From positions 1 to 64,000 of the IMG/VR virus record IMGVR_UViG_3300025000_000084: a stretch of DNA of 64,000 bases; one strand, 5' to 3'. Shown piece after piece: positions 1-64,000 of this stretch. The first letter of the stretch is position 1; each line of letters starts with the position of its first letter. Made by a program: the position numbers and the translations under genes. The notes under the pieces were generated by a model. That model worked only from the letters and a program-made list of their open reading frames with translations, had not been told where the DNA came from and did no database searches. This DNA is from a virus.

Positions 1-99
1 CACTTTTGGTGTCCACGAAATAAAAAGGGCTATAAGTTTCCCGGACTAAAGAAGTGCGAGGGATGTGGTTATGCGGTATGGACTAAAAATGGCAATTGA
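1..99 (+). CDS. 3' end of a small zinc-ribbon-like protein (partial)
   Basis: The window opens inside a reading frame that gives 32 residues before the stop TGA at 97-99. Cysteines are seen in a WCP context and in a CEGCGYAVW context, which looks like the C-terminal half of a zinc ribbon, although only one CxxC pair is complete. The frame is continuous from base 1, so the true start lies outside the window. It leads directly into the small-gene operon at 122. The function cannot be told. Confidence 0.5.
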   Translation, partial: HFWCPRNKKGYKFPGLKKCEGCGYAVWTKNGN

Positions 100-121
100 A
101 TAACCCCCAAACATCAGAGAG

Positions 122-436
122 ATGACAGACGAAAACAAATTTGAAACATGGGCAATTATTGAGCTCTTTGGGCACAATCAAATTGCAGGTAAATGCACCG
201 AACAGAACATAGCCGGTAGTAATATGCTACGGGTCGATGTTCCAGAAACAGACGAACAGCCATCGTTTACCCGGTTTCTTGGCAGTGGAGCTATTTATGC
301 AATCAACCCTGTGACCGAGGAAATTGCGAGGCATTGGGCCAAATCACTGCAAGTATCTCCGGTGAACGCATGGGATATTCAACAGTATATTAAGAAGCAG
401 AAACTTGCATTACAGGAGGGGAGGGATGAGAGATGA
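122..436 (+). CDS. conserved hypothetical phage protein, 104 aa
   Basis: I do not assign a function. The protein has a compact N-terminal part with an IIELFGHNQIAG stretch, a LRVDVPET segment and an AIYAINPVTEEIA segment, a pattern I associate with a small family of uncharacterised Bacteroidota phage proteins. The C-terminus is basic and helical. It is the first complete gene of an early-type operon. Its end overlaps the next start by four bases (ATGA), so translation is probably coupled. Confidence 0.75.
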   Translation: MTDENKFETWAIIELFGHNQIAGKCTEQNIAGSNMLRVDVPETDEQPSFTRFLGSGAIYAINPVTEEIARHWAKSLQVSPVNAWDIQQYIKKQKLALQEGRDER

Positions 437-618
437 CAGACGAAAGCATTATGCCATTTGGCAAGTACAAAGGAGAGAAGTTAGCAAACGTGCCTCCCGA
501 ATATCTCCTGTGGCTATATGATGAAGGTAAGTGTTACGGTGAGTTGAGAACCTACATCGCTGATAACATGGATAGTATTAAAGCTGAAATAGAATACAAA
601 AATAAGCAGAAAAAATGA
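433..618 (+). CDS. DUF3820-like small protein
   Basis: The 61-residue protein carries the pattern MPFGKYKG, then LANVPPEYLLWLY, then a charged C-terminal helix. This matches the short DUF3820 family (sometimes annotated as a quorum-regulated virulence-factor-like protein), which is common in phages and plasmids and has no firm biochemical role. The start overlaps the preceding stop. It ends four bases into the next gene, within the same coupled operon. Confidence 0.7.
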   Translation: MTDESIMPFGKYKGEKLANVPPEYLLWLYDEGKCYGELRTYIADNMDSIKAEIEYKNKQKK

Positions 619-851
619 GTACAGGATGGGAAAATCACGAGCCTTCCCCTATTGAGTTCATGCATGGTAGACTAATGGATGAATTTCATAAATGGCGGAA
701 GGGCAAAACCGAAAACACAACGGTTGAAATTAACGGGCTTGAACTGAATAGTATCATAGTTGCCGCAAAGCTCGCAACCTATGAAAAATACAAAGTCCTT
801 GGATTGGATAAGGCTATTTTAAAATCTGATTTAAAACCCCAGCAAAAATGA
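615..851 (+). CDS. hypothetical protein, 78 aa
   Basis: I do not recognise a family. The protein has 78 residues, is helical and charged, with no signal peptide, membrane segment or metal motif. Overlaps of 4 bases on both sides with co-directional genes support it as a real member of the small-gene operon. Confidence 0.6.
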   Translation: MSTGWENHEPSPIEFMHGRLMDEFHKWRKGKTENTTVEINGLELNSIIVAAKLATYEKYKVLGLDKAILKSDLKPQQK

Positions 852-1264
852 CAGACGAAGAAAGAAAACAGGCAGAGGAAATACTAATAGAGAAGGAAAT
901 TCTTTATGAGCATGAGGGCAAATTAAGATTCAATGAGGATATTATCCTAAGAGGATTTGTGCGGATATTCACTGAGGCCCTTGAAGCCTATGCCGCCCTC
1001 AAGGTAGCCGAGGAATACGACGTTGACCCAAGGGAAGGGTTATTAATGTTTGAAGCAGAGGTTAACAGAAAGGTAGCCGAGGCAACAAAAGAGATGTACC
1101 CTGAAGCATTTATTTTGTGGGTTAGGAGTGATGAGTTTTATGAATATTTCGAAGAAGAGACTAATAAAGACGGCAATATTATATGGGAGTACTTACCGTC
1201 AGGTCAGTGCATTCACGAAATTAAGGATTTATTTGAATACTGGAAACAAAACATAAGCAAATGA
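848..1264 (+). CDS. hypothetical acidic protein, 138 aa
   Basis: I do not recognise a family. The protein is acidic, with many Glu residues, helical, and has no export signal. It starts with MTDEERKQ, very similar to the MTDE starts of the genes at 122 and 433, which may reflect a shared translation start context. Start and stop overlap the neighbouring genes by 4 bases. Confidence 0.6.
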   Translation: MTDEERKQAEEILIEKEILYEHEGKLRFNEDIILRGFVRIFTEALEAYAALKVAEEYDVDPREGLLMFEAEVNRKVAEATKEMYPEAFILWVRSDEFYEYFEEETNKDGNIIWEYLPSGQCIHEIKDLFEYWKQNISK

Positions 1265-1560
1265 AAGAACAGATAATTGCAATACTGATAAATCATGTCC
1301 GTGAGTTAGCAGGTCAATCATGGATAATGGGTATCCCTAAAAATGACGTTGATGTAGTTGCGGAAGAAATAGACGCACTATTTAAGGTAGCCGAGATGCC
1401 GACAGAGGAAGAGATAGAACGGGCTGCTAATAATATTGCTGATCCAACTCAAAAGAACGCTTTTTATAGGGGAGAGTGGATAGGATTTAAGGAGGGTGCG
1501 AGGTGGTTTCGCAACCGCATGAGTAAACCGAACAACTGCACGGGAGGGGAGGAAGGATGA
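1261..1560 (+). CDS. hypothetical protein, 99 aa
   Basis: I do not recognise a family. The first half is helical. The second half contains PTEEEIERAANNI and ends in a Gly/Glu-rich tail. A segment reading FKEGARWFRNRM resembles the C-terminal helix of several small phage proteins whose core pattern is FxxGAxW, seen here by eye only. It overlaps the genes on both sides by 4 bases. Confidence 0.6.
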   Translation: MKEQIIAILINHVRELAGQSWIMGIPKNDVDVVAEEIDALFKVAEMPTEEEIERAANNIADPTQKNAFYRGEWIGFKEGARWFRNRMSKPNNCTGGEEG

Positions 1561-1727
1561 AAACGAAGAAACCACCGATGGGTTTAATGCCTAAGAAGTT
1601 ATGGGACGAACAAAGATATTATGACGTTTGTGCCGCCATAACGAGGTACTATCAAGCAGGGATGAAGATACCAATTAAATGGATCAAGGAATACAACAAA
1701 TTTGTGGTGAAAGGAGGAGAGAAATGA
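1557..1727 (+). CDS. small basic hypothetical protein, 56 aa
   Basis: The frame begins at the ATG that overlaps the previous stop (ATGA at 1557-1560). It runs for 56 codons to a TGA at 1725-1727, which itself overlaps the next start. The protein is basic (many Lys, Tyr and Trp) and unrecognised. The continuous ATGA chain on both sides is the main evidence that it is real. Confidence 0.6.
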   Translation: MKTKKPPMGLMPKKLWDEQRYYDVCAAITRYYQAGMKIPIKWIKEYNKFVVKGGEK

Positions 1728-2281
1728 CGCCCGAACTCGCAAAGACACCCTGGTTCGATACCTACCAGCTTTCCAGAGGCAATGAAGACACCGTTGAATA
1801 CCTCCGTAGGAAAGGCATAACCCCCTATATACTTGATGTAGGGCCTTGTAGCCCTCTGACAAAAATGATCCATAGGGAACTTCGCGTGGCACCGATAGCC
1901 AACACCGAAGGAGACCTTGATGTTATGCCATTTATGGACGGGATGACCTTCGACTACATCATCTATTCTCACACCATCGAGCATCAGTTCAACCCTCTGC
2001 ATACCCTCCTGGAGCTCCGTAAGGCCATGCACGATAAGACCAGGATGTTTATTATTCTCCCCAGGCGAGGCAAGCTCCTCTGGGACCGGGGCCACTACCA
2101 TGAGATTGACCACTACCGTATGAAACTCCTCCTCCAACGTGCCGGCTACGAGATAATCAGCTACGAGCTGCACAAAGGATGGCGGCCATGGTGGTTCTAC
2201 CTCACCGGGATCAGGCCCTTGATGAGACTGTTTTTAGAGTACAACGCATATTACGAAGTAAAGAAAAGGAAAGAACAATGA
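1724..2281 (+). CDS. SAM-dependent methyltransferase-like protein
   Basis: I chose the ATG at 1724 rather than the in-frame ATG at 1679. It overlaps the previous stop and has AGGAGG about 8 bases upstream, giving 185 residues. The fold is class I methyltransferase-like: a motif-I-like strand YILDVGPCSP near residue 36, an FDYIIYSHTIEH strand (motif IV position) near residue 75, then FIILPRR. The glycine-rich loop is atypical (DVGPCS rather than DxGxGxG), so catalysis is uncertain. The substrate is unknown. It sits in the early operon, and a role in modifying phage DNA, sugar or protein is possible but not shown. Confidence 0.65.
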   Translation: MTPELAKTPWFDTYQLSRGNEDTVEYLRRKGITPYILDVGPCSPLTKMIHRELRVAPIANTEGDLDVMPFMDGMTFDYIIYSHTIEHQFNPLHTLLELRKAMHDKTRMFIILPRRGKLLWDRGHYHEIDHYRMKLLLQRAGYEIISYELHKGWRPWWFYLTGIRPLMRLFLEYNAYYEVKKRKEQ

Positions 2282-2571
2282 TGAAACTATTTAGACTATT
2301 CAGAAGTAAGTCAGCGGAGACCGAGCATCTCAGGGATAAATATAAGGACTGCGATGTTGAGTTCATGCCCAACTCACAAAGGTTCTACCCGAGATATAAG
2401 GGCAGATACTTGTATTATTGGCAGTCGAGAGGAAATTTTACTATCGAGGAACTAATATCCGGGTGCATCTACGCTGACACCGAAAAAGAGGCGATACTGA
2501 TTATTGATAAGTTCCTTGAGCTTCGTGGGGTTGGCTCAGTAATAATAAAACTAACGGCAAACAACATATGA
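2278..2571 (+). CDS. hypothetical protein, 97 aa
   Basis: I chose the ATG at 2278, which overlaps the methyltransferase stop, instead of an upstream in-frame ATG at 2179 that would lie inside that gene. The protein is basic at the N-terminus, with aromatic strands (FYPRYKGRYLYYW) and a C-terminal helix with IIDKFLEL. This could be a small beta-alpha fold. No family is recognised. Confidence 0.6.
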   Translation: MMKLFRLFRSKSAETEHLRDKYKDCDVEFMPNSQRFYPRYKGRYLYYWQSRGNFTIEELISGCIYADTEKEAILIIDKFLELRGVGSVIIKLTANNI

Positions 2572-2978
2572 GTAACGCAAGAACGATGCGAATGGCCCGA
2601 GAAAGAAAAGCCAACATTCTATTTAAGAAACCCGCAGGGAAATTTGAGAGAATAGACCTTGCATCCAGATGGCATCCTGAATGGATGACCAGGGCATACC
2701 AGAATAATCGCTATGTCGTGATGATTGATGATTGTGCAAAAACAACGAAAGGTATCGCGATAAAGGCCATGATCCAGCGCCATGACGATCAGCCGATCCC
2801 TAATCATTGGGCAGAACTACAGAGTATTAAAAATGAGCTTTTTGGCACTGAGACAACGGGGATTGAATTTTATCCTCCAGAGAGTGAGTTGGTGAATGAT
2901 CACAACATCTACTGGTTATGGATATTTCCGAGTGACGTGATCCCTGTTCCAATATTTACGGAAGGAATACAGCAATGA
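2568..2978 (+). CDS. hypothetical protein, 136 aa
   Basis: I do not recognise a family with confidence. The sequence has a basic N-terminus, then an AYQNNRYVVMIDD strand and a C-terminal YWLWIFPSDVIPVPIF strand, suggesting a small mixed alpha/beta protein. Start and end overlap neighbours by 4 bases. Similar proteins sit among uncharacterised small phage genes. Confidence 0.6.
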   Translation: MSNARTMRMARERKANILFKKPAGKFERIDLASRWHPEWMTRAYQNNRYVVMIDDCAKTTKGIAIKAMIQRHDDQPIPNHWAELQSIKNELFGTETTGIEFYPPESELVNDHNIYWLWIFPSDVIPVPIFTEGIQQ

Positions 2979-3346
2979 AACGTGAAACCCTCCTTCGCCA
3001 CATGTTTGAGCACGGCCGCCTCACTGCTTATCACGAAGGCGAGCGCCAGGTAGTCTGGGGAGTGATAGCCGATGTCAACTGCGACACCATGCGCATACTC
3101 AACCATGAAGCCGAACTGCAAAAGTTCGAGATGAAGAACATCAAGGGGTTTCGCAAAGAAGTGTTCAACCTGACCCGGAAGTATTCCACCCTGACCTGTG
3201 ACTGTGGCTGCAAATCAACGGATCGCTTCATCTGTGAAAAATGCGGTCGTACATTCTGCGGCACCAAGCATGGCGTTCTCATCCGGGATGAAACAGGCAC
3301 AGCCCTTAATCTGTGCGAGAAATGTGTATCATCCGTGAGGCCATAA
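2975..3346 (+). CDS. hypothetical zinc-finger protein, 123 aa
   Basis: The C-terminal half is rich in cysteine: LTCDCGCKS, FICEKCGRTFC, and a final LCEKC. This gives several CxC/CxxC pairs that could bind one or two zinc ions in a B-box- or AN1-like treble-clef arrangement. The N-terminal half (about 60 residues) contains a WGVIADVNCDTMRI strand. A DNA, RNA or protein-binding role is possible. It is the last gene of the left operon, after which an unusual non-coding block begins. Confidence 0.65.
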   Translation: MKRETLLRHMFEHGRLTAYHEGERQVVWGVIADVNCDTMRILNHEAELQKFEMKNIKGFRKEVFNLTRKYSTLTCDCGCKSTDRFICEKCGRTFCGTKHGVLIRDETGTALNLCEKCVSSVRP

Positions 3347-3408
3347 ACAAACAACCAAAAGGATTGTTCATCAACATTTACAGTTTGTTGGTAAAAAATA
3401 CGGCAACA

Positions 3409-3441
3409 TTGACGGAAATACAACAGAAGTTGCTATATTTA
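3409..3441 (+). promoter_or_regulatory. promoter-like site of Bacteroidota type
   Basis: TTG at 3409-3411 and TATATTTA at 3434-3441 are separated by 22 bases. The established Bacteroidota consensus is TTTG or TTG, about 19-22 bases, then TAnnTTTG; the last base differs here. It lies just upstream of the hairpin and tRNA-like array and would drive it rather than a protein gene. Confidence 0.45.
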
Positions 3442-3497
3442 CCCCCGAGACAAACGGTAATCCGGACTCAGTTCATTGAAAGATAAATAGCCGAGGA

Positions 3498-3560
3498 GGG
3501 GTGTTCGCACCCCAGAGCAAGATGAGGGATAAGTCCCTCTGGCAGCCGGGAAAGACCGGC
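3498..3560 (+). ncRNA. array of three stable hairpins preceding a tRNA-like element
   Basis: Three perfect hairpins follow one another. At 3498-3513 a 6-bp stem GGGGTG/CACCCC closes on a UUCG tetraloop. At 3524-3539 the stem is GAGGGA/TCCCTC with a TAAG loop. At 3545-3560 the stem is GCCGG/CCGGC. No convincing reading frame crosses them, and they lie downstream of a promoter-like site. They could be processing signals for the tRNA-like element that follows, or domains of a larger non-coding RNA. The boundaries are only those of the visible stems. Confidence 0.5.
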
Positions 3561-3565
3561 AACAT

Positions 3566-3638
3566 TACGGGGTAGAGTAAGTGGTAACTCACCGGTCCCA
3601 TAAACCGGAAGCTGTGTAATCGTGTGACACCCCCGCTA
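3566..3638 (+). tRNA. degenerate initiator-like tRNA-Met (CAT)
   Basis: A 73-nt cloverleaf can be drawn. The acceptor strand TACGGGG pairs with CCCCGCT over 5 pairs, and positions 1:72 and 2:71 are unpaired. The D stem is GAGT/ACTC with a GG-containing loop. The anticodon stem is CCGGT/ACCGG with loop CCCATAA (anticodon CAT). The T stem is GTGTA/GACAC (4 pairs) and the discriminator is A. The overall sequence resembles bacterial initiator tRNA (GGGGTAGAG at the start, CCCCGCTA at the end), and the missing 1:72 pair is an initiator hallmark. Oddities are C at position 33 and a GGT:ACC rather than GGG:CCC anticodon stem. It could be a functional phage tRNA or a decayed one. Confidence 0.5.
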
Positions 3639-3791
3639 CAAGGTATCAAAACTGTCGGAAGCATTTTGGTGACTACTTAGTTCGGTTTGCTTAACCCCAG
3701 ACCGGATGACTCAAATGAACTGCTAATAGCAGCGTACAGCGTTAAGTCGCTTAATAAATCATGTTGCCCTAATCATGTTTTATGTACTTTC

Positions 3792-4046
3792 ATGCCAACG
3801 AACCACATTGTCAAATCATTTCTTATCAGAGATGATGTAGCCCTCTTCCCAAAACTACTTGAACAAATGCTTCATGCCTATATCGTGACAGATGAGTTCT
3901 GTCAGCAGCCCCAGGAGCAGCGAATCGAAGAGATTGGAGCTTATGAAGATATCAAGTTATTGATAAACAGACTAATAGAAAATAAAGAGTCTGTTTGTAG
4001 TGAGAAAGAGATCCTTCCTCGGGCTCAGGAAACTGAAACAGCATAG
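3792..4046 (+). CDS. small hypothetical protein inside the structured RNA block, 84 aa
   Basis: The frame is open from 3687, but I chose the ATG at 3792 because the upstream part looks like structured non-coding sequence. The 84-residue product is amphipathic and acidic, with helices around FPKLLEQMLHAYIVTDEF and YEDIKLLINRLIENK. It has no known motif. It could be a real small protein in the RNA operon or a chance frame. No clear ribosome-binding site is seen. Confidence 0.4.
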   Translation: MPTNHIVKSFLIRDDVALFPKLLEQMLHAYIVTDEFCQQPQEQRIEEIGAYEDIKLLINRLIENKESVCSEKEILPRAQETETA

Positions 4047-4060
4047 GAGTAGAATAAGAT

Positions 4061-4305
4061 ACGGGTTTGATCTATGAGCCCGTGTAATTACAGCGGGCGG
4101 GACCCTCAGGCCAACTCAGACAGTATTGCAGACATTGACTTTCACACAGGCCTCCCGCCCGTTTCCTTTAACATCAATAGGCGGTGTAGGGTGGAACCGG
4201 ATCGAAAAGCACCACTGCCGAAAAACAAGGTGAGAGATGCGCGAACATCGGTAGTGATCTCCGTGATGAGTGGTTAGAGACCACGGCCCATATCGCACAT
4301 ATGGG
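4061..4305 (+). ncRNA. second cluster of long hairpins
   Basis: Several stems are visible. 4061-4083 is ACGGGTT/AGCCCGT. 4094-4161 is a long arm, CGGGCGGG/CCCGCCCG extended by AGGCC/GGCCT across a 6-base bulge. 4270-4284 is GTGGT/ACCAC. 4287-4305 is CCCATAT/ATATGGG with a CGCAC loop. The region has no credible gene and ends in a terminator at 4342. It may be the 3' part of one transcript that starts near 3448, or separate small RNAs. No match to a known RNA class is claimed. Confidence 0.45.
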
Positions 4306-4341
4306 AGGTTTGGAAAAGCATCACAGTATTGGTGTAACAGA

Positions 4342-4363
4342 AGAGGGGCTTGTAGGCCCCTCT
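4342..4363. terminator. bidirectional terminator
   Basis: AGAGGGGC pairs with GCCCCTCT across a short loop. Pyrimidine-rich sequence follows on the plus side (CTCTTAT). It lies between the plus-strand RNA block and the 3' end of the minus-strand hub gene (stop at 4367), so it can serve both. Confidence 0.7.
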
Positions 4364-4366
4364 CTC

Positions 4367-6964
4367 TTATCTCAGCTTGTTATTGTATCGCTCCTCGAAG
4401 TCCACCTCCAGGTGCGTGAAGTATGCCTCTTCATCTACCTTACCACCGATGACCAGGATAAAGTACTGGCATGAGAAGGTGGTGCGGCCGATCAGCAGCC
4501 GGTTACGCGATGCAAAGGTATTGGAGGAGTTAAGCAGATACCAGCTCTTGTCATCCGGGGATCCGAACAGGTTTACAGAGAATGGATTGTCGAGAGAGTC
4601 ATACACCATGCCGGCGATGAGCATACGGTGTATCTTCTTGTAGCGGGTTGCGGAGAGCTTCATCGGCCTGGTCTCCATGTGTACCGGCACCAGCTCTGAG
4701 AAATCTTCCTGGGAGAGATCACACAGGTAGTTGTTGACCGTGCTGCCGGTGTATTCTTCAGAGGCCAGTATTGAGTCATCCGATGATGATACATCAGTTG
4801 ATGATGCTAATATCGGATCCCCTCCTCCTTCACTAATTATGGCCCGGTAGCCGTAGGTCCGGGGATAATCCATGATGAATCGTTCCCATGTCTCAGAAAC
4901 CTTGAACCATACTTTTGCCTTTAGCGAAAAGACCCATGAATAAGCCTTTGTGGGGTTGGATACAACCAGCTCTTTGTGTATGTGGTCCCATCCTATGTGA
5001 GCCCCGGAGAAGTAAGATAACAGGGGTATGTTGCAGAGATACGCCTGCACCTGGTACAGGTTTGGATTATTGGCAATGGCTGTATAGTTGACCGTACCCG
5101 TCAGCCGGCTCAGGTGATTGCCCTCAGCCAGCTCGCTTATCTCCACAGGAGTAGGACCGGAGATGATGTGCAGGCCCCTCTCGGTTGTGAATGCCGTCCC
5201 TCCGTCTATCTGAGTGATGGAGGCGGGGTTATTGCATACCTCCCGGGAGATAGAGACAATGGTTGAGATCAGAGGATCCCCTGAACCTATGTTCATGGTC
5301 CAGATGCCATCTGAGGTGAAGCAGAATATCGGGAACTGACCGAACTGACCCTGGGACAGCGCCTCGGCATTGGTTGACATGCCAAGGATCTTGCCGTTGC
5401 CTATGCGATATGAATTGATTGCGGGGTAATAGAACGGATTGGATTGCTCGGTAGCCTGGATGCGGTTGAGATCATCGTATGTATCGGCTATTGTGGCATA
5501 GACAGCATCGAAATAAGTTGTTATCGGTCCCACAAACTGATATTCACCGTAGGTTACCGGTGAAGTGGCCGAGGGCTGGTTGTAATAGGCGAAGTTGAGT
5601 AGATTATTCGGGGTGAGCTTCAATGTTGCGACTATCTTTGCTGTGCCTGAGAGCACTGGATCAATGATTATCCTTATGACCGTGGCCCTTGCATCCGGAT
5701 AAGCCAAATACCTTCGTATCTTAAAGGCATGAACGGTGGGCTCGCTTGATGATTTGTAGTAATTGATGGTGGTACAACCCTTGCGAATAGTTTTCTTCCC
5801 GTCTGAGGTGTTCAGGTCAACCTCAAAGTACACAGTGTAGTCTGCCCCGGTAACGCCTCCTGTGATAGGCTCAAGGAATATCTCTGGGGAGAAGTTGTCG
5901 TAAATGCCTACTCTCACGTTACCCATGAAGATCCTCTCGTTATACGGGAAGAGGGAGGCGGCAAACAGTGTATGATGGCTGAAGTTGTCGGCCGGCATGA
6001 CCGGGAAGGTCTCTATCTCCCGGAAGTCATCAATGAGATAGTGAAGTATTGCAAACGCTCCACCATCAACAGGAGTGCTCTGTATCAAGTAATAGTCACT
6101 ATCGTCTGCCAGGGACGGATCCTTAAACAAAGGCAGAATATCGCTGGTACCTTCAACCGGAGCCACCGGCCTCATCGCGTATATATTAAAGTTTTTGATC
6201 ACTCCCTTCCATTGGGTAGCGATATCCACCAAGACAGTCGGGGAGGTAGTGGTGGTCAGCTGCAGCCAGCGTCCGTGCCACCGGATTGAGTCGGCAGTAA
6301 GGAGCTCAAGGTATGACGAGCTGGTATAAAGTGGGGCAGACTGTTTGACGATTGTCCCGTCCACCAGCTCCCAGGCAAACCGTAGCACAACAGGACCGGT
6401 GAAGGAGTATTTCGCCTCTTTCTCTATCTTGGCCAGCACCCAGGCCAACGCCTCATCCTTTGTCGAGAGTCCAGTTCCATCCTCATTAACGGGGAATGGA
6501 TAACTCAATGTCGGTGTCTGAACCGTAACAACCATGTTCGGCAGCTCCGGGAAGCCTGAGTCAAAGATCGTGTACCTCTCGGTGGTGATATCAAAGACAA
6601 AGATCGTGGTGGTCTTGTCGGTTACGTTGGATATTATCAGCGACTTGTGCAGCTGGGCGTACACAAACTCCTTATTGGTAGTGGCTATCCCGGCATTGAC
6701 GGTTGCTACAAGTATGCCGTCCTCGTACACCCAATACCACATGCTGCCCGAGGGAGTGCCGATATAGACCTTAAAGTTATCATTGATAGTGTGGATGCAG
6801 CGAATATCGGAGGTAGTCATAACAAGACCCTCCTTTGGACCTACTGGCCGCCATGCTCCATCTTCAGGACGGAGGTTGATAACCTCCTGCATGGTGCCGT
6901 CAGCCACCCGATTGTCTGGGAGGTTTCTTACGATTCCTGACAGCTCTATTGTTTTTTGTTCCAT
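4367..6964 (-). CDS. tail hub / DNA-stabilisation protein (P22 gp10-like)
   Basis: The 865-residue virion protein has a predominantly beta sequence. The N-terminus has the pattern INLRPEDGAWRPVGPKEGL (residues 29-47), where gp10-type hub proteins place a similar conserved segment. Midway there is FPIFCFTSDGIWTMN, followed by a TAFTTERGLHIISG blade. The C-terminus has a YKKIHRMLIAG segment and a last strand ending DFEERY, as in a terminal beta-sandwich. In P22 the homologous protein plugs the head and connects to the tail needle. The assignment is by pattern and context, not by a search. Its 5' end overlaps the upstream gene by 65 bases. Confidence 0.6.
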   Translation of the reverse strand: MEQKTIELSGIVRNLPDNRVADGTMQEVINLRPEDGAWRPVGPKEGLVMTTSDIRCIHTINDNFKVYIGTPSGSMWYWVYEDGILVATVNAGIATTNKEFVYAQLHKSLIISNVTDKTTTIFVFDITTERYTIFDSGFPELPNMVVTVQTPTLSYPFPVNEDGTGLSTKDEALAWVLAKIEKEAKYSFTGPVVLRFAWELVDGTIVKQSAPLYTSSSYLELLTADSIRWHGRWLQLTTTTSPTVLVDIATQWKGVIKNFNIYAMRPVAPVEGTSDILPLFKDPSLADDSDYYLIQSTPVDGGAFAILHYLIDDFREIETFPVMPADNFSHHTLFAASLFPYNERIFMGNVRVGIYDNFSPEIFLEPITGGVTGADYTVYFEVDLNTSDGKKTIRKGCTTINYYKSSSEPTVHAFKIRRYLAYPDARATVIRIIIDPVLSGTAKIVATLKLTPNNLLNFAYYNQPSATSPVTYGEYQFVGPITTYFDAVYATIADTYDDLNRIQATEQSNPFYYPAINSYRIGNGKILGMSTNAEALSQGQFGQFPIFCFTSDGIWTMNIGSGDPLISTIVSISREVCNNPASITQIDGGTAFTTERGLHIISGPTPVEISELAEGNHLSRLTGTVNYTAIANNPNLYQVQAYLCNIPLLSYFSGAHIGWDHIHKELVVSNPTKAYSWVFSLKAKVWFKVSETWERFIMDYPRTYGYRAIISEGGGDPILASSTDVSSSDDSILASEEYTGSTVNNYLCDLSQEDFSELVPVHMETRPMKLSATRYKKIHRMLIAGMVYDSLDNPFSVNLFGSPDDKSWYLLNSSNTFASRNRLLIGRTTFSCQYFILVIGGKVDEEAYFTHLEVDFEERYNNKLR

Positions 6965-7457
6965 TTGGATTGATATTCTGTTTTATCTGTAATATCTGGT
7001 TAGTCACTATTGCAAGGATATTTGCCTCTGAGTTATTGGGACCATTGCCATTCCCCGGATCCGGGAGGGGCTCCATGGTGGTCCAATGTACTGCGCGGAG
7101 TGCCTGCGACAGGCTTATGATATTTTTTGTAGGCGCTGCCAGGGCAACTATATTCTCAATGAGGAGCATTTTTGCATCCCAGGCTGTTCTCTCATACTTG
7201 GCCTTCTTCACTTCTATTGGCTCATCCTCGAGCTTGGCAAGCTCCTCCATGCGGACTCTGGCCTTTAGAGAGAGCAAGTGAGCATTGAGAAAACCCCGGA
7301 GAGTTTGAATGGGTATGCCGGTCTGCCTTGTGGTCTCTGCAAAACTCAGCTCGTTGTCAATAAGGATCCTCACGGCCTCCTCTTTCTTGGCATCATCGTA
7401 AATGATCGGGTATCTGTGGCGCTCCTTCAGTTCACTTGGGTCCTTGCGCTTTGTCAT
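6900..7457 (-). CDS. putative terminase small subunit / HTH protein
   Basis: I start it at the ATG at 7457 (MTKRKDPSELK), giving 185 residues; in-frame sequence upstream looks non-coding. Residues about 30-65 form a helix-turn-helix (EAVRILIDNELSFAETTRQ, then TGIPIQTLRGFL). A helical oligomerisation-type middle follows, and the tail is basic and Asn/Pro-rich. This layout fits a terminase small subunit, which recognises phage DNA and feeds it to TerL. However, terL lies 24 kb away next to another small HTH-like gene, so the assignment is tentative. The long 3' overlap with the hub gene suggests co-translation. Confidence 0.5.
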   Translation of the reverse strand: MTKRKDPSELKERHRYPIIYDDAKKEEAVRILIDNELSFAETTRQTGIPIQTLRGFLNAHLLSLKARVRMEELAKLEDEPIEVKKAKYERTAWDAKMLLIENIVALAAPTKNIISLSQALRAVHWTTMEPLPDPGNGNGPNNSEANILAIVTNQILQIKQNINPNGTKNNRAVRNRKKPPRQSGG

Positions 7458-7596
7458 AGTAACAGTATTTGTTTCAGTCCAAAGTTCCTCAATCTGTGGT
7501 CGTATTTGCAGATAATAAGACCACAATTAGAGACAATATGACCTCAATAAATATGAATGTCTTTATATGTTTAGACTGAAATAAATCACACTCAAC

Positions 7597-8172
7597 ATGT
7601 CAGTCGGAGCAGCTTTAGCCATAGGTTCTTCACTCGTTTCCCTGTTCGGCTCGCTGAAGTCAGCGCAAGCGAATGAGAAATACGATAACTACCTCAACAA
7701 GAGGGAAACAGACCTCGATAACTGGTACAACAAAGAGTATAACACCAACTTCCTTGACACAACCCAGGGAAGATCCGCAGTCGGAGCACTCCGCACACAG
7801 TATGGTGAGACCATGAAACGTGTGAATCAAAATTCGGCAATTTCAGGAGCGTCTGATGAAGCGAAGGTGGCGGTAGGTGATAAGGTTCAGCGGGGCATGG
7901 CTGACCAGGTATCACGCATAGCGGGATACGGAACTGTATATAAGGACAATATTCGCCGCGAGTATCAAGGGCTTAAACATAATCTCCAGAATATGCAGCA
8001 AAATAATCTTTTGCGCAAATCAGAAAATTGGTCAACGTTAATGGACAATTCTACTAAGGCGGGCATTGGTTTTGCCGAAGCAGATGCTAACGGAGCCTTT
8101 GATGGGGTAGACGGATGGCTTAAAAATCTCTTTGGAAAGATCAAGGTTGACCCAACTACTCTCGCAGGATAA
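7597..8172 (+). CDS. putative internal virion / ejection protein
   Basis: The 191-residue protein begins with a small hydrophobic helix (GAALAIGSSLVSLFGSL), then a helical, Gln/Asn-rich body including YNTNFLDTTQGRSAVGALR. Proteins of this shape commonly lie directly upstream of large internal virion proteins in podovirus-like genomes and are thought to be ejected with the DNA or to insert in membranes. Here it precedes the coiled-coil and polyvalent genes, although a homing endonuclease now separates them. The function is inferred from shape and context. Confidence 0.5.
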   Translation: MSVGAALAIGSSLVSLFGSLKSAQANEKYDNYLNKRETDLDNWYNKEYNTNFLDTTQGRSAVGALRTQYGETMKRVNQNSAISGASDEAKVAVGDKVQRGMADQVSRIAGYGTVYKDNIRREYQGLKHNLQNMQQNNLLRKSENWSTLMDNSTKAGIGFAEADANGAFDGVDGWLKNLFGKIKVDPTTLAG

Positions 8173-8870
8173 TGAAAATATCCGGCATATATCAGATCAA
8201 GTCTTTATGCAAGCCCGAGAGGATATACATCGGGAGTGCCGTTAATATCCATAGGAGATGGACTGTCCATCTATGTAACCTTAAAAGCAATATTCATCAT
8301 TCTGGTAAACTTCAAAATCACTTCAATAAATACGGTAAGAATGACTTGGTATTTTCAGTATTAATAGGCTGCGATAAAGAAGATTTGATTTCGACAGAGC
8401 AATACTTTCTTGATTTATATAAACCGTATTTCAATAATTGTATGATTGCGGGAAGTTGCATAGGTATTAAGCATTCCGAAGAGACAAAAAGCAAAATAAG
8501 TGCGGCTAATAAGGGTAAAATTCTTTCAGAAGTGACTCGCAAAAGAATGAGTGAGGCCGGGAAGAACAAGTCAGAGGAAACCAAAAGAAGAATAGGCGAT
8601 GCGGTAAGAAGAAGGCCTCCTGTTTCTGAGGAGACTAAAAGGAGAATTAGTTTGGCTAAGAAGGGGAAAAAGATATCTGAGGAAACCAGAATAAAAAGAA
8701 TTGAGACGCGAGGCCCCATATCAGATGAGACAAGGGAAAGAATGAGTGAAGCGAGCAAAGGGAGAATAGTATCTAAGGAAACACGAAGAAAGCACAGTGA
8801 GGCAATGAAAGGAAATAGATATGGGGTAAGAGCCAAACCTAAAATTGAACTTGAGTTAAATCTTAATTAA
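8172..8870 (+). CDS. GIY-YIG homing endonuclease with NUMOD3 repeats
   Basis: The N-terminal GIY-YIG nuclease domain shows SGIYQIKS (residues 4-11) and RIYIGSAVNIHRRW, and a LQNHFNKYG motif near residue 50. About seven NUMOD3-type repeats follow (SEETKSKIS, SEVTRKRMS, SEETKRRIG and similar), which bind DNA in I-TevI-like enzymes. The ATG overlaps the stop of the upstream gene (TAATG). The gene is AT-rich and Lys-rich compared with its neighbours, as expected of a selfish insert. It spreads itself by cutting alleles that lack it and has no role in the virion. Confidence 0.93.
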   Translation: MKISGIYQIKSLCKPERIYIGSAVNIHRRWTVHLCNLKSNIHHSGKLQNHFNKYGKNDLVFSVLIGCDKEDLISTEQYFLDLYKPYFNNCMIAGSCIGIKHSEETKSKISAANKGKILSEVTRKRMSEAGKNKSEETKRRIGDAVRRRPPVSEETKRRISLAKKGKKISEETRIKRIETRGPISDETRERMSEASKGRIVSKETRRKHSEAMKGNRYGVRAKPKIELELNLN

Positions 8871-8876
8871 TATACC

Positions 8877-10097
8877 ATGCCTACCACAAACTATCTCGAG
8901 GAAGGACCTGACTCCGCAATATTCCCATACGAGCAACTCAAAGAGGAAGAGGAGGCCAAGAAGAAGCAGCTGCAGGACTCGCAGAAAAAAATCCAGCGCA
9001 CAAACAGCGTTGGTGAAGCCTTCCGGCTATTGATTGACTCCGCTGGTGGATCCAAAGGTGCAACCATCAGACCCCGCGATGTGAACCCGGGAACTATGAA
9101 GGCATCGGAGAAAATGTATCAGATAGAGAGAGACAGCGATGCGGACATGGACCGGCTCCGTCTTATGGACCTTCAGAACAAACAGAATGACCTTCGCTAT
9201 AACCAAGGACTTGCAGCAGAGGCCAGGGGTAATGAGCGCGAGGATGCAAAGATAGCAGGGCAGAGAGAGTGGGAAGAAAAGAAGATCAGCGGGGAGAGAG
9301 AGTGGAGGGAAGGTCAGGCCGAGGAAGAGTTTGGTCGTGAGAAAGAGATGGCGGGAGAACGCGAGAAATCAGCCATGAGGATTGATACTCACCAGACCAA
9401 CGAGGATATCCGTAAGGCGCTGGCAGTAGATAAGGCAGAGCAGAGCAAGAACCCGTACCTCAAGCGTTACGCAACCATGTACGGGAACAAATCACCGTTT
9501 CTGGTCATCCCGGACACCGAGCAAGGGACAGACATTCCCCTGGGTGACGGAGATGCCATACAGGTCCTCAAGTGGATGCGGAGCGATCCGGCCATCAGTC
9601 AGTATGACAAAATGCAGATTGATCCCAAGGACCTGAGCAATAATCTCAAGTTTAAGAACCTTGTAGTCCAGAATTGGGACCGTTACAAGGACCTAGTGCG
9701 CAAACTTGCCTCCGGGCAGGCCATCAGCCCCGAGGAGGAGAAGGGAATCATCACCCGGGGAGAGAGAATGATAAGACAAACCGAATACGATACACGGCTC
9801 AAGGGAGTCGAGGCCATCCGCAATGATAAGAAGCGCGAGAGAGCTATGCAGGGATTGCAGGCAGAGTACCCCGATCTCCGTCAGCAAGAGCTCGAGGCAA
9901 GTCAGGCAGCCTCACAGCCTGCCGGACAGATATCCCTCAAGCCGGACCAGAGTGCAACCATTGATCAGGTCATCAATGCCACGGCCTCTCCCGAGCAGAA
10001 GCGGTCAGCTGTCTTTGGCTACCTGGTAAAGCAGGGCTATGACCAGACCGCAGCCAAGGAGTTCGCCGAGTTTGTCTATCAGAACTTAAATAACTGA
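8877..10097 (+). CDS. coiled-coil virion-associated protein, 406 aa
   Basis: The protein is dominated by charged helices. A Glu/Arg/Lys-rich coiled coil runs through residues about 90-180, with repeated EREWEE and GEREKS segments. A more globular part follows around residues 190-270 (YLKRYATMYGNKSPF), and the C-terminal domain has the pattern RSAVFGYLVKQGYDQTAAKEF. It lies two bases from the polyvalent gene and is probably a partner of it in the virion (internal or ejected). No enzymatic motif is seen. Confidence 0.6.
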   Translation: MPTTNYLEEGPDSAIFPYEQLKEEEEAKKKQLQDSQKKIQRTNSVGEAFRLLIDSAGGSKGATIRPRDVNPGTMKASEKMYQIERDSDADMDRLRLMDLQNKQNDLRYNQGLAAEARGNEREDAKIAGQREWEEKKISGEREWREGQAEEEFGREKEMAGEREKSAMRIDTHQTNEDIRKALAVDKAEQSKNPYLKRYATMYGNKSPFLVIPDTEQGTDIPLGDGDAIQVLKWMRSDPAISQYDKMQIDPKDLSNNLKFKNLVVQNWDRYKDLVRKLASGQAISPEEEKGIITRGERMIRQTEYDTRLKGVEAIRNDKKRERAMQGLQAEYPDLRQQELEASQAASQPAGQISLKPDQSATIDQVINATASPEQKRSAVFGYLVKQGYDQTAAKEFAEFVYQNLNN

Positions 10098-10099
10098 CC

Positions 10100-13000
10100 A
10101 TGACTGAAGGGAATAAGCCTAAGAAGGTCCTGTCAACAGACGATCTACTCAAGAGATACAATGCACAGACACCCGCCAAGCCGGTTAATGCCGGCAAGGG
10201 CCTCGATCCCTGGGGCTCTGAGCTCGTTGATATAGACCAGCTGTTAGGCGTAGCCCCGCAGTCAAGACCAGTAGGAGAGTTTAAGAAAACCGCACTTCCT
10301 CAATCAGACGAGGACTTGTTTCAGGCATGGATGGCCGGGGAACAGGATAATGATGAGTATGACTATCGTGGTTTTTATCAATCTGAAAGGGCGGGAGGGA
10401 GCTTAAAGCCAACCATCAATGATTACGTTAAGGAAGATCCAAACTATCACTTTTACTCGATTGGTGTTGATGGTAAAGTTCTGAAATCACCGAAACACAA
10501 AACCTTTGATAAGACCATTGCGGCTGAAAAGGCCCTGGGTAACGAGCTTTATACAGATGAGAATGGAGATTTAAGGACCCGAAAGGCACAGCCTCCGCAA
10601 GGGGAGCAGGATGATTGGATAAATGCCAACCGCGAAGAATGGGAGGCAGAGTGGGCCGATAAGAACATCTTCGAGAAGATAGGAACAGGCATAGAGCGCG
10701 GAGGTAAGCAGCTCAAAGGCGGTATGCAGAAGTTCGGTGCCGAGATCATGCCAAAGATAGGCGCGATAGGTGAGAGAATGTCCGGCGGTGCCTACACAGC
10801 GGATGACATCATTGATGCAATGACCCCTATGCGCCAGAAAGGGGAGCAGAAACTTGATGAGGCCGGTGCCATACAGGGTAAAGGGCTTGCCTTTGAGTTC
10901 GGCACGTTCATTCCACAGATGGCCGGGACCTTTGCAGCCCTGGCAGCTGCACCATTCTCCGGAGGAACATCTGCAAGCGCCATCCCGGGCATACTCGGTA
11001 CGGCAAACATTGGCGCTCTCACCAGCTCGGTAGTGGGTAGTACCCTCTATGAGGTTGAGAAATACAGCGAGGAGACCGGTAAAGAGATCTCAGAGGCAAA
11101 GAAATGGTCCGTTGCACTATTGGCCGGTACCGCGGAATTCGCTGCAGAGAAAATCCGTCTTGATCGCTTCCTCCCCAAGGGGATGACAAGCAAGATCCTC
11201 ACTCGCACCATGAAGGAGAGCCCCGAGGTAGCTGAGAGCATGATGCAGCAGTGGGCCAAAGCTCGTCCTGCCATGTATCAGAAGTTGCTACAGCTGGGCA
11301 AGACTACCTTCCGAAACTCCAAAGAGGAAGGGATAGAAGAGTTATGGACCCAGATAGCACAGGATTACGCCAATTACCTGTACCAGGATCCGGAGGACAG
11401 GATGGGATTCCAGCAGATCATGCTCAATGCCCTTAATGCAGCCAAGGGCGGTGCCATGATGGGCGGGTTTATCGGTCCGGCAAGCTACGGATCCAGCCAG
11501 CTCACCACAAACATGATGCGCAAGCGCAAGGGAGGAGTATCATTGGTGCAAACCAGCGATGGCAAGGTCTATGAAGCCCTGGGACAGAGCAAGGATGGCG
11601 AGATTTATGTGCAGAATGCCGTTGGCAAGCAGTCAACGATCAGCAAAAAGAACGTTAAGGACCAGGTAACGCTCACCAACGAGCAGATGAAGGAGTACCT
11701 CGATGCCTACGACCAGGGCAGCGCAGCACTCCCGGAGCTTGAGGCACGGATAGCCAATGACCCAGAGACACAGATACGGGAGCTGGGGAAGAAATACACC
11801 TTCCTGGGCTACTCAGAGCAGGAACCACAGACAAACAGCATTCGGTTTGGGGAACTAAGGGACGGCCGCATGGTCATTCTCACCTCTGTCAATGAGGCCG
11901 AGAACGAGGACCAGATGGTTTACACTGCCAAAGATGCAGAGAATCCAGAGGCAGCTCCGTTTATGGTCAAGGGCAATGATGTCATTAACAGAAAGTCTGT
12001 CTCTTATGAGGAGTGGGTGGCAAATGAGCTCGCTCAGTACCAGGCCACCAAGCAGCAGATGGATGCAATGGTCACCAAGGCACAGGCACCTGTGCAGGAA
12101 GGCGAGACCATACCCATTGGCGAGAGGCTCTTCAATGTCACAGAGGTCACAGACCAGGGCATCACTCTCAATGAGATAGACAAAGATGGCAATCTCACTG
12201 CCACAACCGAGGTTATCACCCCGGATAAGTACGGAGAGGTGTTCGGTATGCCGGAAGATCAGGGTGGTCAAGAAGGTGGTCAGGCTGGTGGTCAAGTGGA
12301 AGTAGCAGCACAGCCGGCAGCTGAGGGAGGAATTCAGACAGACGAGAATCAGCCTCAAACAGGCCCCGTTGCAGCAACAGATCAGGGAATTCAAACGCCA
12401 CAGGCCCAACCCGAGGCCATCAAGTCCCGGAAGATATCAGACGGCAGCACCGAGTTCACCATCATGCCCGAGGAGGATGGCTCATTCCGCATGCAGGAGG
12501 TCTTTGACACCCAGAAGAAGGCCGAATCAACCCTCAAGAAGCTGACCGAGCGTTATCCCAAGCTCACCTGGGAGATGCAGATGGTTGACTCCGGGGATCC
12601 TTTCACCCCGGATGAGTATGTCATCAAGGCCGCTGTCAAACAGGCCAAGAAAGAGGCTCCGGCAGCACCGGCAGAGGCACCAGCACCCGTAGCAGCCCCA
12701 ACTATTGCAGAAACAGCACAGGTTGAGGTAGAAATAGAACAGAAACCGACAGAATCGGAACAAAAATCAGAGGTTGTAGCACAAGAAACCCCGGTAGAGG
12801 TCCAAGCGGAAGCACCAGCCCAGGAAGAAGTTGAGGCGCAACCGGCAGAAACAGTAGAGGTAACACCCGAAGAGAAAGCTCAGACTGACCTCATGCGAGC
12901 CAACCGCGAGGCCAATACCAGGCCCACGGAAGCACAGAAGGAGGCCGGCAACTACAAGAAGGGTCATATGAAGTTCGCAGGGTTTGATATCTCCATTGAG

Positions 13001-16000
13001 AACCCGGTCGGATCAGTGAGATCCGGCACCGATCCCTCCGGAAAGAAGTGGTCCATGCTTCTAAACAACTCCTATGGCTACTTCCGCAGGACCAAGGCAA
13101 AGGATGGTGATCAGGTTGATGTGTTCTTGGGTGACAATCTCGCTGCACCGGATGTTTATATCGTTGACCAGGTGAACCCGGAGACCGGGACATTTGATGA
13201 ACACAAGGTAATGATGGGCTTTAACTCAGCCGAAGATGCCCGGGATAACTACCTTGCCAACTATGAACCGGGATGGAAAGGCATGGGATCCATCTCCAAG
13301 ATGTCACTCGAAGGTTTCAAGAAGTGGTTGGGTAGTGGTACCAGGACCCGCAAGCCGGTTGACAGTAATGTGCCTGTCAAGGCCAAGGAAGAGCCAAAGG
13401 AAGCTGAATACCCCAATCCAGAGATACCCCTTGAGGAAACCCTACCTAATGGCAGGGTAGTATATAACCAAGAAGGTGATAATGACCTTCAGGTTGTTGA
13501 TACATACAAAAGAGTTGATGCCTTCAGAAAAAAACACAATACAATAGCATTGTGGCAGGCCAAAACAGGCGACGTGGTGCAGGATATATTTACAGGGGAG
13601 GTTTTCACATTATCTAAGAAGGCCAGCGGCGGTATATCAAAACTGATTAGTGATGATGGTGTTGAGAAGAATATTAACAACAGCGATCCTCTCTTTATCA
13701 AGATTGAAAAGCCAACCAAGCAGCCAAAAGCAAAGAAGGCACCCGAACCAGCAGAGGATACCCGTCCGGTCAAGCAACTTACCAAGAAGAAAGGCTGGCC
13801 GATGTCAAAGGTTGATATAGCCAGACTCTCCCGGGAGCCGCAGTCATTTGAGGAGGCCGTATATCAATTCTTCATCAACAGAGGCCGCATATCAACAGCA
13901 AGACTCAAGCACCACCTCGGCACCCGCAGCCGTAGCGATTACGCCTCATTCATCTGGGCTCACAAGAAAGACGGTCAGATGACCGACAAACTCAATGAGG
14001 CTCATATCTTCCAATCACACCCGGAGTTACTTACTCAAGTGGGTGACCAGCAGGACCAGGAGAGGGCATTCTTTGATATATTACTTTCAGTCACCGGCCT
14101 CAATGACATGAGGACCCGCATTGATGAGATGCAGAGTAAGGCTGACCATGCCACCGAGGACATGCCTCCACCGCCGGATGAAGATGCAGAAACAGCAGCA
14201 CTGGATACCGGTCAGGTTATTACTGAAGAAATCCTGCCTTTAGTAGAGGGAGATCCAGATATTTTGCGTATATTTGAGGTCGAGATCAATGAGTTAGGTA
14301 AAACGCTCGAGGATCTTAAAGCACTTGCGGCCAGTGACCCTAATTATTTTCAAACGTTCCCCTACGGGCTCAATGAAAAGCAGTTTAACGAACTAAAAAG
14401 CATTCTCAATGATACAGAAAGACAAAAGCAAATTAGTGGGCTGGCTGACCAGGTTGGTAACATTGAGAGCCGCAGCCAAGGGAACGACACCTTACCAGGA
14501 GTCCCTGTCACTGAAAGCCGAGATGATGGAGAGGGCCGAGAAGAAGGAGTCCAGCCAACAGCCTCAGCAGAACCCGCAGAAGTAGCCAAGGCCCCCGAGT
14601 TTGCAGGGGAGCAGTTCAATATACCGGAAGAGACCCCGGAGCCCAAAACACAATCTGAGTTTGCGGGAGATTTTATCAAGAAACTCCCCGGGGATTTTCT
14701 TAAAGCCAGTGATGGATCTATTGATTTTGGATATATTAAGCCTGAAACAGGCCTAAAAGAGGCCCCTATAAGGCTTACTGTAGGTAACGATAGTCATGGA
14801 CTGATTCATATTGATAACCAGCACGGAGAGCAGATTAAGAAAGCAGGTTACAGAACCATCCAGGATTTCGTAGAGGAGGTTGCCAAGAATTATTCCGTTA
14901 TTCGCTCCGGCTCGACCTATAACAATAAACCAACATATCTCTTAGAACTAACTGACGACAAGAACAGGACACTTATCGTAGAAATGTCCAAGAATGGGGA
15001 ATATTGGAACGTAAATTCGGCTGGGATATTCAGGAAGGAGTACTCAAAAAATAAAGAAGTTGTTTGGTCCTTACCCGCATTAGGAATCAAGCAGTCCGTT
15101 ACTACTGATGAAGTTGCGTACCCGTCAGATGGCAAGAGCGGAGCTGACAAGGTTAGCGGGAACTCTCCACAAATAACTTCTTCTGAGGCCAAAGATACGA
15201 AAAAAATTGATGAAAGTCAAGAGTCGCAGGAGAAAAAAACCGCGGAGTTCGCTGGGGAGATATTTGATAAGCCGGAGGAAACCGCTGAGATCATCAAACT
15301 CAGGGAGGAGAATACGGCCGCCAATGAGATAATAGAAAAGCGGATACAACGGCTAAGGGCTGAGAGGGATGCCAAGGAAGAGAGCCTTCAAAAGCGCAAT
15401 GAACTATTTGGTGACCGCAAGGAGGAAGAGGAGAAGGCCGAGGGGATGCAGCCCATGTTCGCCGGTGATATCTTTAAGCCTACCTCCGAGAACCTTCAGA
15501 CGGCACTCAAGCCATTCAATGATGGCATCAAGAAGGCAGAGGAGGAGATCGCTCGCAATAACCAGATCCTTGACGAGAAGATAGCCCTGGTACTCTCCGG
15601 GGCACAGATGACCATTGACATGGAGGCGCCGGCTGAACCAGGTGAGAAGGCCGAGACTCCGAAGGAGGATGAACCGGATGCACTCAAGCTCGAGATGGTT
15701 GAATCAGTCAAACCCTCAGGTAAGATAGAGGATTTTGGAGAGAAGATATCGGGAGCAAAAAAAGAGATCCGTGGTCAGATTAAAAAGCATCTTGACACCA
15801 CCAATGAGGATATCCTCAATAATTCCATTTCGAAGACCCTGCCGCCGATTGACTATAAGCAGCTCATTGATAGTGGCGCCGCAACACGGGAGGAGGCAGC
15901 CTTCCTCCAGTATTTCCGCCACGAGATAGGCCCCAAGCCCAAGTCAACATACAAGCAACAGAGGTGGCTCCGTGGAGTGAATGCCTACAAGGATGTCCTG

Positions 16001-19000
16001 CGCTGGATAACAGACAAAGAGACATTCAAGGCAGAGCATAAGGGTATGACATTCATGGAGTTGATGAATGACAATATGAATGACTATGCCGTTCAGCAGA
16101 TGAAAGAGCAGGTGAGCCTGTTACTTGATCTCGGCTTCCCGGAGATCACATCACTGAAGGGCTATGAGTTAAGGCATTTCGAGGCCCGCAAAACTCTAAA
16201 TAAGGACCGGCAGTTAGTTGATATGCCGGCTGTCTTTGCTATCACCAAGGGTAATATGATCGTTCATAAGTTCGACACCCGTGAGGAGGCCATTGCCGGA
16301 CTGAAATATATCCTCACCACAGATAGCGAGGCGCCGCAGAAGGTCAAGTTCGATATGTGGCGCGAGCGCAATAAGCCCGGGATATTCATTGGCAAGAAGC
16401 TGGCAGCGGGTAAGTTCATCACCCTGGCTCAGGGATTTGATAAGGTATCCGAGGCATCAGCATACGTTAAGAACCACCAGGAGGAGCTTGAGAGATTGCT
16501 CGAAGAGAAGAAGGTTATTCCATATGAGCGCCCTGAGGAGAGAGGCCCGAGAGTAGGGAAGGACTACCGGGGAGGTGATAACATTACCCCGGAGGTGTTC
16601 TCTGAGACCTTTGGTTTTCGGGGAGTGCAGTTCGGTAACTATGTAGAGCAGCTGCGCCGGCAAGAGGACCTTAATGAGGCCTATGATGCCCTCGTTGACC
16701 TGGCTGATGTAATTGGAGTACCACCGAGAGCTTTGAGTCTTTCAGGACAGCTTGGAGTGGCCTTTGGTGCCAGAGGCTCCGGAGGCAAGAATGCAGCTGC
16801 AGCACATTACGAGCCACATGAGATAGTTATAAACCTCACCAAGGGTAACGGACCCGGCAGCTTTGCTCATGAGTGGTTTCATGCCGTTGACAGTTATTTC
16901 TCCCGTGCAAGAGGCCGTAAGATGGAGTTCATAACAGACCGGCCCCGTCCATTGATCAAACAGGACGGTAGTACCGATGAGTCCATCAGACCCGAGGTAC
17001 TTGAAGCATTTGATGGTCTTGTCAAGGCAATCAATCAATCAAAACTCCCGCTGAGATCCCGCGAGCTCGACAAGCGAAGGTCAAAGGACTATTGGAGTAC
17101 TACCATTGAGATGGGAGCCAGGTCCTTTGAATCCTATGTACGGACACGGATGGCAGACAAAGAGACAAAGAACGACTACTTGGTTGCCTTCCGCGACATG
17201 GTTGACTATATTGTTGCTGCCGGAGGCGCCGAGGATGCTTATCCCTACCCGACCGAGGCAGAGCTCGGGCCGATAGGAGAGGCGTTTGATAAACTATTTC
17301 AGACGATAAGCACTAAAGAAGAGGACGGCAGGACGGTGATGTTCCGCGTCATTGGCGAGAGAGGCGCAACACTTAATGATGTTCTCATTGACAACCTGGC
17401 AACTGCTAAAAAGATGGAGCCTGATCACTCACCCCGGGCGGTATTCCTTGCTACCGGATGGCAGAGAGGGGCAGATGGGTTGTGGAGGTATGAGACAAGG
17501 GATATTGAACTGAAGAAAGATATTGACTTTATAGGTGAACTGAAACCTCAGAATGAGGCATTCACCGAAGAGATACCATTAACCGAGATTGTGGATGACG
17601 AAGAATTATTCAATTCTTATCCGCAGCTCAAAAATGTCAAACTAACATTCTACAACTATGGAAGCTACCCAGAACTCACAAACACAGGAGCTTTTGCGAA
17701 TTTTACGCAGAAAATTATTGCTATCGGAACAAAGGACATGGCGAATGTTCATAAAAGCCAGTCGACCTTATTATCCAGAAACAGCAGAAGTAATACCAAC
17801 GATGAAGCAGTTGATTTATTTGTTTATGATAGAGATAGTCTCCGCTCCGTCCTATCACATGAGCTGCAACACTATATCCAACGAATTGAAGGATTTGGAG
17901 AAGGTGGCACGCTTCCAGGTAGAGGATCTGTCGGTCAGGGCGATTCTAAATACCAATATTCTCGCCTCGTTGGGGAAGTGGAAGCCAGAAATGTTCAGCG
18001 AAGGCTCGGCAGCACTCCAGAAGTACGCAGACAAACAATGCTATCCGAGACAGAAGACGTCGCCAGAGACCAACAAATAATTATCCGAAACAAGTACGAT
18101 AATCAGGAGAACAGGGGAATTGTCCCCAAGACTCCGCAACCTACCGGGTGGAATGCTCTTTCAGACCTACTCGAAGAGGATGACCGCCTTGACCGCGAGG
18201 CAGAGGTAAAGACCAGGATAAACCAACTGGCCAAGTCCCTTAATACCGATGTAGTTATCGTTCAGAACAGAGCAGCCCTACCCACGTCATTACAGGGAGC
18301 CGCCAAAAGAGTGGGACTTTGGGATTTCTCTACCCTGTATGGAATATGGGATCCGAATACGGACACAATGTACGTTATGATGGATGACCTGATGAAATCC
18401 GGGCCGCAGAATGCTATAATTGAGGCAACCAAGACCGTGCTGCATGAGGCTATAGCTCATAAAGGACTGCCAGCCATGCTCGGTACGGAAGAATATATCA
18501 AGCTCCTCGATGATATTTATGACAGTATCCCAAAGGCGGACAGGACTACTCTCGAGAATGACTATAACACAGAGGATAAGAGGACCATTGCACATGAATA
18601 CCTGGGCATGATGGCTGAGGATAATGTCAACCCCAACCTGTTCCAGCGCATACTTGCCAAAATTCGTGAGCTTATCCGTAAATTCTATAAGGTTGACTAT
18701 ACCGCAAATGATATTCATAGCCTGCTGAGACAGAGCCGAAAGAACCTTGAGAGAGGACCGGAGGGGCAGTCGGGCTACTACCGCAGCCGCCCCGTTGCCA
18801 TGGACTTTGAGTATGCCGGTGAATTCATGGAGGCATCACAGGCATCTTTACGAGCTCGCAAGGCAGCAGCAGCCAATGAGCCTCAGTTTGCCGGCCAGTA
18901 CTTTGGCTCACCGCTTGAGACTGCAGCCAAGGCCTATGCAGAGAAGAAGGCAGAGCGCACCGGCAAGGAGGTAGTGCAGGGGATCCGTGAGTACATACAG

Positions 19001-21835
19001 GACATGAGCCTGCCGATACGCCGGTTTGAGGAAGAGGTGCTCCGCAGGGGTGGTAAGCAGGATAATAACTCCAAGCCCTACCGCGACATGAGCCTGTCAT
19101 TCGGACGGCAGGAGAAGCTCTACAATGACTACTACGAGCAGAAGATGAAACCGGTCCTGGAGTCTGTGGCTGCCATCAAGCGATCAGGCATGCCCGGGGA
19201 AGAGGTGCTGCCCTATATCATTGCCAAACATGCCATGGAGCGTAACCCGATCTTCCGCGGCCGTGAGCTCAGGGAGTGGACCGATGCACAGGACGGTAAT
19301 GTGTCATTGGATGAGATTGACCAGAAGAAGGAGCAGCTCAAGGATAAGGACTACTCCGGGGTGATGGGCTTTGATACCACCGGCACATTCACCAACCCGG
19401 ACCAGCTGGCCGCTGTAATAGTCAGCGAGTTTGAGGGTAAGATAGATAAGAAGCTCATCAATGACCTGTGGGATAATGTAAGGACCGCGACATCATCAAT
19501 ACTCGATACATGGGAGAAAGGCAATCAGATATCCGCAGCCCAGAAGCAGGAGTACCTTGACCAGTTCCGTTACTTCGTTCCCCTTCGAGGATGGAGAGAT
19601 GGGGCAGCCAAGGAGCTTGTCTATACCCGCGGAGATGGTTTCAGCGCATCGCTGCAACATGCACAGGGGAGAAAGTCACTTGCTGATAACCCGCTGGCAT
19701 ACCTCCTTAATGTTGAGTTCCAGGCTATCGGTGAACAGGTGGATAATGAGGTCAAAAACTCCATGCTCAACCTGATCCTGCGCAATTTAGGCAATAACGA
19801 GATCCACGACCTTGCTACTATCAAGAAGCTGTACTATGTGAAGATCACCCTTCCCGATGGAACCGAGGAGTGGGAGCCGACAATCATACGGCCCTCACAG
19901 GACTTGTTTGACTCCGGTGCTGCCCGGACCAAGATATTCCGCGAGCATGAACGGTTGAGAAAACCAAGCCATGCCCGTGAGCATGAGGTGGTGGTCAGCA
20001 AGCCCGGAGGGGATATGGTCATCGTATTCAATGGCAAGCAGCTCTCAACAGCTCAGGCCATGAACCGGCAGAACTACATGTACCGGACCATCTTCGGTAA
20101 CGTGTACGATGCTCGGGACCTGAATAAGGTCATGGCGCTGATGGGACACCTCAATAATATGCTCAAGGCTCTTTACACCAGCTGGAACGTGGTATTCCCC
20201 TTTACCAACTTCATGCGTGACTTCCAGGAGGCCTCAATCACCCAGAGCATCAAATCACGGACAGGACTCAAGGTTGTCAGCGGATACCGGCAAGCATTCC
20301 CGGCAATCCTGCGTAGGATCCGCGGTAAGCAAGACCTCACCAATCCCATTGACCAGCAGCTTGAGGACTTCTATAACTACGGAGGTGCCACCGGTTACAC
20401 CCACATGAAAACACCGGATGAGATCGAAAAGGATATCAATAGCGAGATAGGACGCATGACCCGCAAGGGAACGGTAATAGGTGGAATCGGTGATGCCGGC
20501 CATACTATGCTCGAGGCAGTTGAGTCCTGGAATAAGATCTTCGAGGATGCCACCCGGTTCTCGGTCTATCTGTCATCTCTCTCCATTGGCAAGTCCAAGG
20601 AGGATGCCGCTTACGATGCAAAGGAGGCCTCGGTAAATTTCAATACTAAGGGCAAGGGATCAAAGGCATGGGACGCATGGCTCGCATTTTGGAATGTGGC
20701 CGTTCAATCCCTGCAGAAGAACTTTAAACTTGCCAAAGACTCACCCAAGCGATTTACACAGGTGGCAATGTCCTTTGTTATGCTCGGATTCTTGGAGGCT
20801 TTAATGAATGCCATGACCGATGATGATGACCCGGATAACTCATATTACAATCTCAACCCCTACATGAGGCAGAACTACCTGGTCATCCCTCTGCCAAACC
20901 TGAGAGATGGAGGCAAGGGCAACAAATATATCAGCATACCCCTGCCGCAGTTCTGGAGAGGCTTCAAGAGCGCCGGTACAATAGCCTTTGATGTGGCTAC
21001 CGGTAAGATGAAGGCCAAAGAAGCCGTGGCAAGCGCCATCGGTAACTTTGCCGGAGGACTTCTGCCGGTTGATATCGGTGGTTTCTACAAGTCCGGAGAG
21101 TTCAGCTTTGCCCCGATTGTGCCGACTATCTTCAAACCGGGAGTGGAGCTGATGGAGAACCGCAATTACATGGGGTACACCATCAAGAAAGAGCCGTTCA
21201 CCCGGGAGCAGGAGAAGTACCTGGCCGATGCCGGTCTTGGGAAGGATAACGTGAATCCGGGAATTAAATTTTTTACGGATTTATTATTCAGATGGGGCGG
21301 TGGGGATACTAAATATAAATATTACACAGATCGTCAGGGACGCACCCGTAAGGTATTCCTTGATATTAACCCATCGAGTGTGGAGCATCTATTCAAAGGG
21401 TATGCGGGGGGAACCGGAGGTGTATTTTCCGACTTAATCACCACTATCTCTCAAGTACTTGATCCCGGAGAAGAAGTTTCCTTCAAAAATACACCCTTCA
21501 TTAACAAATTTTTGAGAGAAACGCCCGAACATAAGTGGCGAATAATTTCTGAGTACTATTCTCAAAAGGAGCAGCTGTCTAAAGAGCAGACGGTATTCAA
21601 AGAGTACATGAAGCAGGCAGAAGAAGGACAGGATTATACAAAGGCTGCCCGGATTTCAAATGATGAATACACACAAACCCTGTGGAGTGTTTTTGATAAC
21701 TACGAGGATCAGATTAAGGACCTCAATAAGGATAAGACTAAAGACGATACGGAAACGACTGATTTAATTATTGAGCTCATGGACATGTGCTTACAGGATG
21801 TAGATCAGATAAAAAGAAAGTATAATAAGAAATGA
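10100..21835 (+). CDS. giant polyvalent protein (3911 aa), probably ejected into the host
   Basis: Large polyvalent proteins of phages and plasmids string many effector domains together and are thought to enter the host with the DNA. Seen here: a Gly/Ala-rich hydrophobic stretch (residues about 270-330); an inorganic-pyrophosphatase-like domain (about 955-1085); a possible PBECR-type nuclease domain (about 1560-1665, tentative); an LPD1/LPD5-type zincin with GFRGVQFGN and HEWFH (2257-2261); an LPD23-like zincin with HELQH (2587-2591) and a GEVEARN segment; a third metallopeptidase-like motif HEAIAH (2782-2787); and an LPD38-like region (about 3350-3560). Low-complexity Pro/Glu/Ala linkers join them, and a short FAG motif recurs six times. 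The start is the ATG two bases after the previous gene; the stop overlaps a homing endonuclease. Confidence 0.85.
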   Translation: MTEGNKPKKVLSTDDLLKRYNAQTPAKPVNAGKGLDPWGSELVDIDQLLGVAPQSRPVGEFKKTALPQSDEDLFQAWMAGEQDNDEYDYRGFYQSERAGGSLKPTINDYVKEDPNYHFYSIGVDGKVLKSPKHKTFDKTIAAEKALGNELYTDENGDLRTRKAQPPQGEQDDWINANREEWEAEWADKNIFEKIGTGIERGGKQLKGGMQKFGAEIMPKIGAIGERMSGGAYTADDIIDAMTPMRQKGEQKLDEAGAIQGKGLAFEFGTFIPQMAGTFAALAAAPFSGGTSASAIPGILGTANIGALTSSVVGSTLYEVEKYSEETGKEISEAKKWSVALLAGTAEFAAEKIRLDRFLPKGMTSKILTRTMKESPEVAESMMQQWAKARPAMYQKLLQLGKTTFRNSKEEGIEELWTQIAQDYANYLYQDPEDRMGFQQIMLNALNAAKGGAMMGGFIGPASYGSSQLTTNMMRKRKGGVSLVQTSDGKVYEALGQSKDGEIYVQNAVGKQSTISKKNVKDQVTLTNEQMKEYLDAYDQGSAALPELEARIANDPETQIRELGKKYTFLGYSEQEPQTNSIRFGELRDGRMVILTSVNEAENEDQMVYTAKDAENPEAAPFMVKGNDVINRKSVSYEEWVANELAQYQATKQQMDAMVTKAQAPVQEGETIPIGERLFNVTEVTDQGITLNEIDKDGNLTATTEVITPDKYGEVFGMPEDQGGQEGGQAGGQVEVAAQPAAEGGIQTDENQPQTGPVAATDQGIQTPQAQPEAIKSRKISDGSTEFTIMPEEDGSFRMQEVFDTQKKAESTLKKLTERYPKLTWEMQMVDSGDPFTPDEYVIKAAVKQAKKEAPAAPAEAPAPVAAPTIAETAQVEVEIEQKPTESEQKSEVVAQETPVEVQAEAPAQEEVEAQPAETVEVTPEEKAQTDLMRANREANTRPTEAQKEAGNYKKGHMKFAGFDISIENPVGSVRSGTDPSGKKWSMLLNNSYGYFRRTKAKDGDQVDVFLGDNLAAPDVYIVDQVNPETGTFDEHKVMMGFNSAEDARDNYLANYEPGWKGMGSISKMSLEGFKKWLGSGTRTRKPVDSNVPVKAKEEPKEAEYPNPEIPLEETLPNGRVVYNQEGDNDLQVVDTYKRVDAFRKKHNTIALWQAKTGDVVQDIFTGEVFTLSKKASGGISKLISDDGVEKNINNSDPLFIKIEKPTKQPKAKKAPEPAEDTRPVKQLTKKKGWPMSKVDIARLSREPQSFEEAVYQFFINRGRISTARLKHHLGTRSRSDYASFIWAHKKDGQMTDKLNEAHIFQSHPELLTQVGDQQDQERAFFDILLSVTGLNDMRTRIDEMQSKADHATEDMPPPPDEDAETAALDTGQVITEEILPLVEGDPDILRIFEVEINELGKTLEDLKALAASDPNYFQTFPYGLNEKQFNELKSILNDTERQKQISGLADQVGNIESRSQGNDTLPGVPVTESRDDGEGREEGVQPTASAEPAEVAKAPEFAGEQFNIPEETPEPKTQSEFAGDFIKKLPGDFLKASDGSIDFGYIKPETGLKEAPIRLTVGNDSHGLIHIDNQHGEQIKKAGYRTIQDFVEEVAKNYSVIRSGSTYNNKPTYLLELTDDKNRTLIVEMSKNGEYWNVNSAGIFRKEYSKNKEVVWSLPALGIKQSVTTDEVAYPSDGKSGADKVSGNSPQITSSEAKDTKKIDESQESQEKKTAEFAGEIFDKPEETAEIIKLREENTAANEIIEKRIQRLRAERDAKEESLQKRNELFGDRKEEEEKAEGMQPMFAGDIFKPTSENLQTALKPFNDGIKKAEEEIARNNQILDEKIALVLSGAQMTIDMEAPAEPGEKAETPKEDEPDALKLEMVESVKPSGKIEDFGEKISGAKKEIRGQIKKHLDTTNEDILNNSISKTLPPIDYKQLIDSGAATREEAAFLQYFRHEIGPKPKSTYKQQRWLRGVNAYKDVLRWITDKETFKAEHKGMTFMELMNDNMNDYAVQQMKEQVSLLLDLGFPEITSLKGYELRHFEARKTLNKDRQLVDMPAVFAITKGNMIVHKFDTREEAIAGLKYILTTDSEAPQKVKFDMWRERNKPGIFIGKKLAAGKFITLAQGFDKVSEASAYVKNHQEELERLLEEKKVIPYERPEERGPRVGKDYRGGDNITPEVFSETFGFRGVQFGNYVEQLRRQEDLNEAYDALVDLADVIGVPPRALSLSGQLGVAFGARGSGGKNAAAAHYEPHEIVINLTKGNGPGSFAHEWFHAVDSYFSRARGRKMEFITDRPRPLIKQDGSTDESIRPEVLEAFDGLVKAINQSKLPLRSRELDKRRSKDYWSTTIEMGARSFESYVRTRMADKETKNDYLVAFRDMVDYIVAAGGAEDAYPYPTEAELGPIGEAFDKLFQTISTKEEDGRTVMFRVIGERGATLNDVLIDNLATAKKMEPDHSPRAVFLATGWQRGADGLWRYETRDIELKKDIDFIGELKPQNEAFTEEIPLTEIVDDEELFNSYPQLKNVKLTFYNYGSYPELTNTGAFANFTQKIIAIGTKDMANVHKSQSTLLSRNSRSNTNDEAVDLFVYDRDSLRSVLSHELQHYIQRIEGFGEGGTLPGRGSVGQGDSKYQYSRLVGEVEARNVQRRLGSTPEVRRQTMLSETEDVARDQQIIIRNKYDNQENRGIVPKTPQPTGWNALSDLLEEDDRLDREAEVKTRINQLAKSLNTDVVIVQNRAALPTSLQGAAKRVGLWDFSTLYGIWDPNTDTMYVMMDDLMKSGPQNAIIEATKTVLHEAIAHKGLPAMLGTEEYIKLLDDIYDSIPKADRTTLENDYNTEDKRTIAHEYLGMMAEDNVNPNLFQRILAKIRELIRKFYKVDYTANDIHSLLRQSRKNLERGPEGQSGYYRSRPVAMDFEYAGEFMEASQASLRARKAAAANEPQFAGQYFGSPLETAAKAYAEKKAERTGKEVVQGIREYIQDMSLPIRRFEEEVLRRGGKQDNNSKPYRDMSLSFGRQEKLYNDYYEQKMKPVLESVAAIKRSGMPGEEVLPYIIAKHAMERNPIFRGRELREWTDAQDGNVSLDEIDQKKEQLKDKDYSGVMGFDTTGTFTNPDQLAAVIVSEFEGKIDKKLINDLWDNVRTATSSILDTWEKGNQISAAQKQEYLDQFRYFVPLRGWRDGAAKELVYTRGDGFSASLQHAQGRKSLADNPLAYLLNVEFQAIGEQVDNEVKNSMLNLILRNLGNNEIHDLATIKKLYYVKITLPDGTEEWEPTIIRPSQDLFDSGAARTKIFREHERLRKPSHAREHEVVVSKPGGDMVIVFNGKQLSTAQAMNRQNYMYRTIFGNVYDARDLNKVMALMGHLNNMLKALYTSWNVVFPFTNFMRDFQEASITQSIKSRTGLKVVSGYRQAFPAILRRIRGKQDLTNPIDQQLEDFYNYGGATGYTHMKTPDEIEKDINSEIGRMTRKGTVIGGIGDAGHTMLEAVESWNKIFEDATRFSVYLSSLSIGKSKEDAAYDAKEASVNFNTKGKGSKAWDAWLAFWNVAVQSLQKNFKLAKDSPKRFTQVAMSFVMLGFLEALMNAMTDDDDPDNSYYNLNPYMRQNYLVIPLPNLRDGGKGNKYISIPLPQFWRGFKSAGTIAFDVATGKMKAKEAVASAIGNFAGGLLPVDIGGFYKSGEFSFAPIVPTIFKPGVELMENRNYMGYTIKKEPFTREQEKYLADAGLGKDNVNPGIKFFTDLLFRWGGGDTKYKYYTDRQGRTRKVFLDINPSSVEHLFKGYAGGTGGVFSDLITTISQVLDPGEEVSFKNTPFINKFLRETPEHKWRIISEYYSQKEQLSKEQTVFKEYMKQAEEGQDYTKAARISNDEYTQTLWSVFDNYEDQIKDLNKDKTKDDTETTDLIIELMDMCLQDVDQIKRKYNKK
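14597..18904 (+). repeat. six copies of a short FAG linear motif within the polyvalent protein
   Basis: The encoded motif is [EQM][FY]AG[EDQ]xF or the same with one residue fewer. Copies: EFAGEQF (1500-1506), EFAGDF (1520-1525), EFAGEIF (1716-1722), MFAGDIF (1786-1792), EYAGEF (2904-2909) and QFAGQYF (2929-2935). Two copies are followed by a PEET-type acidic run. They lie in linkers between predicted domains. The positions were read directly from the translation; the function is unknown. Confidence 0.75.
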
Positions 21836-22515
21836 ACTCGCCGGGAATATATAAGATTCAATCAAAGATAAAACCCGAAAGGATTTATGTGGGTTCTGCT
21901 GTGAACGTAAAGCATAGGTGGGTAAGCCATTTAAGTGACCTAAGACTGAATAAACATGGGAATAGCAGGCTCCAAAATCATTTTAATAAGTATGGGGCAT
22001 CAGATCTGGTATTTATTTTATTAGAGTCATGTACGCGTGAAAATTTACTTATCAGAGAACAGGTTTATATTGATGAATTATATCCGTGGTTTAATATCTG
22101 CAAATTTGCCACAAGTCGAAAAGGAGTAATACACTCATTAGAGACTCGTGAAAAATCAAGAATTGGGCACTTGGGGCAAGTACCTTGGAATAAAGGGAAA
22201 ACGGAAATATACTCCGAAGAGACCAGACAAAATATAAGCGAAAGTGTATCTAAATCTTTAATAGGGAACAATAGGGCTGTTGGCCATATGCCGTGGAATA
22301 AGGATAAGAAAACCGGAATTAAGCCTCCAAATGCCTTTAAACCAGGCGAGCCTTCATGGAATAAAGATATTCCACACTCGGATCAACACAAAGATAATTT
22401 AAGTAAGGCTTGGGAAAGAAGAAGGCTAACCCCCATGTCAGAAGAAACGCGCAATAAAATCAGCGAGGCAGTGAAACAATTTTGGGCTAATAAGAAACAG
22501 GATAAAGCAGCATAA
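21832..22515 (+). CDS. GIY-YIG homing endonuclease with NUMOD3 motifs
   Basis: The 227-residue protein has a GIY-YIG core (PGIYKIQS, then RIYVGSAVNVKHRW) and a LQNHFNKYG motif shared with the copies at 8172 and 37018. The C-terminal DNA-binding part has PWNKGK and PWNKDK motifs and SEETRQNIS / SEETRNKIS NUMOD3 repeats. The start overlaps the polyvalent stop (ATGA), and the portal gene begins two bases after its stop. It is AT-rich relative to its neighbours. Confidence 0.92.
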   Translation: MNSPGIYKIQSKIKPERIYVGSAVNVKHRWVSHLSDLRLNKHGNSRLQNHFNKYGASDLVFILLESCTRENLLIREQVYIDELYPWFNICKFATSRKGVIHSLETREKSRIGHLGQVPWNKGKTEIYSEETRQNISESVSKSLIGNNRAVGHMPWNKDKKTGIKPPNAFKPGEPSWNKDIPHSDQHKDNLSKAWERRRLTPMSEETRNKISEAVKQFWANKKQDKAA

Positions 22516-22516
22516 C

Positions 22517-24514
22517 ATGAAACTTATAGAATCTAAAGAACAATTGCTCGGGAAAACTAATACCCGCTTGGGTATGCGAAAGCAAAAGACCGTACCGCTG
22601 CCAACGGCTGTTATGGACCGGGATGTGCGCGAAAACATGGATCTGCTTGAGGAGTCCCGGAGGATGTGGGAGTCTATGGCTGACTTCCGGACACGCAGAC
22701 TGCGAAACAGGCAGTATTACAGAGGAAATCAGTGGTCCGACATGATGACCGATCCGGATTCAGGCGAAACTATAACCGAGGAAACCTATCTTATGAACCA
22801 GGGTAAGGTGCCGCTAAAGCAGAACCGTATCCGGTCCCTGGTAGAAAACCTCATCGGGCAGTACCGCAGCAATCCTTCCAAGGCCGTTGTCATCGCCCGG
22901 GGAAGGGAGAATGCACAGGCAGCCGAGATGCTCTCTAATGCCCTGCAATGCGCTCTGGAGAACAACGAGATCAAGGATCTTGATGCAAGGCTCTTCGAGG
23001 AATTTGCCCTTTCGGGTGCAGCCGTGCAGAAGGTAGGATACAAGTATTGGAAGGAGCGCAACCTTGAGGACCTGTTCCTTGAGAATACCAACGTCAACCG
23101 TCTGATAGTTAACACCGATCTCTCGGATATACGCCTTTTTGATCTCCGGCTCATTGGTGAGATCATTGACACAACCGTTGAAAACATCGTCAGCACCTTT
23201 GCCAAGAATACGGCCGAAGAGAAACTTATCCGCGAGCTCTATGCTCATGCCAGTAACCCGGCCTTCTATTCAGACTACGGCCTTGATGCTACACGGATAG
23301 ACTCACTTGACTTTTACATACCCCGCGAACCCAATGCGGCTCGCCTGTACGAAATATGGAAGCTCCGCGGTGAGTGGAGGGTTTATGCACATGACCCGCT
23401 TGACGGCACTAACAACATTGTGCCCTATACCCTTAAACAGATTGCCGCACAGAACCAGGAGCGATTGCGCCTTGGTGCCGAGGAGGGGATCCCCGATGAA
23501 GAGATACCGCTGATTGAGGCAGAGGAAACGTATGAGCAGTTCTGGTATGTTAAGTTCTTAACACCTCACGGACACTGCCTGTTTGAGGGAGAGACCCCGT
23601 ACAAGCATGAGGAACACCCCTACTCACTCATCCTCTTCCCGTTGCTTGATGGCGAGGTCTGGGGCTTCATTGAGGACATCATAGACCAGCAGAGGTATAT
23701 CAACCGCATGATTATCCTGCTTGACTTCATCATAGGAGCCTCGGCCAAGGGTGTGCTCATGGTGCCCGAAGGAATGGTGCCGGATAGCATGACCCCGGAG
23801 GAGTTCAGCGAACAGTACCGCAAGTTCAACGGAGTGATCTTTTATAAGCCCCGAGCTGACGGGCAGATGCCGAAACAGATCAGCGCCAACTCATCTCAGG
23901 TGGGTATCTTCGAGATGCTGAACCTACAGATGACCTTGTTAGAGAAAAACTCCGGTATCAATGAGTCAATACAAGGACAGAGAGCGCCATCAGGCACCCC
24001 GGCAGCCCTGTACGCACAGGAGGCACAGAACGCCACTATAAATGTACTGGACCAGATACAGAGCTTCCAGGGTCTTGTGCAGAAGCGTAACCGCAAATCA
24101 CTGAAGGTCATCACTCAGTTCTATAAGGATAAGAGGTACCTGGCTATCAACGGCCGGGCTATATCGGACGAGGCGAAGATGTACGATCCGGATCTGGTCA
24201 AGAAGCTGGACTTCGAGGTCGTTGTCACCCAGGGAACCGACACACCGGTTTACCGTCAGGTGGTGGATGACATGCTTTTTGAACTGCTTAAAGGCAATCT
24301 CATCTCACTGGAGATGTATCTTGAACAGACCTCCATGCCGTTCGCAGACAAGCTGCTTGCGACAGTGAGATCTCAGAGAGAGGCGATGGAACAGGGAGGT
24401 GTTATGCCAGGTGGAGCAGGAATCCCTCCGGAGATGGCAGCACAGGCACAACAGGCTAACCCGCAGTCAATGGCTATGCTTCAGCAAGCCCTTGCCGGCG
24501 GCAGGCCGAGATAA
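22517..24514 (+). CDS. portal protein
   Basis: The 665-residue protein resembles P22-like portals. It has a helical N-terminus with RRLRNRQYYRGNQW, a VPLKQNRIRSLVENLIGQYRS-type segment (around residues 93-116, the conserved portal entry), then wing-like beta/alpha parts. The stem/clip region has PYSLILFPLLDGEVWGF and DIIDQQRYINRMI. The C-terminus is Gln/Gly/Met-rich, typical of a disordered portal barrel tail. Portals form the 12-subunit ring through which DNA is packed and ejected. Length and motif order are normal for the family. It is the last gene of its operon. Confidence 0.88.
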   Translation: MKLIESKEQLLGKTNTRLGMRKQKTVPLPTAVMDRDVRENMDLLEESRRMWESMADFRTRRLRNRQYYRGNQWSDMMTDPDSGETITEETYLMNQGKVPLKQNRIRSLVENLIGQYRSNPSKAVVIARGRENAQAAEMLSNALQCALENNEIKDLDARLFEEFALSGAAVQKVGYKYWKERNLEDLFLENTNVNRLIVNTDLSDIRLFDLRLIGEIIDTTVENIVSTFAKNTAEEKLIRELYAHASNPAFYSDYGLDATRIDSLDFYIPREPNAARLYEIWKLRGEWRVYAHDPLDGTNNIVPYTLKQIAAQNQERLRLGAEEGIPDEEIPLIEAEETYEQFWYVKFLTPHGHCLFEGETPYKHEEHPYSLILFPLLDGEVWGFIEDIIDQQRYINRMIILLDFIIGASAKGVLMVPEGMVPDSMTPEEFSEQYRKFNGVIFYKPRADGQMPKQISANSSQVGIFEMLNLQMTLLEKNSGINESIQGQRAPSGTPAALYAQEAQNATINVLDQIQSFQGLVQKRNRKSLKVITQFYKDKRYLAINGRAISDEAKMYDPDLVKKLDFEVVVTQGTDTPVYRQVVDDMLFELLKGNLISLEMYLEQTSMPFADKLLATVRSQREAMEQGGVMPGGAGIPPEMAAQAQQANPQSMAMLQQALAGGRPR

Positions 24515-24553
24515 GATAAGAGGTTTTTTTTCATAGGTTAGGTTTAGGGGTTG

Positions 24554-24588
24554 GAGCTCCCTGTGCGAAAGTTCGGGGAGTTCTTTTT
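24554..24588 (+). terminator. terminator after the portal operon
   Basis: GAGCTCCC (24554-24561) pairs with GGGAGTTC (24576-24583), with one G-U pair and a 14-base loop, followed directly by TTTTT. It lies 40 bases past the portal stop and touches the 3' end of the convergent minus-strand gene. Confidence 0.6.
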
Positions 24589-24781
24589 AGTATCTTCCAG
24601 AGGGTTTATGGATGTTGTACAAAAAATATCCCTCACCGGTAACCTTCCCTGTCCATTTATCAAGAACGCAATTACTTTCTATCACAGCATAGCGATTAGA
24701 GAGTGCATTCAGGAAGAGGCAGCCACAGATTAATGTGACTGCGACAATAGCCGAGATAATAAAAGTTGATTTTCTTGTCAT
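24587..24781 (-). CDS. small exported or membrane protein, possible lipoprotein, 64 aa
   Basis: I use the ATG at 24781 (MTRKSTFI); another in-frame ATG is at 24793. An N-terminal basic end precedes a hydrophobic run (FIISAIVAVTLICGCLFL) that contains ICGC, which could be a lipobox, or the run could be a simple membrane anchor. The rest reads like a short beta domain (RYAVIESNCVLDKWTGKV). It is a lone minus-strand gene between the portal and the antirepressor. This could be a lysogenic-conversion or superinfection-exclusion type gene, inferred only from its size and isolation. Confidence 0.55.
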   Translation of the reverse strand: MTRKSTFIISAIVAVTLICGCLFLNALSNRYAVIESNCVLDKWTGKVTGEGYFLYNIHKPSGRY

Positions 24782-24881
24782 TTCATACTGCATTTATGAC
24801 GTAAAATTAATAATATTTACTACCTTCGTGTTGTGTTAATAAAATATTCATTAACAGAGTGCAAGATATAAAAAATTATAT

Positions 24882-24889
24882 TATGTTTG
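24882..24889 (+). promoter_or_regulatory. -7-like box upstream of the antirepressor
   Basis: TATGTTTG matches the Bacteroidota -7 consensus TAnnTTTG exactly. No good -33 TTTG is found at 19-22 bases upstream, so this is a partial match. A transcript from here would carry the structured leader at 24950-25032 into the antirepressor gene. Confidence 0.35.
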
Positions 24890-24949
24890 TGATGCGTGAA
24901 TTATCCAATACAGATGAGGCAAAACATCACAAGCAGACTGAAACAAAGC

Positions 24950-25032
24950 CAAAGGGAAGGCGAACCGGCGAAAGTCCGGCAGTCCGATTCGTGCCTCGCA
25001 TGGATGGTTCACGCAGCGACCTTCCCCCTTTG
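24950..25032 (+). promoter_or_regulatory. structured leader, possible three-way junction
   Basis: The outer stem CAAAGGGAAGG (24950-24960) pairs with CCTTCCCCCTTTG (25020-25032) with a 2-base bulge. Inside, CGAA/TTCG (24961-24964 with 24988-24991) encloses CCGG/CCGG, and TCGC (24996-24999) pairs with GCGA (25016-25019). This gives a closed three-way junction ending 21 bases before the antirepressor ATG. It could regulate translation or bind a ligand or protein. A 60-codon frame (24859-25041) also crosses it, so a coding explanation is not excluded. Confidence 0.4.
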
Positions 25033-25053
25033 TTTAACTAAAATCAAATCATT

Positions 25054-25842
25054 ATGCGTGAACCGATGGATGAGAACGCTACGGGCGTTCAGATTTTCAA
25101 CAATCCTCAGTTTGGTGAGGTAAGAATCAACAATGAAAACGGGAAGCCTCTTTTTATGGCTTCAGACATTGCCAGGGCTCTGGGCTATTCCAATCCCTTA
25201 AAAGCAATTCGCGACCACTGCAAAGGGGTGAACGAAATAGACACCCCCACACAGGGAGGCGTTCAGAAGGTGAAATTCATTTCAGAGGCAGATGTTTACC
25301 GCCTTGTCATGCGCTCGAAACTACCCGATGCCGAGAAGTTTCAGGATTGGGTAGTCGAAGAAGTCCTTCCGTCTATTCGTCGTGATGGTGGCTATATTGC
25401 AGCCGCACCGGAGGAAACCCCGGAGGAGATTATGGCAAGGGCGCTCATTGTTGCTCAGAAGACCATCGAGGCCAACAAACAGAGGCTTCAGATGCTTCAG
25501 GGAGAGAACGAGGTACTGGTGGAGGAACGCAAAGCCCTCAAGCCGAGTGCCGACTACACCAATGAGGTACTTCAGTCAACGAGTACTTTCACTCTTACCC
25601 AGGTAGCACATGATCTTGGATTCAGGAGTGTATATGCCTTCACCGACTGGTGTAGGAACAGAAGTATTCTTTACCGTCAGAGCGATCAATGGCAGCCGAC
25701 AGCATTGGTGGCAGGCAAGGGGTATTTCACCACCCGCACCTCGAGGTACGTTAAAAACGACAACACGATAGGCACCAGCATATCAACAGTTGTCACCGAA
25801 AGAGGACGTATGTATCTTCACGGATTACGGAGGGCAGCGTGA
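25054..25842 (+). CDS. phage antirepressor, BRO-N plus KilAC
   Basis: The 262-residue protein has a BRO-N domain (GKPLFMASDIARALGY at about residues 31-46, RLVMRSKLPDAEKFQDWV, and EVLPSIRRDGGY). A helical linker with coiled-coil character follows, then a KilA-C domain (FTLTQVAHDLGF, and AGKGYFTTRT near the end). In characterised phages such proteins counter the CI-type repressor to promote induction. Here it lies 31 kb from the S24 repressor and behind its own possible promoter and structured leader. The start ATG follows an AAATCAAATC region with no strong Shine-Dalgarno sequence. Confidence 0.88.
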   Translation: MREPMDENATGVQIFNNPQFGEVRINNENGKPLFMASDIARALGYSNPLKAIRDHCKGVNEIDTPTQGGVQKVKFISEADVYRLVMRSKLPDAEKFQDWVVEEVLPSIRRDGGYIAAAPEETPEEIMARALIVAQKTIEANKQRLQMLQGENEVLVEERKALKPSADYTNEVLQSTSTFTLTQVAHDLGFRSVYAFTDWCRNRSILYRQSDQWQPTALVAGKGYFTTRTSRYVKNDNTIGTSISTVVTERGRMYLHGLRRAA

Positions 25843-26078
25843 TGGGTGAAGTTATAAGTATTCCCGCTATCACAGCCGAAGAGCTTGTGAAAGATGTGAT
25901 CCTATCCGATGAGCTGCCAACGATGAGACAGCATCTCAGAGAGATGGCCGATGCCTTTCTTCTCACAGACGAGGTGGGCGAATACAGGCATAAAGTGTAC
26001 TGCACTTACATGAATCTGGATCACTTCCTTGCCGGAGCAGAAAGACTGGCAAAGTTTCAGGAACGAAAAGCGTCCTGA
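25842..26078 (+). CDS. hypothetical protein, 78 aa
   Basis: It starts at an ATG overlapping the antirepressor stop (TGATG), so the two are probably co-translated. The protein is acidic and helical with no recognised domain; MRQHLREMADAFLLTDEVGEYR is its most structured part. A strong terminator follows. It could act with the antirepressor, but nothing in the sequence shows how. Confidence 0.6.
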   Translation: MGEVISIPAITAEELVKDVILSDELPTMRQHLREMADAFLLTDEVGEYRHKVYCTYMNLDHFLAGAERLAKFQERKAS

Positions 26079-26095
26079 AAATATACAAAAGAATG

Positions 26096-26123
26096 AAAGC
26101 CCCTTTTGCGAGGGGCTTTTTTT
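26096..26123 (+). terminator. strong intrinsic terminator
   Basis: AAAGCCCC and GGGGCTTT enclose a TTTTGCGA loop, and the descending strand continues into TTTTTTT. It ends the antirepressor operon and may also stop the convergent minus-strand operon. Confidence 0.85.
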
Positions 26124-26157
26124 ATCGGAGTAAAACACCGCCATTATACGGAATGGC

Positions 26158-26176
26158 ATGATACAAGATGTATCAT
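26158..26176. repeat. perfect inverted repeat between convergent operons
   Basis: ATGATACA and TGTATCAT flank a 3-base centre. It lies in the 107-base gap between the antirepressor operon and the end of the minus-strand operon. No T-run follows it on either strand, so it may be an operator-like site or an RNA end-stabilising hairpin. Confidence 0.4.
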
Positions 26177-26185
26177 ACAAAATGT

Positions 26186-26788
26186 TTATTGCTTCCCGTA
26201 AACTGTTTCTGAGTAGTCAACCCCCTGGCTGAGCCAGCTGACGATAACACCATCCTTGAATATCAGCTTGACGTATGAGGTGTAGGTGCGGGAGGTGGCC
26301 CCTCCTCCGTAAGTACTTGTGTTTGCCCTGCCGCTGACATTGTAAACCCCGGGAGTGACAGTGGCCGTTGTCGTGGATCTCGAAGGCCGGACGCTTGTGA
26401 CGGTCTTTTGCCCCCGGTCATAGAGCCATTGTTCATACTCTCCTTCCACCGCTTTCTCATCCGGCATGCCGAAGTTGGTAATGACGAAATCCTTTGTCTT
26501 ACCGAGAAACACCTGATCCATGACCTGATCATGGGTGTAGTAGGTGACGGCACAGGAAGAGAGAGTGAGTAAGATCAGCAGGATAAGAGTCATGGGCTTG
26601 CCTCCGATGATTACATGGTCCGGAGAGGTCTGCGATTTATCACAGGCGCTTATCACAGTAAACCCTTTATCTGACACATGTGTACCGGGGCCGATCCAAT
26701 GAAAGCTCACTATCTCACCTTTCTTTGCTTTGGCAATTCCTTTCTTTACCCTGGCAATAAACTCGTCTGCTGTCTCCTGTTTATTCAT
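26186..26788 (-). CDS. lipoprotein with BamE/SmpA-like part; likely a second internal start
   Basis: The full frame has 200 residues. Residues 1-65 form a small soluble part (MNKQETADEFIARVKKG, later SFHWIGPGTH). From Met66 (26593) there is a classic lipoprotein signal, TLILLILLTLSSC, then a segment FLGKTKDFVITNFGMPDEK that matches the SmpA/BamE type pattern (short helix, then loop with GxP), and a Ser/Thr/Tyr-rich tail. GGAGG lies 7 bases before Met66, which argues that the short lipoprotein is made separately. The long form would bury the lipobox. It is the last gene of the terminase operon. Confidence 0.65.
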   Translation of the reverse strand: MNKQETADEFIARVKKGIAKAKKGEIVSFHWIGPGTHVSDKGFTVISACDKSQTSPDHVIIGGKPMTLILLILLTLSSCAVTYYTHDQVMDQVFLGKTKDFVITNFGMPDEKAVEGEYEQWLYDRGQKTVTSVRPSRSTTTATVTPGVYNVSGRANTSTYGGGATSRTYTSYVKLIFKDGVIVSWLSQGVDYSETVYGKQ

Positions 26789-26826
26789 GGTGTTTGATTA
26801 AATACTAATCAAAGGTACGAGAAATT

Positions 26827-27090
26827 TCAATGCGAGTCAAGAGGCGTCGGTTTATCCTTCTTATGATGGCGTGTGGGATAGTAAATAATGATACTCTCAG
26901 CAGGAACACCATTCTTTATAAAGTAGTCGTAATCCTCCTGTCTGAATGCCATGAGCTTGGGCGGTCTTTGCGAGTCTGGCATATTAAATATCTCTTTGGT
27001 CCACTCGACAAATGTTTCCTGAGTGATTGGTTCAGCATTTGGTGAGTACTCGACCATCACCGTCTCCTCTGGAGTCAGCGGCTCCGGCAT
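26827..27090 (-). CDS. hypothetical protein, 87 aa
   Basis: An acidic, proline-rich N-terminus (MPEPLTPEETVMVEY) is followed by a helix and a C-terminal segment, PAESIIIYYPTRHHKK. No domain is recognised. It is part of the minus-strand operon, 38 bases upstream of the lipoprotein gene. Confidence 0.55.
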   Translation of the reverse strand: MPEPLTPEETVMVEYSPNAEPITQETFVEWTKEIFNMPDSQRPPKLMAFRQEDYDYFIKNGVPAESIIIYYPTRHHKKDKPTPLDSH

Positions 27091-27108
27091 ACTACCCCAT
27101 TGTGAGAT

Positions 27109-27276
27109 CTACATATTGATGATAGCTTCGGCTATATCCTTCTGATATCTCCTTTCGCCCCGTTCAAGCCTCCACCATTGGATCCGGTGCCGGATCCCAC
27201 TGAGCCATGGCAGTGCATACCATAGGATAACGGTAAACGCCAAGACGATTGCGATAATTGCGAGTGCTGTTTTCAT
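27109..27276 (-). CDS. small membrane protein, 55 aa
   Basis: The ATG at 27276 overlaps the stop of the next gene upstream (ATGA). The protein has one N-terminal membrane helix (TALAIIAIVLAFTVILWYAL), then a basic, Trp-rich cytoplasmic tail (RHRIQWWRLERGERRY). It is one of three tiny coupled genes. The topology suggests an inner-membrane peptide; a lysis or exclusion role is possible but not shown. Confidence 0.6.
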   Translation of the reverse strand: MKTALAIIAIVLAFTVILWYALPWLSGIRHRIQWWRLERGERRYQKDIAEAIINM

Positions 27277-27404
27277 TTCCTTCTGTTTTTGATTATTGTT
27301 TGTGCATCTTCATCCACCTCCTGCAGGAACTTGCACAGCCTGGTCGCACCGTCATACAGCGCAACCAGGTAGGCAAGGACCACTATGATGATAAAGAGTG
27401 TCAT
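27273..27404 (-). CDS. small membrane protein, 43 aa
   Basis: The ATG at 27404 overlaps the previous stop by 4 bases. A single N-terminal membrane helix (TLFIIIVVLAYLVAL) is followed by a charged tail ending in KNRRK. The gene is very short, but the uninterrupted ATGA overlaps on both sides and the clean membrane segment support it. Confidence 0.55.
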   Translation of the reverse strand: MTLFIIIVVLAYLVALYDGATRLCKFLQEVDEDAQTIIKNRRK

Positions 27405-27535
27405 TTCTTTGGTGCATCATGTGGCTTTTCAACCGCCTTGCTCTGCTTGATCATCCCGGCCTCTATTGCCTTCCTGGTTGTCACCGGCTCCCCGGAGACA
27501 ATATACCCTACAAAGGGGCGTTTCTTTTCAGTCAT
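27401..27535 (-). CDS. small basic hypothetical protein, 44 aa
   Basis: This 44-codon frame starts at 27535, inside the 3' end of the upstream gene, and its stop overlaps the next start. It reads MTEKKRPFVGYIVSG with a Lys-rich C-terminus. No membrane helix or domain is seen. It is supported by overlap coupling rather than by similarity. Confidence 0.5.
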   Translation of the reverse strand: MTEKKRPFVGYIVSGEPVTTRKAIEAGMIKQSKAVEKPHDAPKK

Positions 27536-27854
27536 GGTTAATGCGCTTTAGTAATACTACTCTCCGGCCGCGTTCATAATCACAATAGGGATCCTTGGTG
27601 AACCGTCCTTTCTCATCCCGCACCTGGACTGCATAGGATCCGGGCATGTCGGGCAGTCCCTCACACATAGCATCCAGCTCCTCCATGAGCTTTACATACC
27701 TCTTCTGCCACCATGCCGGGGCGCTCTGAAGGATTGACCTGGGTAACACCTGGTATGAGGCGTATGACAGTCCAAAGAACATGTGGACCGGATCTTGCTC
27801 TTTGTAGATCCATGCTACCGGTAATTCTTCTTTCTTTGTGCTTTTCACTTCCAT
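27528..27854 (-). CDS. hypothetical protein, 108 aa
   Basis: No family is recognised. The sequence contains PVAWIYKEQDPVHMFFG, a Trp-rich helix (APAWWQKRYVKLMEEL), and a C-terminal VRDEKGRFTKDPYCDYERG segment. The 3' end overlaps the tiny gene at 27535 and the start overlaps the zincin gene by 10 bases. It is soluble, with no export signal. Confidence 0.55.
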   Translation of the reverse strand: MEVKSTKKEELPVAWIYKEQDPVHMFFGLSYASYQVLPRSILQSAPAWWQKRYVKLMEELDAMCEGLPDMPGSYAVQVRDEKGRFTKDPYCDYERGRRVVLLKRINHD

Positions 27855-28240
27855 AGTTTCATTGATTTGCGAAAGGCTTTAAATGTCATATCCGTAAGCC
27901 ATCCTACATGATAAGCCAGGTTCTCTGTATCATCAAGGTTGGATTTTATTCCCCTGTCATTAAAGATGCTACAAATGCAGTGAATACATTCGTGTGCCAT
28001 TGTCCCGACCGTGGCATTAGGTGACATCAGCAAATACATGTCACTGAAGCCCACCCTAAAGGTCATCGCATCAGTATGATCCTGCAAGTCCTGATCCGGA
28101 TAATCCTTCACCCAACCAGATATGCCGGCGTTCTCAACATAGGAGTTTGGATCCTCGGTTATCACGATATAGATATCAGCCTCAAACACCTCAAGGGTTA
28201 CCTTCTCAACAAATGACTTGGGCTTCTTTATCTTTGACAT
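27845..28240 (-). CDS. zincin-like metallopeptidase-fold protein, 131 aa
   Basis: I start it at the ATG at 28240 (MSKIKKPKSF); an upstream in-frame ATG at 28273 overlaps the preceding gene. Residues 83-87 read HECIH, the HExxH zinc-binding and catalytic motif. DTENLAYHVGWL follows, with Glu106 in the usual place for a third ligand. Similar small phage proteins are annotated only as putative metallopeptidases. Its substrate is unknown. It lies in the middle of the terminase/SSB operon. Confidence 0.65.
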   Translation of the reverse strand: MSKIKKPKSFVEKVTLEVFEADIYIVITEDPNSYVENAGISGWVKDYPDQDLQDHTDAMTFRVGFSDMYLLMSPNATVGTMAHECIHCICSIFNDRGIKSNLDDTENLAYHVGWLTDMTFKAFRKSMKLWK

Positions 28241-28253
28241 TGTTGTACACTTT

Positions 28254-28628
28254 TTAGTTTTCCGGAATATCATAATCTACTGCATTAGCAAAGTCAGGCT
28301 CAAACGATCCCTTTTTGCAGGGGATCTCCATAATTATTTCATCTGTTACATGACAATAACCATATCCAATCCCGCTGTTCTGGCAGAAGTCATGCGCAAG
28401 GCTTTTCGACAGGGCAGGGATATTCGGACCTCCGTATGTGGTCAGTTCACCCGTAATAGGGCTGATTGCGTATATCTCGGCCATCACTATGGTTGACTTG
28501 AACTTGGGATTGATAGCCGGAGCCTTCTTCCGCTTCCTCTCTTCCCTGTTCATCCTCCGCACGATCTTGTCAAGTTGCTTCATAAACCAATCATGCGTGT
28601 TGGGTCCCATGCTTATTCCGTAGCTCAT
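28254..28628 (-). CDS. hypothetical protein, 124 aa
   Basis: A basic N-terminal helix (RRMNREERKRKKAP) precedes a beta-rich C-terminal half with two Cys-containing segments (FCQNSGIGYGYCHVTDEIIMEI). No known domain is recognised. The start overlaps the upstream gene by 4 bases. Confidence 0.55.
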   Translation of the reverse strand: MSYGISMGPNTHDWFMKQLDKIVRRMNREERKRKKAPAINPKFKSTIVMAEIYAISPITGELTTYGGPNIPALSKSLAHDFCQNSGIGYGYCHVTDEIIMEIPCKKGSFEPDFANAVDYDIPEN

Positions 28629-29050
28629 AACATCATTCCAGATCTGATCTGTTCCAGGTTTGACACACCAAAGTCTTTGAACAATTCCTTTATCATAAGG
28701 TCACATAACTTCATGGCTATGGAGTTGGCTACCGCCTGGTTACCGTAAGCGTTGGTGTCTATGATATCCCTGCGGGAGACTTGGCCCTTTAACTCGCAGG
28801 ACCTTCCATTGAAGGTGAACTTTGCAATGAAATCTATGGCATCAATGGCCGGTCCTCTAACAAGGTAGAGCACGACAGCATTCATGGTGTTGTCCTTAAC
28901 GGTCACAGATCTGATGATGTTCTGCAGGGTCTTTTCCTGCATCTCATTCAGAAGTGCAACACTCTCGTCTGTCGGTGCCCTCTTAATGGTGACACTCTTT
29001 TCATACGGGACCATCTCTCTCTCGTAAATAATCGTATTCTTTCCAAACAT
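28625..29050 (-). CDS. hypothetical protein, 141 aa
   Basis: No known family is recognised. The N-terminal half contains a likely helix (ESVALLNEMQEKTLQNIIRS) and a beta segment (NAVVLYLVRGPAID). The C-terminal half ends in IKELFKDFGVSN. It is cytosolic and part of the minus-strand operon downstream of the NinB-like and ssb genes, so a DNA-metabolism role is possible. Confidence 0.55.
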   Translation of the reverse strand: MFGKNTIIYEREMVPYEKSVTIKRAPTDESVALLNEMQEKTLQNIIRSVTVKDNTMNAVVLYLVRGPAIDAIDFIAKFTFNGRSCELKGQVSRRDIIDTNAYGNQAVANSIAMKLCDLMIKELFKDFGVSNLEQIRSGMML

Positions 29051-29062
29051 TGTCTTTCAGTT

Positions 29063-29485
29063 TTAAAGTTCAGCTTCAAAAATCAGTTCATCAATCCAGC
29101 ACTCATCCGGAAGGAGCAGGGTGATGCCGAGAATGATCTGCGCCTCTGCCCGGATCTTCAATACATAGTCCATCATCTCTTTGTTATCGGTCTTGGTGGT
29201 GGATCTCACCCCCGAGACAAACTCCCATGCCCTGAGCTCGTTGTTGTACTCGAAGTCATACCGCCAGTTGAACTTGCGCTTGCACTCCTCATGGACCTCC
29301 TCGGCAGTATGCCCGGTCAGCAAACTCAGCGGACCGTAGATGAATCCCCAGAGGTATGCATTGAAGTCTATGGTCCGGTCCGGGTAAATGTCCTTTACCG
29401 CCACCTTAAACGGTAGTCTGCGCTGCTTGATCTCTGCGATCAGCTTGTCGCGCTGGCTGTTGTTCCGGATGACGGCAAAGTCCAT
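29063..29485 (-). CDS. NinB-like recombination protein
   Basis: The 140-residue protein carries the layout of NinB/Orf-type proteins: a central RTIDFNAYLWGF segment (the family's RSxxQNxxxW-like core), GHTAEEVHEECKRKF, STTKTDNKEMMDYV, then a C-terminal LGITLLLPDE. Lambda Orf/NinB binds single-stranded DNA and SSB and mediates recombination in the Red pathway. The gene lies directly downstream of ssb, consistent with that job. The assignment is by motif order only. Confidence 0.6.
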   Translation of the reverse strand: MDFAVIRNNSQRDKLIAEIKQRRLPFKVAVKDIYPDRTIDFNAYLWGFIYGPLSLLTGHTAEEVHEECKRKFNWRYDFEYNNELRAWEFVSGVRSTTKTDNKEMMDYVLKIRAEAQIILGITLLLPDECWIDELIFEAEL

Positions 29486-29510
29486 AATATGCAGATAATC
29501 AGTTAATTAA

Positions 29511-29936
29511 TTAAAAAGGTAAATCATCCGGTGGCGCTATCGGAGGCACTGCATCAGGAGGGGTTGCTTCATCCTGGATGACGGGGTACTGGTCCTTTGC
29601 TCCGGCCTCTGCTGGCCATGATAGGAAGGTGATCTCTGAGGCAATGATCTCGGTCCGGTTCTTCTTTGCCCCGGTGTTCTTATCCTCCCAGGTCCGGGTT
29701 TCGATCTCGCCTACAACCGCGAGCTTCATCCCCTTGCGGAGGTACTTTTCAATGGTCTGGGCCCTCTTATCCCATGCGACAATGTTATGCCACTCGGTCT
29801 TTGTCTGCTTTACACCGTGCTTGTCGGTCCAGCTCTTACTTGTCGCAAGGCTGAAGGTTGCTACCGGCTTACCGTTATCCAGGTACTTGACATCAGGTTC
29901 TTGGCCCACATTTCCAATCAAAATTGCTTGATTCAT
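29511..29936 (-). CDS. ssb: single-stranded DNA-binding protein
   Basis: The 141-residue protein is a typical bacterial-type SSB. The OB-fold runs over about residues 1-105, with NQAILIGNVGQEPDVKYL at the start, then TEWHNIVAWDKRAQTIEKYLRKG and VVGEIETRTWEDKN. A Pro/Ala-rich linker leads to the acidic tip DDLPF, which recruits partner proteins. It covers single-stranded DNA during phage replication and recombination, alongside RecT and the NinB-like protein. Confidence 0.95.
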   Translation of the reverse strand: MNQAILIGNVGQEPDVKYLDNGKPVATFSLATSKSWTDKHGVKQTKTEWHNIVAWDKRAQTIEKYLRKGMKLAVVGEIETRTWEDKNTGAKKNRTEIIASEITFLSWPAEAGAKDQYPVIQDEATPPDAVPPIAPPDDLPF

Positions 29937-29940
29937 ATTA

Positions 29941-30453
29941 TTAACTCCTTTTAAGTTTCACAATTACATCTATTTCAAAGCCTATGTGCGAGATGACATC
30001 GGCTATCAGCTCGTCACCCGTCTTGACCGGAGGCTTGGTACTCTTTGCCGGCTTTATGCCCTTGGGTGGATTCTTCTTCGTCTTGGGCTTTTCAACACGG
30101 AGCTCCCTGAGCCTTCTGTTAATCTCTTCGGCAGGGATGAAAACCGTCTTGTGATGAACAATACCCTCGGAGGGTTTCGGTAATACTTCTTCCGGCTCTT
30201 GGTCGGGCTTTAACTCTATCACTTTCATATCAGTAGGCTTGTACTCTTTCAGCGGTAGCCCGGAGTGATACCATTCGTGCATTTTCACCCATGCTACCTC
30301 GGGGCACTTGTCAAACTGCTCATGCTTTTTGATCATGCTCAGATAAGCGGGGTTGATGCCAAGGTTCTTTGCAGCTTGGACATTCATCAGGTTTTCTGTC
30401 TCGATTGCCAGTATTACTTTCGCGGCAATCTTTTCTTTTGTTTGCGGGTTCAT
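29941..30453 (-). CDS. HTH-containing hypothetical protein, 170 aa
   Basis: The N-terminal 45 residues look like a helix-turn-helix (NVQAAKNLGINPAYLSMIKK). A KPDQEPEEVLPKP linker follows, then a basic, Lys/Pro-rich C-terminal region. It may bind DNA; a regulator or replication accessory role is possible. It is directly upstream of ssb (4-base gap) and coupled to the gene before it. Confidence 0.55.
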   Translation of the reverse strand: MNPQTKEKIAAKVILAIETENLMNVQAAKNLGINPAYLSMIKKHEQFDKCPEVAWVKMHEWYHSGLPLKEYKPTDMKVIELKPDQEPEEVLPKPSEGIVHHKTVFIPAEEINRRLRELRVEKPKTKKNPPKGIKPAKSTKPPVKTGDELIADVISHIGFEIDVIVKLKRS

Positions 30454-30854
30454 TTTGCGGCCTCCTTGTTTTTGGATTTATTTGATTTTAAGCGGTCATA
30501 ATTAAGCTGTGTCATTCTATTGCTTGTCACAACAGCAATAGAAGCCTCAAGCCTCTGCATGTAATTCATCCGCGGGAGTGCTTTCAGCCGGACGAGCATC
30601 GCGATCTCCTTGGAGTTTACCTCATTGATACCTCCCCCGCTGTTACGCATGATGTAATAGGTCCGGTTATCCCTGGCATTCTTGACCTTTGCCCTCTCTA
30701 TTGCTGAGTCAATCATCCGTTGGTCCCGGAGCACATCACGCCTTGCCCGGCGCTGCTTGAACCTCTCAATCCATGCTAACTTCTGGTATGTGGACCACTC
30801 CTTCCAATCTACTGTGACCCTCTGCAGGAAATCCTGTAAATAGTTTTTTGCCAT
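30450..30854 (-). CDS. basic helical hypothetical protein, 134 aa
   Basis: The protein is strongly basic and helical throughout (WIERFKQRRARRDVLRDQR near residue 28, and a Lys-rich end). It contains a TYYIMRNSGGGINEV turn. The composition suggests nucleic-acid binding, but no family is recognised. It overlaps the following gene's start by 4 bases. Confidence 0.55.
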   Translation of the reverse strand: MAKNYLQDFLQRVTVDWKEWSTYQKLAWIERFKQRRARRDVLRDQRMIDSAIERAKVKNARDNRTYYIMRNSGGGINEVNSKEIAMLVRLKALPRMNYMQRLEASIAVVTSNRMTQLNYDRLKSNKSKNKEAAK

Positions 30855-30856
30855 GG

Positions 30857-31105
30857 TTATTTATTAAAGTGTTTTGCGTACTGTGCTTTTACATACTCTC
30901 TCTCATCTACCCCTTCGACATAGATCACCAGCCGTCCATTAACTCCCACATCAGGCTTTACTATCCCTTCGGAATACAGCTCATTGAGAGCTTCGGTGGT
31001 ATCCGCGCCAAACAAGTGCATGAGGTTTGCCAAATAGATATTTGGCCAGCGGGTCTTACTGTATTCCTGTTCAAGGTATTCCCGGATTTTCTCTTTCGTT
31101 GTCAT
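30857..31105 (-). CDS. hypothetical winged-helix-like protein, 82 aa
   Basis: I chose the ATG at 31105 (MTTKEKIREYL), which overlaps the terL stop, rather than an upstream in-frame ATG inside terL. Residues 3-60 read like a small winged helix (KEKIREYLEQEY, LANLMHLFGADTTEALNEL, then NGRLVIYVEG). This suggests a small DNA-binding protein. Translational coupling to terL is likely. Confidence 0.5.
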   Translation of the reverse strand: MTTKEKIREYLEQEYSKTRWPNIYLANLMHLFGADTTEALNELYSEGIVKPDVGVNGRLVIYVEGVDEREYVKAQYAKHFNK

Positions 31106-33108
31106 ATCGTTGCTTCGGTTATTTTTCTGTTGCCTGTACGGTTGGTCCTGGGCTTGATCTCCTGGGGTAATGGCAGGCACTTATAACAGCCCCATACCCC
31201 GATTGCTGTTGTCATCACAATGTCATCATGGCACCCTTCCACAGCACCATACCTCCCGTTGGGCTTGGTCTCATAGGTATCCATCTCATCACATGCCCTG
31301 GCATCAGTCTCGACATACAGATCATCGCGCATGATCCCATTGAGGAAGTCAATGACCATTGGCTTGGTCTGGGCGTTGGTATGAAACCCGTATCTCAGAG
31401 GAAGGCCCTGCCGTATCTTCTCCTGGTCGGTCCGGGCATAGATATTCGGATAGAACTTAACAACCTCATCAATGATGGTGAGGAAGTGATCCCCCTCGGA
31501 CTCAATGGAGTTGCGGTCAAAGGAGTTGGACTCCGGGATGAACATGGCATTGTTATAGATCTTGCATATCTGCACTCCCTTCCAGGCGAGTAGGTCCTGA
31601 TCAATGTGCGAACGCCATGTAGCAATAGCCGTAGGTGTGCCTCCGTCACTCATCCAGTAGCGGTCAAAGACACGGATCACCGAGTAGTCGGCATCCTTTG
31701 TACGACCTCCGATATCCATTGATACAACATACCGGTCAGCGATATTGACTGACTTATCCGGCATCTCCCATATCTGAAAGTTGCCCCGGTCATTTTCATT
31801 GAGCACAATATCCTCGAGCGCATCCTTACCCCTCTGGCTCCGGCCGGCAATCTCCCCGGTGAATATGGGCTTGCAGTTCCCCTTGCGTAGTCTCTCGACA
31901 TAGGCCGGGCTGAATACCCTGGCACCGGAGGCCTGAAAGCTCTCCTGCCATGTAGAGGGGTATTCTTCGTGCATGCGCCAATCATCATAATTCTCCCCGC
32001 GCTTGGTCTCGAAATACCACTTGATACCTTCCAATGTTGCACCCAGGGACCACAGGTAAGAGGCGTAAGTATCCGACTGCATCCACTTGATGAACTTGGC
32101 ATAGTCCTGTATATCCTGTTGGTATAGCTCGATCTCGAACCATGGAACGAAGATTGGAGCATAGGAGCTCTTACCCTCCATTGCTGACAGCCATTCCCGG
32201 TGAAAGAAGTTTCCCACACCCTTTGCTGTGGACTCGATCACAATCATCGAATACGGCACGTTTGACACGGCAGCACGGACACTCTGAGCAAGGTCCTCGG
32301 CTGACCGCTGTTCGGTGGAACGCCAGAAGGCAACCTCCGAAAGATGACACATTGCCAGGTCAAAGGTCCTTATGCTGTTGGGCTGTTGTGATGAGCCTAT
32401 AATAATATTGTTTCCCCTCTCGACAAGTTGCCTGTTCTTGGTGGATCCCTCAAACGGAGCGAGATCGAAGGTGCCGAAAGCCTGCGGATACTTGCGGACC
32501 AGCCGCGAATACATCGCCCGGATGTTACGGGCCTGGTCCTCTACTTCGGTGACAATAGCAGAGTGCCATCCTGTCTTATGGATTATCTGGAACCACGACA
32601 TGTAGATCTGAACCAATGTCGAGCCACCCCACTGCCGGGCCTTGTCAATGATGATACGGATAGGTACCTCGGCAAGGCGCATCTGCTCGAGCTTGACCAG
32701 CACCCTATACCTCTGCGGCCAGTTCAGCTTAAAGGGAATGATCTGCTTTGTCTTTTTGTCCGTTATCCTCGCGCAAGTGACGGCCCAGAACTCAAAGTCA
32801 TGCCGGAATCGCTGCTCGGTAAAGTCACTGAGGAACCGGTTGACGGTTGCAGGATTGGCATTTTGTCCGGTGGCCTCAAGGAGTTTCTCAATACTATGGT
32901 GTGACTCAATGGCATCAATGAGATCCTTATTCTCCTGGTACATGGTCTGAGGTATGCCCCAGGTGACCGTATGACCACCAACTTCAAATATGATGGTACG
33001 CCTGGGGATGGGAGAGCCTATGCCCGTTGTCGGATCATAAGGAGCGAAGAGGACCTTCCGGCGCTTTTCGTTCTCCCGCAGGATAGTATTGACTGCGGCA
33101 TCGGTCAT
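31102..33108 (-). CDS. terL: terminase large subunit
   Basis: The 668-residue packaging motor has an ATPase domain with a Walker-A-like KARQWGGST (residues 156-164) and a Walker-B HLSEVAFW (Glu258), then IESTAKG, a typical coupling segment (around 291-297). The RNase-H-like nuclease domain starts at SMDIGGRTKDADYS (Asp465), with an IPESNSFD strand and a final HDDIVMTTAIG carrying metal-binding acids. The length is normal. Unusually it is transcribed opposite to the capsid genes and leads an operon that also carries ssb and the NinB-like gene. Confidence 0.93.
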   Translation of the reverse strand: MTDAAVNTILRENEKRRKVLFAPYDPTTGIGSPIPRRTIIFEVGGHTVTWGIPQTMYQENKDLIDAIESHHSIEKLLEATGQNANPATVNRFLSDFTEQRFRHDFEFWAVTCARITDKKTKQIIPFKLNWPQRYRVLVKLEQMRLAEVPIRIIIDKARQWGGSTLVQIYMSWFQIIHKTGWHSAIVTEVEDQARNIRAMYSRLVRKYPQAFGTFDLAPFEGSTKNRQLVERGNNIIIGSSQQPNSIRTFDLAMCHLSEVAFWRSTEQRSAEDLAQSVRAAVSNVPYSMIVIESTAKGVGNFFHREWLSAMEGKSSYAPIFVPWFEIELYQQDIQDYAKFIKWMQSDTYASYLWSLGATLEGIKWYFETKRGENYDDWRMHEEYPSTWQESFQASGARVFSPAYVERLRKGNCKPIFTGEIAGRSQRGKDALEDIVLNENDRGNFQIWEMPDKSVNIADRYVVSMDIGGRTKDADYSVIRVFDRYWMSDGGTPTAIATWRSHIDQDLLAWKGVQICKIYNNAMFIPESNSFDRNSIESEGDHFLTIIDEVVKFYPNIYARTDQEKIRQGLPLRYGFHTNAQTKPMVIDFLNGIMRDDLYVETDARACDEMDTYETKPNGRYGAVEGCHDDIVMTTAIGVWGCYKCLPLPQEIKPRTNRTGNRKITEATI

Positions 33109-33305
33109 TAATGCTTCTTCAGGTGAGCGACAATGACCTTCCCCACGTATTCAGCGGAGTAGTTCAGCCTGTCGGCCACTTCAGTGTAGAGATATTGCTT
33201 TGACAAATGAGGCCCTTTGCTTCCGTTCTCGGATAGCACTTTTTCATACTCACGAAATATGGCCTCTCGCCTTGCCGATGCGTTATCGCTTGGGTTAGGG
33301 TTCAT
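33108..33305 (-). CDS. small HTH-like protein adjacent to terL
   Basis: I start it at the ATG at 33305 (MNPNPSDNASARRE), giving 65 residues; upstream in-frame sequence looks intergenic. The C-terminal half reads as a helix-turn-helix (YLYTEVADRLNYSAEYVGKVI). Its stop/start overlap with terL (shared bases at 33108) and its size fit a small regulator or a minimal DNA-recognition subunit for packaging. The gene at 6900-7457 is the other small-terminase candidate. Confidence 0.55.
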   Translation of the reverse strand: MNPNPSDNASARREAIFREYEKVLSENGSKGPHLSKQYLYTEVADRLNYSAEYVGKVIVAHLKKH

Positions 33306-33388
33306 GGATACTGCGTTTGTGTTGTAAAAATAAGATTTATTATCCGCTATCTGCACCTTAATATCCGTGGAGTTTTGCACACTAATAA

Positions 33389-33396
33389 TAGATTTG
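33389..33396 (+). promoter_or_regulatory. -7-like box upstream of the capsid operon
   Basis: TAGATTTG matches the TAnnTTTG consensus and lies 47 bases before the scaffold ATG, in the 138-base divergent region between terL and the capsid genes. No -33 TTTG lies at the expected distance (a TTTTG is only about 12 bases upstream), so it is a partial match. Confidence 0.35.
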
Positions 33397-33443
33397 ATGG
33401 TGAATAAATGCCACAGAAGTGCAGTATTAACAAATAACACAGT

Positions 33444-34472
33444 ATGAGCGAATCAGGATCAAGTAGTAGTGCCGCAGCAAGCACCGCAGGCGCAACAGCC
33501 GCAGGGACACCCGCTTCTTCAAGCGAGTCCTCGGCCCCGCGTAGCGATGCCGCAGCTGAGACTGCCTCTAAGCCCACTCCTACTAAGGAGGCTGAGAAGG
33601 CAGAGCCAACGGCAGAAAAGAAACCAACACCCGAGAAGGCAGAGGCAGTTGATAAAAAAGAGAAAGCCACTGACCAGAAAGAGAGCCAGGACACAGATAA
33701 GCCGGCAGAAGAGAAGCAGGCCAAGGAGGAGAAAAAGGAAGTACCACCTCACCGTTATGCCGACCGGCTTGCAACGGCTTTCCCGGACCGCAAGTATGAG
33801 AAGGCCGAGGATTATGACACGGCCATGGATGAATACCTTGGCAACCTCGAGGGGTATCACAAGAGAGGACAGGAGGCAAACAAGAAGCTCATTCACCTCT
33901 TTGACTCCGAGCCCCAGGTGGGAGATATAGTCCGTGACATGATTGCCGGTGCAACCTTCCGCGAGGCTATGGCAAGGCATATCTCCCCGGATGACCTCAC
34001 GGCCATCGAGGGTGATCCCGACTTCGAGGGATGGAAGAAGAATGCCAAGGAACGCGATGAGAAAGCTGCCAAGCGCAAGGAACGCCAGCAGATGTACTCA
34101 GAGAATTTAACCGTATCACAGAAGGAGATATCGGCATGGGCCAAGGAAAACAACCTTGACGAGAAATCCGTGGACGGATTGCTGACAGAGATTGATACTC
34201 TATTGGAGGATCTCAATAACGGGAAGATCACAAAGAAGGCTCTCACAAGAATGATGAAGGCCTTTACTTACGAAAAAGATATTGCAGCTGCCCGGGAAGA
34301 GGCGAAGATTGCGACCCGCAATGAAGAGATAGTGGCTAAGAAAGAATCACCGGAGAAATCCGGTGACGGGTTGCCACGACCAACTAAGGCCGCAAGCCCA
34401 CCGAAACAGGAGGTAGCTGAGGATTATTTCACGGGACTCTCACGCCGTATTAAAGAGCGCGAGATTACTTAA
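33444..34472 (+). CDS. scaffolding protein
   Basis: The 342-residue protein lies immediately upstream of the capsid gene. The first 100 residues are disordered and low complexity (Ser/Ala, then Glu/Lys/Pro). The rest is helical and charged, with a coiled-coil centre (KKNAKERDEKAAKRKERQQ) and a C-terminal helix-rich basic end, the usual capsid-binding part of scaffolds. Size, composition and position fit a head scaffold that guides procapsid assembly and is then removed. No protease domain is visible in it. Confidence 0.75.
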   Translation: MSESGSSSSAAASTAGATAAGTPASSSESSAPRSDAAAETASKPTPTKEAEKAEPTAEKKPTPEKAEAVDKKEKATDQKESQDTDKPAEEKQAKEEKKEVPPHRYADRLATAFPDRKYEKAEDYDTAMDEYLGNLEGYHKRGQEANKKLIHLFDSEPQVGDIVRDMIAGATFREAMARHISPDDLTAIEGDPDFEGWKKNAKERDEKAAKRKERQQMYSENLTVSQKEISAWAKENNLDEKSVDGLLTEIDTLLEDLNNGKITKKALTRMMKAFTYEKDIAAAREEAKIATRNEEIVAKKESPEKSGDGLPRPTKAASPPKQEVAEDYFTGLSRRIKEREIT

Positions 34473-34494
34473 TTATTAACCATTTTAATCACTA

Positions 34495-35877
34495 ATGACA
34501 GAGATGAAAAACTCGAACCTTTTTAATATCGGCTTTAAGCTGTTCGGAGTGCTGTTTATGATGGCTCTCCTTTCGGCTTTCTCACATATCGCAGCCGCAT
34601 CAGGTGTTGTCGTTGCTCTTACCGGGGCTGTTGTCACCGGTGCAGCTGACGGAACCGGTGCTGTTACGGTTGAGGCTACAAAAGCAGGCTCCGCTGACCT
34701 GGATATGGATTATGTGTCCAAGTTGGTTACTCAGATGCGACCGGCCGCTACGCCGTTGGATACTATCATGCGTCAGATACGCAAGGCTACATCAATGAAA
34801 TCATTTGTCAGCGAGTATTACGCTGTTGACAGCCGTCCTCTTTATGACACGGTTGCCACTGCTTATACTCATTCTGGTGATGGTGCTCTCTCCACTGACC
34901 TGGTTGTGGCTAATGTTTCTATGTGGACAGCAGATGATATGGCGATGTTCTACGGTGTTACCGGAAGTGACTCACTGGACCTTGTTTGCTTTGTTGTGTC
35001 CAAGAATGCCTCGGCCAACACTATCAAGATCCAACCTCTTAACGGAAACGCAGGATCGGGAACAACTGCCGGAGAAATAATTCTTCCGACCATACCTATC
35101 AGCGGGAGGATTGTTCGCCTCGGCTCATGTAAGAATGAGCTCGATGCACAGACCTCTCCTTATGCTATCCTGCCTGTGAAGGCCTACAACTATGTGCAGC
35201 GTTTCATGGCACAGGTTGAAGAATCAACCTTCCAGAGGATACATGCTAAGGAAGTGGATTGGGGCTTTACGGATTACGAAGCTCAGAACATCTATGACAT
35301 GAAGGCTACCATGGAGCAGTCCTTCCTGTTTGGCGTTCGCGCCAAGTTTGACGATGTGACCAATAACAAGGAAAGATATTCTACCGGTGGTATCACCAGG
35401 TTCATATCCAAAGCCCTTGAGTATGGCACCGGAGGCACAGACCGCACCATTGACAATCATACCTTTGTAGATTGGACTCAATCAGTTTTTGCTGGTAACA
35501 GTGGAGCCGACACCCGCTATCTCTTCGGAGGTAATGGCCTGATGGCAAACCTTATGAAGGTTGACACGGTTATCAAACAGATTGAAGCCAAGCAGACCTT
35601 GGTTAAGTTCGGCCTCACCTTCAAGGAGATTGAGACCAACTTCGGCCGTCTGTTGTTCTACCATCACCCGCTGCTTGATCAGGCAGGATGGGCTGATAGA
35701 GGTATAATCCTTGACCTTAACTACATCGAGAAACACACCTTTGTACCCCTGAGCTCGAAGAAACTCGACCTCAAAACATCAGGACAGAGGAACGTTGATG
35801 CAGTTGTCATCGAGGAGACTACCGGTGTAATCTGCCGTTATCCCGACACTCACGCCATCATCAAGCCTAAGGCGTAA
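34495..35877 (+). CDS. major capsid protein with an N-terminal hydrophobic signal-like segment
   Basis: The 460-residue protein is placed as the major head protein by its position after the scaffold and its HK97/SU10-type pattern: a helix with MRPAATPLDTIMRQI near residue 82, a QRIHAKEVDWGFTDYE spine-like region, HPLLDQAGWADRGIILDL, and a C-terminal VVIEETTGVICRYPDTHAI strand. Residues 5-36 are odd: a basic start, then GFKLFGVLFMMALLSAFSHI and AAASG, which reads like a Sec signal peptide. In-frame Met codons inside this stretch do not remove it. The segment may be cleaved during maturation or act as a buried arm. A hairpin follows the stop. Confidence 0.8.
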   Translation: MTEMKNSNLFNIGFKLFGVLFMMALLSAFSHIAAASGVVVALTGAVVTGAADGTGAVTVEATKAGSADLDMDYVSKLVTQMRPAATPLDTIMRQIRKATSMKSFVSEYYAVDSRPLYDTVATAYTHSGDGALSTDLVVANVSMWTADDMAMFYGVTGSDSLDLVCFVVSKNASANTIKIQPLNGNAGSGTTAGEIILPTIPISGRIVRLGSCKNELDAQTSPYAILPVKAYNYVQRFMAQVEESTFQRIHAKEVDWGFTDYEAQNIYDMKATMEQSFLFGVRAKFDDVTNNKERYSTGGITRFISKALEYGTGGTDRTIDNHTFVDWTQSVFAGNSGADTRYLFGGNGLMANLMKVDTVIKQIEAKQTLVKFGLTFKEIETNFGRLLFYHHPLLDQAGWADRGIILDLNYIEKHTFVPLSSKKLDLKTSGQRNVDAVVIEETTGVICRYPDTHAIIKPKA

Positions 35878-35896
35878 ATCATATGGTATTGACCTC

Positions 35897-35917
35897 GGGA
35901 GTGCATGAGGCGCTCCC
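35897..35917 (+). terminator. hairpin after the capsid gene, possible attenuator
   Basis: GGGAGTGC and GCGCTCCC (one G-U pair) enclose a 5-base ATGAG loop 20 bases past the capsid stop. No T-run follows directly, so it is more likely a partial terminator or an mRNA-stabilising element that keeps capsid expression above that of the downstream genes. Confidence 0.4.
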
Positions 35918-35953
35918 CTGGTCCTTACCTATTATAAATAAACACTAATAATC

Positions 35954-36403
35954 ATGGGTTACAGGAAAATTTATCAATCACTCCATTACAAAGATCTCGA
36001 CACGTATGTCGTTGTGAATGGACAAAAAGTACTGATCCAGTTCCGCGGAGGTAGTTTGCAACCGAAAGTAAACGGAAAATTCACCACCACCGACCAGGAT
36101 CTTGTCAAAGCCATGGACTCAGACAGCGGTCTTAATACGAGTTTCAAGTGCATCTACTCTGAGAAGATAGCAGAGGAGAAGCCACGCTACACAGCGGAAG
36201 ATGAAGCTACTCTGGATGCTCCGGAAGAAAAGCCCGAAGAGACCAAGAACGAGTTTACCAAGGTCCCGGGGATAAAAACCATTCAGGCCGCAAGGACCTA
36301 CATAGTGGAAAACTTTGGGATCCCGGCCTCTAAGATGCTTAACGGAGTTGCCGTTAAGGAGTATGCCGCAGAGAAGAAAATAGTCTTTGTTGACTTACCG
36401 TAA
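35954..36403 (+). CDS. hypothetical head-associated protein, 149 aa
   Basis: The N-terminal part (residues 1-70) is a small beta domain (TYVVVNGQKVLIQFRGG). An acidic linker rich in Glu/Pro follows, then a C-terminal helical domain with IQAARTYIVENFGIPASKM. It could be a head decoration or head-completion protein, from its place between the capsid and adaptor genes only. No known family is named. Confidence 0.55.
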   Translation: MGYRKIYQSLHYKDLDTYVVVNGQKVLIQFRGGSLQPKVNGKFTTTDQDLVKAMDSDSGLNTSFKCIYSEKIAEEKPRYTAEDEATLDAPEEKPEETKNEFTKVPGIKTIQAARTYIVENFGIPASKMLNGVAVKEYAAEKKIVFVDLP

Positions 36404-36406
36404 GCA

Positions 36407-37021
36407 ATGGATAAAGGGGGTTTAGCCAACAGGGTAAAAGTCAAACTGGACGAGTTCACTCCCGAGGGAGTGGGCTTGCCCTTTGACGAATACATAGGCC
36501 CTCTCCTGGACGAGAGTGCAAGGGATCTTGTATTGCAGGGTCCTTTGCACTTATTGTCACCGACCTCCATTCCTCTTACATCTGTCGCGTATGCAGACGG
36601 TAAAGCATACATACCCGTCCCAGCGGATTGGGTGCGCCTCTATGAGCTGAAATACCCTTTATGGAAGAAACCTGTTCGAGAGGCCATATCAAAAGAGAAT
36701 CCTGAGTATAAGCTGCAGGAAAACGAATATCTCCGGTCCGGCTATGGAAGGCCGAGTGTAGCGGTGGTCACTACCGTAATAGGTGGTGGCGCTGTCACAC
36801 GATACCTGGAGTGCGGACGGGTGGATGATCCCGGTGCAACTCCCTTAACTCCCGTGGCCCTCTACGTTGCCGAAACTAAGCCTGAAGATCTTAATGACCA
36901 GCTTGTTGATGCACTCACTTGGAATGCGACCGCAAAAGTGCTATCAGTTATGGGTATGCAGGACAAAGCGCGCGCGGCTATGGAGCAGTATGTTATTGCC
37001 TTGAAGTCACTTATGCTATGA
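36407..37021 (+). CDS. head-tail adaptor / connector-like protein
   Basis: The 204-residue protein has the layout of podovirus head-tail adaptors (P22 gp4/T7 gp11 type). An N-terminal helical part has FDEYIGPLLDESARDLV. A beta region follows with AYIPVPADWVRLYELKYP, and a C-terminal helix bundle ends MQDKARAAMEQYVIALKSLM. Such proteins form a ring under the portal. The stop overlaps a homing endonuclease start (ATGA at 37018). The assignment is by shape and position. Confidence 0.6.
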   Translation: MDKGGLANRVKVKLDEFTPEGVGLPFDEYIGPLLDESARDLVLQGPLHLLSPTSIPLTSVAYADGKAYIPVPADWVRLYELKYPLWKKPVREAISKENPEYKLQENEYLRSGYGRPSVAVVTTVIGGGAVTRYLECGRVDDPGATPLTPVALYVAETKPEDLNDQLVDALTWNATAKVLSVMGMQDKARAAMEQYVIALKSLML

Positions 37022-37704
37022 AAATATCCGGCATATATAGAATTGAATCATTAACAAAGCCCGAAAGAGTTTACGTTGGGAGCTCTGTAAACATTAAGAC
37101 AAGATGGAGGAAGCATTTACGTGAATTGCGATCTAATAATCACGTTAACCAGATACTCCAAAACCATTTCAATAAATACGGAGAAACGGATTTTGTCTTT
37201 GTAATTGTGGAACTATGCTTCCCGGAGTTTCTTACAGCAAGGGAACAATATTATATAAACAAAGAGAAGCCACATTTCAATATTTGCGGAATTGCCGGGA
37301 CTACTTTAGGATTTAACCATTCAGAAGAAGCAAAAAAGAAAATAGGCAAGGCGTCAGAAGGAAATAAAAATATGGCGGGTAAACACCATTCCGAAGAATC
37401 AAAGAGAAAAATTAGCGAGGCCTTGAAAGGCAAACGCATCTCCGAAGAGACAAGGGAAAAATTAAGTGTAGCCAAAAAAGGTAAAGCTTGCAAAGGACAC
37501 CCTCATACCGAGGAAACCAAAAAGAGAATAAGTGAAAGCCGAAAAAACAGACCTCCTATTTCAGAAGAGACTCGTAAAAAAATGAGTGAAGCACGTAATG
37601 GCAAGGCCCCTTGGAATAAAGGAAAGAAGGGACTTCAGATAGCGTGGAATAAAGGACTTAAAAGGTCAAACGGCACAAGTGAAAAAAAATTACGAGCAGC
37701 ATAA
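37018..37704 (+). CDS. GIY-YIG homing endonuclease with NUMOD3 repeats
   Basis: I start it at the ATG at 37018, overlapping the adaptor stop; an earlier in-frame ATG lies inside the adaptor gene. The GIY-YIG domain shows SGIYRIES and RVYVGSSVNIKTRW, and the LQNHFNKYG motif. Five or so NUMOD3 repeats follow (SEEAKKKIG, SEESKRKIS, SEETREKLS, TEETKKRIS, SEETRKKMS), then two WNKGKK/WNKGLK motifs. The opening bases match the 8172 copy exactly for about 20 bases, so the two are recent paralogues. Confidence 0.93.
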   Translation: MKISGIYRIESLTKPERVYVGSSVNIKTRWRKHLRELRSNNHVNQILQNHFNKYGETDFVFVIVELCFPEFLTAREQYYINKEKPHFNICGIAGTTLGFNHSEEAKKKIGKASEGNKNMAGKHHSEESKRKISEALKGKRISEETREKLSVAKKGKACKGHPHTEETKKRISESRKNRPPISEETRKKMSEARNGKAPWNKGKKGLQIAWNKGLKRSNGTSEKKLRAA

Positions 37705-37769
37705 AAAGCTGTTCCGGTAAATAAACATGATAATTAACTAATAGTACTAACACTTAAAAAACTACGGAT

Positions 37770-38534
37770 ATGATGTTTGGACAAATATTTCGGATAGTAA
37801 TGGCTCACCCGAAGCTCTTTTTAAAGTCTCGTTTCTACGGGACCGAACAGGAACTTGGAGTCAATGCCTTACAGTTTACTCACGGAGGGGTTCCCTTCTC
37901 GAATGTAAAAACCGTCAAACTAACCATCGGCGGCGTCGGTGTCGCAGGATGCGACAAAAACTTTGCTACGGCAGCCAACACCTCAGAGCAGGTCATTGAC
38001 ATGGGATCTATCGTCCCGGCTCTTGCCAGGGTGCTCGATGTCAAATCACATACCCCGGTTGCCTTCAACTCAAAAGCAGTGGCATCAGCACTGGTTTCAT
38101 TAACTTCTAATGTGGCTACAATAACCACAGGAGCAGTTCATGGACTCGTAACCGGAAATACTGTTACTCTTGCAGGATTTACCGAGGCTGATCTTAACGG
38201 ATCATTTACTGCCACGGTTACCAGTACTACCGAATTTACGGTGCCTCTTACTCATGCAGACATAGAGGAGGTAGCGGACACAGGTGGAACGGTCACTCCT
38301 ACCGTTACTCTTGTTGCCGAGGCTGGTAACTCATCCAGCGGACATGAGTTCGTAGGGAGCACGACCATCAAGGCTGCCGCTGCAATTACCTGTATGGCTG
38401 CAGACCATTCTATGACGGTTGCCCCGGCTGCTGCTGCAAGCAAGGTCTATGTGGCTGTCACGCCTAACGTTTTCTGGGCGAACCTTACAAGTGGGTACGT
38501 TGACTACTATATCACGTACATAGAGGCCGTTTAA
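37770..38534 (+). CDS. structural protein with an Ig-like insertion, 254 aa
   Basis: After a short N-terminal hydrophobic helix (IFRIVMAHPKLFLKS) there is a beta-rich domain. Residues about 105-180 form an inserted repeat-like beta module (TSNVATITTGAVHGL, TGNTVTLAGFTEADLNGSF) of the kind that decorates many phage structural proteins. The C-terminus is a YVAVTPNVFWANLTSGYV strand. It is likely a head- or tail-surface protein. Its location after the adaptor fits a virion component. Confidence 0.6.
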   Translation: MMFGQIFRIVMAHPKLFLKSRFYGTEQELGVNALQFTHGGVPFSNVKTVKLTIGGVGVAGCDKNFATAANTSEQVIDMGSIVPALARVLDVKSHTPVAFNSKAVASALVSLTSNVATITTGAVHGLVTGNTVTLAGFTEADLNGSFTATVTSTTEFTVPLTHADIEEVADTGGTVTPTVTLVAEAGNSSSGHEFVGSTTIKAAAAITCMAADHSMTVAPAAAASKVYVAVTPNVFWANLTSGYVDYYITYIEAV

Positions 38535-38544
38535 ATACGCAGCC

Positions 38545-38928
38545 ATGGCCGTATTTGCAGGGAGTACCCCAAAATATCTGCTGCGCATCCGGAATGAGGC
38601 AGGGACTCAGCTCGATCCCTCAAACCTCGCTCAGGTGACGGAGGTAAAGGTGTTCATATATAACGCCATTACTGGTGCTTATGTTGCCCGGTTCATTCTG
38701 AATGCCAGTACCCTACCAGCGGGATTTACAGTTTTAAGTACCAAGGACCTGGGTGATGGAGACATCCGGGTCCTGATGGTACTCACGGCTGTCATGACCA
38801 CCGCGGCTGAAGGCAATCGGAATGAAATTCAGGTCAATGTCGAGATGCCGGATGCCGAGGTTCCTTCCGGGACAAAGGTGCTGATATTGAAGGGGAAATT
38901 CCACGAAGTTCTGCCAGCTAAAACGTAA
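38545..38928 (+). CDS. beta-rich structural protein, 127 aa
   Basis: Short beta-strand segments run throughout (KYLLRIRNEAG, VTEVKVFIYN, DIRVLMVLTAVM, KVLILKGKFHEV), with no export signal. It fits a small tail or head-decoration protein and precedes the fibre-like genes. No family is named. Confidence 0.55.
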   Translation: MAVFAGSTPKYLLRIRNEAGTQLDPSNLAQVTEVKVFIYNAITGAYVARFILNASTLPAGFTVLSTKDLGDGDIRVLMVLTAVMTTAAEGNRNEIQVNVEMPDAEVPSGTKVLILKGKFHEVLPAKT

Positions 38929-38931
38929 TCC

Positions 38932-39948
38932 ATGGACGACTCCAGGATAGATATAAACCTTGCCGATAGCCCTGGACTATTCATTCAGGAGCTTGATGAT
39001 AACATCGGTATTGATGTGGTCTTTGATGATCATATCGAGGTTGATATCTTTGCCACGGAGCGTCTTGCCGATCACGGAGGGCTGCAGGGCCTCACCGATG
39101 ATGACCATACTCAATACTACAATCAGGCCCGGGGAGATGCCAGGTACGAGAGGTACCTTGGCCTCCCTGCGGCTAATGATTATGTTCTCTATGGCCGAAC
39201 TGACGGCACCCGTTATTGGGGAGTGCCAACGGGAGAAGGAGGTACGGGCTCCGTATATCATAATCTTCTGCTCGGGATCCAGGGAGGCGCGACCGATGAC
39301 TATTACCATCTCCCGGCCAACCTCTACAATGCCTTTGAGTATGTTCCCAACGGAGGCAATCCCTATCTGAGGGTTAAGCTGCCGATAGCCTGTGACGGAG
39401 ATGTTCAGGCATTTTCTGATACGGGCTGGCTGCCTCCGGATATATGGGCTGCCATGCCTTATGCTACAAACAGCTCTATAGGTGGGATACAGTTTACAAC
39501 CGCGAGCCCCGCGGCCAAGTACCTCAGAGAAGATGGAGCTTGGGTAGTGCCTCCGGTTGGCAGTGGTAGCGGAATGGTTTACCCGGGAGAGGGTATTGCC
39601 CGGTCCACCGGTGCAGCCTGGGCCGCCTCGCTCACAGATAACTCAGTCGGGTGGAATGCTGCCTCAGTATGGGTAGCCGCCAACGGAGCCAACGCTGTGA
39701 CAGCCTACGGATGGGGCAACCATGCGAGCGCCGGCTATCTCACGGCTATCAATAAGGCCCTGGTAGAAGCGGTGCTCACCGGATCCATTACCAGCCATAA
39801 CCATCCAACGGTGAATACAGCAAACTACTCCATCGTTCAGGAGAGTGGCAAGCTGGTGATAAAATACGGGGCAACAGCAATAGCGAGCTTCAGTTCGGCA
39901 GGGCTATTGACTGTGGCTGATGATGTAGAAGCCTTTGGAACACCTTGA
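38932..39948 (+). CDS. tail-fibre-like protein, 338 aa
   Basis: Tail-fibre features are plain. GLTDDDHTQYYN and a VYHNLLLGIQGGATDDYYHL repeat are of the type found in trimeric collar/fibre shafts. A KYLREDGAWVVPP turn (typical of fibre head repeats) and ASAGYLTAI follow. The N-terminus (DSRIDINLADSPGLFI) may be the virion-binding part. It has no signal peptide, unlike the later fibre genes. Confidence 0.75.
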   Translation: MDDSRIDINLADSPGLFIQELDDNIGIDVVFDDHIEVDIFATERLADHGGLQGLTDDDHTQYYNQARGDARYERYLGLPAANDYVLYGRTDGTRYWGVPTGEGGTGSVYHNLLLGIQGGATDDYYHLPANLYNAFEYVPNGGNPYLRVKLPIACDGDVQAFSDTGWLPPDIWAAMPYATNSSIGGIQFTTASPAAKYLREDGAWVVPPVGSGSGMVYPGEGIARSTGAAWAASLTDNSVGWNAASVWVAANGANAVTAYGWGNHASAGYLTAINKALVEAVLTGSITSHNHPTVNTANYSIVQESGKLVIKYGATAIASFSSAGLLTVADDVEAFGTP

Positions 39949-39950
39949 CC

Positions 39951-41099
39951 ATGGGAGCGAAAAGACTATATACAACATTTTGGCAGCCTTCAGATTTGAA
40001 GTTAGATGCCTCGTTCCCGCTGCCGGCGAATATTTCTACCGGCACAGGGTACCTGGACTGCATCAATATGAATCTGGCTCTTCTTCGTCAGGTATTGGTA
40101 TCTGCCTCAAATAAGGTGCATGAGTCTGCGGTTATTGAGGGCACCTTTGTTGCCGGAGGAGAGAACGGCAAGGTCAACGCCTGGGCCCGATACAAGCCCG
40201 GGACAACGGCCTATGATACACAACTGCCGGCCAACTGTTATGATAACCCCACCTTTGTTTACAACGCTCCAACTGTATCCTCTGCAAGGATAGGGGATTT
40301 TGCCGGCTATAATCACTTGGAGGCAACCCGGCCCGTCTATTGGGGTAGTCCTCATCAAAGCGAGGAATATGTATTCTATGGTCCTTTGGAGATTAAGGGA
40401 GGCCTGCAGAGAGGCAAGCTCGGCCCTCTGCTTGGGAGTGGTCCGGAGGACGAGGCTTTTTGGAGCCGGGTCAAGGTGCAGGCATGGCTCAAGGTCAATG
40501 ACGGAGCCTACTCACTTATTGAAACCAGCGACTATGTTGATTTGAGCGAGCCTACCGGGGAAGATGCAACAGTCCTCTTCACCATGGGAGATCACAGCGA
40601 GACCATAGGTAATAACTACACTCTCTGCCTGCGGCCGGTTTATATGGATACCGATGACGTTACTCCACTGGCCGTCTGCGAGGGAGGTGTAGAGATACTT
40701 ACCTACCGCAAGTGGGGATCGGCTCAGGATATAGCCGATGCTCTTTCAGTCACCCTCAACGATGTTGACACCCAGGAACCCGTTGGAGGCAACCCGACTA
40801 CGTTCACCTACGACTTTGACCTGAATAACATCTCTGCCGGTGCCATGAGCATGGCCGTCAGACTCAGGGCAGAGGATAACGATGCCTGGTTCAATCAGAC
40901 ATACCTTCTTACCTCAGAGGTCACGATCCCGGCCAGCGGCTCGCAGAACTTTGTGGACAGTACCGGCGTGAATCTGCCGGCTACCTTATACGATGGCACC
41001 TTCAAGCTGACCGTGGAGATCTCAGTGGACGGAGCAGTGACCTGGATTGATGTAGATGACCTTGGAACAGCATTACAACATTGGCAATCATTACCATAA
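39951..41099 (+). CDS. structural protein, 382 aa
   Basis: I start it at the ATG at 39951, three bases after the preceding stop; a TTG two codons upstream is less likely. The protein is beta-rich, with an N-terminal helix (LDCINMNLALLRQVLV) and two tandem beta modules, the second ending in a segment FKLTVEISVDGAVTWIDVDDL. It is probably a baseplate or fibre accessory protein. No enzyme motif is seen. Confidence 0.55.
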   Translation: MGAKRLYTTFWQPSDLKLDASFPLPANISTGTGYLDCINMNLALLRQVLVSASNKVHESAVIEGTFVAGGENGKVNAWARYKPGTTAYDTQLPANCYDNPTFVYNAPTVSSARIGDFAGYNHLEATRPVYWGSPHQSEEYVFYGPLEIKGGLQRGKLGPLLGSGPEDEAFWSRVKVQAWLKVNDGAYSLIETSDYVDLSEPTGEDATVLFTMGDHSETIGNNYTLCLRPVYMDTDDVTPLAVCEGGVEILTYRKWGSAQDIADALSVTLNDVDTQEPVGGNPTTFTYDFDLNNISAGAMSMAVRLRAEDNDAWFNQTYLLTSEVTIPASGSQNFVDSTGVNLPATLYDGTFKLTVEISVDGAVTWIDVDDLGTALQHWQSLP

Positions 41100-41383
41100 T
41101 GAAAGTGAACTTCAATACACTCATGCTCTCCTACAGGGGAGAACCGATGAAGGACGAGAAGAACGAGGCGGTATATGCCAAAACCGTCATCTGTGATGTG
41201 CTCTCGGCAATCAACCAGGCACCGGTAGATGAGAAGATGGAGATGGCAAAACTTGTCGCTGCTATCTGGCAGTCGGTAGGAGAAATAGAGGTCAGCCCCA
41301 AACAGGTTGAGCTCATAAGGAAATATTGCAAGGGGCTCCCGGTGAACCTCTTTGCACAGATTTATAAACTGCTTGAACAATAA
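41099..41383 (+). CDS. small phage protein of assembly-chaperone-like type, 94 aa
   Basis: The start overlaps the previous stop (TAATG). The pattern is an N-terminal VNFNTLMLSYRGEPMKD strand pair, a helix, then EIEVSPKQVELIRKYCK and a C-terminal FAQIYKLLEQ helix. It resembles a common small phage protein family with the same order of elements. Its role is uncertain; an accessory assembly role is only a guess. Confidence 0.55.
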   Translation: MKVNFNTLMLSYRGEPMKDEKNEAVYAKTVICDVLSAINQAPVDEKMEMAKLVAAIWQSVGEIEVSPKQVELIRKYCKGLPVNLFAQIYKLLEQ

Positions 41384-41397
41384 AATACACATATACC

Positions 41398-41712
41398 ATG
41401 AAAATGCGCATAGATAACAACGGAAACCCGGTACCGGTACTTGCAATCGGAGCAAAGGGTGTCTATATAGATGGCACATCAGCAACGGCTAAGTCCGCTG
41501 CCCTGGCAGCTGGTATTTACCGCATCTGTCCTCCGGAGGCTACGGCAGACGGGGTGAACTATACGGCCGGTGCAGATAGTATTGCAGCTCCACTTGAGGC
41601 CGAGGCAACAGACACATACCTGGCTGTGGGAGCCATTGAATCAATCTATGTTCCCGATGGTCATAAGATAGCCGTATTAGGTGGTAAACTGAGTATCACT
41701 CTGCTGGATTAA
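41398..41712 (+). CDS. small beta structural protein, 104 aa
   Basis: The protein is small, beta-rich and Ala/Gly-rich: VPVLAIGAKGVYID at the N-terminus, IYRICPPEATADGVNY, then AIESIYVPDGHKIAVLGG. The layout suggests a decoration or fibre-tip module. No signal peptide is seen. It overlaps the next gene's start by one base. Confidence 0.5.
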   Translation: MKMRIDNNGNPVPVLAIGAKGVYIDGTSATAKSAALAAGIYRICPPEATADGVNYTAGADSIAAPLEAEATDTYLAVGAIESIYVPDGHKIAVLGGKLSITLLD

Positions 41713-42239
41713 TGAGACTGATCAACAACATAGGGCGCACTCTCAACCGGCTCGGATCTAACTTCGGCAAGCCGACTGGACTACCGTCTGCCTTGCGTGA
41801 TAAGTTCCTGTTCATCTGGACCGGCAAGTATGACGGGGATAATCTGCTTTCAGACCTGGATGCTGAGGTGATCACGGTAACGGATAAGGATTGGATCACC
41901 AGGTTCATCCCTCCGACTACCGCGGCCACTTTTGCGGTCCCGGATGATGCCACGTTCCTTGCAGCTGACGGTGATGATGACTTCTGGTTTAATGCCGGGG
42001 GTGATCTTCAGGAAAAGACCCATGCGAATCTCATTTCCAGCACAACCGAGAGGTCCTTTGTTAAGTATGCGGACACCGAGCCTCATAACGTGATAGGCAT
42101 AGGCATCCTCAAGACGGGTGAAGTGCTGAGTGCCGGGGAGATAATCAAGGTGAACCGGTACTTCCGTCTGTGGGCTGAGTATTGGGGTGAGCTGATGGAT
42201 AGCGGGTACATGAAAGACAACAGGATAGGTAACGAATAA
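41712..42239 (+). CDS. structural protein, 175 aa
   Basis: It has a basic N-terminus (RLINNIGRTLNRLGSNFG). A domain follows with FLFIWTGKYDGDNLLSDLDAEVITV and a LekTHANL-like region, then a helical C-terminus containing YFRLWAEYWGELMDSGY. Many Bacteroidota phages carry similar proteins next to fibres, without known function. It is the last gene before the exported fibre cluster. Confidence 0.5.
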   Translation: MRLINNIGRTLNRLGSNFGKPTGLPSALRDKFLFIWTGKYDGDNLLSDLDAEVITVTDKDWITRFIPPTTAATFAVPDDATFLAADGDDDFWFNAGGDLQEKTHANLISSTTERSFVKYADTEPHNVIGIGILKTGEVLSAGEIIKVNRYFRLWAEYWGELMDSGYMKDNRIGNE

Positions 42240-42249
42240 ACTCAAGACA

Positions 42250-44166
42250 ATGAAGAAGATAATAATCATTCTGATAGCGGTTATGCTGATGGGACTGGCC
42301 GGTTGTATCGGGACAAAAATATATCTCGGCAAGGAGCAGTCCATCACAAAGGACCTGGAGCTTCTGGATGAGGGACCAATAGCCAGGGCAATAGATCCGA
42401 CTACCGTTCCTGCCGGAGGTACCTGGGGCACGGTCCGCGGGATCCTGAACACTAACTTCAGTAATATCAACGGGACCCTGGACTCGGTGGAGGTCACGCT
42501 GGCGGAGTTTGCCGATAGCATCACGAACTATTCAGCGGATATTGCACTGCGAACTCTCATCGGTGATGTACGAGATGAAATTGCGGATAGTCTCAACGTC
42601 TTGCGTCCATCTGTGCTTTTTAAATCCGATAGTACACTTTATGCTACTCAAAGCGATCTTGCAGCTATTGAAACCGGGGCAGTTGATAGTGCTGTTTATG
42701 CCACAAGAAATTATGTCGGGATAACCTTTGCTCCAATAGCAAACCCGGTATTTACCGGAATACAGAAGGTAAGTACGACTGATACTCTTGCAACAATGGC
42801 ATATGCCCGTCAGTATGGAGGAACCGGAACGGTCACAATATCTGATGTGCAGGATGAGATTGCTGATAGCTTGAATGTCCTTAGACCTCTTACCCTTGTT
42901 GGTGATGCAACTGCCGGTCCGTTTTTTGATGGAAGTTCTGATGGTGGTCAATTACTCTATTTCTACGGAGACAATGGGTTCTATACGGCCCTCCAGGGAG
43001 GAGCGCCAACGGCAAATAGGAGTTACAGACTTCCTATAGCAGCACTTCCGTCCGCTGGCACTACAAGTTTATTGAATATTGATGAGAATGGTAACATGGG
43101 ATTTGTTGCTTCGGCTACATTCAACGCGGCAACAGTTACCGGGTTTACTCCTGCAAGTGGTTCTTTAACTTTGAGTGGAGCAGATGCGTTAACTTTTACT
43201 ACAACAGCTACTACAGGTGTAACCCTGCCAACTTCAGGCACATTAGCTACAATAGAGAACATTAATGACAGTCTTGACGCAAGGATAGGAGGGGGCGTAG
43301 AGCTCTCGGATGTAGCTATAATGATTGCAGACAGTACCGGAAACGCTGTAGGTAATTATGTCACACGAAAGGCCCTTATTGACAGCCTTGCGGCTAATCC
43401 GGCGGGGTTATCTTCTGGGGCCGTTGCTACAATGATTAATGACAGCATACAGGCACGACTTGACGTGGCTGTTGACGGGGTTAGACTTGCCGATTCTGTG
43501 AACTACGTCAATGGTTATATGTCGAGATATGATGGAGTGACTGGATTAGCTACAAAGATTAATGTTGCCGATAGTACAGGTAATGCCCCAGGGAACTATG
43601 TCACACGAAAAGCATTAGTTGACAGCCTTAATGCAATAGCCGGAGGATTGGTGATTGGCGATGTCCGTGACGAGATAGCCGACAGCTTAAACGCTCTGCG
43701 ACCAAGCATACTTACCGAGGCAGACCTACGAAAGTATGACAGCGACACTACAACCCTCTTTGTCTTCGGTGCTGGCAGCGGAGGGGCAGAGGCAGACACA
43801 GCCTTATTTACGGCAAGCAATATCTATGGGTCTTTCTACAATGCGGGGTCGGATACTTTGGTGGTGACATCGCTTCGGGCGGTGATGATAGCAGGGACAA
43901 CGCCATTAGGAACAGATACTCTCTCAATACAGATATATTGGAACGACACGATAAACGTGACTACTGGCAATAGCTTCGTTGTACTGAACACCGACCCTCT
44001 CGGCATAAACTCCACGACCACGGGAACGGTTGATTCATCTTTCGATAACTCAGCTATCCCGCCTAACGTGTGGGTGTTCTGTAAGTCGCCCGGGGTAGTG
44101 ACGGGGCGAAAGCCAAAGGCATTGATTGTGAATATGACCGGGTACAAACGTAACAGAAGTTATTAA
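42250..44166 (+). CDS. fibre-like protein with a lipoprotein signal, 638 aa
   Basis: The N-terminus reads MKKIIIILIAVMLMGLAGC, a clear signal with lipobox LAGC (Cys19). The rest is fibre-like: Ser/Asp/Thr-rich repeats, including three copies of a D[VQ][RQ]DEIADSLN[VA]LRP segment and two copies of ADSTGNAxGNYVTRKAL, the latter also present in the gene at 47683. A central segment (ATFNAATVTGFTPASGSLT) is typical of phage fibre shafts. If the signal works, the product would be a surface lipoprotein rather than a cytoplasmically assembled fibre. Confidence 0.75.
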   Translation: MKKIIIILIAVMLMGLAGCIGTKIYLGKEQSITKDLELLDEGPIARAIDPTTVPAGGTWGTVRGILNTNFSNINGTLDSVEVTLAEFADSITNYSADIALRTLIGDVRDEIADSLNVLRPSVLFKSDSTLYATQSDLAAIETGAVDSAVYATRNYVGITFAPIANPVFTGIQKVSTTDTLATMAYARQYGGTGTVTISDVQDEIADSLNVLRPLTLVGDATAGPFFDGSSDGGQLLYFYGDNGFYTALQGGAPTANRSYRLPIAALPSAGTTSLLNIDENGNMGFVASATFNAATVTGFTPASGSLTLSGADALTFTTTATTGVTLPTSGTLATIENINDSLDARIGGGVELSDVAIMIADSTGNAVGNYVTRKALIDSLAANPAGLSSGAVATMINDSIQARLDVAVDGVRLADSVNYVNGYMSRYDGVTGLATKINVADSTGNAPGNYVTRKALVDSLNAIAGGLVIGDVRDEIADSLNALRPSILTEADLRKYDSDTTTLFVFGAGSGGAEADTALFTASNIYGSFYNAGSDTLVVTSLRAVMIAGTTPLGTDTLSIQIYWNDTINVTTGNSFVVLNTDPLGINSTTTGTVDSSFDNSAIPPNVWVFCKSPGVVTGRKPKALIVNMTGYKRNRSY

Positions 44167-44167
44167 G

Positions 44168-44701
44168 ATGAAGAAATATATTATCATTCCGATACTACTC
44201 CTCAGCATCATTTGTAACGCTCAGTTCACAAAGGGAGGAGGGCAATTTCTGAAGACGGGGAGCGGTTTTATGTCGGCTCCGGCAATAGTAGAACCTCCCG
44301 CTGTCAATATGCTTTCTAATGGCACATTTGATGATGCAACGGATTGGACTTGTAGTAGTGTGGTTTGGACAATAACGGGAGGTAAGGCTAATTATGATAA
44401 TACCGGAAATTCGAGAATATATCAAGCCTCTGGAGATATGGTTATATCGATAGAGGCGAGTACGGCCTATACCATAACTTTTGATGTAGATATCATTGCT
44501 GGTGCTCCACCCGAACTTACCCTGCAATTTTGTTCTTCAAACGCATTAATTGTGTATGCGGCCTATGCAAATTTTACCGAAGGAGCCATGAGCGCAAGTT
44601 TTACTACACCAAGCGATATAGGCGATGGGGGATTGGGTATAAGGGCAGCAGTAGGTGGAGCCACCGCCACTATAGATAATCTTGTATTAACCGAAGATTA
44701 A
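44168..44701 (+). CDS. exported carbohydrate-binding-like protein, 177 aa
   Basis: It has a Sec signal peptide, MKKYIIIPILLLSIICNAQ, with likely cleavage before Gln19, a typical Bacteroidota form. A FLKTGSGFMSAP linker follows, then a CBM4/9-like beta-sandwich start (NMLSNGTFDDATDW) and strands to the end. It sits between the lipoprotein fibre and the tailspike, one base from each, so it is probably translated with them. A sugar-binding role is inferred. Confidence 0.65.
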   Translation: MKKYIIIPILLLSIICNAQFTKGGGQFLKTGSGFMSAPAIVEPPAVNMLSNGTFDDATDWTCSSVVWTITGGKANYDNTGNSRIYQASGDMVISIEASTAYTITFDVDIIAGAPPELTLQFCSSNALIVYAAYANFTEGAMSASFTTPSDIGDGGLGIRAAVGGATATIDNLVLTED

Positions 44702-44702
44702 A

Positions 44703-47303
44703 ATGAAAAAAACACTTTATATAATACTGTTCTTGCTGGTTTCTATTAATCTTTATTCACAAAGCGTTTATTTCGTTCAAGATACAGCATACAATGCGAA
44801 TGCGTCGGACAGTAACGCCGGTACGGATATTGACTATCCTTGGGCAACCTGGCAAAAAGCGTTAGTGACAGCACAAGCCGGAGATACAGTTTATTTTAGA
44901 GGTGGTGTATGGTATCCCGAAGCCAGGATAAAGAAAGACCCTGACAATACTCAGTTGTATGGTGCAAGCGGCTACAACGGAACGTATGACGCTCCTATAG
45001 TCTACATGGCTTACCCTCCCGATGTGGCCGAAGGAGATATACCAATATTAGATTGCATTAATCATACTACTCTTAGTTCTTTTGATCAGGGTATGCAGTT
45101 TTTTGGGACATACCAAAAGCTGATTGGCCCAATGGAAATTCGTCATGTTAAAGAGAAGGTATATAATCAAGAAATAAGGGGTATTGAATTTGGCAACGGT
45201 AGCTTGGGAGGAAATGTCTGGCTTGAAAGAATTGTATCTCATGATCATGGTGGTTATGGTTTTTTAATGAATGGGTTTGATACTTTATATATTACCAACT
45301 GTGACGCATATAATTGCGTGGATAGTATTTCAGATCATCCGGGGAATAGGTCAGATGGATTCGGAGGTGGTAGTGGAGGTACGGCAGTTGATACTTTTAA
45401 GGTGGCTTATTTTACGGGATGCAGATCATGGCATAATTCAGATAACGCCTTTGATCTTGCTGCTGGTTTCCAATTATATGTTGAAGACTGTTGGGCATGG
45501 AGTTGTGGTTATCTTGAGGAAGGTGCTGGAGGTCATTTTAAATTTGCGGGTAGTGCAGTAAGAGATATGACAAAGCGGGTTGTTAAAAACACTATATCAG
45601 CATTTGCGACAGGAGCGGGATATGTAACAGAAAATCTTTATTATCCTAATTACGGGCCAGTAATGTCATTTTATAATAACACTTCTTATAAAGACCAAAT
45701 AGCATTCCAAGATGCTAATGAATGTGATGATGATCCTGATTGGGGGTGGACGCAGAGTTTAACAACCGGAAGATGTGTTTTTAGAAATAATATTGCCTAC
45801 CAAACAAGGGGTAATAACGGCTTTAATGTATATGGTGCAACATTTGCTGCATGGTGTTATCAATACCCACAACACATAACACAAGATCATAATAACTGGG
45901 AACAGTTTGGGGACTATTATGCAACGCAGGTAAATGCAGATTACACCATTACTGACGATGACTTTACTTCAGTAGATTCTGTAACTATAGTTACACAGTT
46001 ATCTGCTCCAAGAAAAGATGACGGTTCTCTTCCTGACATAACTGTATTAAAATTAGCGCCTGGCAGTGATCTTATTGACGGTGGTGTTAATGTAGGACTA
46101 CCTTATTCTGGTACTGCACCCGACCTGGGATATTCTGAATTTGCTCCAATAATAGCCGATCATACGGTTGTAGATCGGTTTGATGACATACCTCAATATT
46201 ACATTGATAAAGTAAAAGAAATGAGATTTGTCATTGCAGGCGAATCACACGCCTTGGGCTATGGCAGAGGATTGGAGAGATTAGAGGTTGACTATCCTCA
46301 GTTTGTTGTTAATTACCAATATAATCCAGGATCGCCTGAGGCTTATACAACATCACGTTTAAGAGCCGATCTATATACCTGGGGAGATGTAACCCATGCA
46401 ACAGGTTGGATATGGGGTTACGGAGAAGAAGACTGGTTTACATCGGCGGCTGCTATAGCACAGACAAAGGTAGGCTTATCTTATACTAATAATACAGTTT
46501 ATGAACCATATGCATTCGGATTCGGATGGTGTTATGATGGTGCAATAATAGATGCTACTGATTATATAGAGGCTACTAAAGAATACATTGACTATTGTGC
46601 AGATAGTATTGATACTAAGATTTACTATACTACAGGCCCAGTTGATTTGATGTACGATGAAATAGGCTACAATAAATATCTCATGTATGAACAAATACGA
46701 GATTCTGTATCTGCCGATCCAAGCAGAATGTTGTTCGATTTTGCTGACATATTATACTATGATGACAGCGGTGATTATAGCACGGAACCATACACCGTTA
46801 CATGGGATGGTCATACATACCCCGTTGGAACGCCAACTAATGTAGAGGATGATTTTGGTGCGCATATGTCTTGGGAGGCCGCCGTCAGGCTTGCAAAAGG
46901 CGTTTGGTGGATGCTGGCAAGGATGGCCGGATGGGATGGATTATCGGTATCTGCACCATCAGAAAGCGATGCCACCGACATAACCGCCTTTTCCTTTACC
47001 GAGCAGACGGGAGCAGCAACCATCAACACCACCAACCACACGATAAGCATAGAGGTAGCCTACGGGACAAGCCTGACATCTCTCAGCCCCTCGATAACCG
47101 TATCCTACGGGGCATCTATTGACCCTCCCGGTGGCACGGCAAGGAACTTCACCTCTCCGGTTACCTACACGGTGATGGCAGAAGATGGGACGACCACACA
47201 GGTATGGACGGTGACGGTGACGGTTGAGGACTTGCCAATAGGACATGCAGCTAAGACAGGCAACAGGATAATGCTTCACAACGGAGAACCGGTAAGACTA
47301 TGA
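44703..47303 (+). CDS. tailspike-like protein: signal peptide, PL9-like beta-helix, SGNH esterase, DUF5018-like end
   Basis: The 866-residue protein has four parts. First, a signal peptide (TLYIILFLLVSINLYSQS). Second, a right-handed beta-helix (about 20-480) with PWATWQKALVTAQAGDTVYF and a CRSWHNSDNAFDLAAGF segment, as in PL9 pectate-lyase-like enzymes. Third, an SGNH-hydrolase domain with GESHALGYG (Ser515) and GAHMSWEAAVRLAKG (His721), then WWMLARMAGWDG. Fourth, a DUF5018-like beta domain (about 750-845) and a GNRIMLHNGEPVRL tip. It would cleave and deacetylate surface glycans. Predicted export is unusual for a virion protein. Confidence 0.75.
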   Translation: MKKTLYIILFLLVSINLYSQSVYFVQDTAYNANASDSNAGTDIDYPWATWQKALVTAQAGDTVYFRGGVWYPEARIKKDPDNTQLYGASGYNGTYDAPIVYMAYPPDVAEGDIPILDCINHTTLSSFDQGMQFFGTYQKLIGPMEIRHVKEKVYNQEIRGIEFGNGSLGGNVWLERIVSHDHGGYGFLMNGFDTLYITNCDAYNCVDSISDHPGNRSDGFGGGSGGTAVDTFKVAYFTGCRSWHNSDNAFDLAAGFQLYVEDCWAWSCGYLEEGAGGHFKFAGSAVRDMTKRVVKNTISAFATGAGYVTENLYYPNYGPVMSFYNNTSYKDQIAFQDANECDDDPDWGWTQSLTTGRCVFRNNIAYQTRGNNGFNVYGATFAAWCYQYPQHITQDHNNWEQFGDYYATQVNADYTITDDDFTSVDSVTIVTQLSAPRKDDGSLPDITVLKLAPGSDLIDGGVNVGLPYSGTAPDLGYSEFAPIIADHTVVDRFDDIPQYYIDKVKEMRFVIAGESHALGYGRGLERLEVDYPQFVVNYQYNPGSPEAYTTSRLRADLYTWGDVTHATGWIWGYGEEDWFTSAAAIAQTKVGLSYTNNTVYEPYAFGFGWCYDGAIIDATDYIEATKEYIDYCADSIDTKIYYTTGPVDLMYDEIGYNKYLMYEQIRDSVSADPSRMLFDFADILYYDDSGDYSTEPYTVTWDGHTYPVGTPTNVEDDFGAHMSWEAAVRLAKGVWWMLARMAGWDGLSVSAPSESDATDITAFSFTEQTGAATINTTNHTISIEVAYGTSLTSLSPSITVSYGASIDPPGGTARNFTSPVTYTVMAEDGTTTQVWTVTVTVEDLPIGHAAKTGNRIMLHNGEPVRL

Positions 47304-47392
47304 GCCTTCTGGGATAAGATAACAATAAAGGTCAACCTGGTATCGGTGATAAAGCTGGTGCGATGGTGGAAGAAAAGACGGAGGAAAGAATA

Positions 47393-47686
47393 ATGAACGA
47401 TTTGATATTACACTTCGGATTCGGGGCGCTGATAACAGCGGCGATCCTCTTGATATTCAGCAAACCGACTGCCGGACGCAGACCTGATTGGTTGGTAGTG
47501 CTGGCCGTTGGTGCCTCTCTCACCCTTGGTGGCATAAAAGAGGCCGGGGATCTATGGCTCGGATGGGGTACTCCGGAGGTGGCAGATCTCACGTTAACCT
47601 GGTCGGGAGGGATAGTGGCCCTTGCGGTCATTGCCATGGTTGATTGGATCATTTATGTAATATGCTTTAACCGTAATAAACGATGA
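47393..47686 (+). CDS. small membrane protein, 97 aa
   Basis: I start it at the ATG at 47393 (MNDLILHFGFG). Three membrane segments are seen: ILHFGFGALITAAILLIF, LVVLAVGASLTLGG and SGGIVALAVIAMVDWIIYV. The FGALI / GGIKEAGDLW pattern resembles a small VanZ/YfjD-like family of phage membrane proteins. Its role is unknown. It sits between two exported fibre genes; a lysis (holin-like) or anchoring job is possible. Confidence 0.6.
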   Translation: MNDLILHFGFGALITAAILLIFSKPTAGRRPDWLVVLAVGASLTLGGIKEAGDLWLGWGTPEVADLTLTWSGGIVALAVIAMVDWIIYVICFNRNKR

Positions 47687-49227
47687 AAAAGATTCTCATA
47701 TCTACAATACTTGTTTTGGCAATAGTCATCAATAGCTGTGCGCCAAAGAAGATGATGACGAGCGCCAGGGCGTTTGATACATCGCCCTTGGACTCCATAA
47801 ATGTCGGGGCGTACAACAATGATCCGTCAGCGGATAAACTTCGTACCTCCTTTATCAAGGCAAACCAGCCGATCAACTTGGCCAATTACCTTGAGCTTTA
47901 TACCTTCTCTCCAGCTGAGTTCGCAATTCTTCGCGGAGGGCTTATTACTACTGCCGAACTGAATCGTCTTTCAGGAGTGACCTCTAACGTCCAGACACAG
48001 CTCAATGCCCGGATAGAGACCGCAGACAGCACCGGGAATGCTGCTGGCAACTATGTCACCAGGAAGGCGCTGCGAGATACCATCGCAAGCGGTGACTATG
48101 CCACAAAACAAAACATTAATGATACTATGAGCACTTACCTTGCTACCGCAACGGTAGGTGTTGCTGCCGCGGATTCAAACATCTATGCGGGTTACACCAC
48201 GCGAACATACGTTGAGTCATTATTAGGCAGCGGATCGGGGTTATCTGCCCAACGACTGGCGTTTATTATAGGCGTGACCACAGGTGCGCCATCGGCTGCT
48301 GACTCAATAGTAGTTCATTCGTCCTTTGAAGGTAAGCATATAGATGTTTACCGTAATACTAATACTATAACTGGTGGAGCCAAACAATTTCAACAGTTCA
48401 CAGCAACAAATATTTATGATGGATTTAGGGTAAAACATGATACCATTACTGTTAATCCAGTATGGGTTGCCGGCGAACAAGTAATGATAGACATTATTGA
48501 ACCTATTTTATGGAGCTACCTGTCACTTGAGGGGGAGGAGTCAGCTTTGCTTGACAGTTTGAATGGTTATTGGAAGTTCGATGAAGCATCGGGTACTGCG
48601 GTGGTTGATGCTACCGGCACACAGAACGGAACAACTAACGCCACGGCTGGGGTTGCTGGTAAACTTGGATTGGCACGAGACTTTGATGCAGCAAATGATG
48701 TGGTTAATATAGCCTACAACGCCAATACGGTTCCGAGTGGTGCTGATTTCTCAGTAGCCATGTGGTTTAAGATGGATAGCTTACCTTCAGTGATGGCGCA
48801 GAGTAACTACCTGTTCCAACAGAACAGAGGCTCAAGCCCATATAGCGCTCATTATTTATATATAAATAGTGCTGACGATAAGTTAAAGGGAGTGACAAGG
48901 AATACGGACGGAACATCTTATGAAGTGCTTTCCTCGGGGGCGTTATCAGTAGATACGTGGTATCATGTGGTATTCGTAAATAGAGGTGACGGACAGACCT
49001 TGCAGATGTATCTTAACGGAACAGATGTATCTGCATCAGCAGGAACATTTAGTGGAACTTTAATGGAAAGCGCATCAACTACTTGCTTTGGTAATTCTTA
49101 TAGTGGAGCAGGAAGTTATTTTGAAGGAATAATTGACTCTCCCGGGATATGGAACAGGGCATTAACATCGGGCGAGGTAACAACCTTATATAATTCAGGC
49201 AACGGGAATACCCATCCATTTAATTGA
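47683..49227 (+). CDS. lipoprotein fibre with a C-terminal LamG-like domain, 514 aa
   Basis: The lipoprotein signal MKKILISTILVLAIVINSC has lipobox INSC (Cys19). A fibre-like body follows and includes LTTAELNRLSGVTSNVQTQL-type trimer repeats and ADSTGNAAGNYVTRKALRD, shared with the gene at 42250. The C-terminal about 230 residues form a concanavalin/LamG-type sandwich (LNGYWKFDEASGTAVVDATG, FSVAMWFKMD, WYHVVFVNRGD, YFEGIIDSPGIWNRAL), which binds carbohydrate. The start overlaps the upstream membrane gene. Confidence 0.78.
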   Translation: MKKILISTILVLAIVINSCAPKKMMTSARAFDTSPLDSINVGAYNNDPSADKLRTSFIKANQPINLANYLELYTFSPAEFAILRGGLITTAELNRLSGVTSNVQTQLNARIETADSTGNAAGNYVTRKALRDTIASGDYATKQNINDTMSTYLATATVGVAAADSNIYAGYTTRTYVESLLGSGSGLSAQRLAFIIGVTTGAPSAADSIVVHSSFEGKHIDVYRNTNTITGGAKQFQQFTATNIYDGFRVKHDTITVNPVWVAGEQVMIDIIEPILWSYLSLEGEESALLDSLNGYWKFDEASGTAVVDATGTQNGTTNATAGVAGKLGLARDFDAANDVVNIAYNANTVPSGADFSVAMWFKMDSLPSVMAQSNYLFQQNRGSSPYSAHYLYINSADDKLKGVTRNTDGTSYEVLSSGALSVDTWYHVVFVNRGDGQTLQMYLNGTDVSASAGTFSGTLMESASTTCFGNSYSGAGSYFEGIIDSPGIWNRALTSGEVTTLYNSGNGNTHPFN

Positions 49228-49228
49228 T

Positions 49229-50653
49229 ATGAGAAAATATCTAACTATATTATTGATTTTACTGCCGCTTCTCCTGAATGCGGGGACATACTACGTGGCT
49301 ACAACGGGAAGTGATGCGGCGGCAGGGTCGCTTGCCGCTCCGTGGGCAACGTGGCAAAAGGGATTCTCTACAATTATTGCTGGTGATACATTATATATAA
49401 GAGGTGGCACATATCAACCGATAGGAACGTCTATTGGAACTATTTTTACAACCGAATGGTGGGGGTGTGTGGGACTGTATAACCACAACGGCACGGCACT
49501 GAACAGAATAGTAGTGATGAATTATCCGGGGGAGATACCGATCCTTGACGGTGTGAATAATACCGCAGCAAATAACGGACGGGGCGGTTCACGCTTTGGA
49601 ATAGTGATGCGCCACTGTGACTACTGGACATTTAAGGGCTTAAATGTAACGGGCGTGGTTCAGCTTACAGGAGAATTAGGGGTTGCCGGATTTAGGATGC
49701 AAGAAAATTCAGACCATAACGAAATAATCGAATGTAATGTTTATGGTATGGGAGGTTCGGGTATTTCTCTCATGTATGACTGCACGGATAATTTGATATA
49801 CAACTGTGACGTATATGATAATGAAGACCCGCTAAGTACGCCAACCCCGGGAAATAACTCTGACGGGATAGAGATAGCAGACATAACCGACACAGCTATG
49901 GTCAATACCATTAGAGGCGTAAGGATGTGGGGGAACTCTGACGACGGAGTGGATTTAATGCGTAATGAGGGTAAGGTAATTATTGATAGCTGTTGGGCTT
50001 TTTATAATGGTCTTCTCGCCGGGAAGGTTGCAAACGGGTTTAAGTTAGGTTGGGCAGAAGACCCTCCGGTGATTGAATACAATCGTGTCGTCACAAATTG
50101 TATGGCAGCATATAACACCAGCACGGGGTTTAACGCAAATAACTGTATGCAGAAGATGCAGATATACAATAACCTGTCAATAGGAAATGATAATGATGGT
50201 TTCTGGTGGTATATTTTTGGAGCAAGGGGTGGGGCATCAATATTCAGAAATAACATATCAATCTTAAATGACGGGTATCAGTACTCTTATATTTATCTTG
50301 ATACTTATACTTTCGATCATAATAATTGGGATGCACTCTACGATCAGACGGGGCCCGTGGCAAGCGTTGAGGACTTTGTAACGTTGGATACGTTAGGCTT
50401 GCGGTATTCGAGAAAAGCCAATGGCAGTCTCCCTGATATAAATTTTGCCAAGCTAAGGTCAACATCAGATTTAATTGATGCGGGAATAGATGTTGAGATC
50501 GCATACACCGGGATATATCCCGATTTAGGGCTATTTGAATATGTTGTCGAGGAGATAGATGAAGAGGATTTCCCGAGGGTTACAGCGATAGGCACGGGTA
50601 CGGGCAATAACTTATTAGTTGATAAAAACGGAAGAGTAATAATCATACAATAA
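49229..50653 (+). CDS. PL9-like beta-helix tailspike with signal peptide, 474 aa
   Basis: The signal peptide MRKYLTILLILLPLLLNAG is followed by TYYVATTGSDAAAGS and a right-handed beta-helix with PWATWQKGFSTIIAGDTLY. Strong PL9 pectate-lyase-type blocks are DGIEIADITD, WGNSDDGVDLMRNEGKVII and ANGFKLGW. It is a paralogue of the N-terminal two-thirds of the gene at 44703 (same PWATWQK and ending DLIDxGxxV). The C-terminal tip is GNNLLVDKNGRVIIIQ. It probably cuts acidic polysaccharide, but the substrate is not determined. Confidence 0.75.
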   Translation: MRKYLTILLILLPLLLNAGTYYVATTGSDAAAGSLAAPWATWQKGFSTIIAGDTLYIRGGTYQPIGTSIGTIFTTEWWGCVGLYNHNGTALNRIVVMNYPGEIPILDGVNNTAANNGRGGSRFGIVMRHCDYWTFKGLNVTGVVQLTGELGVAGFRMQENSDHNEIIECNVYGMGGSGISLMYDCTDNLIYNCDVYDNEDPLSTPTPGNNSDGIEIADITDTAMVNTIRGVRMWGNSDDGVDLMRNEGKVIIDSCWAFYNGLLAGKVANGFKLGWAEDPPVIEYNRVVTNCMAAYNTSTGFNANNCMQKMQIYNNLSIGNDNDGFWWYIFGARGGASIFRNNISILNDGYQYSYIYLDTYTFDHNNWDALYDQTGPVASVEDFVTLDTLGLRYSRKANGSLPDINFAKLRSTSDLIDAGIDVEIAYTGIYPDLGLFEYVVEEIDEEDFPRVTAIGTGTGNNLLVDKNGRVIIIQ

Positions 50654-50664
50654 TTGATACAGCC

Positions 50665-51033
50665 ATGCCGCCTACGAGAACAACCGTCCACACCTGCAAT
50701 AAAACAAATGAGATTCATGCTCTGGCTAAGAAGGTGGACAAGTTGGATCAGGATTACAACGGCAGCGGGACTGAACCTGGCATGAAGGGACAACTGGCCA
50801 CCCTGATCGGTTTGGTAACACCTATGAGTCAGGATGTCAAGATGTCTAAAGAGTTTATTCTGAATTATAAGGAGAGGGAGAGAGTATTAAAGGAACAGGC
50901 CGATAAGAAGAGAGCCGAAGAGGATAAGCGGAACCGGAGCGTTAATAAGTGGGTGAATATTGCAATTGCTGTTATAGCTTTTAGTGCATTCATCTTGTCT
51001 GCCTTCGCGCTCAAGGGTTGTGCACCATTATAA
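50665..51033 (+). CDS. coiled-coil protein with C-terminal membrane anchor, 122 aa
   Basis: An N-terminal soluble part has HTCNKTNEIHALAKKVDKLD. A charged helical region follows (ERERVLKEQADKKRAEEDKR), then one membrane helix near the C-terminus (WVNIAIAVIAFSAFILSAFAL). The XhlA-like organisation (coiled coil then single TM) is common for phage lysis accessory proteins. It opens the lysis region after the tailspikes. Confidence 0.6.
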   Translation: MPPTRTTVHTCNKTNEIHALAKKVDKLDQDYNGSGTEPGMKGQLATLIGLVTPMSQDVKMSKEFILNYKERERVLKEQADKKRAEEDKRNRSVNKWVNIAIAVIAFSAFILSAFALKGCAPL

Positions 51034-51043
51034 CATCACTACC

Positions 51044-51268
51044 ATGGAGTTCATAAACAGCTGGAAGTCGAAAAAGAAACAGGGTGACAAGATCGCCATC
51101 AAGGTAAGGATAGGCAAGTTTACCCTCTTCGATCTGTACTATGACCATGCCAAACGCCAGTTTGGAATCATATTGTTTAACCTGGGAGCCAGAACGTCAC
51201 TCCCGAAAAAGTGTGAAAGCAATGAAAACTATAAAGGTTCTACTTATGAAGATAGCCGCTTTCTTTAA
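51044..51268 (+). CDS. hypothetical small basic protein, 74 aa
   Basis: I start it at the ATG at 51044. The N-terminus is basic (NSWKSKKKQGDKIAIKVR), with a beta-like RIGKFTLFDLYYD and an FGIILFNLG segment. The 3' end overlaps the start of the caspase gene by 47 bases. It is not recognised. Because of the overlap, it may be translated with the caspase gene. Confidence 0.5.
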   Translation: MEFINSWKSKKKQGDKIAIKVRIGKFTLFDLYYDHAKRQFGIILFNLGARTSLPKKCESNENYKGSTYEDSRFL

Positions 51269-52058
51269 GAGGATTTTCACTCCGGCACCGGAGCAGCCAT
51301 TTGTTTACGGGATGTATTGCTGTCTGTCCTTTGCCATCAATAAGTACACCCAGAGCCCTCTGAGGGGTTGCCTTAACGATCAGAAAAGGATTGTAGCCAG
51401 GATAAAGCAGTTCTGGTCACAGTTTGTGTTCCGGTTGTTTCAGGACTCCGATGCTACTTGGCAGAAGTTCGAGGCCGAGATCCTGAAAGCTTTTGAAAAC
51501 ATGCCTACCGGATGGCTGATAATTCACTACTCGGGGCATGGGACCTACAAACGTAATCCCCGGGAGATAGACGGGTTCAGCGAGGCATTCTATTTCCATA
51601 ACGGCTCTTATGCCGACTACCAGCTCTATGAACTTATGAAGAAGAAGCCGGCAGGACTGAAGGTGGTCTTTATTCTCGACTGCTGCTTCTCTACCGGTAT
51701 CACTGTCCCAAGGGTCAAGTATAATCCACACTACAAGCAGGCCCGTTTCCTTGTCTCTGAGCCGATGCCGGAGAACTTCAATGTATCCAAGAGAGCAATC
51801 ATCGAAGAAGATATTGACTGGATTGTATTCGCTGCCTGTGGTGAACGGGAGACAGCGGCAGATGCTTACATCAATGGGGATTATACAGGAGCATTCTCAT
51901 GGTACTTTTCTCAGATCATGCGACCGGGGATCTTCTTTGCCAATTGGCAAAAAGAAGTTGATAAGTACCTTCCGTCAACTGATTATAAGCAGTCCCCTTC
52001 GCTTACGGGAAGCAATGAGCTTATGCACCAGCTTCCATTTGAGATACCGGCAGTATAA
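51222..52058 (+). CDS. caspase-fold protease (metacaspase-like)
   Basis: I start it at 51222 (278 residues); an ATG at 51246 is the alternative. The peptidase C14 fold is clear: INKYTQSPLRGCLNDQKRI (residues 39-57), IIHYSGHGTY with catalytic-type His106, DGFSEAFYFHNG, and VFILDCCFSTG with Cys155. The mid-region ADYQLYELMKKKP fits the substrate-binding region of p20-like domains. Metacaspases usually cleave after Arg/Lys. Here the gene lies between small membrane genes and the holin, so lysis timing, host killing or anti-defence are all possible. I see no second p10-like chain beyond the end. Confidence 0.8.
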   Translation: MKTIKVLLMKIAAFFKRIFTPAPEQPFVYGMYCCLSFAINKYTQSPLRGCLNDQKRIVARIKQFWSQFVFRLFQDSDATWQKFEAEILKAFENMPTGWLIIHYSGHGTYKRNPREIDGFSEAFYFHNGSYADYQLYELMKKKPAGLKVVFILDCCFSTGITVPRVKYNPHYKQARFLVSEPMPENFNVSKRAIIEEDIDWIVFAACGERETAADAYINGDYTGAFSWYFSQIMRPGIFFANWQKEVDKYLPSTDYKQSPSLTGSNELMHQLPFEIPAV

Positions 52059-52110
52059 TATTTTTTTGCACACAATACGACAGAAACGCAGTACATTACA
52101 ACAAAAGTGA

Positions 52111-52118
52111 TAACTTTG
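52111..52118 (+). promoter_or_regulatory. -7-like box upstream of the holin gene
   Basis: TAACTTTG matches TAnnTTTG exactly in the 98-base gap before the holin ATG at 52157. No TTTG occurs at 19-22 bases upstream, so the -33 part is missing. It could give late or separate expression of the lysis genes. Confidence 0.35.
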
Positions 52119-52156
52119 ATACGCTAAAACATTAATGTTTAACTAAATCCAACAAA

Positions 52157-52945
52157 ATGAAACAAAGTAAGTTTTTAAATCTGAATTGGGCTGACCTGGG
52201 AAAGGGACTGCTCATTGCATTCCTTACTGCCCTGCTGGGCGGCATACTTGAACTTCTACAGGCCGGTGAACTACCGACTACATGGGTAGCGTTTCAGCCT
52301 ATCCTTGAGGTTTCTCTTTCGGCAGCGGTGGCATATTTGCTCAAGAACATGTTTACAAACAGTGAAGGCCAGCTAATGAAGGGAGAGCTCTCCGCACAGA
52401 GAAAGCGAGCCTCAAGGATGGGAAGGGTCATGCCTCTGCTTATCCTGTTATGCTTATTGAGTTTCGGAGTCAATGCACAGGGGTTTGTAAAAGATGTAAC
52501 GCCCGAGAGAATCGCCAAGAAACAGGCGGTCAGAGAACGGAGTACGGACACCTTAGTGTATAACGACCAGCATGCTTATTTTCTCAGGGGAGGACTTACG
52601 GCTGGGTATAAAAAGCTCTATTATTCCTCTACCGAAAAGAAGATTCTTGGCAACGATTATGAGAGACCAGGCGTAGGACTTGAATACGCAAAGTACACCG
52701 TGGTAAATGGAGAGGCTGTGAGTGATATTGGGTTCGGAGGATATCTCATGATTCCGGTTAAGGATGCGGAGAATTACATATCCATTCTCGCTACAGTACA
52801 GATATATGACCTCGCACGAAAGTTCAAATTAGACTTTCTACCTCCGGGGCTTAGTATTGGATGCGGCCCGTGTTACGACTTTAATAACGCCATACCACTT
52901 ATCGAGAGATTTGGCATTGTGCCAACCATTGCGATAAAATTCTGA
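52157..52945 (+). CDS. holin-like domain fused to an exported beta-barrel-like domain, with an internal start
   Basis: The 262-residue frame has two parts. Residues 1-85 carry two hydrophobic helices (LLIAFLTALLGGILELL, VSLSAAVAYLLKNMF) in the pattern of holins found in many Bacteroidota phages. From Met92 (52430) there is a signal peptide (PLLILLCLLSFGVNAQ), then a domain with GLTAGYKKLYY and alternating beta strands, ending PTIAIKF like an outer-membrane protein. GGAAGGG precedes Met92. Either one bifunctional protein or two products are made. The endolysin-region gene follows. Confidence 0.65.
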   Translation: MKQSKFLNLNWADLGKGLLIAFLTALLGGILELLQAGELPTTWVAFQPILEVSLSAAVAYLLKNMFTNSEGQLMKGELSAQRKRASRMGRVMPLLILLCLLSFGVNAQGFVKDVTPERIAKKQAVRERSTDTLVYNDQHAYFLRGGLTAGYKKLYYSSTEKKILGNDYERPGVGLEYAKYTVVNGEAVSDIGFGGYLMIPVKDAENYISILATVQIYDLARKFKLDFLPPGLSIGCGPCYDFNNAIPLIERFGIVPTIAIKF

Positions 52946-52951
52946 TAACCC

Positions 52952-53470
52952 GTGAAGATCACCGCAGTTATAGGACGAAGATATGAGGCCGCCCAGACCC
53001 CTGGGGGCCTCTTCGTCTTTGACCAGGATCAGGTGATCCTCGATGTATTGACCTTGGAGCTCCCATGGTTGGACAACGAGAGGGAGATCAGCTGTATTCC
53101 GGCCGGCACCTATAAGTGCGAGCGATTAAACCATCCCAGGTTTGGGCATTGCTGGTGGGTTAAAGATGTGCCCGGCAGAAGTGAGATTTTGTTCCACTCT
53201 GGAAATTATGCAAGTGAACGTGCAATAAAGATGATAAGCCTATCGAGTTTCTTGCACTTCATTAAAAGACTATTCAACTATCACTGGAACGGGATCCCGA
53301 TGGAACCGCTCAGCAACCCGCGTAAGGTGGATACTGAAGGCTGCATCATGCCTGGGCTTCAGTTCGTAGATATAAATAAAGATGGTATTCTCGACATTGC
53401 AGACTCACAAAAAGCCATGAAACAGTTAAGAGCTGTCCTACCAGATCGATTTAACCTTGTAATACTTTAA
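52952..53470 (+). CDS. DUF5675-family protein, lysis-type
   Basis: The likely start is GTG at 52952, 172 residues. DUF5675 features are present: LELPWLDNEREISCIPAGTY (around residues 32-51), VPGRSEILFHSGN, and a TEGCIMPG motif that normally follows soon after. Here about 35 residues are inserted between the SGN and DTEGC parts. The catalytic logic is not known for the family; it occurs in phage lysis cassettes and near cell-wall enzymes. It lies directly after the holin-like gene. Confidence 0.7.
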   Translation: MKITAVIGRRYEAAQTPGGLFVFDQDQVILDVLTLELPWLDNEREISCIPAGTYKCERLNHPRFGHCWWVKDVPGRSEILFHSGNYASERAIKMISLSSFLHFIKRLFNYHWNGIPMEPLSNPRKVDTEGCIMPGLQFVDINKDGILDIADSQKAMKQLRAVLPDRFNLVIL

Positions 53471-53473
53471 GCC

Positions 53474-54286
53474 ATGATACTCCTGTTCAACACCTCCGCG
53501 CACACATATGTGAACATCGCAGACTATTTGGAGAGCATTGAGATCTCTGACGGGGTAAACTACCGGCTGTTGCTGCTCTTCAATCTCGATGACATCTTCA
53601 CGGACACCAAAAAGAGAACCGCATGGAGAGCCCGGAACGCCAGGGACGAGCAGGGCAAGCCCATGGTTGACAAGTTGGTCCTCACCGATGATGACCGGTC
53701 CATGTTTGACGACCTTATCAAGAAGATATCAGCAGAGGCCTTCCGCAAGGCAAGCGCCTGGGCCAAGGGGATCCCGGGAGCATACCGGCACAATGTCAAG
53801 TTTGGGGATCCGCAAGCCTCCGGCACCATCGTCAGCGGAGTAACCGCGTCCCTGTTTACCACCCCGGCTCAGGTACTTACCACCAACGAGCTCGCCGGCA
53901 TGAAGTTTGTCATCACCTCCCCGGGACTTTCGATGAACCAGGAGAGGACCATCGTGAGCAATACGGCAGATACCATCGTTGTGGACTCAGCCTTTGCAGC
54001 TGATGTGACGGGATTGGAGTTTGCCGTGATGACACAGACAGATGACTTTATTATCTTCTACCTGGATATGGCAAACACCTGGGACATCAATCAGCTTATG
54101 GCCGCAACAGAGGCTATCAGAGAGGCGCTGGTGACGGGCTTTGTTAAAGAGTGGTATTTGTATAACCGGTACATGGATGATGCCGGCATTGAGGCCGTGG
54201 CCTATGCTGAGAGCCTGGAGAACATCAAGTCATTACTGTCACAGAGAAACACCCCCTACCGGAGATCCGGAGAAATCTTTTCTTGA
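53474..54286 (+). CDS. hypothetical protein with beta insertion, 270 aa
   Basis: The N-terminal 100 residues form a helical domain (TDDDRSMFDDLIKKISAEAF). The middle (about 110-200) is a beta module similar in style to phage Ig-like inserts (ASGTIVSGVTASLFTT, NQERTIVSNTADTIVVDS). The end is helical. It may be a late virion or accessory protein. It is the last gene before the terminator and attP. Confidence 0.55.
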   Translation: MILLFNTSAHTYVNIADYLESIEISDGVNYRLLLLFNLDDIFTDTKKRTAWRARNARDEQGKPMVDKLVLTDDDRSMFDDLIKKISAEAFRKASAWAKGIPGAYRHNVKFGDPQASGTIVSGVTASLFTTPAQVLTTNELAGMKFVITSPGLSMNQERTIVSNTADTIVVDSAFAADVTGLEFAVMTQTDDFIIFYLDMANTWDINQLMAATEAIREALVTGFVKEWYLYNRYMDDAGIEAVAYAESLENIKSLLSQRNTPYRRSGEIFS

Positions 54287-54324
54287 AGTCTGTTTTCATA
54301 ATATGTTTATTGGTTCTAAATGAG

Positions 54325-54351
54325 AAAACCCCGCCTGACAAACGGGGTTTT
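54325..54351 (+). terminator. intrinsic terminator at the end of the late operon
   Basis: AAAACCCCG and CGGGGTTTT enclose a CCTGACAAA loop, with the T-run included in the descending arm and followed by C. It lies 39 bases past the last late gene. Confidence 0.82.
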
Positions 54352-54397
54352 CAACACGCAACGAAATGAGTGACGCTAATCGAGCACATTCTGACAC

Positions 54398-54408
54398 CAC
54401 AAATATAA
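54398..54408. repeat. candidate integrase arm site P1
   Basis: CACAAATATAA occurs here and again at 54562-54572, on the left side of the att core. Direct repeats of this size beside attP are the usual form of integrase arm-binding sites. Inference. Confidence 0.35.
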
Positions 54409-54521
54409 CTATTTTTGGCAATGGAGAGGCAAAAGTTTTGCACCGTCTTAGATAAAAATCCGGTCTAAATCTCTAACTTGCATGCTCCGATTATAGCTTC
54501 CCGGAGGGCTCTGGCGTAAGA

Positions 54522-54536
54522 GAATTGTTCGAGAAT
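54522..54536. repeat. candidate integrase arm-type direct repeat (left copy)
   Basis: GAATTGTTCGAGAAT is repeated exactly at 54776-54790, one on each side of the tRNA-Lys core. These are the best arm-site candidates because they flank the core and lie close to the integrase gene. Confidence 0.45.
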
Positions 54537-54596
54537 GAAAACCGCAAATCTCTGCAACAATCACAAATATAATTGAATACAGAGATGCGAGAGTAT

Positions 54597-54643
54597 GACT
54601 CTTAATCAGCGGGTCCAGGGTTCGAGTCCCTGCAGACCGACCA
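54597..54643 (+). other. attP core: 3' end of a tRNA-Lys(CTT) gene
   Basis: From the anticodon loop to CCA the sequence matches the end of a tRNA: loop CTCTTAA, TCAGC, variable loop GGGTC, a perfect T arm (CAGGG, TTCGAGT, CCCTG), acceptor strand CAGACCG, then A and CCA. The 5' half is absent (no D-arm upstream), so this is not a tRNA gene but the phage copy that rebuilds the host gene after integration. It lies 169 bases before the integrase start. Confidence 0.8.
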
Positions 54644-54761
54644 GGAGACTGACATAAACGCAGTCTCTTTTTTATTGTATCATAGTGAGTTACGGACTTG
54701 AGAAAAATACATGCTGCATACATGCCGCCTACTTTGTTTTACTTTGAAAAGCAAAATACAC

Positions 54762-54769
54762 TACATTTG
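54762..54769 (+). promoter_or_regulatory. promoter-like -7 box for the integrase
   Basis: TACATTTG matches TAnnTTTG. TTTG copies lie 15 and 25 bases upstream rather than 19-22, so the -33 part is off-distance. The box is 43 bases before the integrase ATG and directly left of the arm repeat at 54776, so integrase could repress itself. Confidence 0.4.
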
Positions 54770-54775
54770 TTAGCG

Positions 54776-54790
54776 GAATTGTTCGAGAAT
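54776..54790. repeat. candidate integrase arm-type direct repeat (right copy)
   Basis: Exact copy of the 15-base repeat at 54522-54536, now between the integrase promoter-like box and the integrase ATG. Confidence 0.45.
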
Positions 54791-54811
54791 TAAAATGAGC
54801 ACACCTGACAA

Positions 54812-56074
54812 ATGGCAAAATTCAAGACCGTTATTCTCGCCTCCGAGAAGAGGCAGGATAAAAAAAGCAATGTTAAGATCCGGGTAACACATAACCGGTA
54901 CGTCCGTTTTGTTGCTACCGAGTATCATGTACTGGAGAAATACTTTGACCATGACTCCGGGACCATCCTCCCCGGTGGAGGGTTTACAGCCGACCAGGCT
55001 GACCGGGCCAACGGCAAGATACAAATGCTCATCGGAGATATGGTGCGAAAGACCGAGGCCCTACGGAACCTCCGCTTTATGGATATGCCATCGCTTATGA
55101 CCATCCTCCGGGACAAACACCGCGAGCAGGACCTTTACGCCCTGGTTGACGAGAGGATAAGCCGGCATGACGGGGAAGGGAATTTCAACTATGCAAAATG
55201 CTTCCGGTCCACCAAGGCCGTATTGAAGGCATACACCAGCGCCAGGGTGGTCCCGTTCACAACTATTGACGCGGAGTGGCTCAAACGATATGAGAGGTGG
55301 ATGCGCACCCACGGCATCAGAAAAGAGACAAAGGGTATGTCTGCAAATAGCATCGGGGTACACATGCGAAACATCCGGACCGTTTACCGGGAGGCTATGG
55401 ATATCGGGCTGACTGATCGCGCGGCATACCCCTTCCACCGCTACCGGATCCCCAGGGAAGATACACGCAAGCGAAACCTCACGGCCGAAGAGATGCAGAA
55501 GATCATTCACGTTAAGTTGAGCAACCCAACTATGGCCTGGTCTCGGGACATGTTTCTGTTGAGCTTCTATCTTATAGGTATTAACATGCGGGATCTGATG
55601 TTCCTAACCTCAGAGAACATTGACGAGGGCAGAGTATATTATAGAAGGAGTAAGGGCAAGCAGGACTACTCTATTAAGATCTTCCCCGTGGCCCAGGCAA
55701 TCATTGACCGATACCCGGGCCGAAAGTTTATCCTTGACACCATGGAGCGATACACCGACTACCGGACCGCTACCAGGCTGATCAATAAGAAGCTCAAGGC
55801 GATTGCCACGGACCTGAAGATCACCAAGCCCGTCACAATCTATTGGGCCCGGCATACCTGGGCTACCGTAGCAATAGGCAAAGAGGTAGGTGCATCAAGG
55901 GACGTTATACGTTATGCCTTGGGGCATGGCATTGGTAGCCTGGTAACAGATATTTACATACAATTCGACCTGTCCCAAGTAGATGCGGTAAACCGAAAAG
56001 TAATTAAGTTGGTTCAGATGCAGCCTAAACAGCCTCGCGCCGGATCAGTCCCTTCACGCGAAACAAAGCAATGA
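54812..56074 (+). CDS. int: tyrosine integrase
   Basis: The 420-residue site-specific recombinase is of the Bacteroidota type. The N-terminal arm-binding and SAM-like core-binding regions run to about residue 210 (GVHMRNIRTVYREAMDIG). The catalytic domain has Arg260 in INMRDLMFL, then YWARHTWAT (Arg347, His348), LGHG (His372) and the nucleophile Tyr382 in TDIYIQF. The C-terminal tail is Lys/Gln-rich. It acts at the tRNA-Lys attP directly upstream. Its 3' end overlaps the convergent repressor gene by 50 bases. Confidence 0.95.
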   Translation: MAKFKTVILASEKRQDKKSNVKIRVTHNRYVRFVATEYHVLEKYFDHDSGTILPGGGFTADQADRANGKIQMLIGDMVRKTEALRNLRFMDMPSLMTILRDKHREQDLYALVDERISRHDGEGNFNYAKCFRSTKAVLKAYTSARVVPFTTIDAEWLKRYERWMRTHGIRKETKGMSANSIGVHMRNIRTVYREAMDIGLTDRAAYPFHRYRIPREDTRKRNLTAEEMQKIIHVKLSNPTMAWSRDMFLLSFYLIGINMRDLMFLTSENIDEGRVYYRRSKGKQDYSIKIFPVAQAIIDRYPGRKFILDTMERYTDYRTATRLINKKLKAIATDLKITKPVTIYWARHTWATVAIGKEVGASRDVIRYALGHGIGSLVTDIYIQFDLSQVDAVNRKVIKLVQMQPKQPRAGSVPSRETKQ

Positions 56075-56666
56075 TCTCGTCCCGCCTCATCTCATAGTCC
56101 TCAAACCGGGGATTCTCAGCGCCCAGCTTTAACACTCCTTCTGAGGGAGAGCTTTTAATATAGCGGACCGATGGCTCGCTGCTGGTGCATATCATATAAG
56201 CCTCTCCGTAGGCAATCGGCTCTCCGGCCTTTACCTCCTTACAGATAACAACATCACCCGACACGATCCGCGGTGCCATGCTATCACCGAACACATCCAC
56301 GGCCAGCTCGCAATCTGAGTAGCCATGGATACGCATGCGGTCAACTGGCTCTTTATCCTCTTTAACAAGATTTTTGGATGCGCAGAACTCCTTCCTATAA
56401 TATACAGTCCAGAGGTCGCGGCTCATTATCTCATCCTTATCCAACATCTTCCCCTTACCCAGGATCAGCCATCGGGCAGACACCTCCGGGAACGCTTCAA
56501 GAATTAAACTCAGGATCTCAAACGAGGGGTACCTGTCCGGGTGGTTGGCAAGCCTGGTTATGGATGTGTTTGCGGTGAAACCGAGTCTCACCGAGAGGGA
56601 GTTTTTGTTGAGCCGATAATAATACATCAGCTCTTTTAGCCGATCAGCAAAGGTGTAGGTGCTCAT
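56025..56666 (-). CDS. CI-like repressor with peptidase S24 domain
   Basis: The 213-residue protein has an N-terminal helix-turn-helix (LSVRLGFTANTSITRLAN at about 24-41) and a LexA/CI C-terminal domain with the nucleophile Ser129 in VFGDSMAPRIVSGD and Lys171 in VRYIK. No obvious Ala-Gly self-cleavage site is visible in the linker, so RecA-driven autocleavage is not assured. It faces the divergent early genes across 149 bases that carry a good promoter, the expected place for its operators. Confidence 0.88.
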   Translation of the reverse strand: MSTYTFADRLKELMYYYRLNKNSLSVRLGFTANTSITRLANHPDRYPSFEILSLILEAFPEVSARWLILGKGKMLDKDEIMSRDLWTVYYRKEFCASKNLVKEDKEPVDRMRIHGYSDCELAVDVFGDSMAPRIVSGDVVICKEVKAGEPIAYGEAYMICTSSEPSVRYIKSSPSEGVLKLGAENPRFEDYEMRRDEIIALFRVKGLIRREAV

Positions 56667-56743
56667 TTATAAATAGTTAAACAAAATCAAGTCAGGTCAA
56701 GGCGTCAATCGTGCCGTATCAAATGTTAAAGAATGTTAAAATA

Positions 56744-56775
56744 TTTGCAAATACAACAAATGTGCAGTATATTTG
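56744..56775 (+). promoter_or_regulatory. early rightward promoter, -33/-7 of Bacteroidota type
   Basis: TTTG (56744-56747), 20 bases, then TATATTTG (56768-56775): an exact match to the Bacteroidota consensus TTTG, N19-21, TAnnTTTG. Transcription would start near 56782 and drive the genes from 56816 rightward. The region also holds two ATGTTAAA copies just upstream and a spaced TCAA series at 56689-56709, which are candidate repressor operators. Confidence 0.7.
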
Positions 56776-56815
56776 CTTCAACATCAACGTAAGGCACACG
56801 ACAAAGTTAAGTAAA

Positions 56816-57124
56816 ATGAGTGGATTGACAATGCAAAACGAGAAAAAACTTACTCCCCGGTTCGGGACCCTGACAATAGATGAACAGCTGGCGGCCTTTA
56901 TCAATGGGCTTATTGACAAAAAAATAGAGGTGGTAATGGATAACATTTCGCCTCGCTTTGTCACCCGCAGCCAGGCTATGAAGGAGATAGGCCGCAAGGC
57001 TTATGAAGAGGGGATCCGCACCGGACTGCTCACCCCAATAGCCAACGCCGGCCGTAATGCCAAGATCCGGATACGCCGGAGGGAGTATGAGATGTATATA
57101 GACTCGCTGGCACTTCATCAATAA
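56816..57124 (+). CDS. excisionase- or HTH-like early protein, 102 aa
   Basis: The start could be the ATG at 56816 or 56831; I use 56816. The C-terminal 50 residues resemble an excisionase/MerR-type winged helix (FVTRSQAMKEIGRK, RTGLLTPIANAGRNAKIRIRR with the basic wing). It is the first gene of the rightward early operon, where Xis or Cro-type proteins usually lie. Which one is not certain. Confidence 0.55.
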   Translation: MSGLTMQNEKKLTPRFGTLTIDEQLAAFINGLIDKKIEVVMDNISPRFVTRSQAMKEIGRKAYEEGIRTGLLTPIANAGRNAKIRIRRREYEMYIDSLALHQ

Positions 57125-57148
57125 TATAAACTAACACGCAACTGACAA

Positions 57149-57358
57149 ATGAAAAATGACAACAATGGTTGCTCCACCTGCCCCAAGGGCGAAGAGAGAT
57201 ATGAGAGAAATAGCTATTTCCGCAGAGGGAGAACGGAAACTTACTATGAATACGACTACCGCCATACCAGTGGCGCTCTCTTTACCTGTGTTAAACCTTC
57301 CCTCGAAGAGTGCAGGGCAGCCAGGGATCGTGCAATAGCAAACGGAACCCTTAGCTGA
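57149..57358 (+). CDS. DUF3873-like protein, 69 aa
   Basis: The pattern TYYEYDYRHTSGALFTCVKPSLEECRAARD (seen across residues about 31-60) is the hallmark of DUF3873, a small protein of Bacteroidota mobile elements and phages. Two Cys residues near the N-terminus (CSTCPKGEERYE) are also typical. No function is known. Confidence 0.7.
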   Translation: MKNDNNGCSTCPKGEERYERNSYFRRGRTETYYEYDYRHTSGALFTCVKPSLEECRAARDRAIANGTLS

Positions 57359-57365
57359 TCAGGCC

Positions 57366-57563
57366 ATGACAACAATTACAATTGGTAGCAGAGTAGAAAG
57401 AACCCAACCCGGCGATTATACAGATGGTCGCAGGGGAAATGTGGTTGACCTCGAGGGTGACAGGATAAGAGTCAAATGGGATATGCACCCAAATGGCGTA
57501 ATGATGGCACACCCTATTCGTACATGGGTGAATATTAAGAGGCTGGTTAAGATAGGTCACTAA
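57366..57563 (+). CDS. small beta (KOW/Tudor-like) protein, 65 aa
   Basis: The 65 residues read as a small SH3-like barrel: ITIGSRVERTQPGDYTDGRRGNVV strands, then GDRIRVKWD, and a C-terminal RTWVNIKRL. Such folds bind RNA or proteins, but the role is unknown. It is part of the early operon, preceded by an 8-base gap. Confidence 0.55.
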   Translation: MTTITIGSRVERTQPGDYTDGRRGNVVDLEGDRIRVKWDMHPNGVMMAHPIRTWVNIKRLVKIGH

Positions 57564-57576
57564 ACACAACTGACAA

Positions 57577-57768
57577 ATGACCGCAACAGTAAAGTACAAC
57601 ATCGGCACCTACGAGGGAACCATGACTGTGGGGTGCAAGCCTGAAGATACACCCGAGATCATCATATCCAAGGCCGCTGTAATCATGGGAATGGCCACCT
57701 ATCCATTCTCTATCAGCCGGTGGACCCACAACTGGAGAGTAATATCAAGAACTGACAATAACAACTAA
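57577..57768 (+). CDS. hypothetical protein, 63 aa
   Basis: The protein is small and mixed alpha/beta (TATVKYNIGTYEGTMTVG, EIIISKAAVIMGMATYPF). It has no signal or known domain. It is a member of the early operon. Confidence 0.5.
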   Translation: MTATVKYNIGTYEGTMTVGCKPEDTPEIIISKAAVIMGMATYPFSISRWTHNWRVISRTDNNN

Positions 57769-57780
57769 CACACAACTGAC

Positions 57781-58062
57781 ATGAGCACAATTACAACGAT
57801 TCAGGAAGCCATTGAAGAAAGGGCAAAGATAAAACTTGACCGCGATATTGATAAGTTGACTGAGGCCTACTGGCAGTTTTTGAGGGACCAGGATCTTACC
57901 AGTAACATATCCATCAAGATCATGGCAAAAGATGGTACTACATCACACCCCTATATTAGCCAGCTCTTTCAGGCCGAGGCTGTGCTGACTCAGATAAAGG
58001 AAAAATATCTGCCGTCATATATCAGAGCCGAGATCTCCGCTATCCTAAACAACCCCAAATAA
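57781..58062 (+). CDS. hypothetical helical protein, 93 aa
   Basis: A helical protein (IQEAIEERAKIKLDRDIDKL, then TEAYWQFLRDQD) with no recognised family. It sits directly before a tiny membrane gene in the early operon. Confidence 0.5.
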   Translation: MSTITTIQEAIEERAKIKLDRDIDKLTEAYWQFLRDQDLTSNISIKIMAKDGTTSHPYISQLFQAEAVLTQIKEKYLPSYIRAEISAILNNPK

Positions 58063-58164
58063 ATGAAACTCACCCAACACGCCCGTAACGAGATCATCAG
58101 CTGCATTGTTGTGGCTCTGATCTTCGCCCTAATTGTCTATGCAGGACTTAAACTCGATTGGTGA
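58063..58164 (+). CDS. tiny membrane protein, 33 aa
   Basis: The ATG at 58063 follows the previous stop directly, and the frame ends with a TGA that overlaps the VRR-NUC start (TGATG). It has one membrane helix (IISCIVVALIFALIVYAGL). It is supported by tight coupling on both sides. Confidence 0.5.
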   Translation: MKLTQHARNEIISCIVVALIFALIVYAGLKLDW

Positions 58165-58547
58165 TGGCAGAGCAACGAGAATACGTCCTTTACCGCGAGC
58201 TGGCGGCATACCTTCGGCTGCAGTACCCGAAGGTCCGGTTTCACTACGACTATGCTGGACTTGCACACACCAAAGCCCAAGCTGGACAGATGAAGGCCAT
58301 CCAGCACTCCAAGGGCTTCCCTGATCTGACAATCATCAATCCCAACGGAGGGATCCTCTTCCTGGAACTAAAGGCCGAGGGTAATAATGTTTTCAAGAAG
58401 AACGGGGAGCTGATCTCTGACGAGCATGTGACCGAGCAGGCCATGTGGCTGTACGCCCTTAGTAGCGCCGGCTTCTCTGCATATTTCGCTACCGGGTTTG
58501 ATCAAGCGAAATTTATTATAGACACATTCCTGACAAAGAAACAATGA
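58164..58547 (+). CDS. VRR-NUC domain nuclease, 127 aa
   Basis: I start it at the ATG at 58164. The VRR-NUC / Holliday-junction-resolvase-like fold has the active-site pattern GFPDLTI (Asp54) and FLELKAEG (Glu68, Lys70), with a preceding HSKG. Such stand-alone VRR-NUC proteins cut branched DNA. It is in the recombination block before the SbcC-like and RecT genes. Confidence 0.85.
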   Translation: MAEQREYVLYRELAAYLRLQYPKVRFHYDYAGLAHTKAQAGQMKAIQHSKGFPDLTIINPNGGILFLELKAEGNNVFKKNGELISDEHVTEQAMWLYALSSAGFSAYFATGFDQAKFIIDTFLTKKQ

Positions 58548-58813
58548 ACTACTTACTACCACTGCAGAAGGATCTCGAGATCCACCGGCAGCTTGTAAAC
58601 CGTCCAACGGGAAAGTTTGACTATCTGCTATTCCACAAAGGAGAGCACATTGCCACGCGCAAGGATAATCGCGAGATGACCTTTGGCGCTGTCTATGTTG
58701 ACCGCAACGGGGATATCTACCTTGACAGCCTCCGGGCCAACAAAGCCTCATTCGAGAACTACATCCTCGAGGACAACCGCACATACATTTTACCAGTAAT
58801 AATTAAATCATAA
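58544..58813 (+). CDS. hypothetical protein, 89 aa
   Basis: The protein is soluble, alpha then beta (QKDLEIHRQLVNRPTGKFDYLL, MTFGAVYVDRNGDIYLDSL). No family is recognised. The start overlaps the VRR-NUC stop by 4 bases, and the stop comes 5 bases before a homing endonuclease. Confidence 0.5.
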   Translation: MNYLLPLQKDLEIHRQLVNRPTGKFDYLLFHKGEHIATRKDNREMTFGAVYVDRNGDIYLDSLRANKASFENYILEDNRTYILPVIIKS

Positions 58814-58818
58814 ACGCA

Positions 58819-59535
58819 ATGATCACGGGCATTTATCAGATAAAATCCATGTGTAGGCCGGATAGAATATATATCGGTAGTGCCGTAAATTATGCACATA
58901 GGAGAAGGCGTCACCTAAATGCCCTGCGTCAAAACAGACACCACTCGATCAAATTGCAAAGACATTATAATACCTATGGTAAGGATGACTTGAGGTTTAC
59001 CCTTATTCATTCATGTTCTGTAGAAGAATTAATACAGGCAGAGCAGTTCTTTCTTGACTCTCATAAAACATATTTCAATACATGTAAGATTGCTGGTAGT
59101 TTATCCAGAATTGGTATTCCTCATTCTGAAGAGACAAAAAGGAAGATCAAGTTAAACGGCAAAAATCATCTACCAGAATATCGGCTTAAAATGAGCCTTG
59201 CACTGAAGGGGAGAATAATTACCGAGGAGACCAAACAAAAAATGAGGGGCAGAAAGGTGTCCGATGAGACACGGATGCGAATGAGTAGGGCTCAAAAGGG
59301 ACTAAAACGAAAACCGCGCGATCCTAAATTTCGAGAGGCTTTTTCAAGATGTCATATGAAGCCTGTACTTCAATATGACCTACAGATGAACCTTATCCGA
59401 GAATGGGATTGTGCAAAAAATGCAATGGCAGTTATTTCTCCGGGCACTACAAATACGGGGATTACCCATTGCATCAGAGGAAGAAAAAAAACCTATAAGG
59501 GATATATATGGAGATACGCACCAATAAATAAATAG
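58819..59535 (+). CDS. GIY-YIG homing endonuclease with NUMOD3 and a NUMOD1-like end
   Basis: The 238-residue protein has a GIY-YIG core (TGIYQIKSMCRPDRIYIGSA) with LQRHYNTYG, NUMOD3 repeats (SEETKRKIK, TEETKQKMR, SDETRMRMS), and a C-terminal NUMOD1-like unit (VLQYDLQMNLIREWDCAKNA, then YKGYIWRYAP). It is the most divergent of the four GIY-YIG copies. It lies between the early genes and the SbcC-like ATPase without a stop/start overlap. Confidence 0.92.
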   Translation: MITGIYQIKSMCRPDRIYIGSAVNYAHRRRRHLNALRQNRHHSIKLQRHYNTYGKDDLRFTLIHSCSVEELIQAEQFFLDSHKTYFNTCKIAGSLSRIGIPHSEETKRKIKLNGKNHLPEYRLKMSLALKGRIITEETKQKMRGRKVSDETRMRMSRAQKGLKRKPRDPKFREAFSRCHMKPVLQYDLQMNLIREWDCAKNAMAVISPGTTNTGITHCIRGRKKTYKGYIWRYAPINK

Positions 59536-59538
59536 AAT

Positions 59539-61491
59539 ATGAAGACAACGTTAACGAAAATTACCATGAAAAACTTCATGGGTATCAGAGATCTGACAGC
59601 CTCATTTGGCAAAAGCACGACAATTCGAGGGGCGAATGCCACCGGAAAGACAACTATTATGAACGCTTTTTTGTGGGTACTTTTTAACAAGAACACAGAT
59701 GATCGTACAGACTTCAATGTGAAAACCTTGGGACCTGACGGAAAGGCCATACCCTATCTTGATCACGAAGTAGAAATGACTCTTCAGATTGATGATCAGG
59801 TATTGGTCCTTCGTAAGGTGCTCTCGGAAAAATGGACCAAAGCTAAAGGCAAGGCAGATGCAGAGTTCTCTGGTAATACTGCAACCTACTATATCAACGG
59901 AGTCCCGGTAACCATGCGCGAGTTCAACCTGAAGGTGGAGACCATCTGCCCTCCGAACATCTTCAAGCTGCTCACCAACCCTCTGTACTTCCCATCAATG
60001 CCGTGGGAACAACAGCGGTCCAAGCTCTTTGAGATGGCCGGGGAGGTGAGTGATGATGACCTTGCTCTTACCCCTGCCATGAAAGCCATGCTCCAGCACA
60101 AGGGAGACAAGTCAGTCGAGTGGTATAACCGTGAGATCACGGCCACCAAGCGCAAGATCAAGGAGGAGCTTGATGCTATCCCTGCCCGTATTGACGAGGT
60201 GAACCGCAATACCCCGGACCGGAGTAACTGGTCCGAGATAGAGAAGGAGATCGCATGGAGGGAAGAGAAACTCAAGAAGATCAACGAGGCCCTGGTAGAT
60301 AAGTCCAAGGCAATGGAGGCCCATGCCGAGAGTATCCGTGGCCTTCAGGAAGAGATCAATAAACGCAAGACGCGCAGGCAGGCAATCGAGTTTGAGGTTG
60401 AATACAACGCCTCAAAGGATACCAAGGAGGCCGAGAATGCCGTGCGCCAGGCCGAGGATACCATTGCACTCAAAAAGAGCCGGCAGCAGGGGATAATCAT
60501 CACCCAGGATGACACGGCCCGGGAGATGGCAAGGCTCACCAAGCAGAGGGAGGAGTTGATAGCCGAATGGAAGGATATCAATGCCGTGCAGTTCTTTATG
60601 GACGAGAGCTCAATTATCTGCCCCACATGCAAGAGGCAGCTGGACGATGATGACATCATGGCCAGGCGCAAGGACATGGAGGCCAATTTCAATACCGATA
60701 AGGTCAAGCGCCTTGAGATCAACAAAGGCAAGGGCATGGCTGTGGCAGCGGAGATACAGAAGCTCAAGGACCAGCAGTTTGCCAATGAAGGACAGGCCAG
60801 CACCCTCTCAGCCGAGATTGATAAGCTCACCGAGCAATTACCCAAGCTCCGGGCAAAGGTCCCGCAGAAGAAGGCTGACCCCACTACATTGCTTGCCTCC
60901 CATGAGGAGTACAACAGGGTAGGTGCCGAGATAGCAGACCTGGAGAAGAAGATCGCGGATACCAGCCCTGAAAAAGGAGAGATGCTCCTTGAGTATGAGA
61001 CCGAGAGCGCACCGCTGAAAAGGGAGATCGAGGAGTTTAAGAGCAAACTCAATGACCGGACCACCATCGAGAAGATGGACCTCCGGCATAAGGAGCTCAA
61101 GGCCGATCAGAAGAGGCTCTCCGAGGAGCTCTCTCAGCTCGAAAAGAAGGAGGCGCTGATCCATGACTATAACAAGCTCCGTATTGAGGCCATCGAGCAG
61201 AAAGTCAACGGCCGCTTTAAGCTGGTCCGCTTCAAGCTCTTTGACAACCTGATTAACGGGACCGAAACAGAAACATGCGTCCTGACCATTGAAGGAGTGC
61301 CCTATCCGGATATTAACCATGCCGGTAAGATTGTGGGAGGTATGGATGTTATCTCCGCATTCAGCGAACACTACAATATGTATCTGCCTGTTTGGACGGA
61401 CAATGCTGAATCGGCCAACGAATTACCGAAGATGAAATCACAACAGATCAACCTTTATGTAACAACAGATGAGAAACTAATAATCGAGTAA
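59539..61491 (+). CDS. SbcC/Rad50-like AAA ATPase
   Basis: The 650-residue SMC-like ATPase has Walker A GANATGKTT (residues 31-39), a long coiled coil broken by a zinc-hook-like CPTC (Cys361-Cys364), and a C-terminal ATPase half with NHAGKIVGGMDVISAF and a Walker-B-type VWTDNAES. It is shorter than cellular SbcC, which is usual for phage forms. It probably works with RecT and VRR-NUC in DNA processing. The start is three bases after the homing endonuclease stop. Confidence 0.85.
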   Translation: MKTTLTKITMKNFMGIRDLTASFGKSTTIRGANATGKTTIMNAFLWVLFNKNTDDRTDFNVKTLGPDGKAIPYLDHEVEMTLQIDDQVLVLRKVLSEKWTKAKGKADAEFSGNTATYYINGVPVTMREFNLKVETICPPNIFKLLTNPLYFPSMPWEQQRSKLFEMAGEVSDDDLALTPAMKAMLQHKGDKSVEWYNREITATKRKIKEELDAIPARIDEVNRNTPDRSNWSEIEKEIAWREEKLKKINEALVDKSKAMEAHAESIRGLQEEINKRKTRRQAIEFEVEYNASKDTKEAENAVRQAEDTIALKKSRQQGIIITQDDTAREMARLTKQREELIAEWKDINAVQFFMDESSIICPTCKRQLDDDDIMARRKDMEANFNTDKVKRLEINKGKGMAVAAEIQKLKDQQFANEGQASTLSAEIDKLTEQLPKLRAKVPQKKADPTTLLASHEEYNRVGAEIADLEKKIADTSPEKGEMLLEYETESAPLKREIEEFKSKLNDRTTIEKMDLRHKELKADQKRLSEELSQLEKKEALIHDYNKLRIEAIEQKVNGRFKLVRFKLFDNLINGTETETCVLTIEGVPYPDINHAGKIVGGMDVISAFSEHYNMYLPVWTDNAESANELPKMKSQQINLYVTTDEKLIIE

Positions 61492-61493
61492 CA

Positions 61494-62360
61494 ATGACAA
61501 ACAACGCACAATCACAGCCGCCGGCTATCCAGCCGACACCGACACAGACGAACATCGCAAGGATGAGGTCCGTGCTGGACAATGTTTCAATCAAGAAACA
61601 GTTTGAGAACGCCCTGGGCAAAGAGTCAGCCCCGTTCATTGCATCGGTCATGGAGATCTACTCCAGCGACAGTAAATTGATAGCATGCAACCCCGACCTG
61701 GTAGTGAAGGAGGCGCTCAAGGCAGCTATCCTCAAGCTCCCGGTGATTAAGGCCCTGGGACATGCTTACATCGTTCCTTACAACAAGAACGTTAAGAAGG
61801 ATGACGGCACTTGGGGTAAAGTGGCAATCCCGACATTCATCATCGGATACAAGGGGCTCATACAGCTCGCTATCCGGTCCGGCCAGTATGAAACCATAAA
61901 TGCAGATGTGGTCTATAAGGGTGAGCTGCAGCTGGTGGATAAGATCTCCGGGGAGATAGCCTTTAAGGGCAATCGCACTTCAGATGATATTGAGGGCTAC
62001 TTCGCATACTTCAAGCTGCTCAACGGATTCTCCAAAACTCTCTACATGTCTAAGGATAACCTCGAGGCTCATGCCAAGAAGTACTCAAAGACATGGGGAT
62101 TAAAGGATGGTGTCTGGGAAACCAACCGCGATGAGATGGCTCTTAAAACAGTACTCCGCAACCTACTTACAAAGTGGGGTCTGCTTTCAATAGAGATGAT
62201 AAGTGTAGTTGCCCAGGACGAGGACTTCAACGAGGACGAGGAGCATAAGAATGAGCCCGGAGGCAACGGCAAGAGTCTCATTGCTACCGATGTTCAGTAT
62301 GAGGATGTGAACGCTACCCCGAAAGAGGCTGAGGTGAAGGAAGAGGACCCGGGATACTAA
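61494..62360 (+). CDS. recT: RecT-family single-strand annealing protein
   Basis: The 288-residue protein is RecT-like: LDNVSIKKQFENALGKES, a VVKEALKAAILKLP helix, HAYIVPYNKNVK, IPTFIIGYKGLIQLAIRSG, then GEIAFKGNRTSDDIEGYFAYFKL. The C-terminus is acidic and disordered. RecT binds ssDNA and anneals homologous strands. The partner exonuclease is not an obvious RecE here; the VRR-NUC and SbcC-like proteins are candidates. It starts two bases after the SbcC-like stop. Confidence 0.93.
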   Translation: MTNNAQSQPPAIQPTPTQTNIARMRSVLDNVSIKKQFENALGKESAPFIASVMEIYSSDSKLIACNPDLVVKEALKAAILKLPVIKALGHAYIVPYNKNVKKDDGTWGKVAIPTFIIGYKGLIQLAIRSGQYETINADVVYKGELQLVDKISGEIAFKGNRTSDDIEGYFAYFKLLNGFSKTLYMSKDNLEAHAKKYSKTWGLKDGVWETNRDEMALKTVLRNLLTKWGLLSIEMISVVAQDEDFNEDEEHKNEPGGNGKSLIATDVQYEDVNATPKEAEVKEEDPGY

Positions 62361-62366
62361 GGAGCT

Positions 62367-62960
62367 ATGGAGGGAGTGATGGAAGAGGTTTGGAAGGATA
62401 TAAATGGAAGTGAGGGGATATACCAGGTCTCTTCCCTTGGTAGGATAAGAAGCTGTGATAGGATAATAGTTGAGCGGCCAACACAAAAAACGCAAAGAGT
62501 TAAGGGGAAAATTATTAAAACCGTCCCGGGAACTACTGGCTACTTAATATTTAGCCTGCATAATAAGTATAGGCAAGTATCCGCTCGCGTTCATAGAATA
62601 GTTGCCATGACATTCCTTCCTCTGTTAGAAGGTAAAAATCATGTAAACCATAAAAATGGCATAAAAACAGATAATCGCGTTGATAATCTCGAGTGGGTTA
62701 CCAGGTCTGAAAATGAACTTCATAAGCATAGGGTATTAGGAATTAAGGGCGCCTGTATTGGACGTTTTGGCTCAGATCATCCTCAATCAAGGAAACGAAT
62801 ACAATTAACCCCCGACGATGTTGTCATACGGGAGTGGAATTGCGCTGCAGATATTGAAAGGGAATTAGGATTTTTATCCAGTGGTATAAGTGCTTGCTGT
62901 TCGGGCGTTCAAAAAACAGCTTATGGTTATAAATGGAAATTTAAAGAAGAGATGCTATGA
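62367..62960 (+). CDS. HNH homing endonuclease with NUMOD4
   Basis: The start could be the ATG at 62367 or 62379. The NUMOD4 domain is EEVWKDINGSEGIYQVSSLGR, and the HNH part is HRIVAMTFLP with HVNHKNGIKTDNRVDNLEWV. A C-terminal NUMOD1-like DNA-binding unit ends in YGYKWKF. It is another selfish insert, unlike the GIY-YIG copies. It lies between recT and the MBL-fold gene and overlaps the latter's start by 4 bases. Confidence 0.9.
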   Translation: MEGVMEEVWKDINGSEGIYQVSSLGRIRSCDRIIVERPTQKTQRVKGKIIKTVPGTTGYLIFSLHNKYRQVSARVHRIVAMTFLPLLEGKNHVNHKNGIKTDNRVDNLEWVTRSENELHKHRVLGIKGACIGRFGSDHPQSRKRIQLTPDDVVIREWNCAADIERELGFLSSGISACCSGVQKTAYGYKWKFKEEML

Positions 62961-63697
62961 AGTGTCACGTTCTCGGGTCTGGAAGCCAACGTAACGGATA
63001 TGTCTTAACCAACGGTGAAGAGACCCTTATAATAGAGGTTGGTTGTAAATTATTGGAGGTCAAAAAGGTTCTTAATTATAACATGTCCTCCATTGTAGGC
63101 GCATTACTGACACATTCACATAACGATCATGCCGGCTACATTGACAGTTATATGAAGGCCGGAATTACAATACTTGCATCGGAGGAGACCCTTGTCGAGA
63201 AGAAGGTTACGAAGATGCGGTACATGACCAAATCGGTTGTTCCAGGCAAGGGGTACAAGTTGGGTAACTTCAAGCTCATACCATTCAGCTTAACCCACGA
63301 TGTACCCTGCCTGGGATACCTGATCGAGCACCCCTCCATTGGCCTTGCTGCTTTCATCACGGACACGGCAGAGTGTGATTACATTTTTCCTCCGCTGAAC
63401 CATATTTTCATTGAAACTAATTTTTCGGAGGACATCATGGAGCGCAATATTGTCGAGGGCAGACTATCCCCAGCCATGCGCCCGAGACTGAAGAGGTCCC
63501 ACCTGGAGATCGAGAGTACAAAAGAGATTCTCCGGGCCCAAGATCTCAGTAAGGTAATGAACATTTTACTCATCCATTTATCTGCCGGCAACAGCGACCA
63601 GGCCCGGTTCATAGCCGAAGTATCGGCCGTGACCGGTAAGCCTGTGATAGCAGCGGAGAAGGGTGTAACAGTGAACTTTAATCTTAACCCATATTAA
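62957..63697 (+). CDS. metallo-beta-lactamase-fold hydrolase
   Basis: The 246-residue MBL-fold protein has the metal motif THSHNDHAG (His53, His55, Asp57, His58), preceded by the GSGSQRNG and LIIEVGC strands. ITDTAECDYIF and later segments supply further ligands. The family includes nucleases and RNA-processing enzymes; phage copies near recT suggest a DNA-processing role. The start overlaps the HNH gene stop. Confidence 0.8.
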   Translation: MKCHVLGSGSQRNGYVLTNGEETLIIEVGCKLLEVKKVLNYNMSSIVGALLTHSHNDHAGYIDSYMKAGITILASEETLVEKKVTKMRYMTKSVVPGKGYKLGNFKLIPFSLTHDVPCLGYLIEHPSIGLAAFITDTAECDYIFPPLNHIFIETNFSEDIMERNIVEGRLSPAMRPRLKRSHLEIESTKEILRAQDLSKVMNILLIHLSAGNSDQARFIAEVSAVTGKPVIAAEKGVTVNFNLNPY

Positions 63698-63698
63698 T

Positions 63699-64000
63699 AT
63701 GAAAGATGAATTTTACAGACCAGCAGTTATTGAGTTTGACGTAGCTCTCGATGGGAGCAACGTCCCTGAATCCCTTGGCGAGTTTCCGACAGCGGAAGAT
63801 GCCGCCAAGTACATAGGTGCAAACCTCATTGTGATCAACCAGGCGGTGACGGTTTCCCGGTACATGGATAACAAGGAGAAGAATGACCTCCGCAGGGAGT
63901 ACTCAGACATCCTTGAGAACATCCTGCCGGTTCATGCCAAGGATCTCTCCCGGACTGAGAACCAACTGGCCGAGGCAAAGAAGATGCAGAAGGCAGCCGA
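63699..64000 (+). CDS. hypothetical protein (5' part only)
   Basis: The frame opens at the ATG at 63699, directly after the MBL gene, and runs out of the window without a stop. The visible part starts MKDEFYRPAVIEFDVALDG and continues helical and charged (DLRREYSDILENILPVHAK). No family is recognised. It is likely another early/recombination operon member. Confidence 0.55.
   Translation, partial: MKDEFYRPAVIEFDVALDGSNVPESLGEFPTAEDAAKYIGANLIVINQAVTVSRYMDNKEKNDLRREYSDILENILPVHAKDLSRTENQLAEAKKMQKAA

Follow-up and report, generated by a model that had tools for sequence, protein, structure and literature searches.

Fibre, lectin and lyase genes with Sec or lipoprotein signals in the late region of a tailed phage and their equivalents in other phages

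The window analysed here covers positions 1-64000 of an IMG/VR virus record that is 71.6 kb long. It contains genes for the terminase (31102-33108, minus strand), portal (22517), major head protein, integrase (54812) and a CI-like repressor (56025, minus strand), and is therefore from a tailed, probably temperate phage. Relatives are found in Bacteroidales genomes and among Bacteroides phages, so its host most likely belongs to the Bacteroidota. A search of Rfam gave no match. The features discussed here are listed in Table 1.

Table 1. Features in and around the run of signal-bearing genes. A slash marks the end of a signal.
Coordinates	Strand	Product	Remarks
34495..35877	+	Major head protein	phrog_1328, 3.9e-13; query for finding relatives; N-terminus signal-like
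38932..39948	+	Conventional signal-less fibre protein	LQGLTDDDHTQYY motif; directly upstream of the run
42250..44166	+	Fibre-like lipoprotein, 638 aa	LAGC (Cys19); repeats common with 47683; fibre-type middle and C-terminal parts
44168..44701	+	Exported protein, 177 aa	Signal NA/Q; no confident family
44703..47303	+	Exported protein, 866 aa	Signal YS/Q; PL9-like β-helix, SGNH-hydrolase-like domain, DUF5018 Ig-like domain
47363..47686	+	Small membrane protein	Inside the run; relatives adjoin fibre/lysis genes in L012, L013 and L016 (alignment)
47683..49227	+	Lectin-tipped fibre-like lipoprotein, 514 aa	INSC (Cys19); fibre-type N-terminal module SINVGAYNNDPSADKLRTSF; C-terminal LamG
49229..50653	+	PL9-like lyase, 474 aa	Signal NA/G; Ca-site and Lys-base residues intact
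50665..53470	+	Putative lysis region	After the run: 50665, 51141, 52157, 52952

The run at 42250-50653 is located between the tail and lysis genes. It consists of six genes, five with intact Sec or lipoprotein signals and one for a small membrane protein, and the N-termini of these five are as described in the original prediction. A Cys lipobox is present within the signal, as for SPase II substrates, in 42250 (MKKIIIILIAVMLMGLAG/C) and 47683 (MKKILISTILVLAIVINS/C). The signals of 44168 (MKKYIIIPILLLSIICNA/Q), 44703 (MKKTLYIILFLLVSINLYS/Q) and 49229 (MRKYLTILLILLPLLLNA/G) are of the SPase I type. They show the n-, h- and c-regions of Bacteroidota SPase I precursors, with Ala, Gly or Ser before a Gln at +1 in 44168 and 44703, and NA/G in 49229.

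Signals were called by conservation and by a simple rule, applied unchanged throughout (a basic n-region, no acid, and a strong h-region that begins no later than residue 12). Of the 55 window genes, 5 alone satisfy this rule, and all five are in the run. With random placement, five within six neighbouring genes would be expected with P about 4.5e-5. Outside the run, the N-terminus of the head protein (34495) is hydrophobic and signal-like as well, although its n-region is longer and a Q-rule site is lacking. The start is separated from the upstream stop by 1-10 bases in four of the five signal-bearing genes, and that of 47683 overlaps the neighbouring gene by 4 bases. The annotated starts are probably real, as the genes are nearly gap-free and a downstream start would leave an unexplained open frame.

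The run has the late-operon position and the fibre modules of phage tail fibre and tailspike genes. The label of fibre/tailspike, given originally to all five products, was a fair guess, but they are not uniform. Two of them are PL9-like. The product of 49229 is predicted to be a PL9-type polysaccharide lyase, with matches to PF22842 (1.4e-22) and to the right-handed β-helices of 5olq (4.8e-27) and 1ru4 (2.8e-26). The active-site columns for Ca binding (D237, D238, D241) and the catalytic lysine (K272) are present, as in Dickeya/Erwinia Pel9A (1RU4) and the B. thetaiotaomicron rhamnogalacturonan lyase (5OLQ). Unlike those enzymes, the window genes are in a phage late operon. In 44703, the β-helix covers residues of about 20-480 and the SGNH-hydrolase-like domain about 480-745; DUF5018 is the third domain named. 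This protein matches PF22842 (6.8e-17), PF16410 (1e-10) and PDB entry 5olq (1.1e-19), and its folds match 5olq/5olr and SGNH folds. It keeps the catalytic Lys, but the second Ca-site Asp in the SDD motif is replaced by Asn, a further difference from the two PL9 lyases. Capsule remodelling, one of the functions suggested earlier, is possible given the intact lyase site of 49229, although an ordinary tailspike enzyme fits equally.

The LamG domain of 47683 matches PF13385 (1.6e-21), and a 65-nt repeat is common to 42250 and 47683. Only a weak carbohydrate-binding match, below the cut-off, was found for 44168 (CBM_4_9, E=0.042), and the Pfam search with the small membrane protein gave nothing above the cut-off. 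An AlphaFold model of 42250 was discarded (pLDDT 36). BLAST searches with four of the five proteins found no full-length relative among 50,697 phage records, and 42250 has no match in a sample of 395 Bacteroidota genomes. Homologues are present in viral contigs, and the type of signal can differ: an SPase I signal replaces the lipobox in the homologue of 42250 in L013 (34%), and the homologue of 47683 in L012 (62%) also bears an SPase I signal. A C-terminal K-x-G tail was considered as a common docking tag of the signal-bearing proteins and dropped for lack of enrichment (10 cases, with 6.1 expected by shuffles). Upstream of the run, the fibre protein 38932 has a homologue in L013 (41% identity), likewise without a signal. 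In the putative lysis region, 50665 has a membrane segment at its C-terminus, 51141 is caspase-like, 52157 has a membrane domain and an exported barrel-like domain, and 52952 contains DUF5675.

Signal-bearing runs of fibre genes recur in about a dozen other viral contigs (L013/L017, L014, L015, L020, L025/L048, L032, L035, L038, L042, L043, L051, L053) and in one intact Bacteroidales prophage. The Bacteroidota Q rule is evident in them, as 32 of 65 non-lipobox signals have Ala, Gly, Ser or Cys followed by Gln at residues 16-28, compared to 12.3 expected by shuffling. The signals are located on fibre modules and not on host-like enzymes alone. In L051:1625 (SYS/QIQNIGVGTVPNDGTGDPLRTAF), the signal is on a fibre module with a weak match to T4_gp9_10_N (7.6e-4), and in L043:823 it is on a phage-type fibre module. 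For L042:3670, the C-terminal end has matches to minor tail proteins from 200 phage records. The recurrence of this layout bears out the earlier argument that five in a row speaks against chance, and together with the fusion of signals to phage fibre modules it led us to reject chance capture.

Homologues that lack the signal and start downstream, which the original prediction took as evidence against export, do exist (L015, L018, L022). They occur alongside signal-bearing forms, however, and two phages carry both (L015; L018 with L032, which are one contig), so that export is not refuted here. Signal-less homologues begin with MATYYVA or a similar sequence, exactly at the predicted SPase I cleavage point, and others carry an adaptor in place of the signal. 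In the PL9 tree the three forms interleave, and 49229 groups (100/100) with one signal-bearing, one signal-less and one adaptor-bearing phage protein. The signal is conserved as a trait and not gene by gene. The interleaved tree, the starts at the SPase I site and the presence of both forms in one phage suggest that export can be gained or lost on top of an ancient fibre module. Several relatives, gut Bacteroidales prophages among them, have no signal, so export is dispensable for such fibres in general.

Of 393 Bacteroidales genomes, 33 contain a member of the head-protein family. Most of these prophages lack signals on the genes that follow the head module, although several loci are short. 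A signal-bearing ORF of about 460 aa is found beside the last phage gene in L078, L086, L096 and L103, and may be a host gene. In the full prophage G716, five signal-bearing genes directly follow the head genes. Two of them encode small proteins; the other products are a fibre of 1039 aa, a FISUMP protein, and a protein diversified by a diversity-generating retroelement (DGR), whose gene adjoins its reverse transcriptase. The DGR target carries a signal, and 17 of its 18 TR/VR mismatches are at A. DGR systems diversify phage fibres (BPP-1, BS-TP4) as well as cellular surface proteins (Legionella, Treponema). At the equivalent place in Bacteroides phage BS-TP4, the target is a signal-less 2645-aa fibre. 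Phage DGR proteins have been stated to lack detectable signals (Benler 2018, PMC6199706), and signals have been tied to cellular DGR targets, typically surface proteins (Roux 2021, PMC8144416). Unlike the surveyed phage targets, that of G716 unites a phage DGR target and a signal. No reverse transcriptase is present among the window proteins examined.

Evidence on the virion comes from cultured marine Cellulophaga phages. In phi10:1, phi18:3, phi19:1 and phi39:1, late genes in a row, as in the window, encode fibres and annotated pectate lyases, each with a Bacteroidota-type signal. These proteins have no significant sequence similarity to the window five and are equivalents by function and position; no lipoprotein-signal member was noted among them. 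In phi10:1 (NC_021802), gp091-gp095 are five consecutive signal-bearing genes, and gp091-gp094, but not gp095, are annotated as virion proteins by MS/MS. The signal-bearing products gp085-gp087 of phi18:3, gp101-gp104 of phi19:1 and gp25-gp26 of phi39:1 carry the same annotation. In the GenBank records of the four phages, the MS/MS note is attached to 13 of 14 signal-bearing fibre-block proteins and to 0 of 15 other signal-like ORFs (P about 6e-6, counting 10 of the 15 other ORFs, with abundance uncontrolled). One in-frame match inside gp23 of phi39:1, at 15971, was left out of this count. The MS/MS detection could stem from co-purification, but a general tendency of exported proteins to co-purify accounts poorly for such a pattern, bearing in mind that abundance is uncontrolled. 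The SGNH and LamG protein gp06 of phi46:1 is MS-detected and has no signal, and neither do the phi17:2 structural proteins that were checked, so the trait is phage-specific. The earlier premise that tail fibres normally have no signals is correct in general but not for the group of phages considered here.

The signals of the window proteins also bear on where they would go. The LES surface-lipoprotein motif, C-X-K-(D/E)2 or Q-A-(D/E)2 after the Cys, was defined in C. canimorsus (PMC5080379) and varies among genera. This consensus is absent from both lipoproteins (CIGTKIY in 42250, CAPKKMM in 47683). Two other viral lipoproteins have QKADD beside the Cys. The T9SS C-terminal sorting domain (PF18962/TIGR04183) is absent from all five window proteins. 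In comparison, host homologues in MAG G002 have a signal and a T9SS tail, and the sorting domain is detected in the host homologue L028 by both libraries; relative to these, the window lyases have kept the signal and lost the tail. With no LES and no T9SS tail, the window proteins should, by the rules of these two systems, end up in the periplasm or on the inner side of the outer membrane and not on the cell surface. No Bacteroidota-type promoter match was found between 39052 and 54400, and the genes of the run are too closely spaced for promoters of their own. The missing promoter-like sites favour late expression of the run, together with the virion genes.

In the standard account, assembly of tailed phages is wholly cytoplasmic. 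For the run, the best explanation, to which we give about an even chance, is that the products are genuine virion fibres or spikes, receptor-binding and glycan-cleaving, that are made as Sec precursors, exported and attached outside the cytoplasm, the virion evidence being that from the cultured equivalents. The precursors would carry SPase I (Q-rule) or SPase II (lipoprotein) signals, cross the inner membrane late in infection and be processed by host signal peptidases. Once mature, the fibres would attach to particles outside the cytoplasm, in all likelihood at lysis, when cytoplasmic particles mix with the contents of the envelope. Loading on the virion by a non-standard route, as suggested originally, has real support in the MS/MS annotations of the equivalents in four cultured phages; we infer the export during infection, the cleavage and the site of assembly. 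No natural precedent for post-lysis loading of fibres was found.

The main rival is that the proteins are exported but are not parts of the virion, and the MS signal is due to co-purification. They would act at the envelope of the dying host or in the lysate. There they would destroy or mask the glycan receptor, which would keep progeny from being wasted on debris or would prevent superinfection. The intact PL9 active site of 49229 and the SGNH-like and lectin domains of the run are consistent with such a role. The signal-less fibre already encoded at 38932 also favours it, and counts against export for the virion. A further point in its favour is a stand-alone T9SS sorting domain that adjoins the signal-bearing lyases of one virus. 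The window proteins, in contrast, have neither a T9SS tail nor an LES to take them to the surface. This and the restriction of the virion note to fibre-block proteins in the cultured phages are harder to reconcile with such a role, which we consider somewhat unlikely.

It is less probable still that the products are virion proteins with unused signals, folded and assembled in the cytoplasm before Sec engages, with the N-terminus cut by a phage protease or buried. The head protein is signal-like too, though it must be assembled in the cytoplasm, and head-protein signals of Porphyromonas gingivalis phages have been proposed as prohead protease substrates (PMC10367356). The fibre signals, however, follow the Q rule or have lipoboxes, unlike that of the head protein, and the SPase I site is precisely where the signal-less homologues begin.

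Lysogenic conversion would place the proteins on the surface of lysogens, to act in adhesion, as decoys or in exclusion. Such display was among the possibilities listed in the original prediction but fares poorly. The phage does have an integrase and a repressor, and signal-bearing DGR targets are typical of cellular surface proteins (PMC8144416). However, the packing of the genes in a late operon between tail and lysis genes, without promoters of their own, and the missing surface-export signals make such display very unlikely. Vestigial signals from recently captured secreted host enzymes, suggested by the likeness of the β-helices to secreted Bacteroidota lyases such as the MAG G002 homologues, are the least probable, as the signals are kept at 34-60% identity, are located on phage-type fibre modules, are of the SPase I type in some homologues and of the SPase II type in others, and were retained while the T9SS tail was lost.

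No paper describing signal-bearing fibres in virions was found in the open literature searched, and signal peptides are not mentioned in a survey of flavobacterial phages (PMC8776804). P. gingivalis phages have Q-rule signal-peptide genes of unknown function, proposed as host modifiers (PMC10367356); their signals are of the host SPase I type, as in the window, but they are not reported as virion fibres. The observation holds and extends beyond the window. It matters for annotation, since signal-bearing fibre genes resemble secreted enzymes of the host or morons, and for the published claim that the DGR targets of phages have no signals. Tentatively, many Bacteroidota phages may finish their virions in two compartments, with heads and tails made in the cytoplasm and Sec-exported, host-processed receptor-binding fibres, some lipidated and some hypervariable, attached outside. 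If the fibre signals work, they would add an extracytoplasmic step to assembly or reveal dual-use receptor-binding proteins, and in either case bear on how Bacteroidota phages meet their glycan-coated hosts.

The signal-like hydrophobic N-terminus of the major head protein is kept among its relatives, which include cultured Bacteroides phages (33% identity). The late protein of 3911 aa has a 34% match in the prophage of the Bacteroidales genome G716, and giant ORFs are found in the equivalent position in Bacteroides phages. Four ORFs interspersed among the structural genes share the motif GIYxIxSxxxPxRxYxGSxVN and look like GIY-YIG homing endonucleases.

The related G716 prophage is complete and carries a diversity-generating retroelement (DGR). 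The DGR target protein bears a Q-rule signal, and 17/18 mismatches between the TR and VR repeats are at A. The viral locus L035 encodes a 92-aa protein that consists entirely of a signal and a type IX secretion (T9SS) sorting domain (PF18962, 1.6e-10); its gene is adjacent to a pair of fibre/lyase genes that also bear signals.

The caspase-like gene (Peptidase C14, 1.6e-15) lies 5′ of the lysis genes. Its product contains HYSGHG and DCC motifs, and counterparts are similarly placed in the compared loci L012, L013, L016 and L022. A single ORF in the putative lysis region combines a membrane (holin-like) domain, a second signal (FGVNA, with a predicted cut before Q) and a barrel-like domain whose last residue is Phe; certain relatives seem to encode these portions in distinct genes. 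Two proteins, one each from the loci L025 and L026, have a lipobox-like N-terminus and a membrane segment at the C-terminal end, and are possibly unimolecular spanins.

Positions of the features described (window coordinates unless a locus is named)
Position	Feature
34495-35877	Major head protein
10100-21835	Giant late protein
8172, 21832, 36919, 58819	Putative homing endonucleases
L077 (G716:C123), reverse-complement 3575-11665	Prophage with DGR
L035:5935-6213	T9SS sorting-domain protein
51141-52058	Caspase-like gene
52157-52945	Fused holin-like/barrel-like ORF
L026:4641, L027:956-1897	Apparently separate counterparts of the fused ORF
L025:8765, L026:4868	Possible unimolecular spanins
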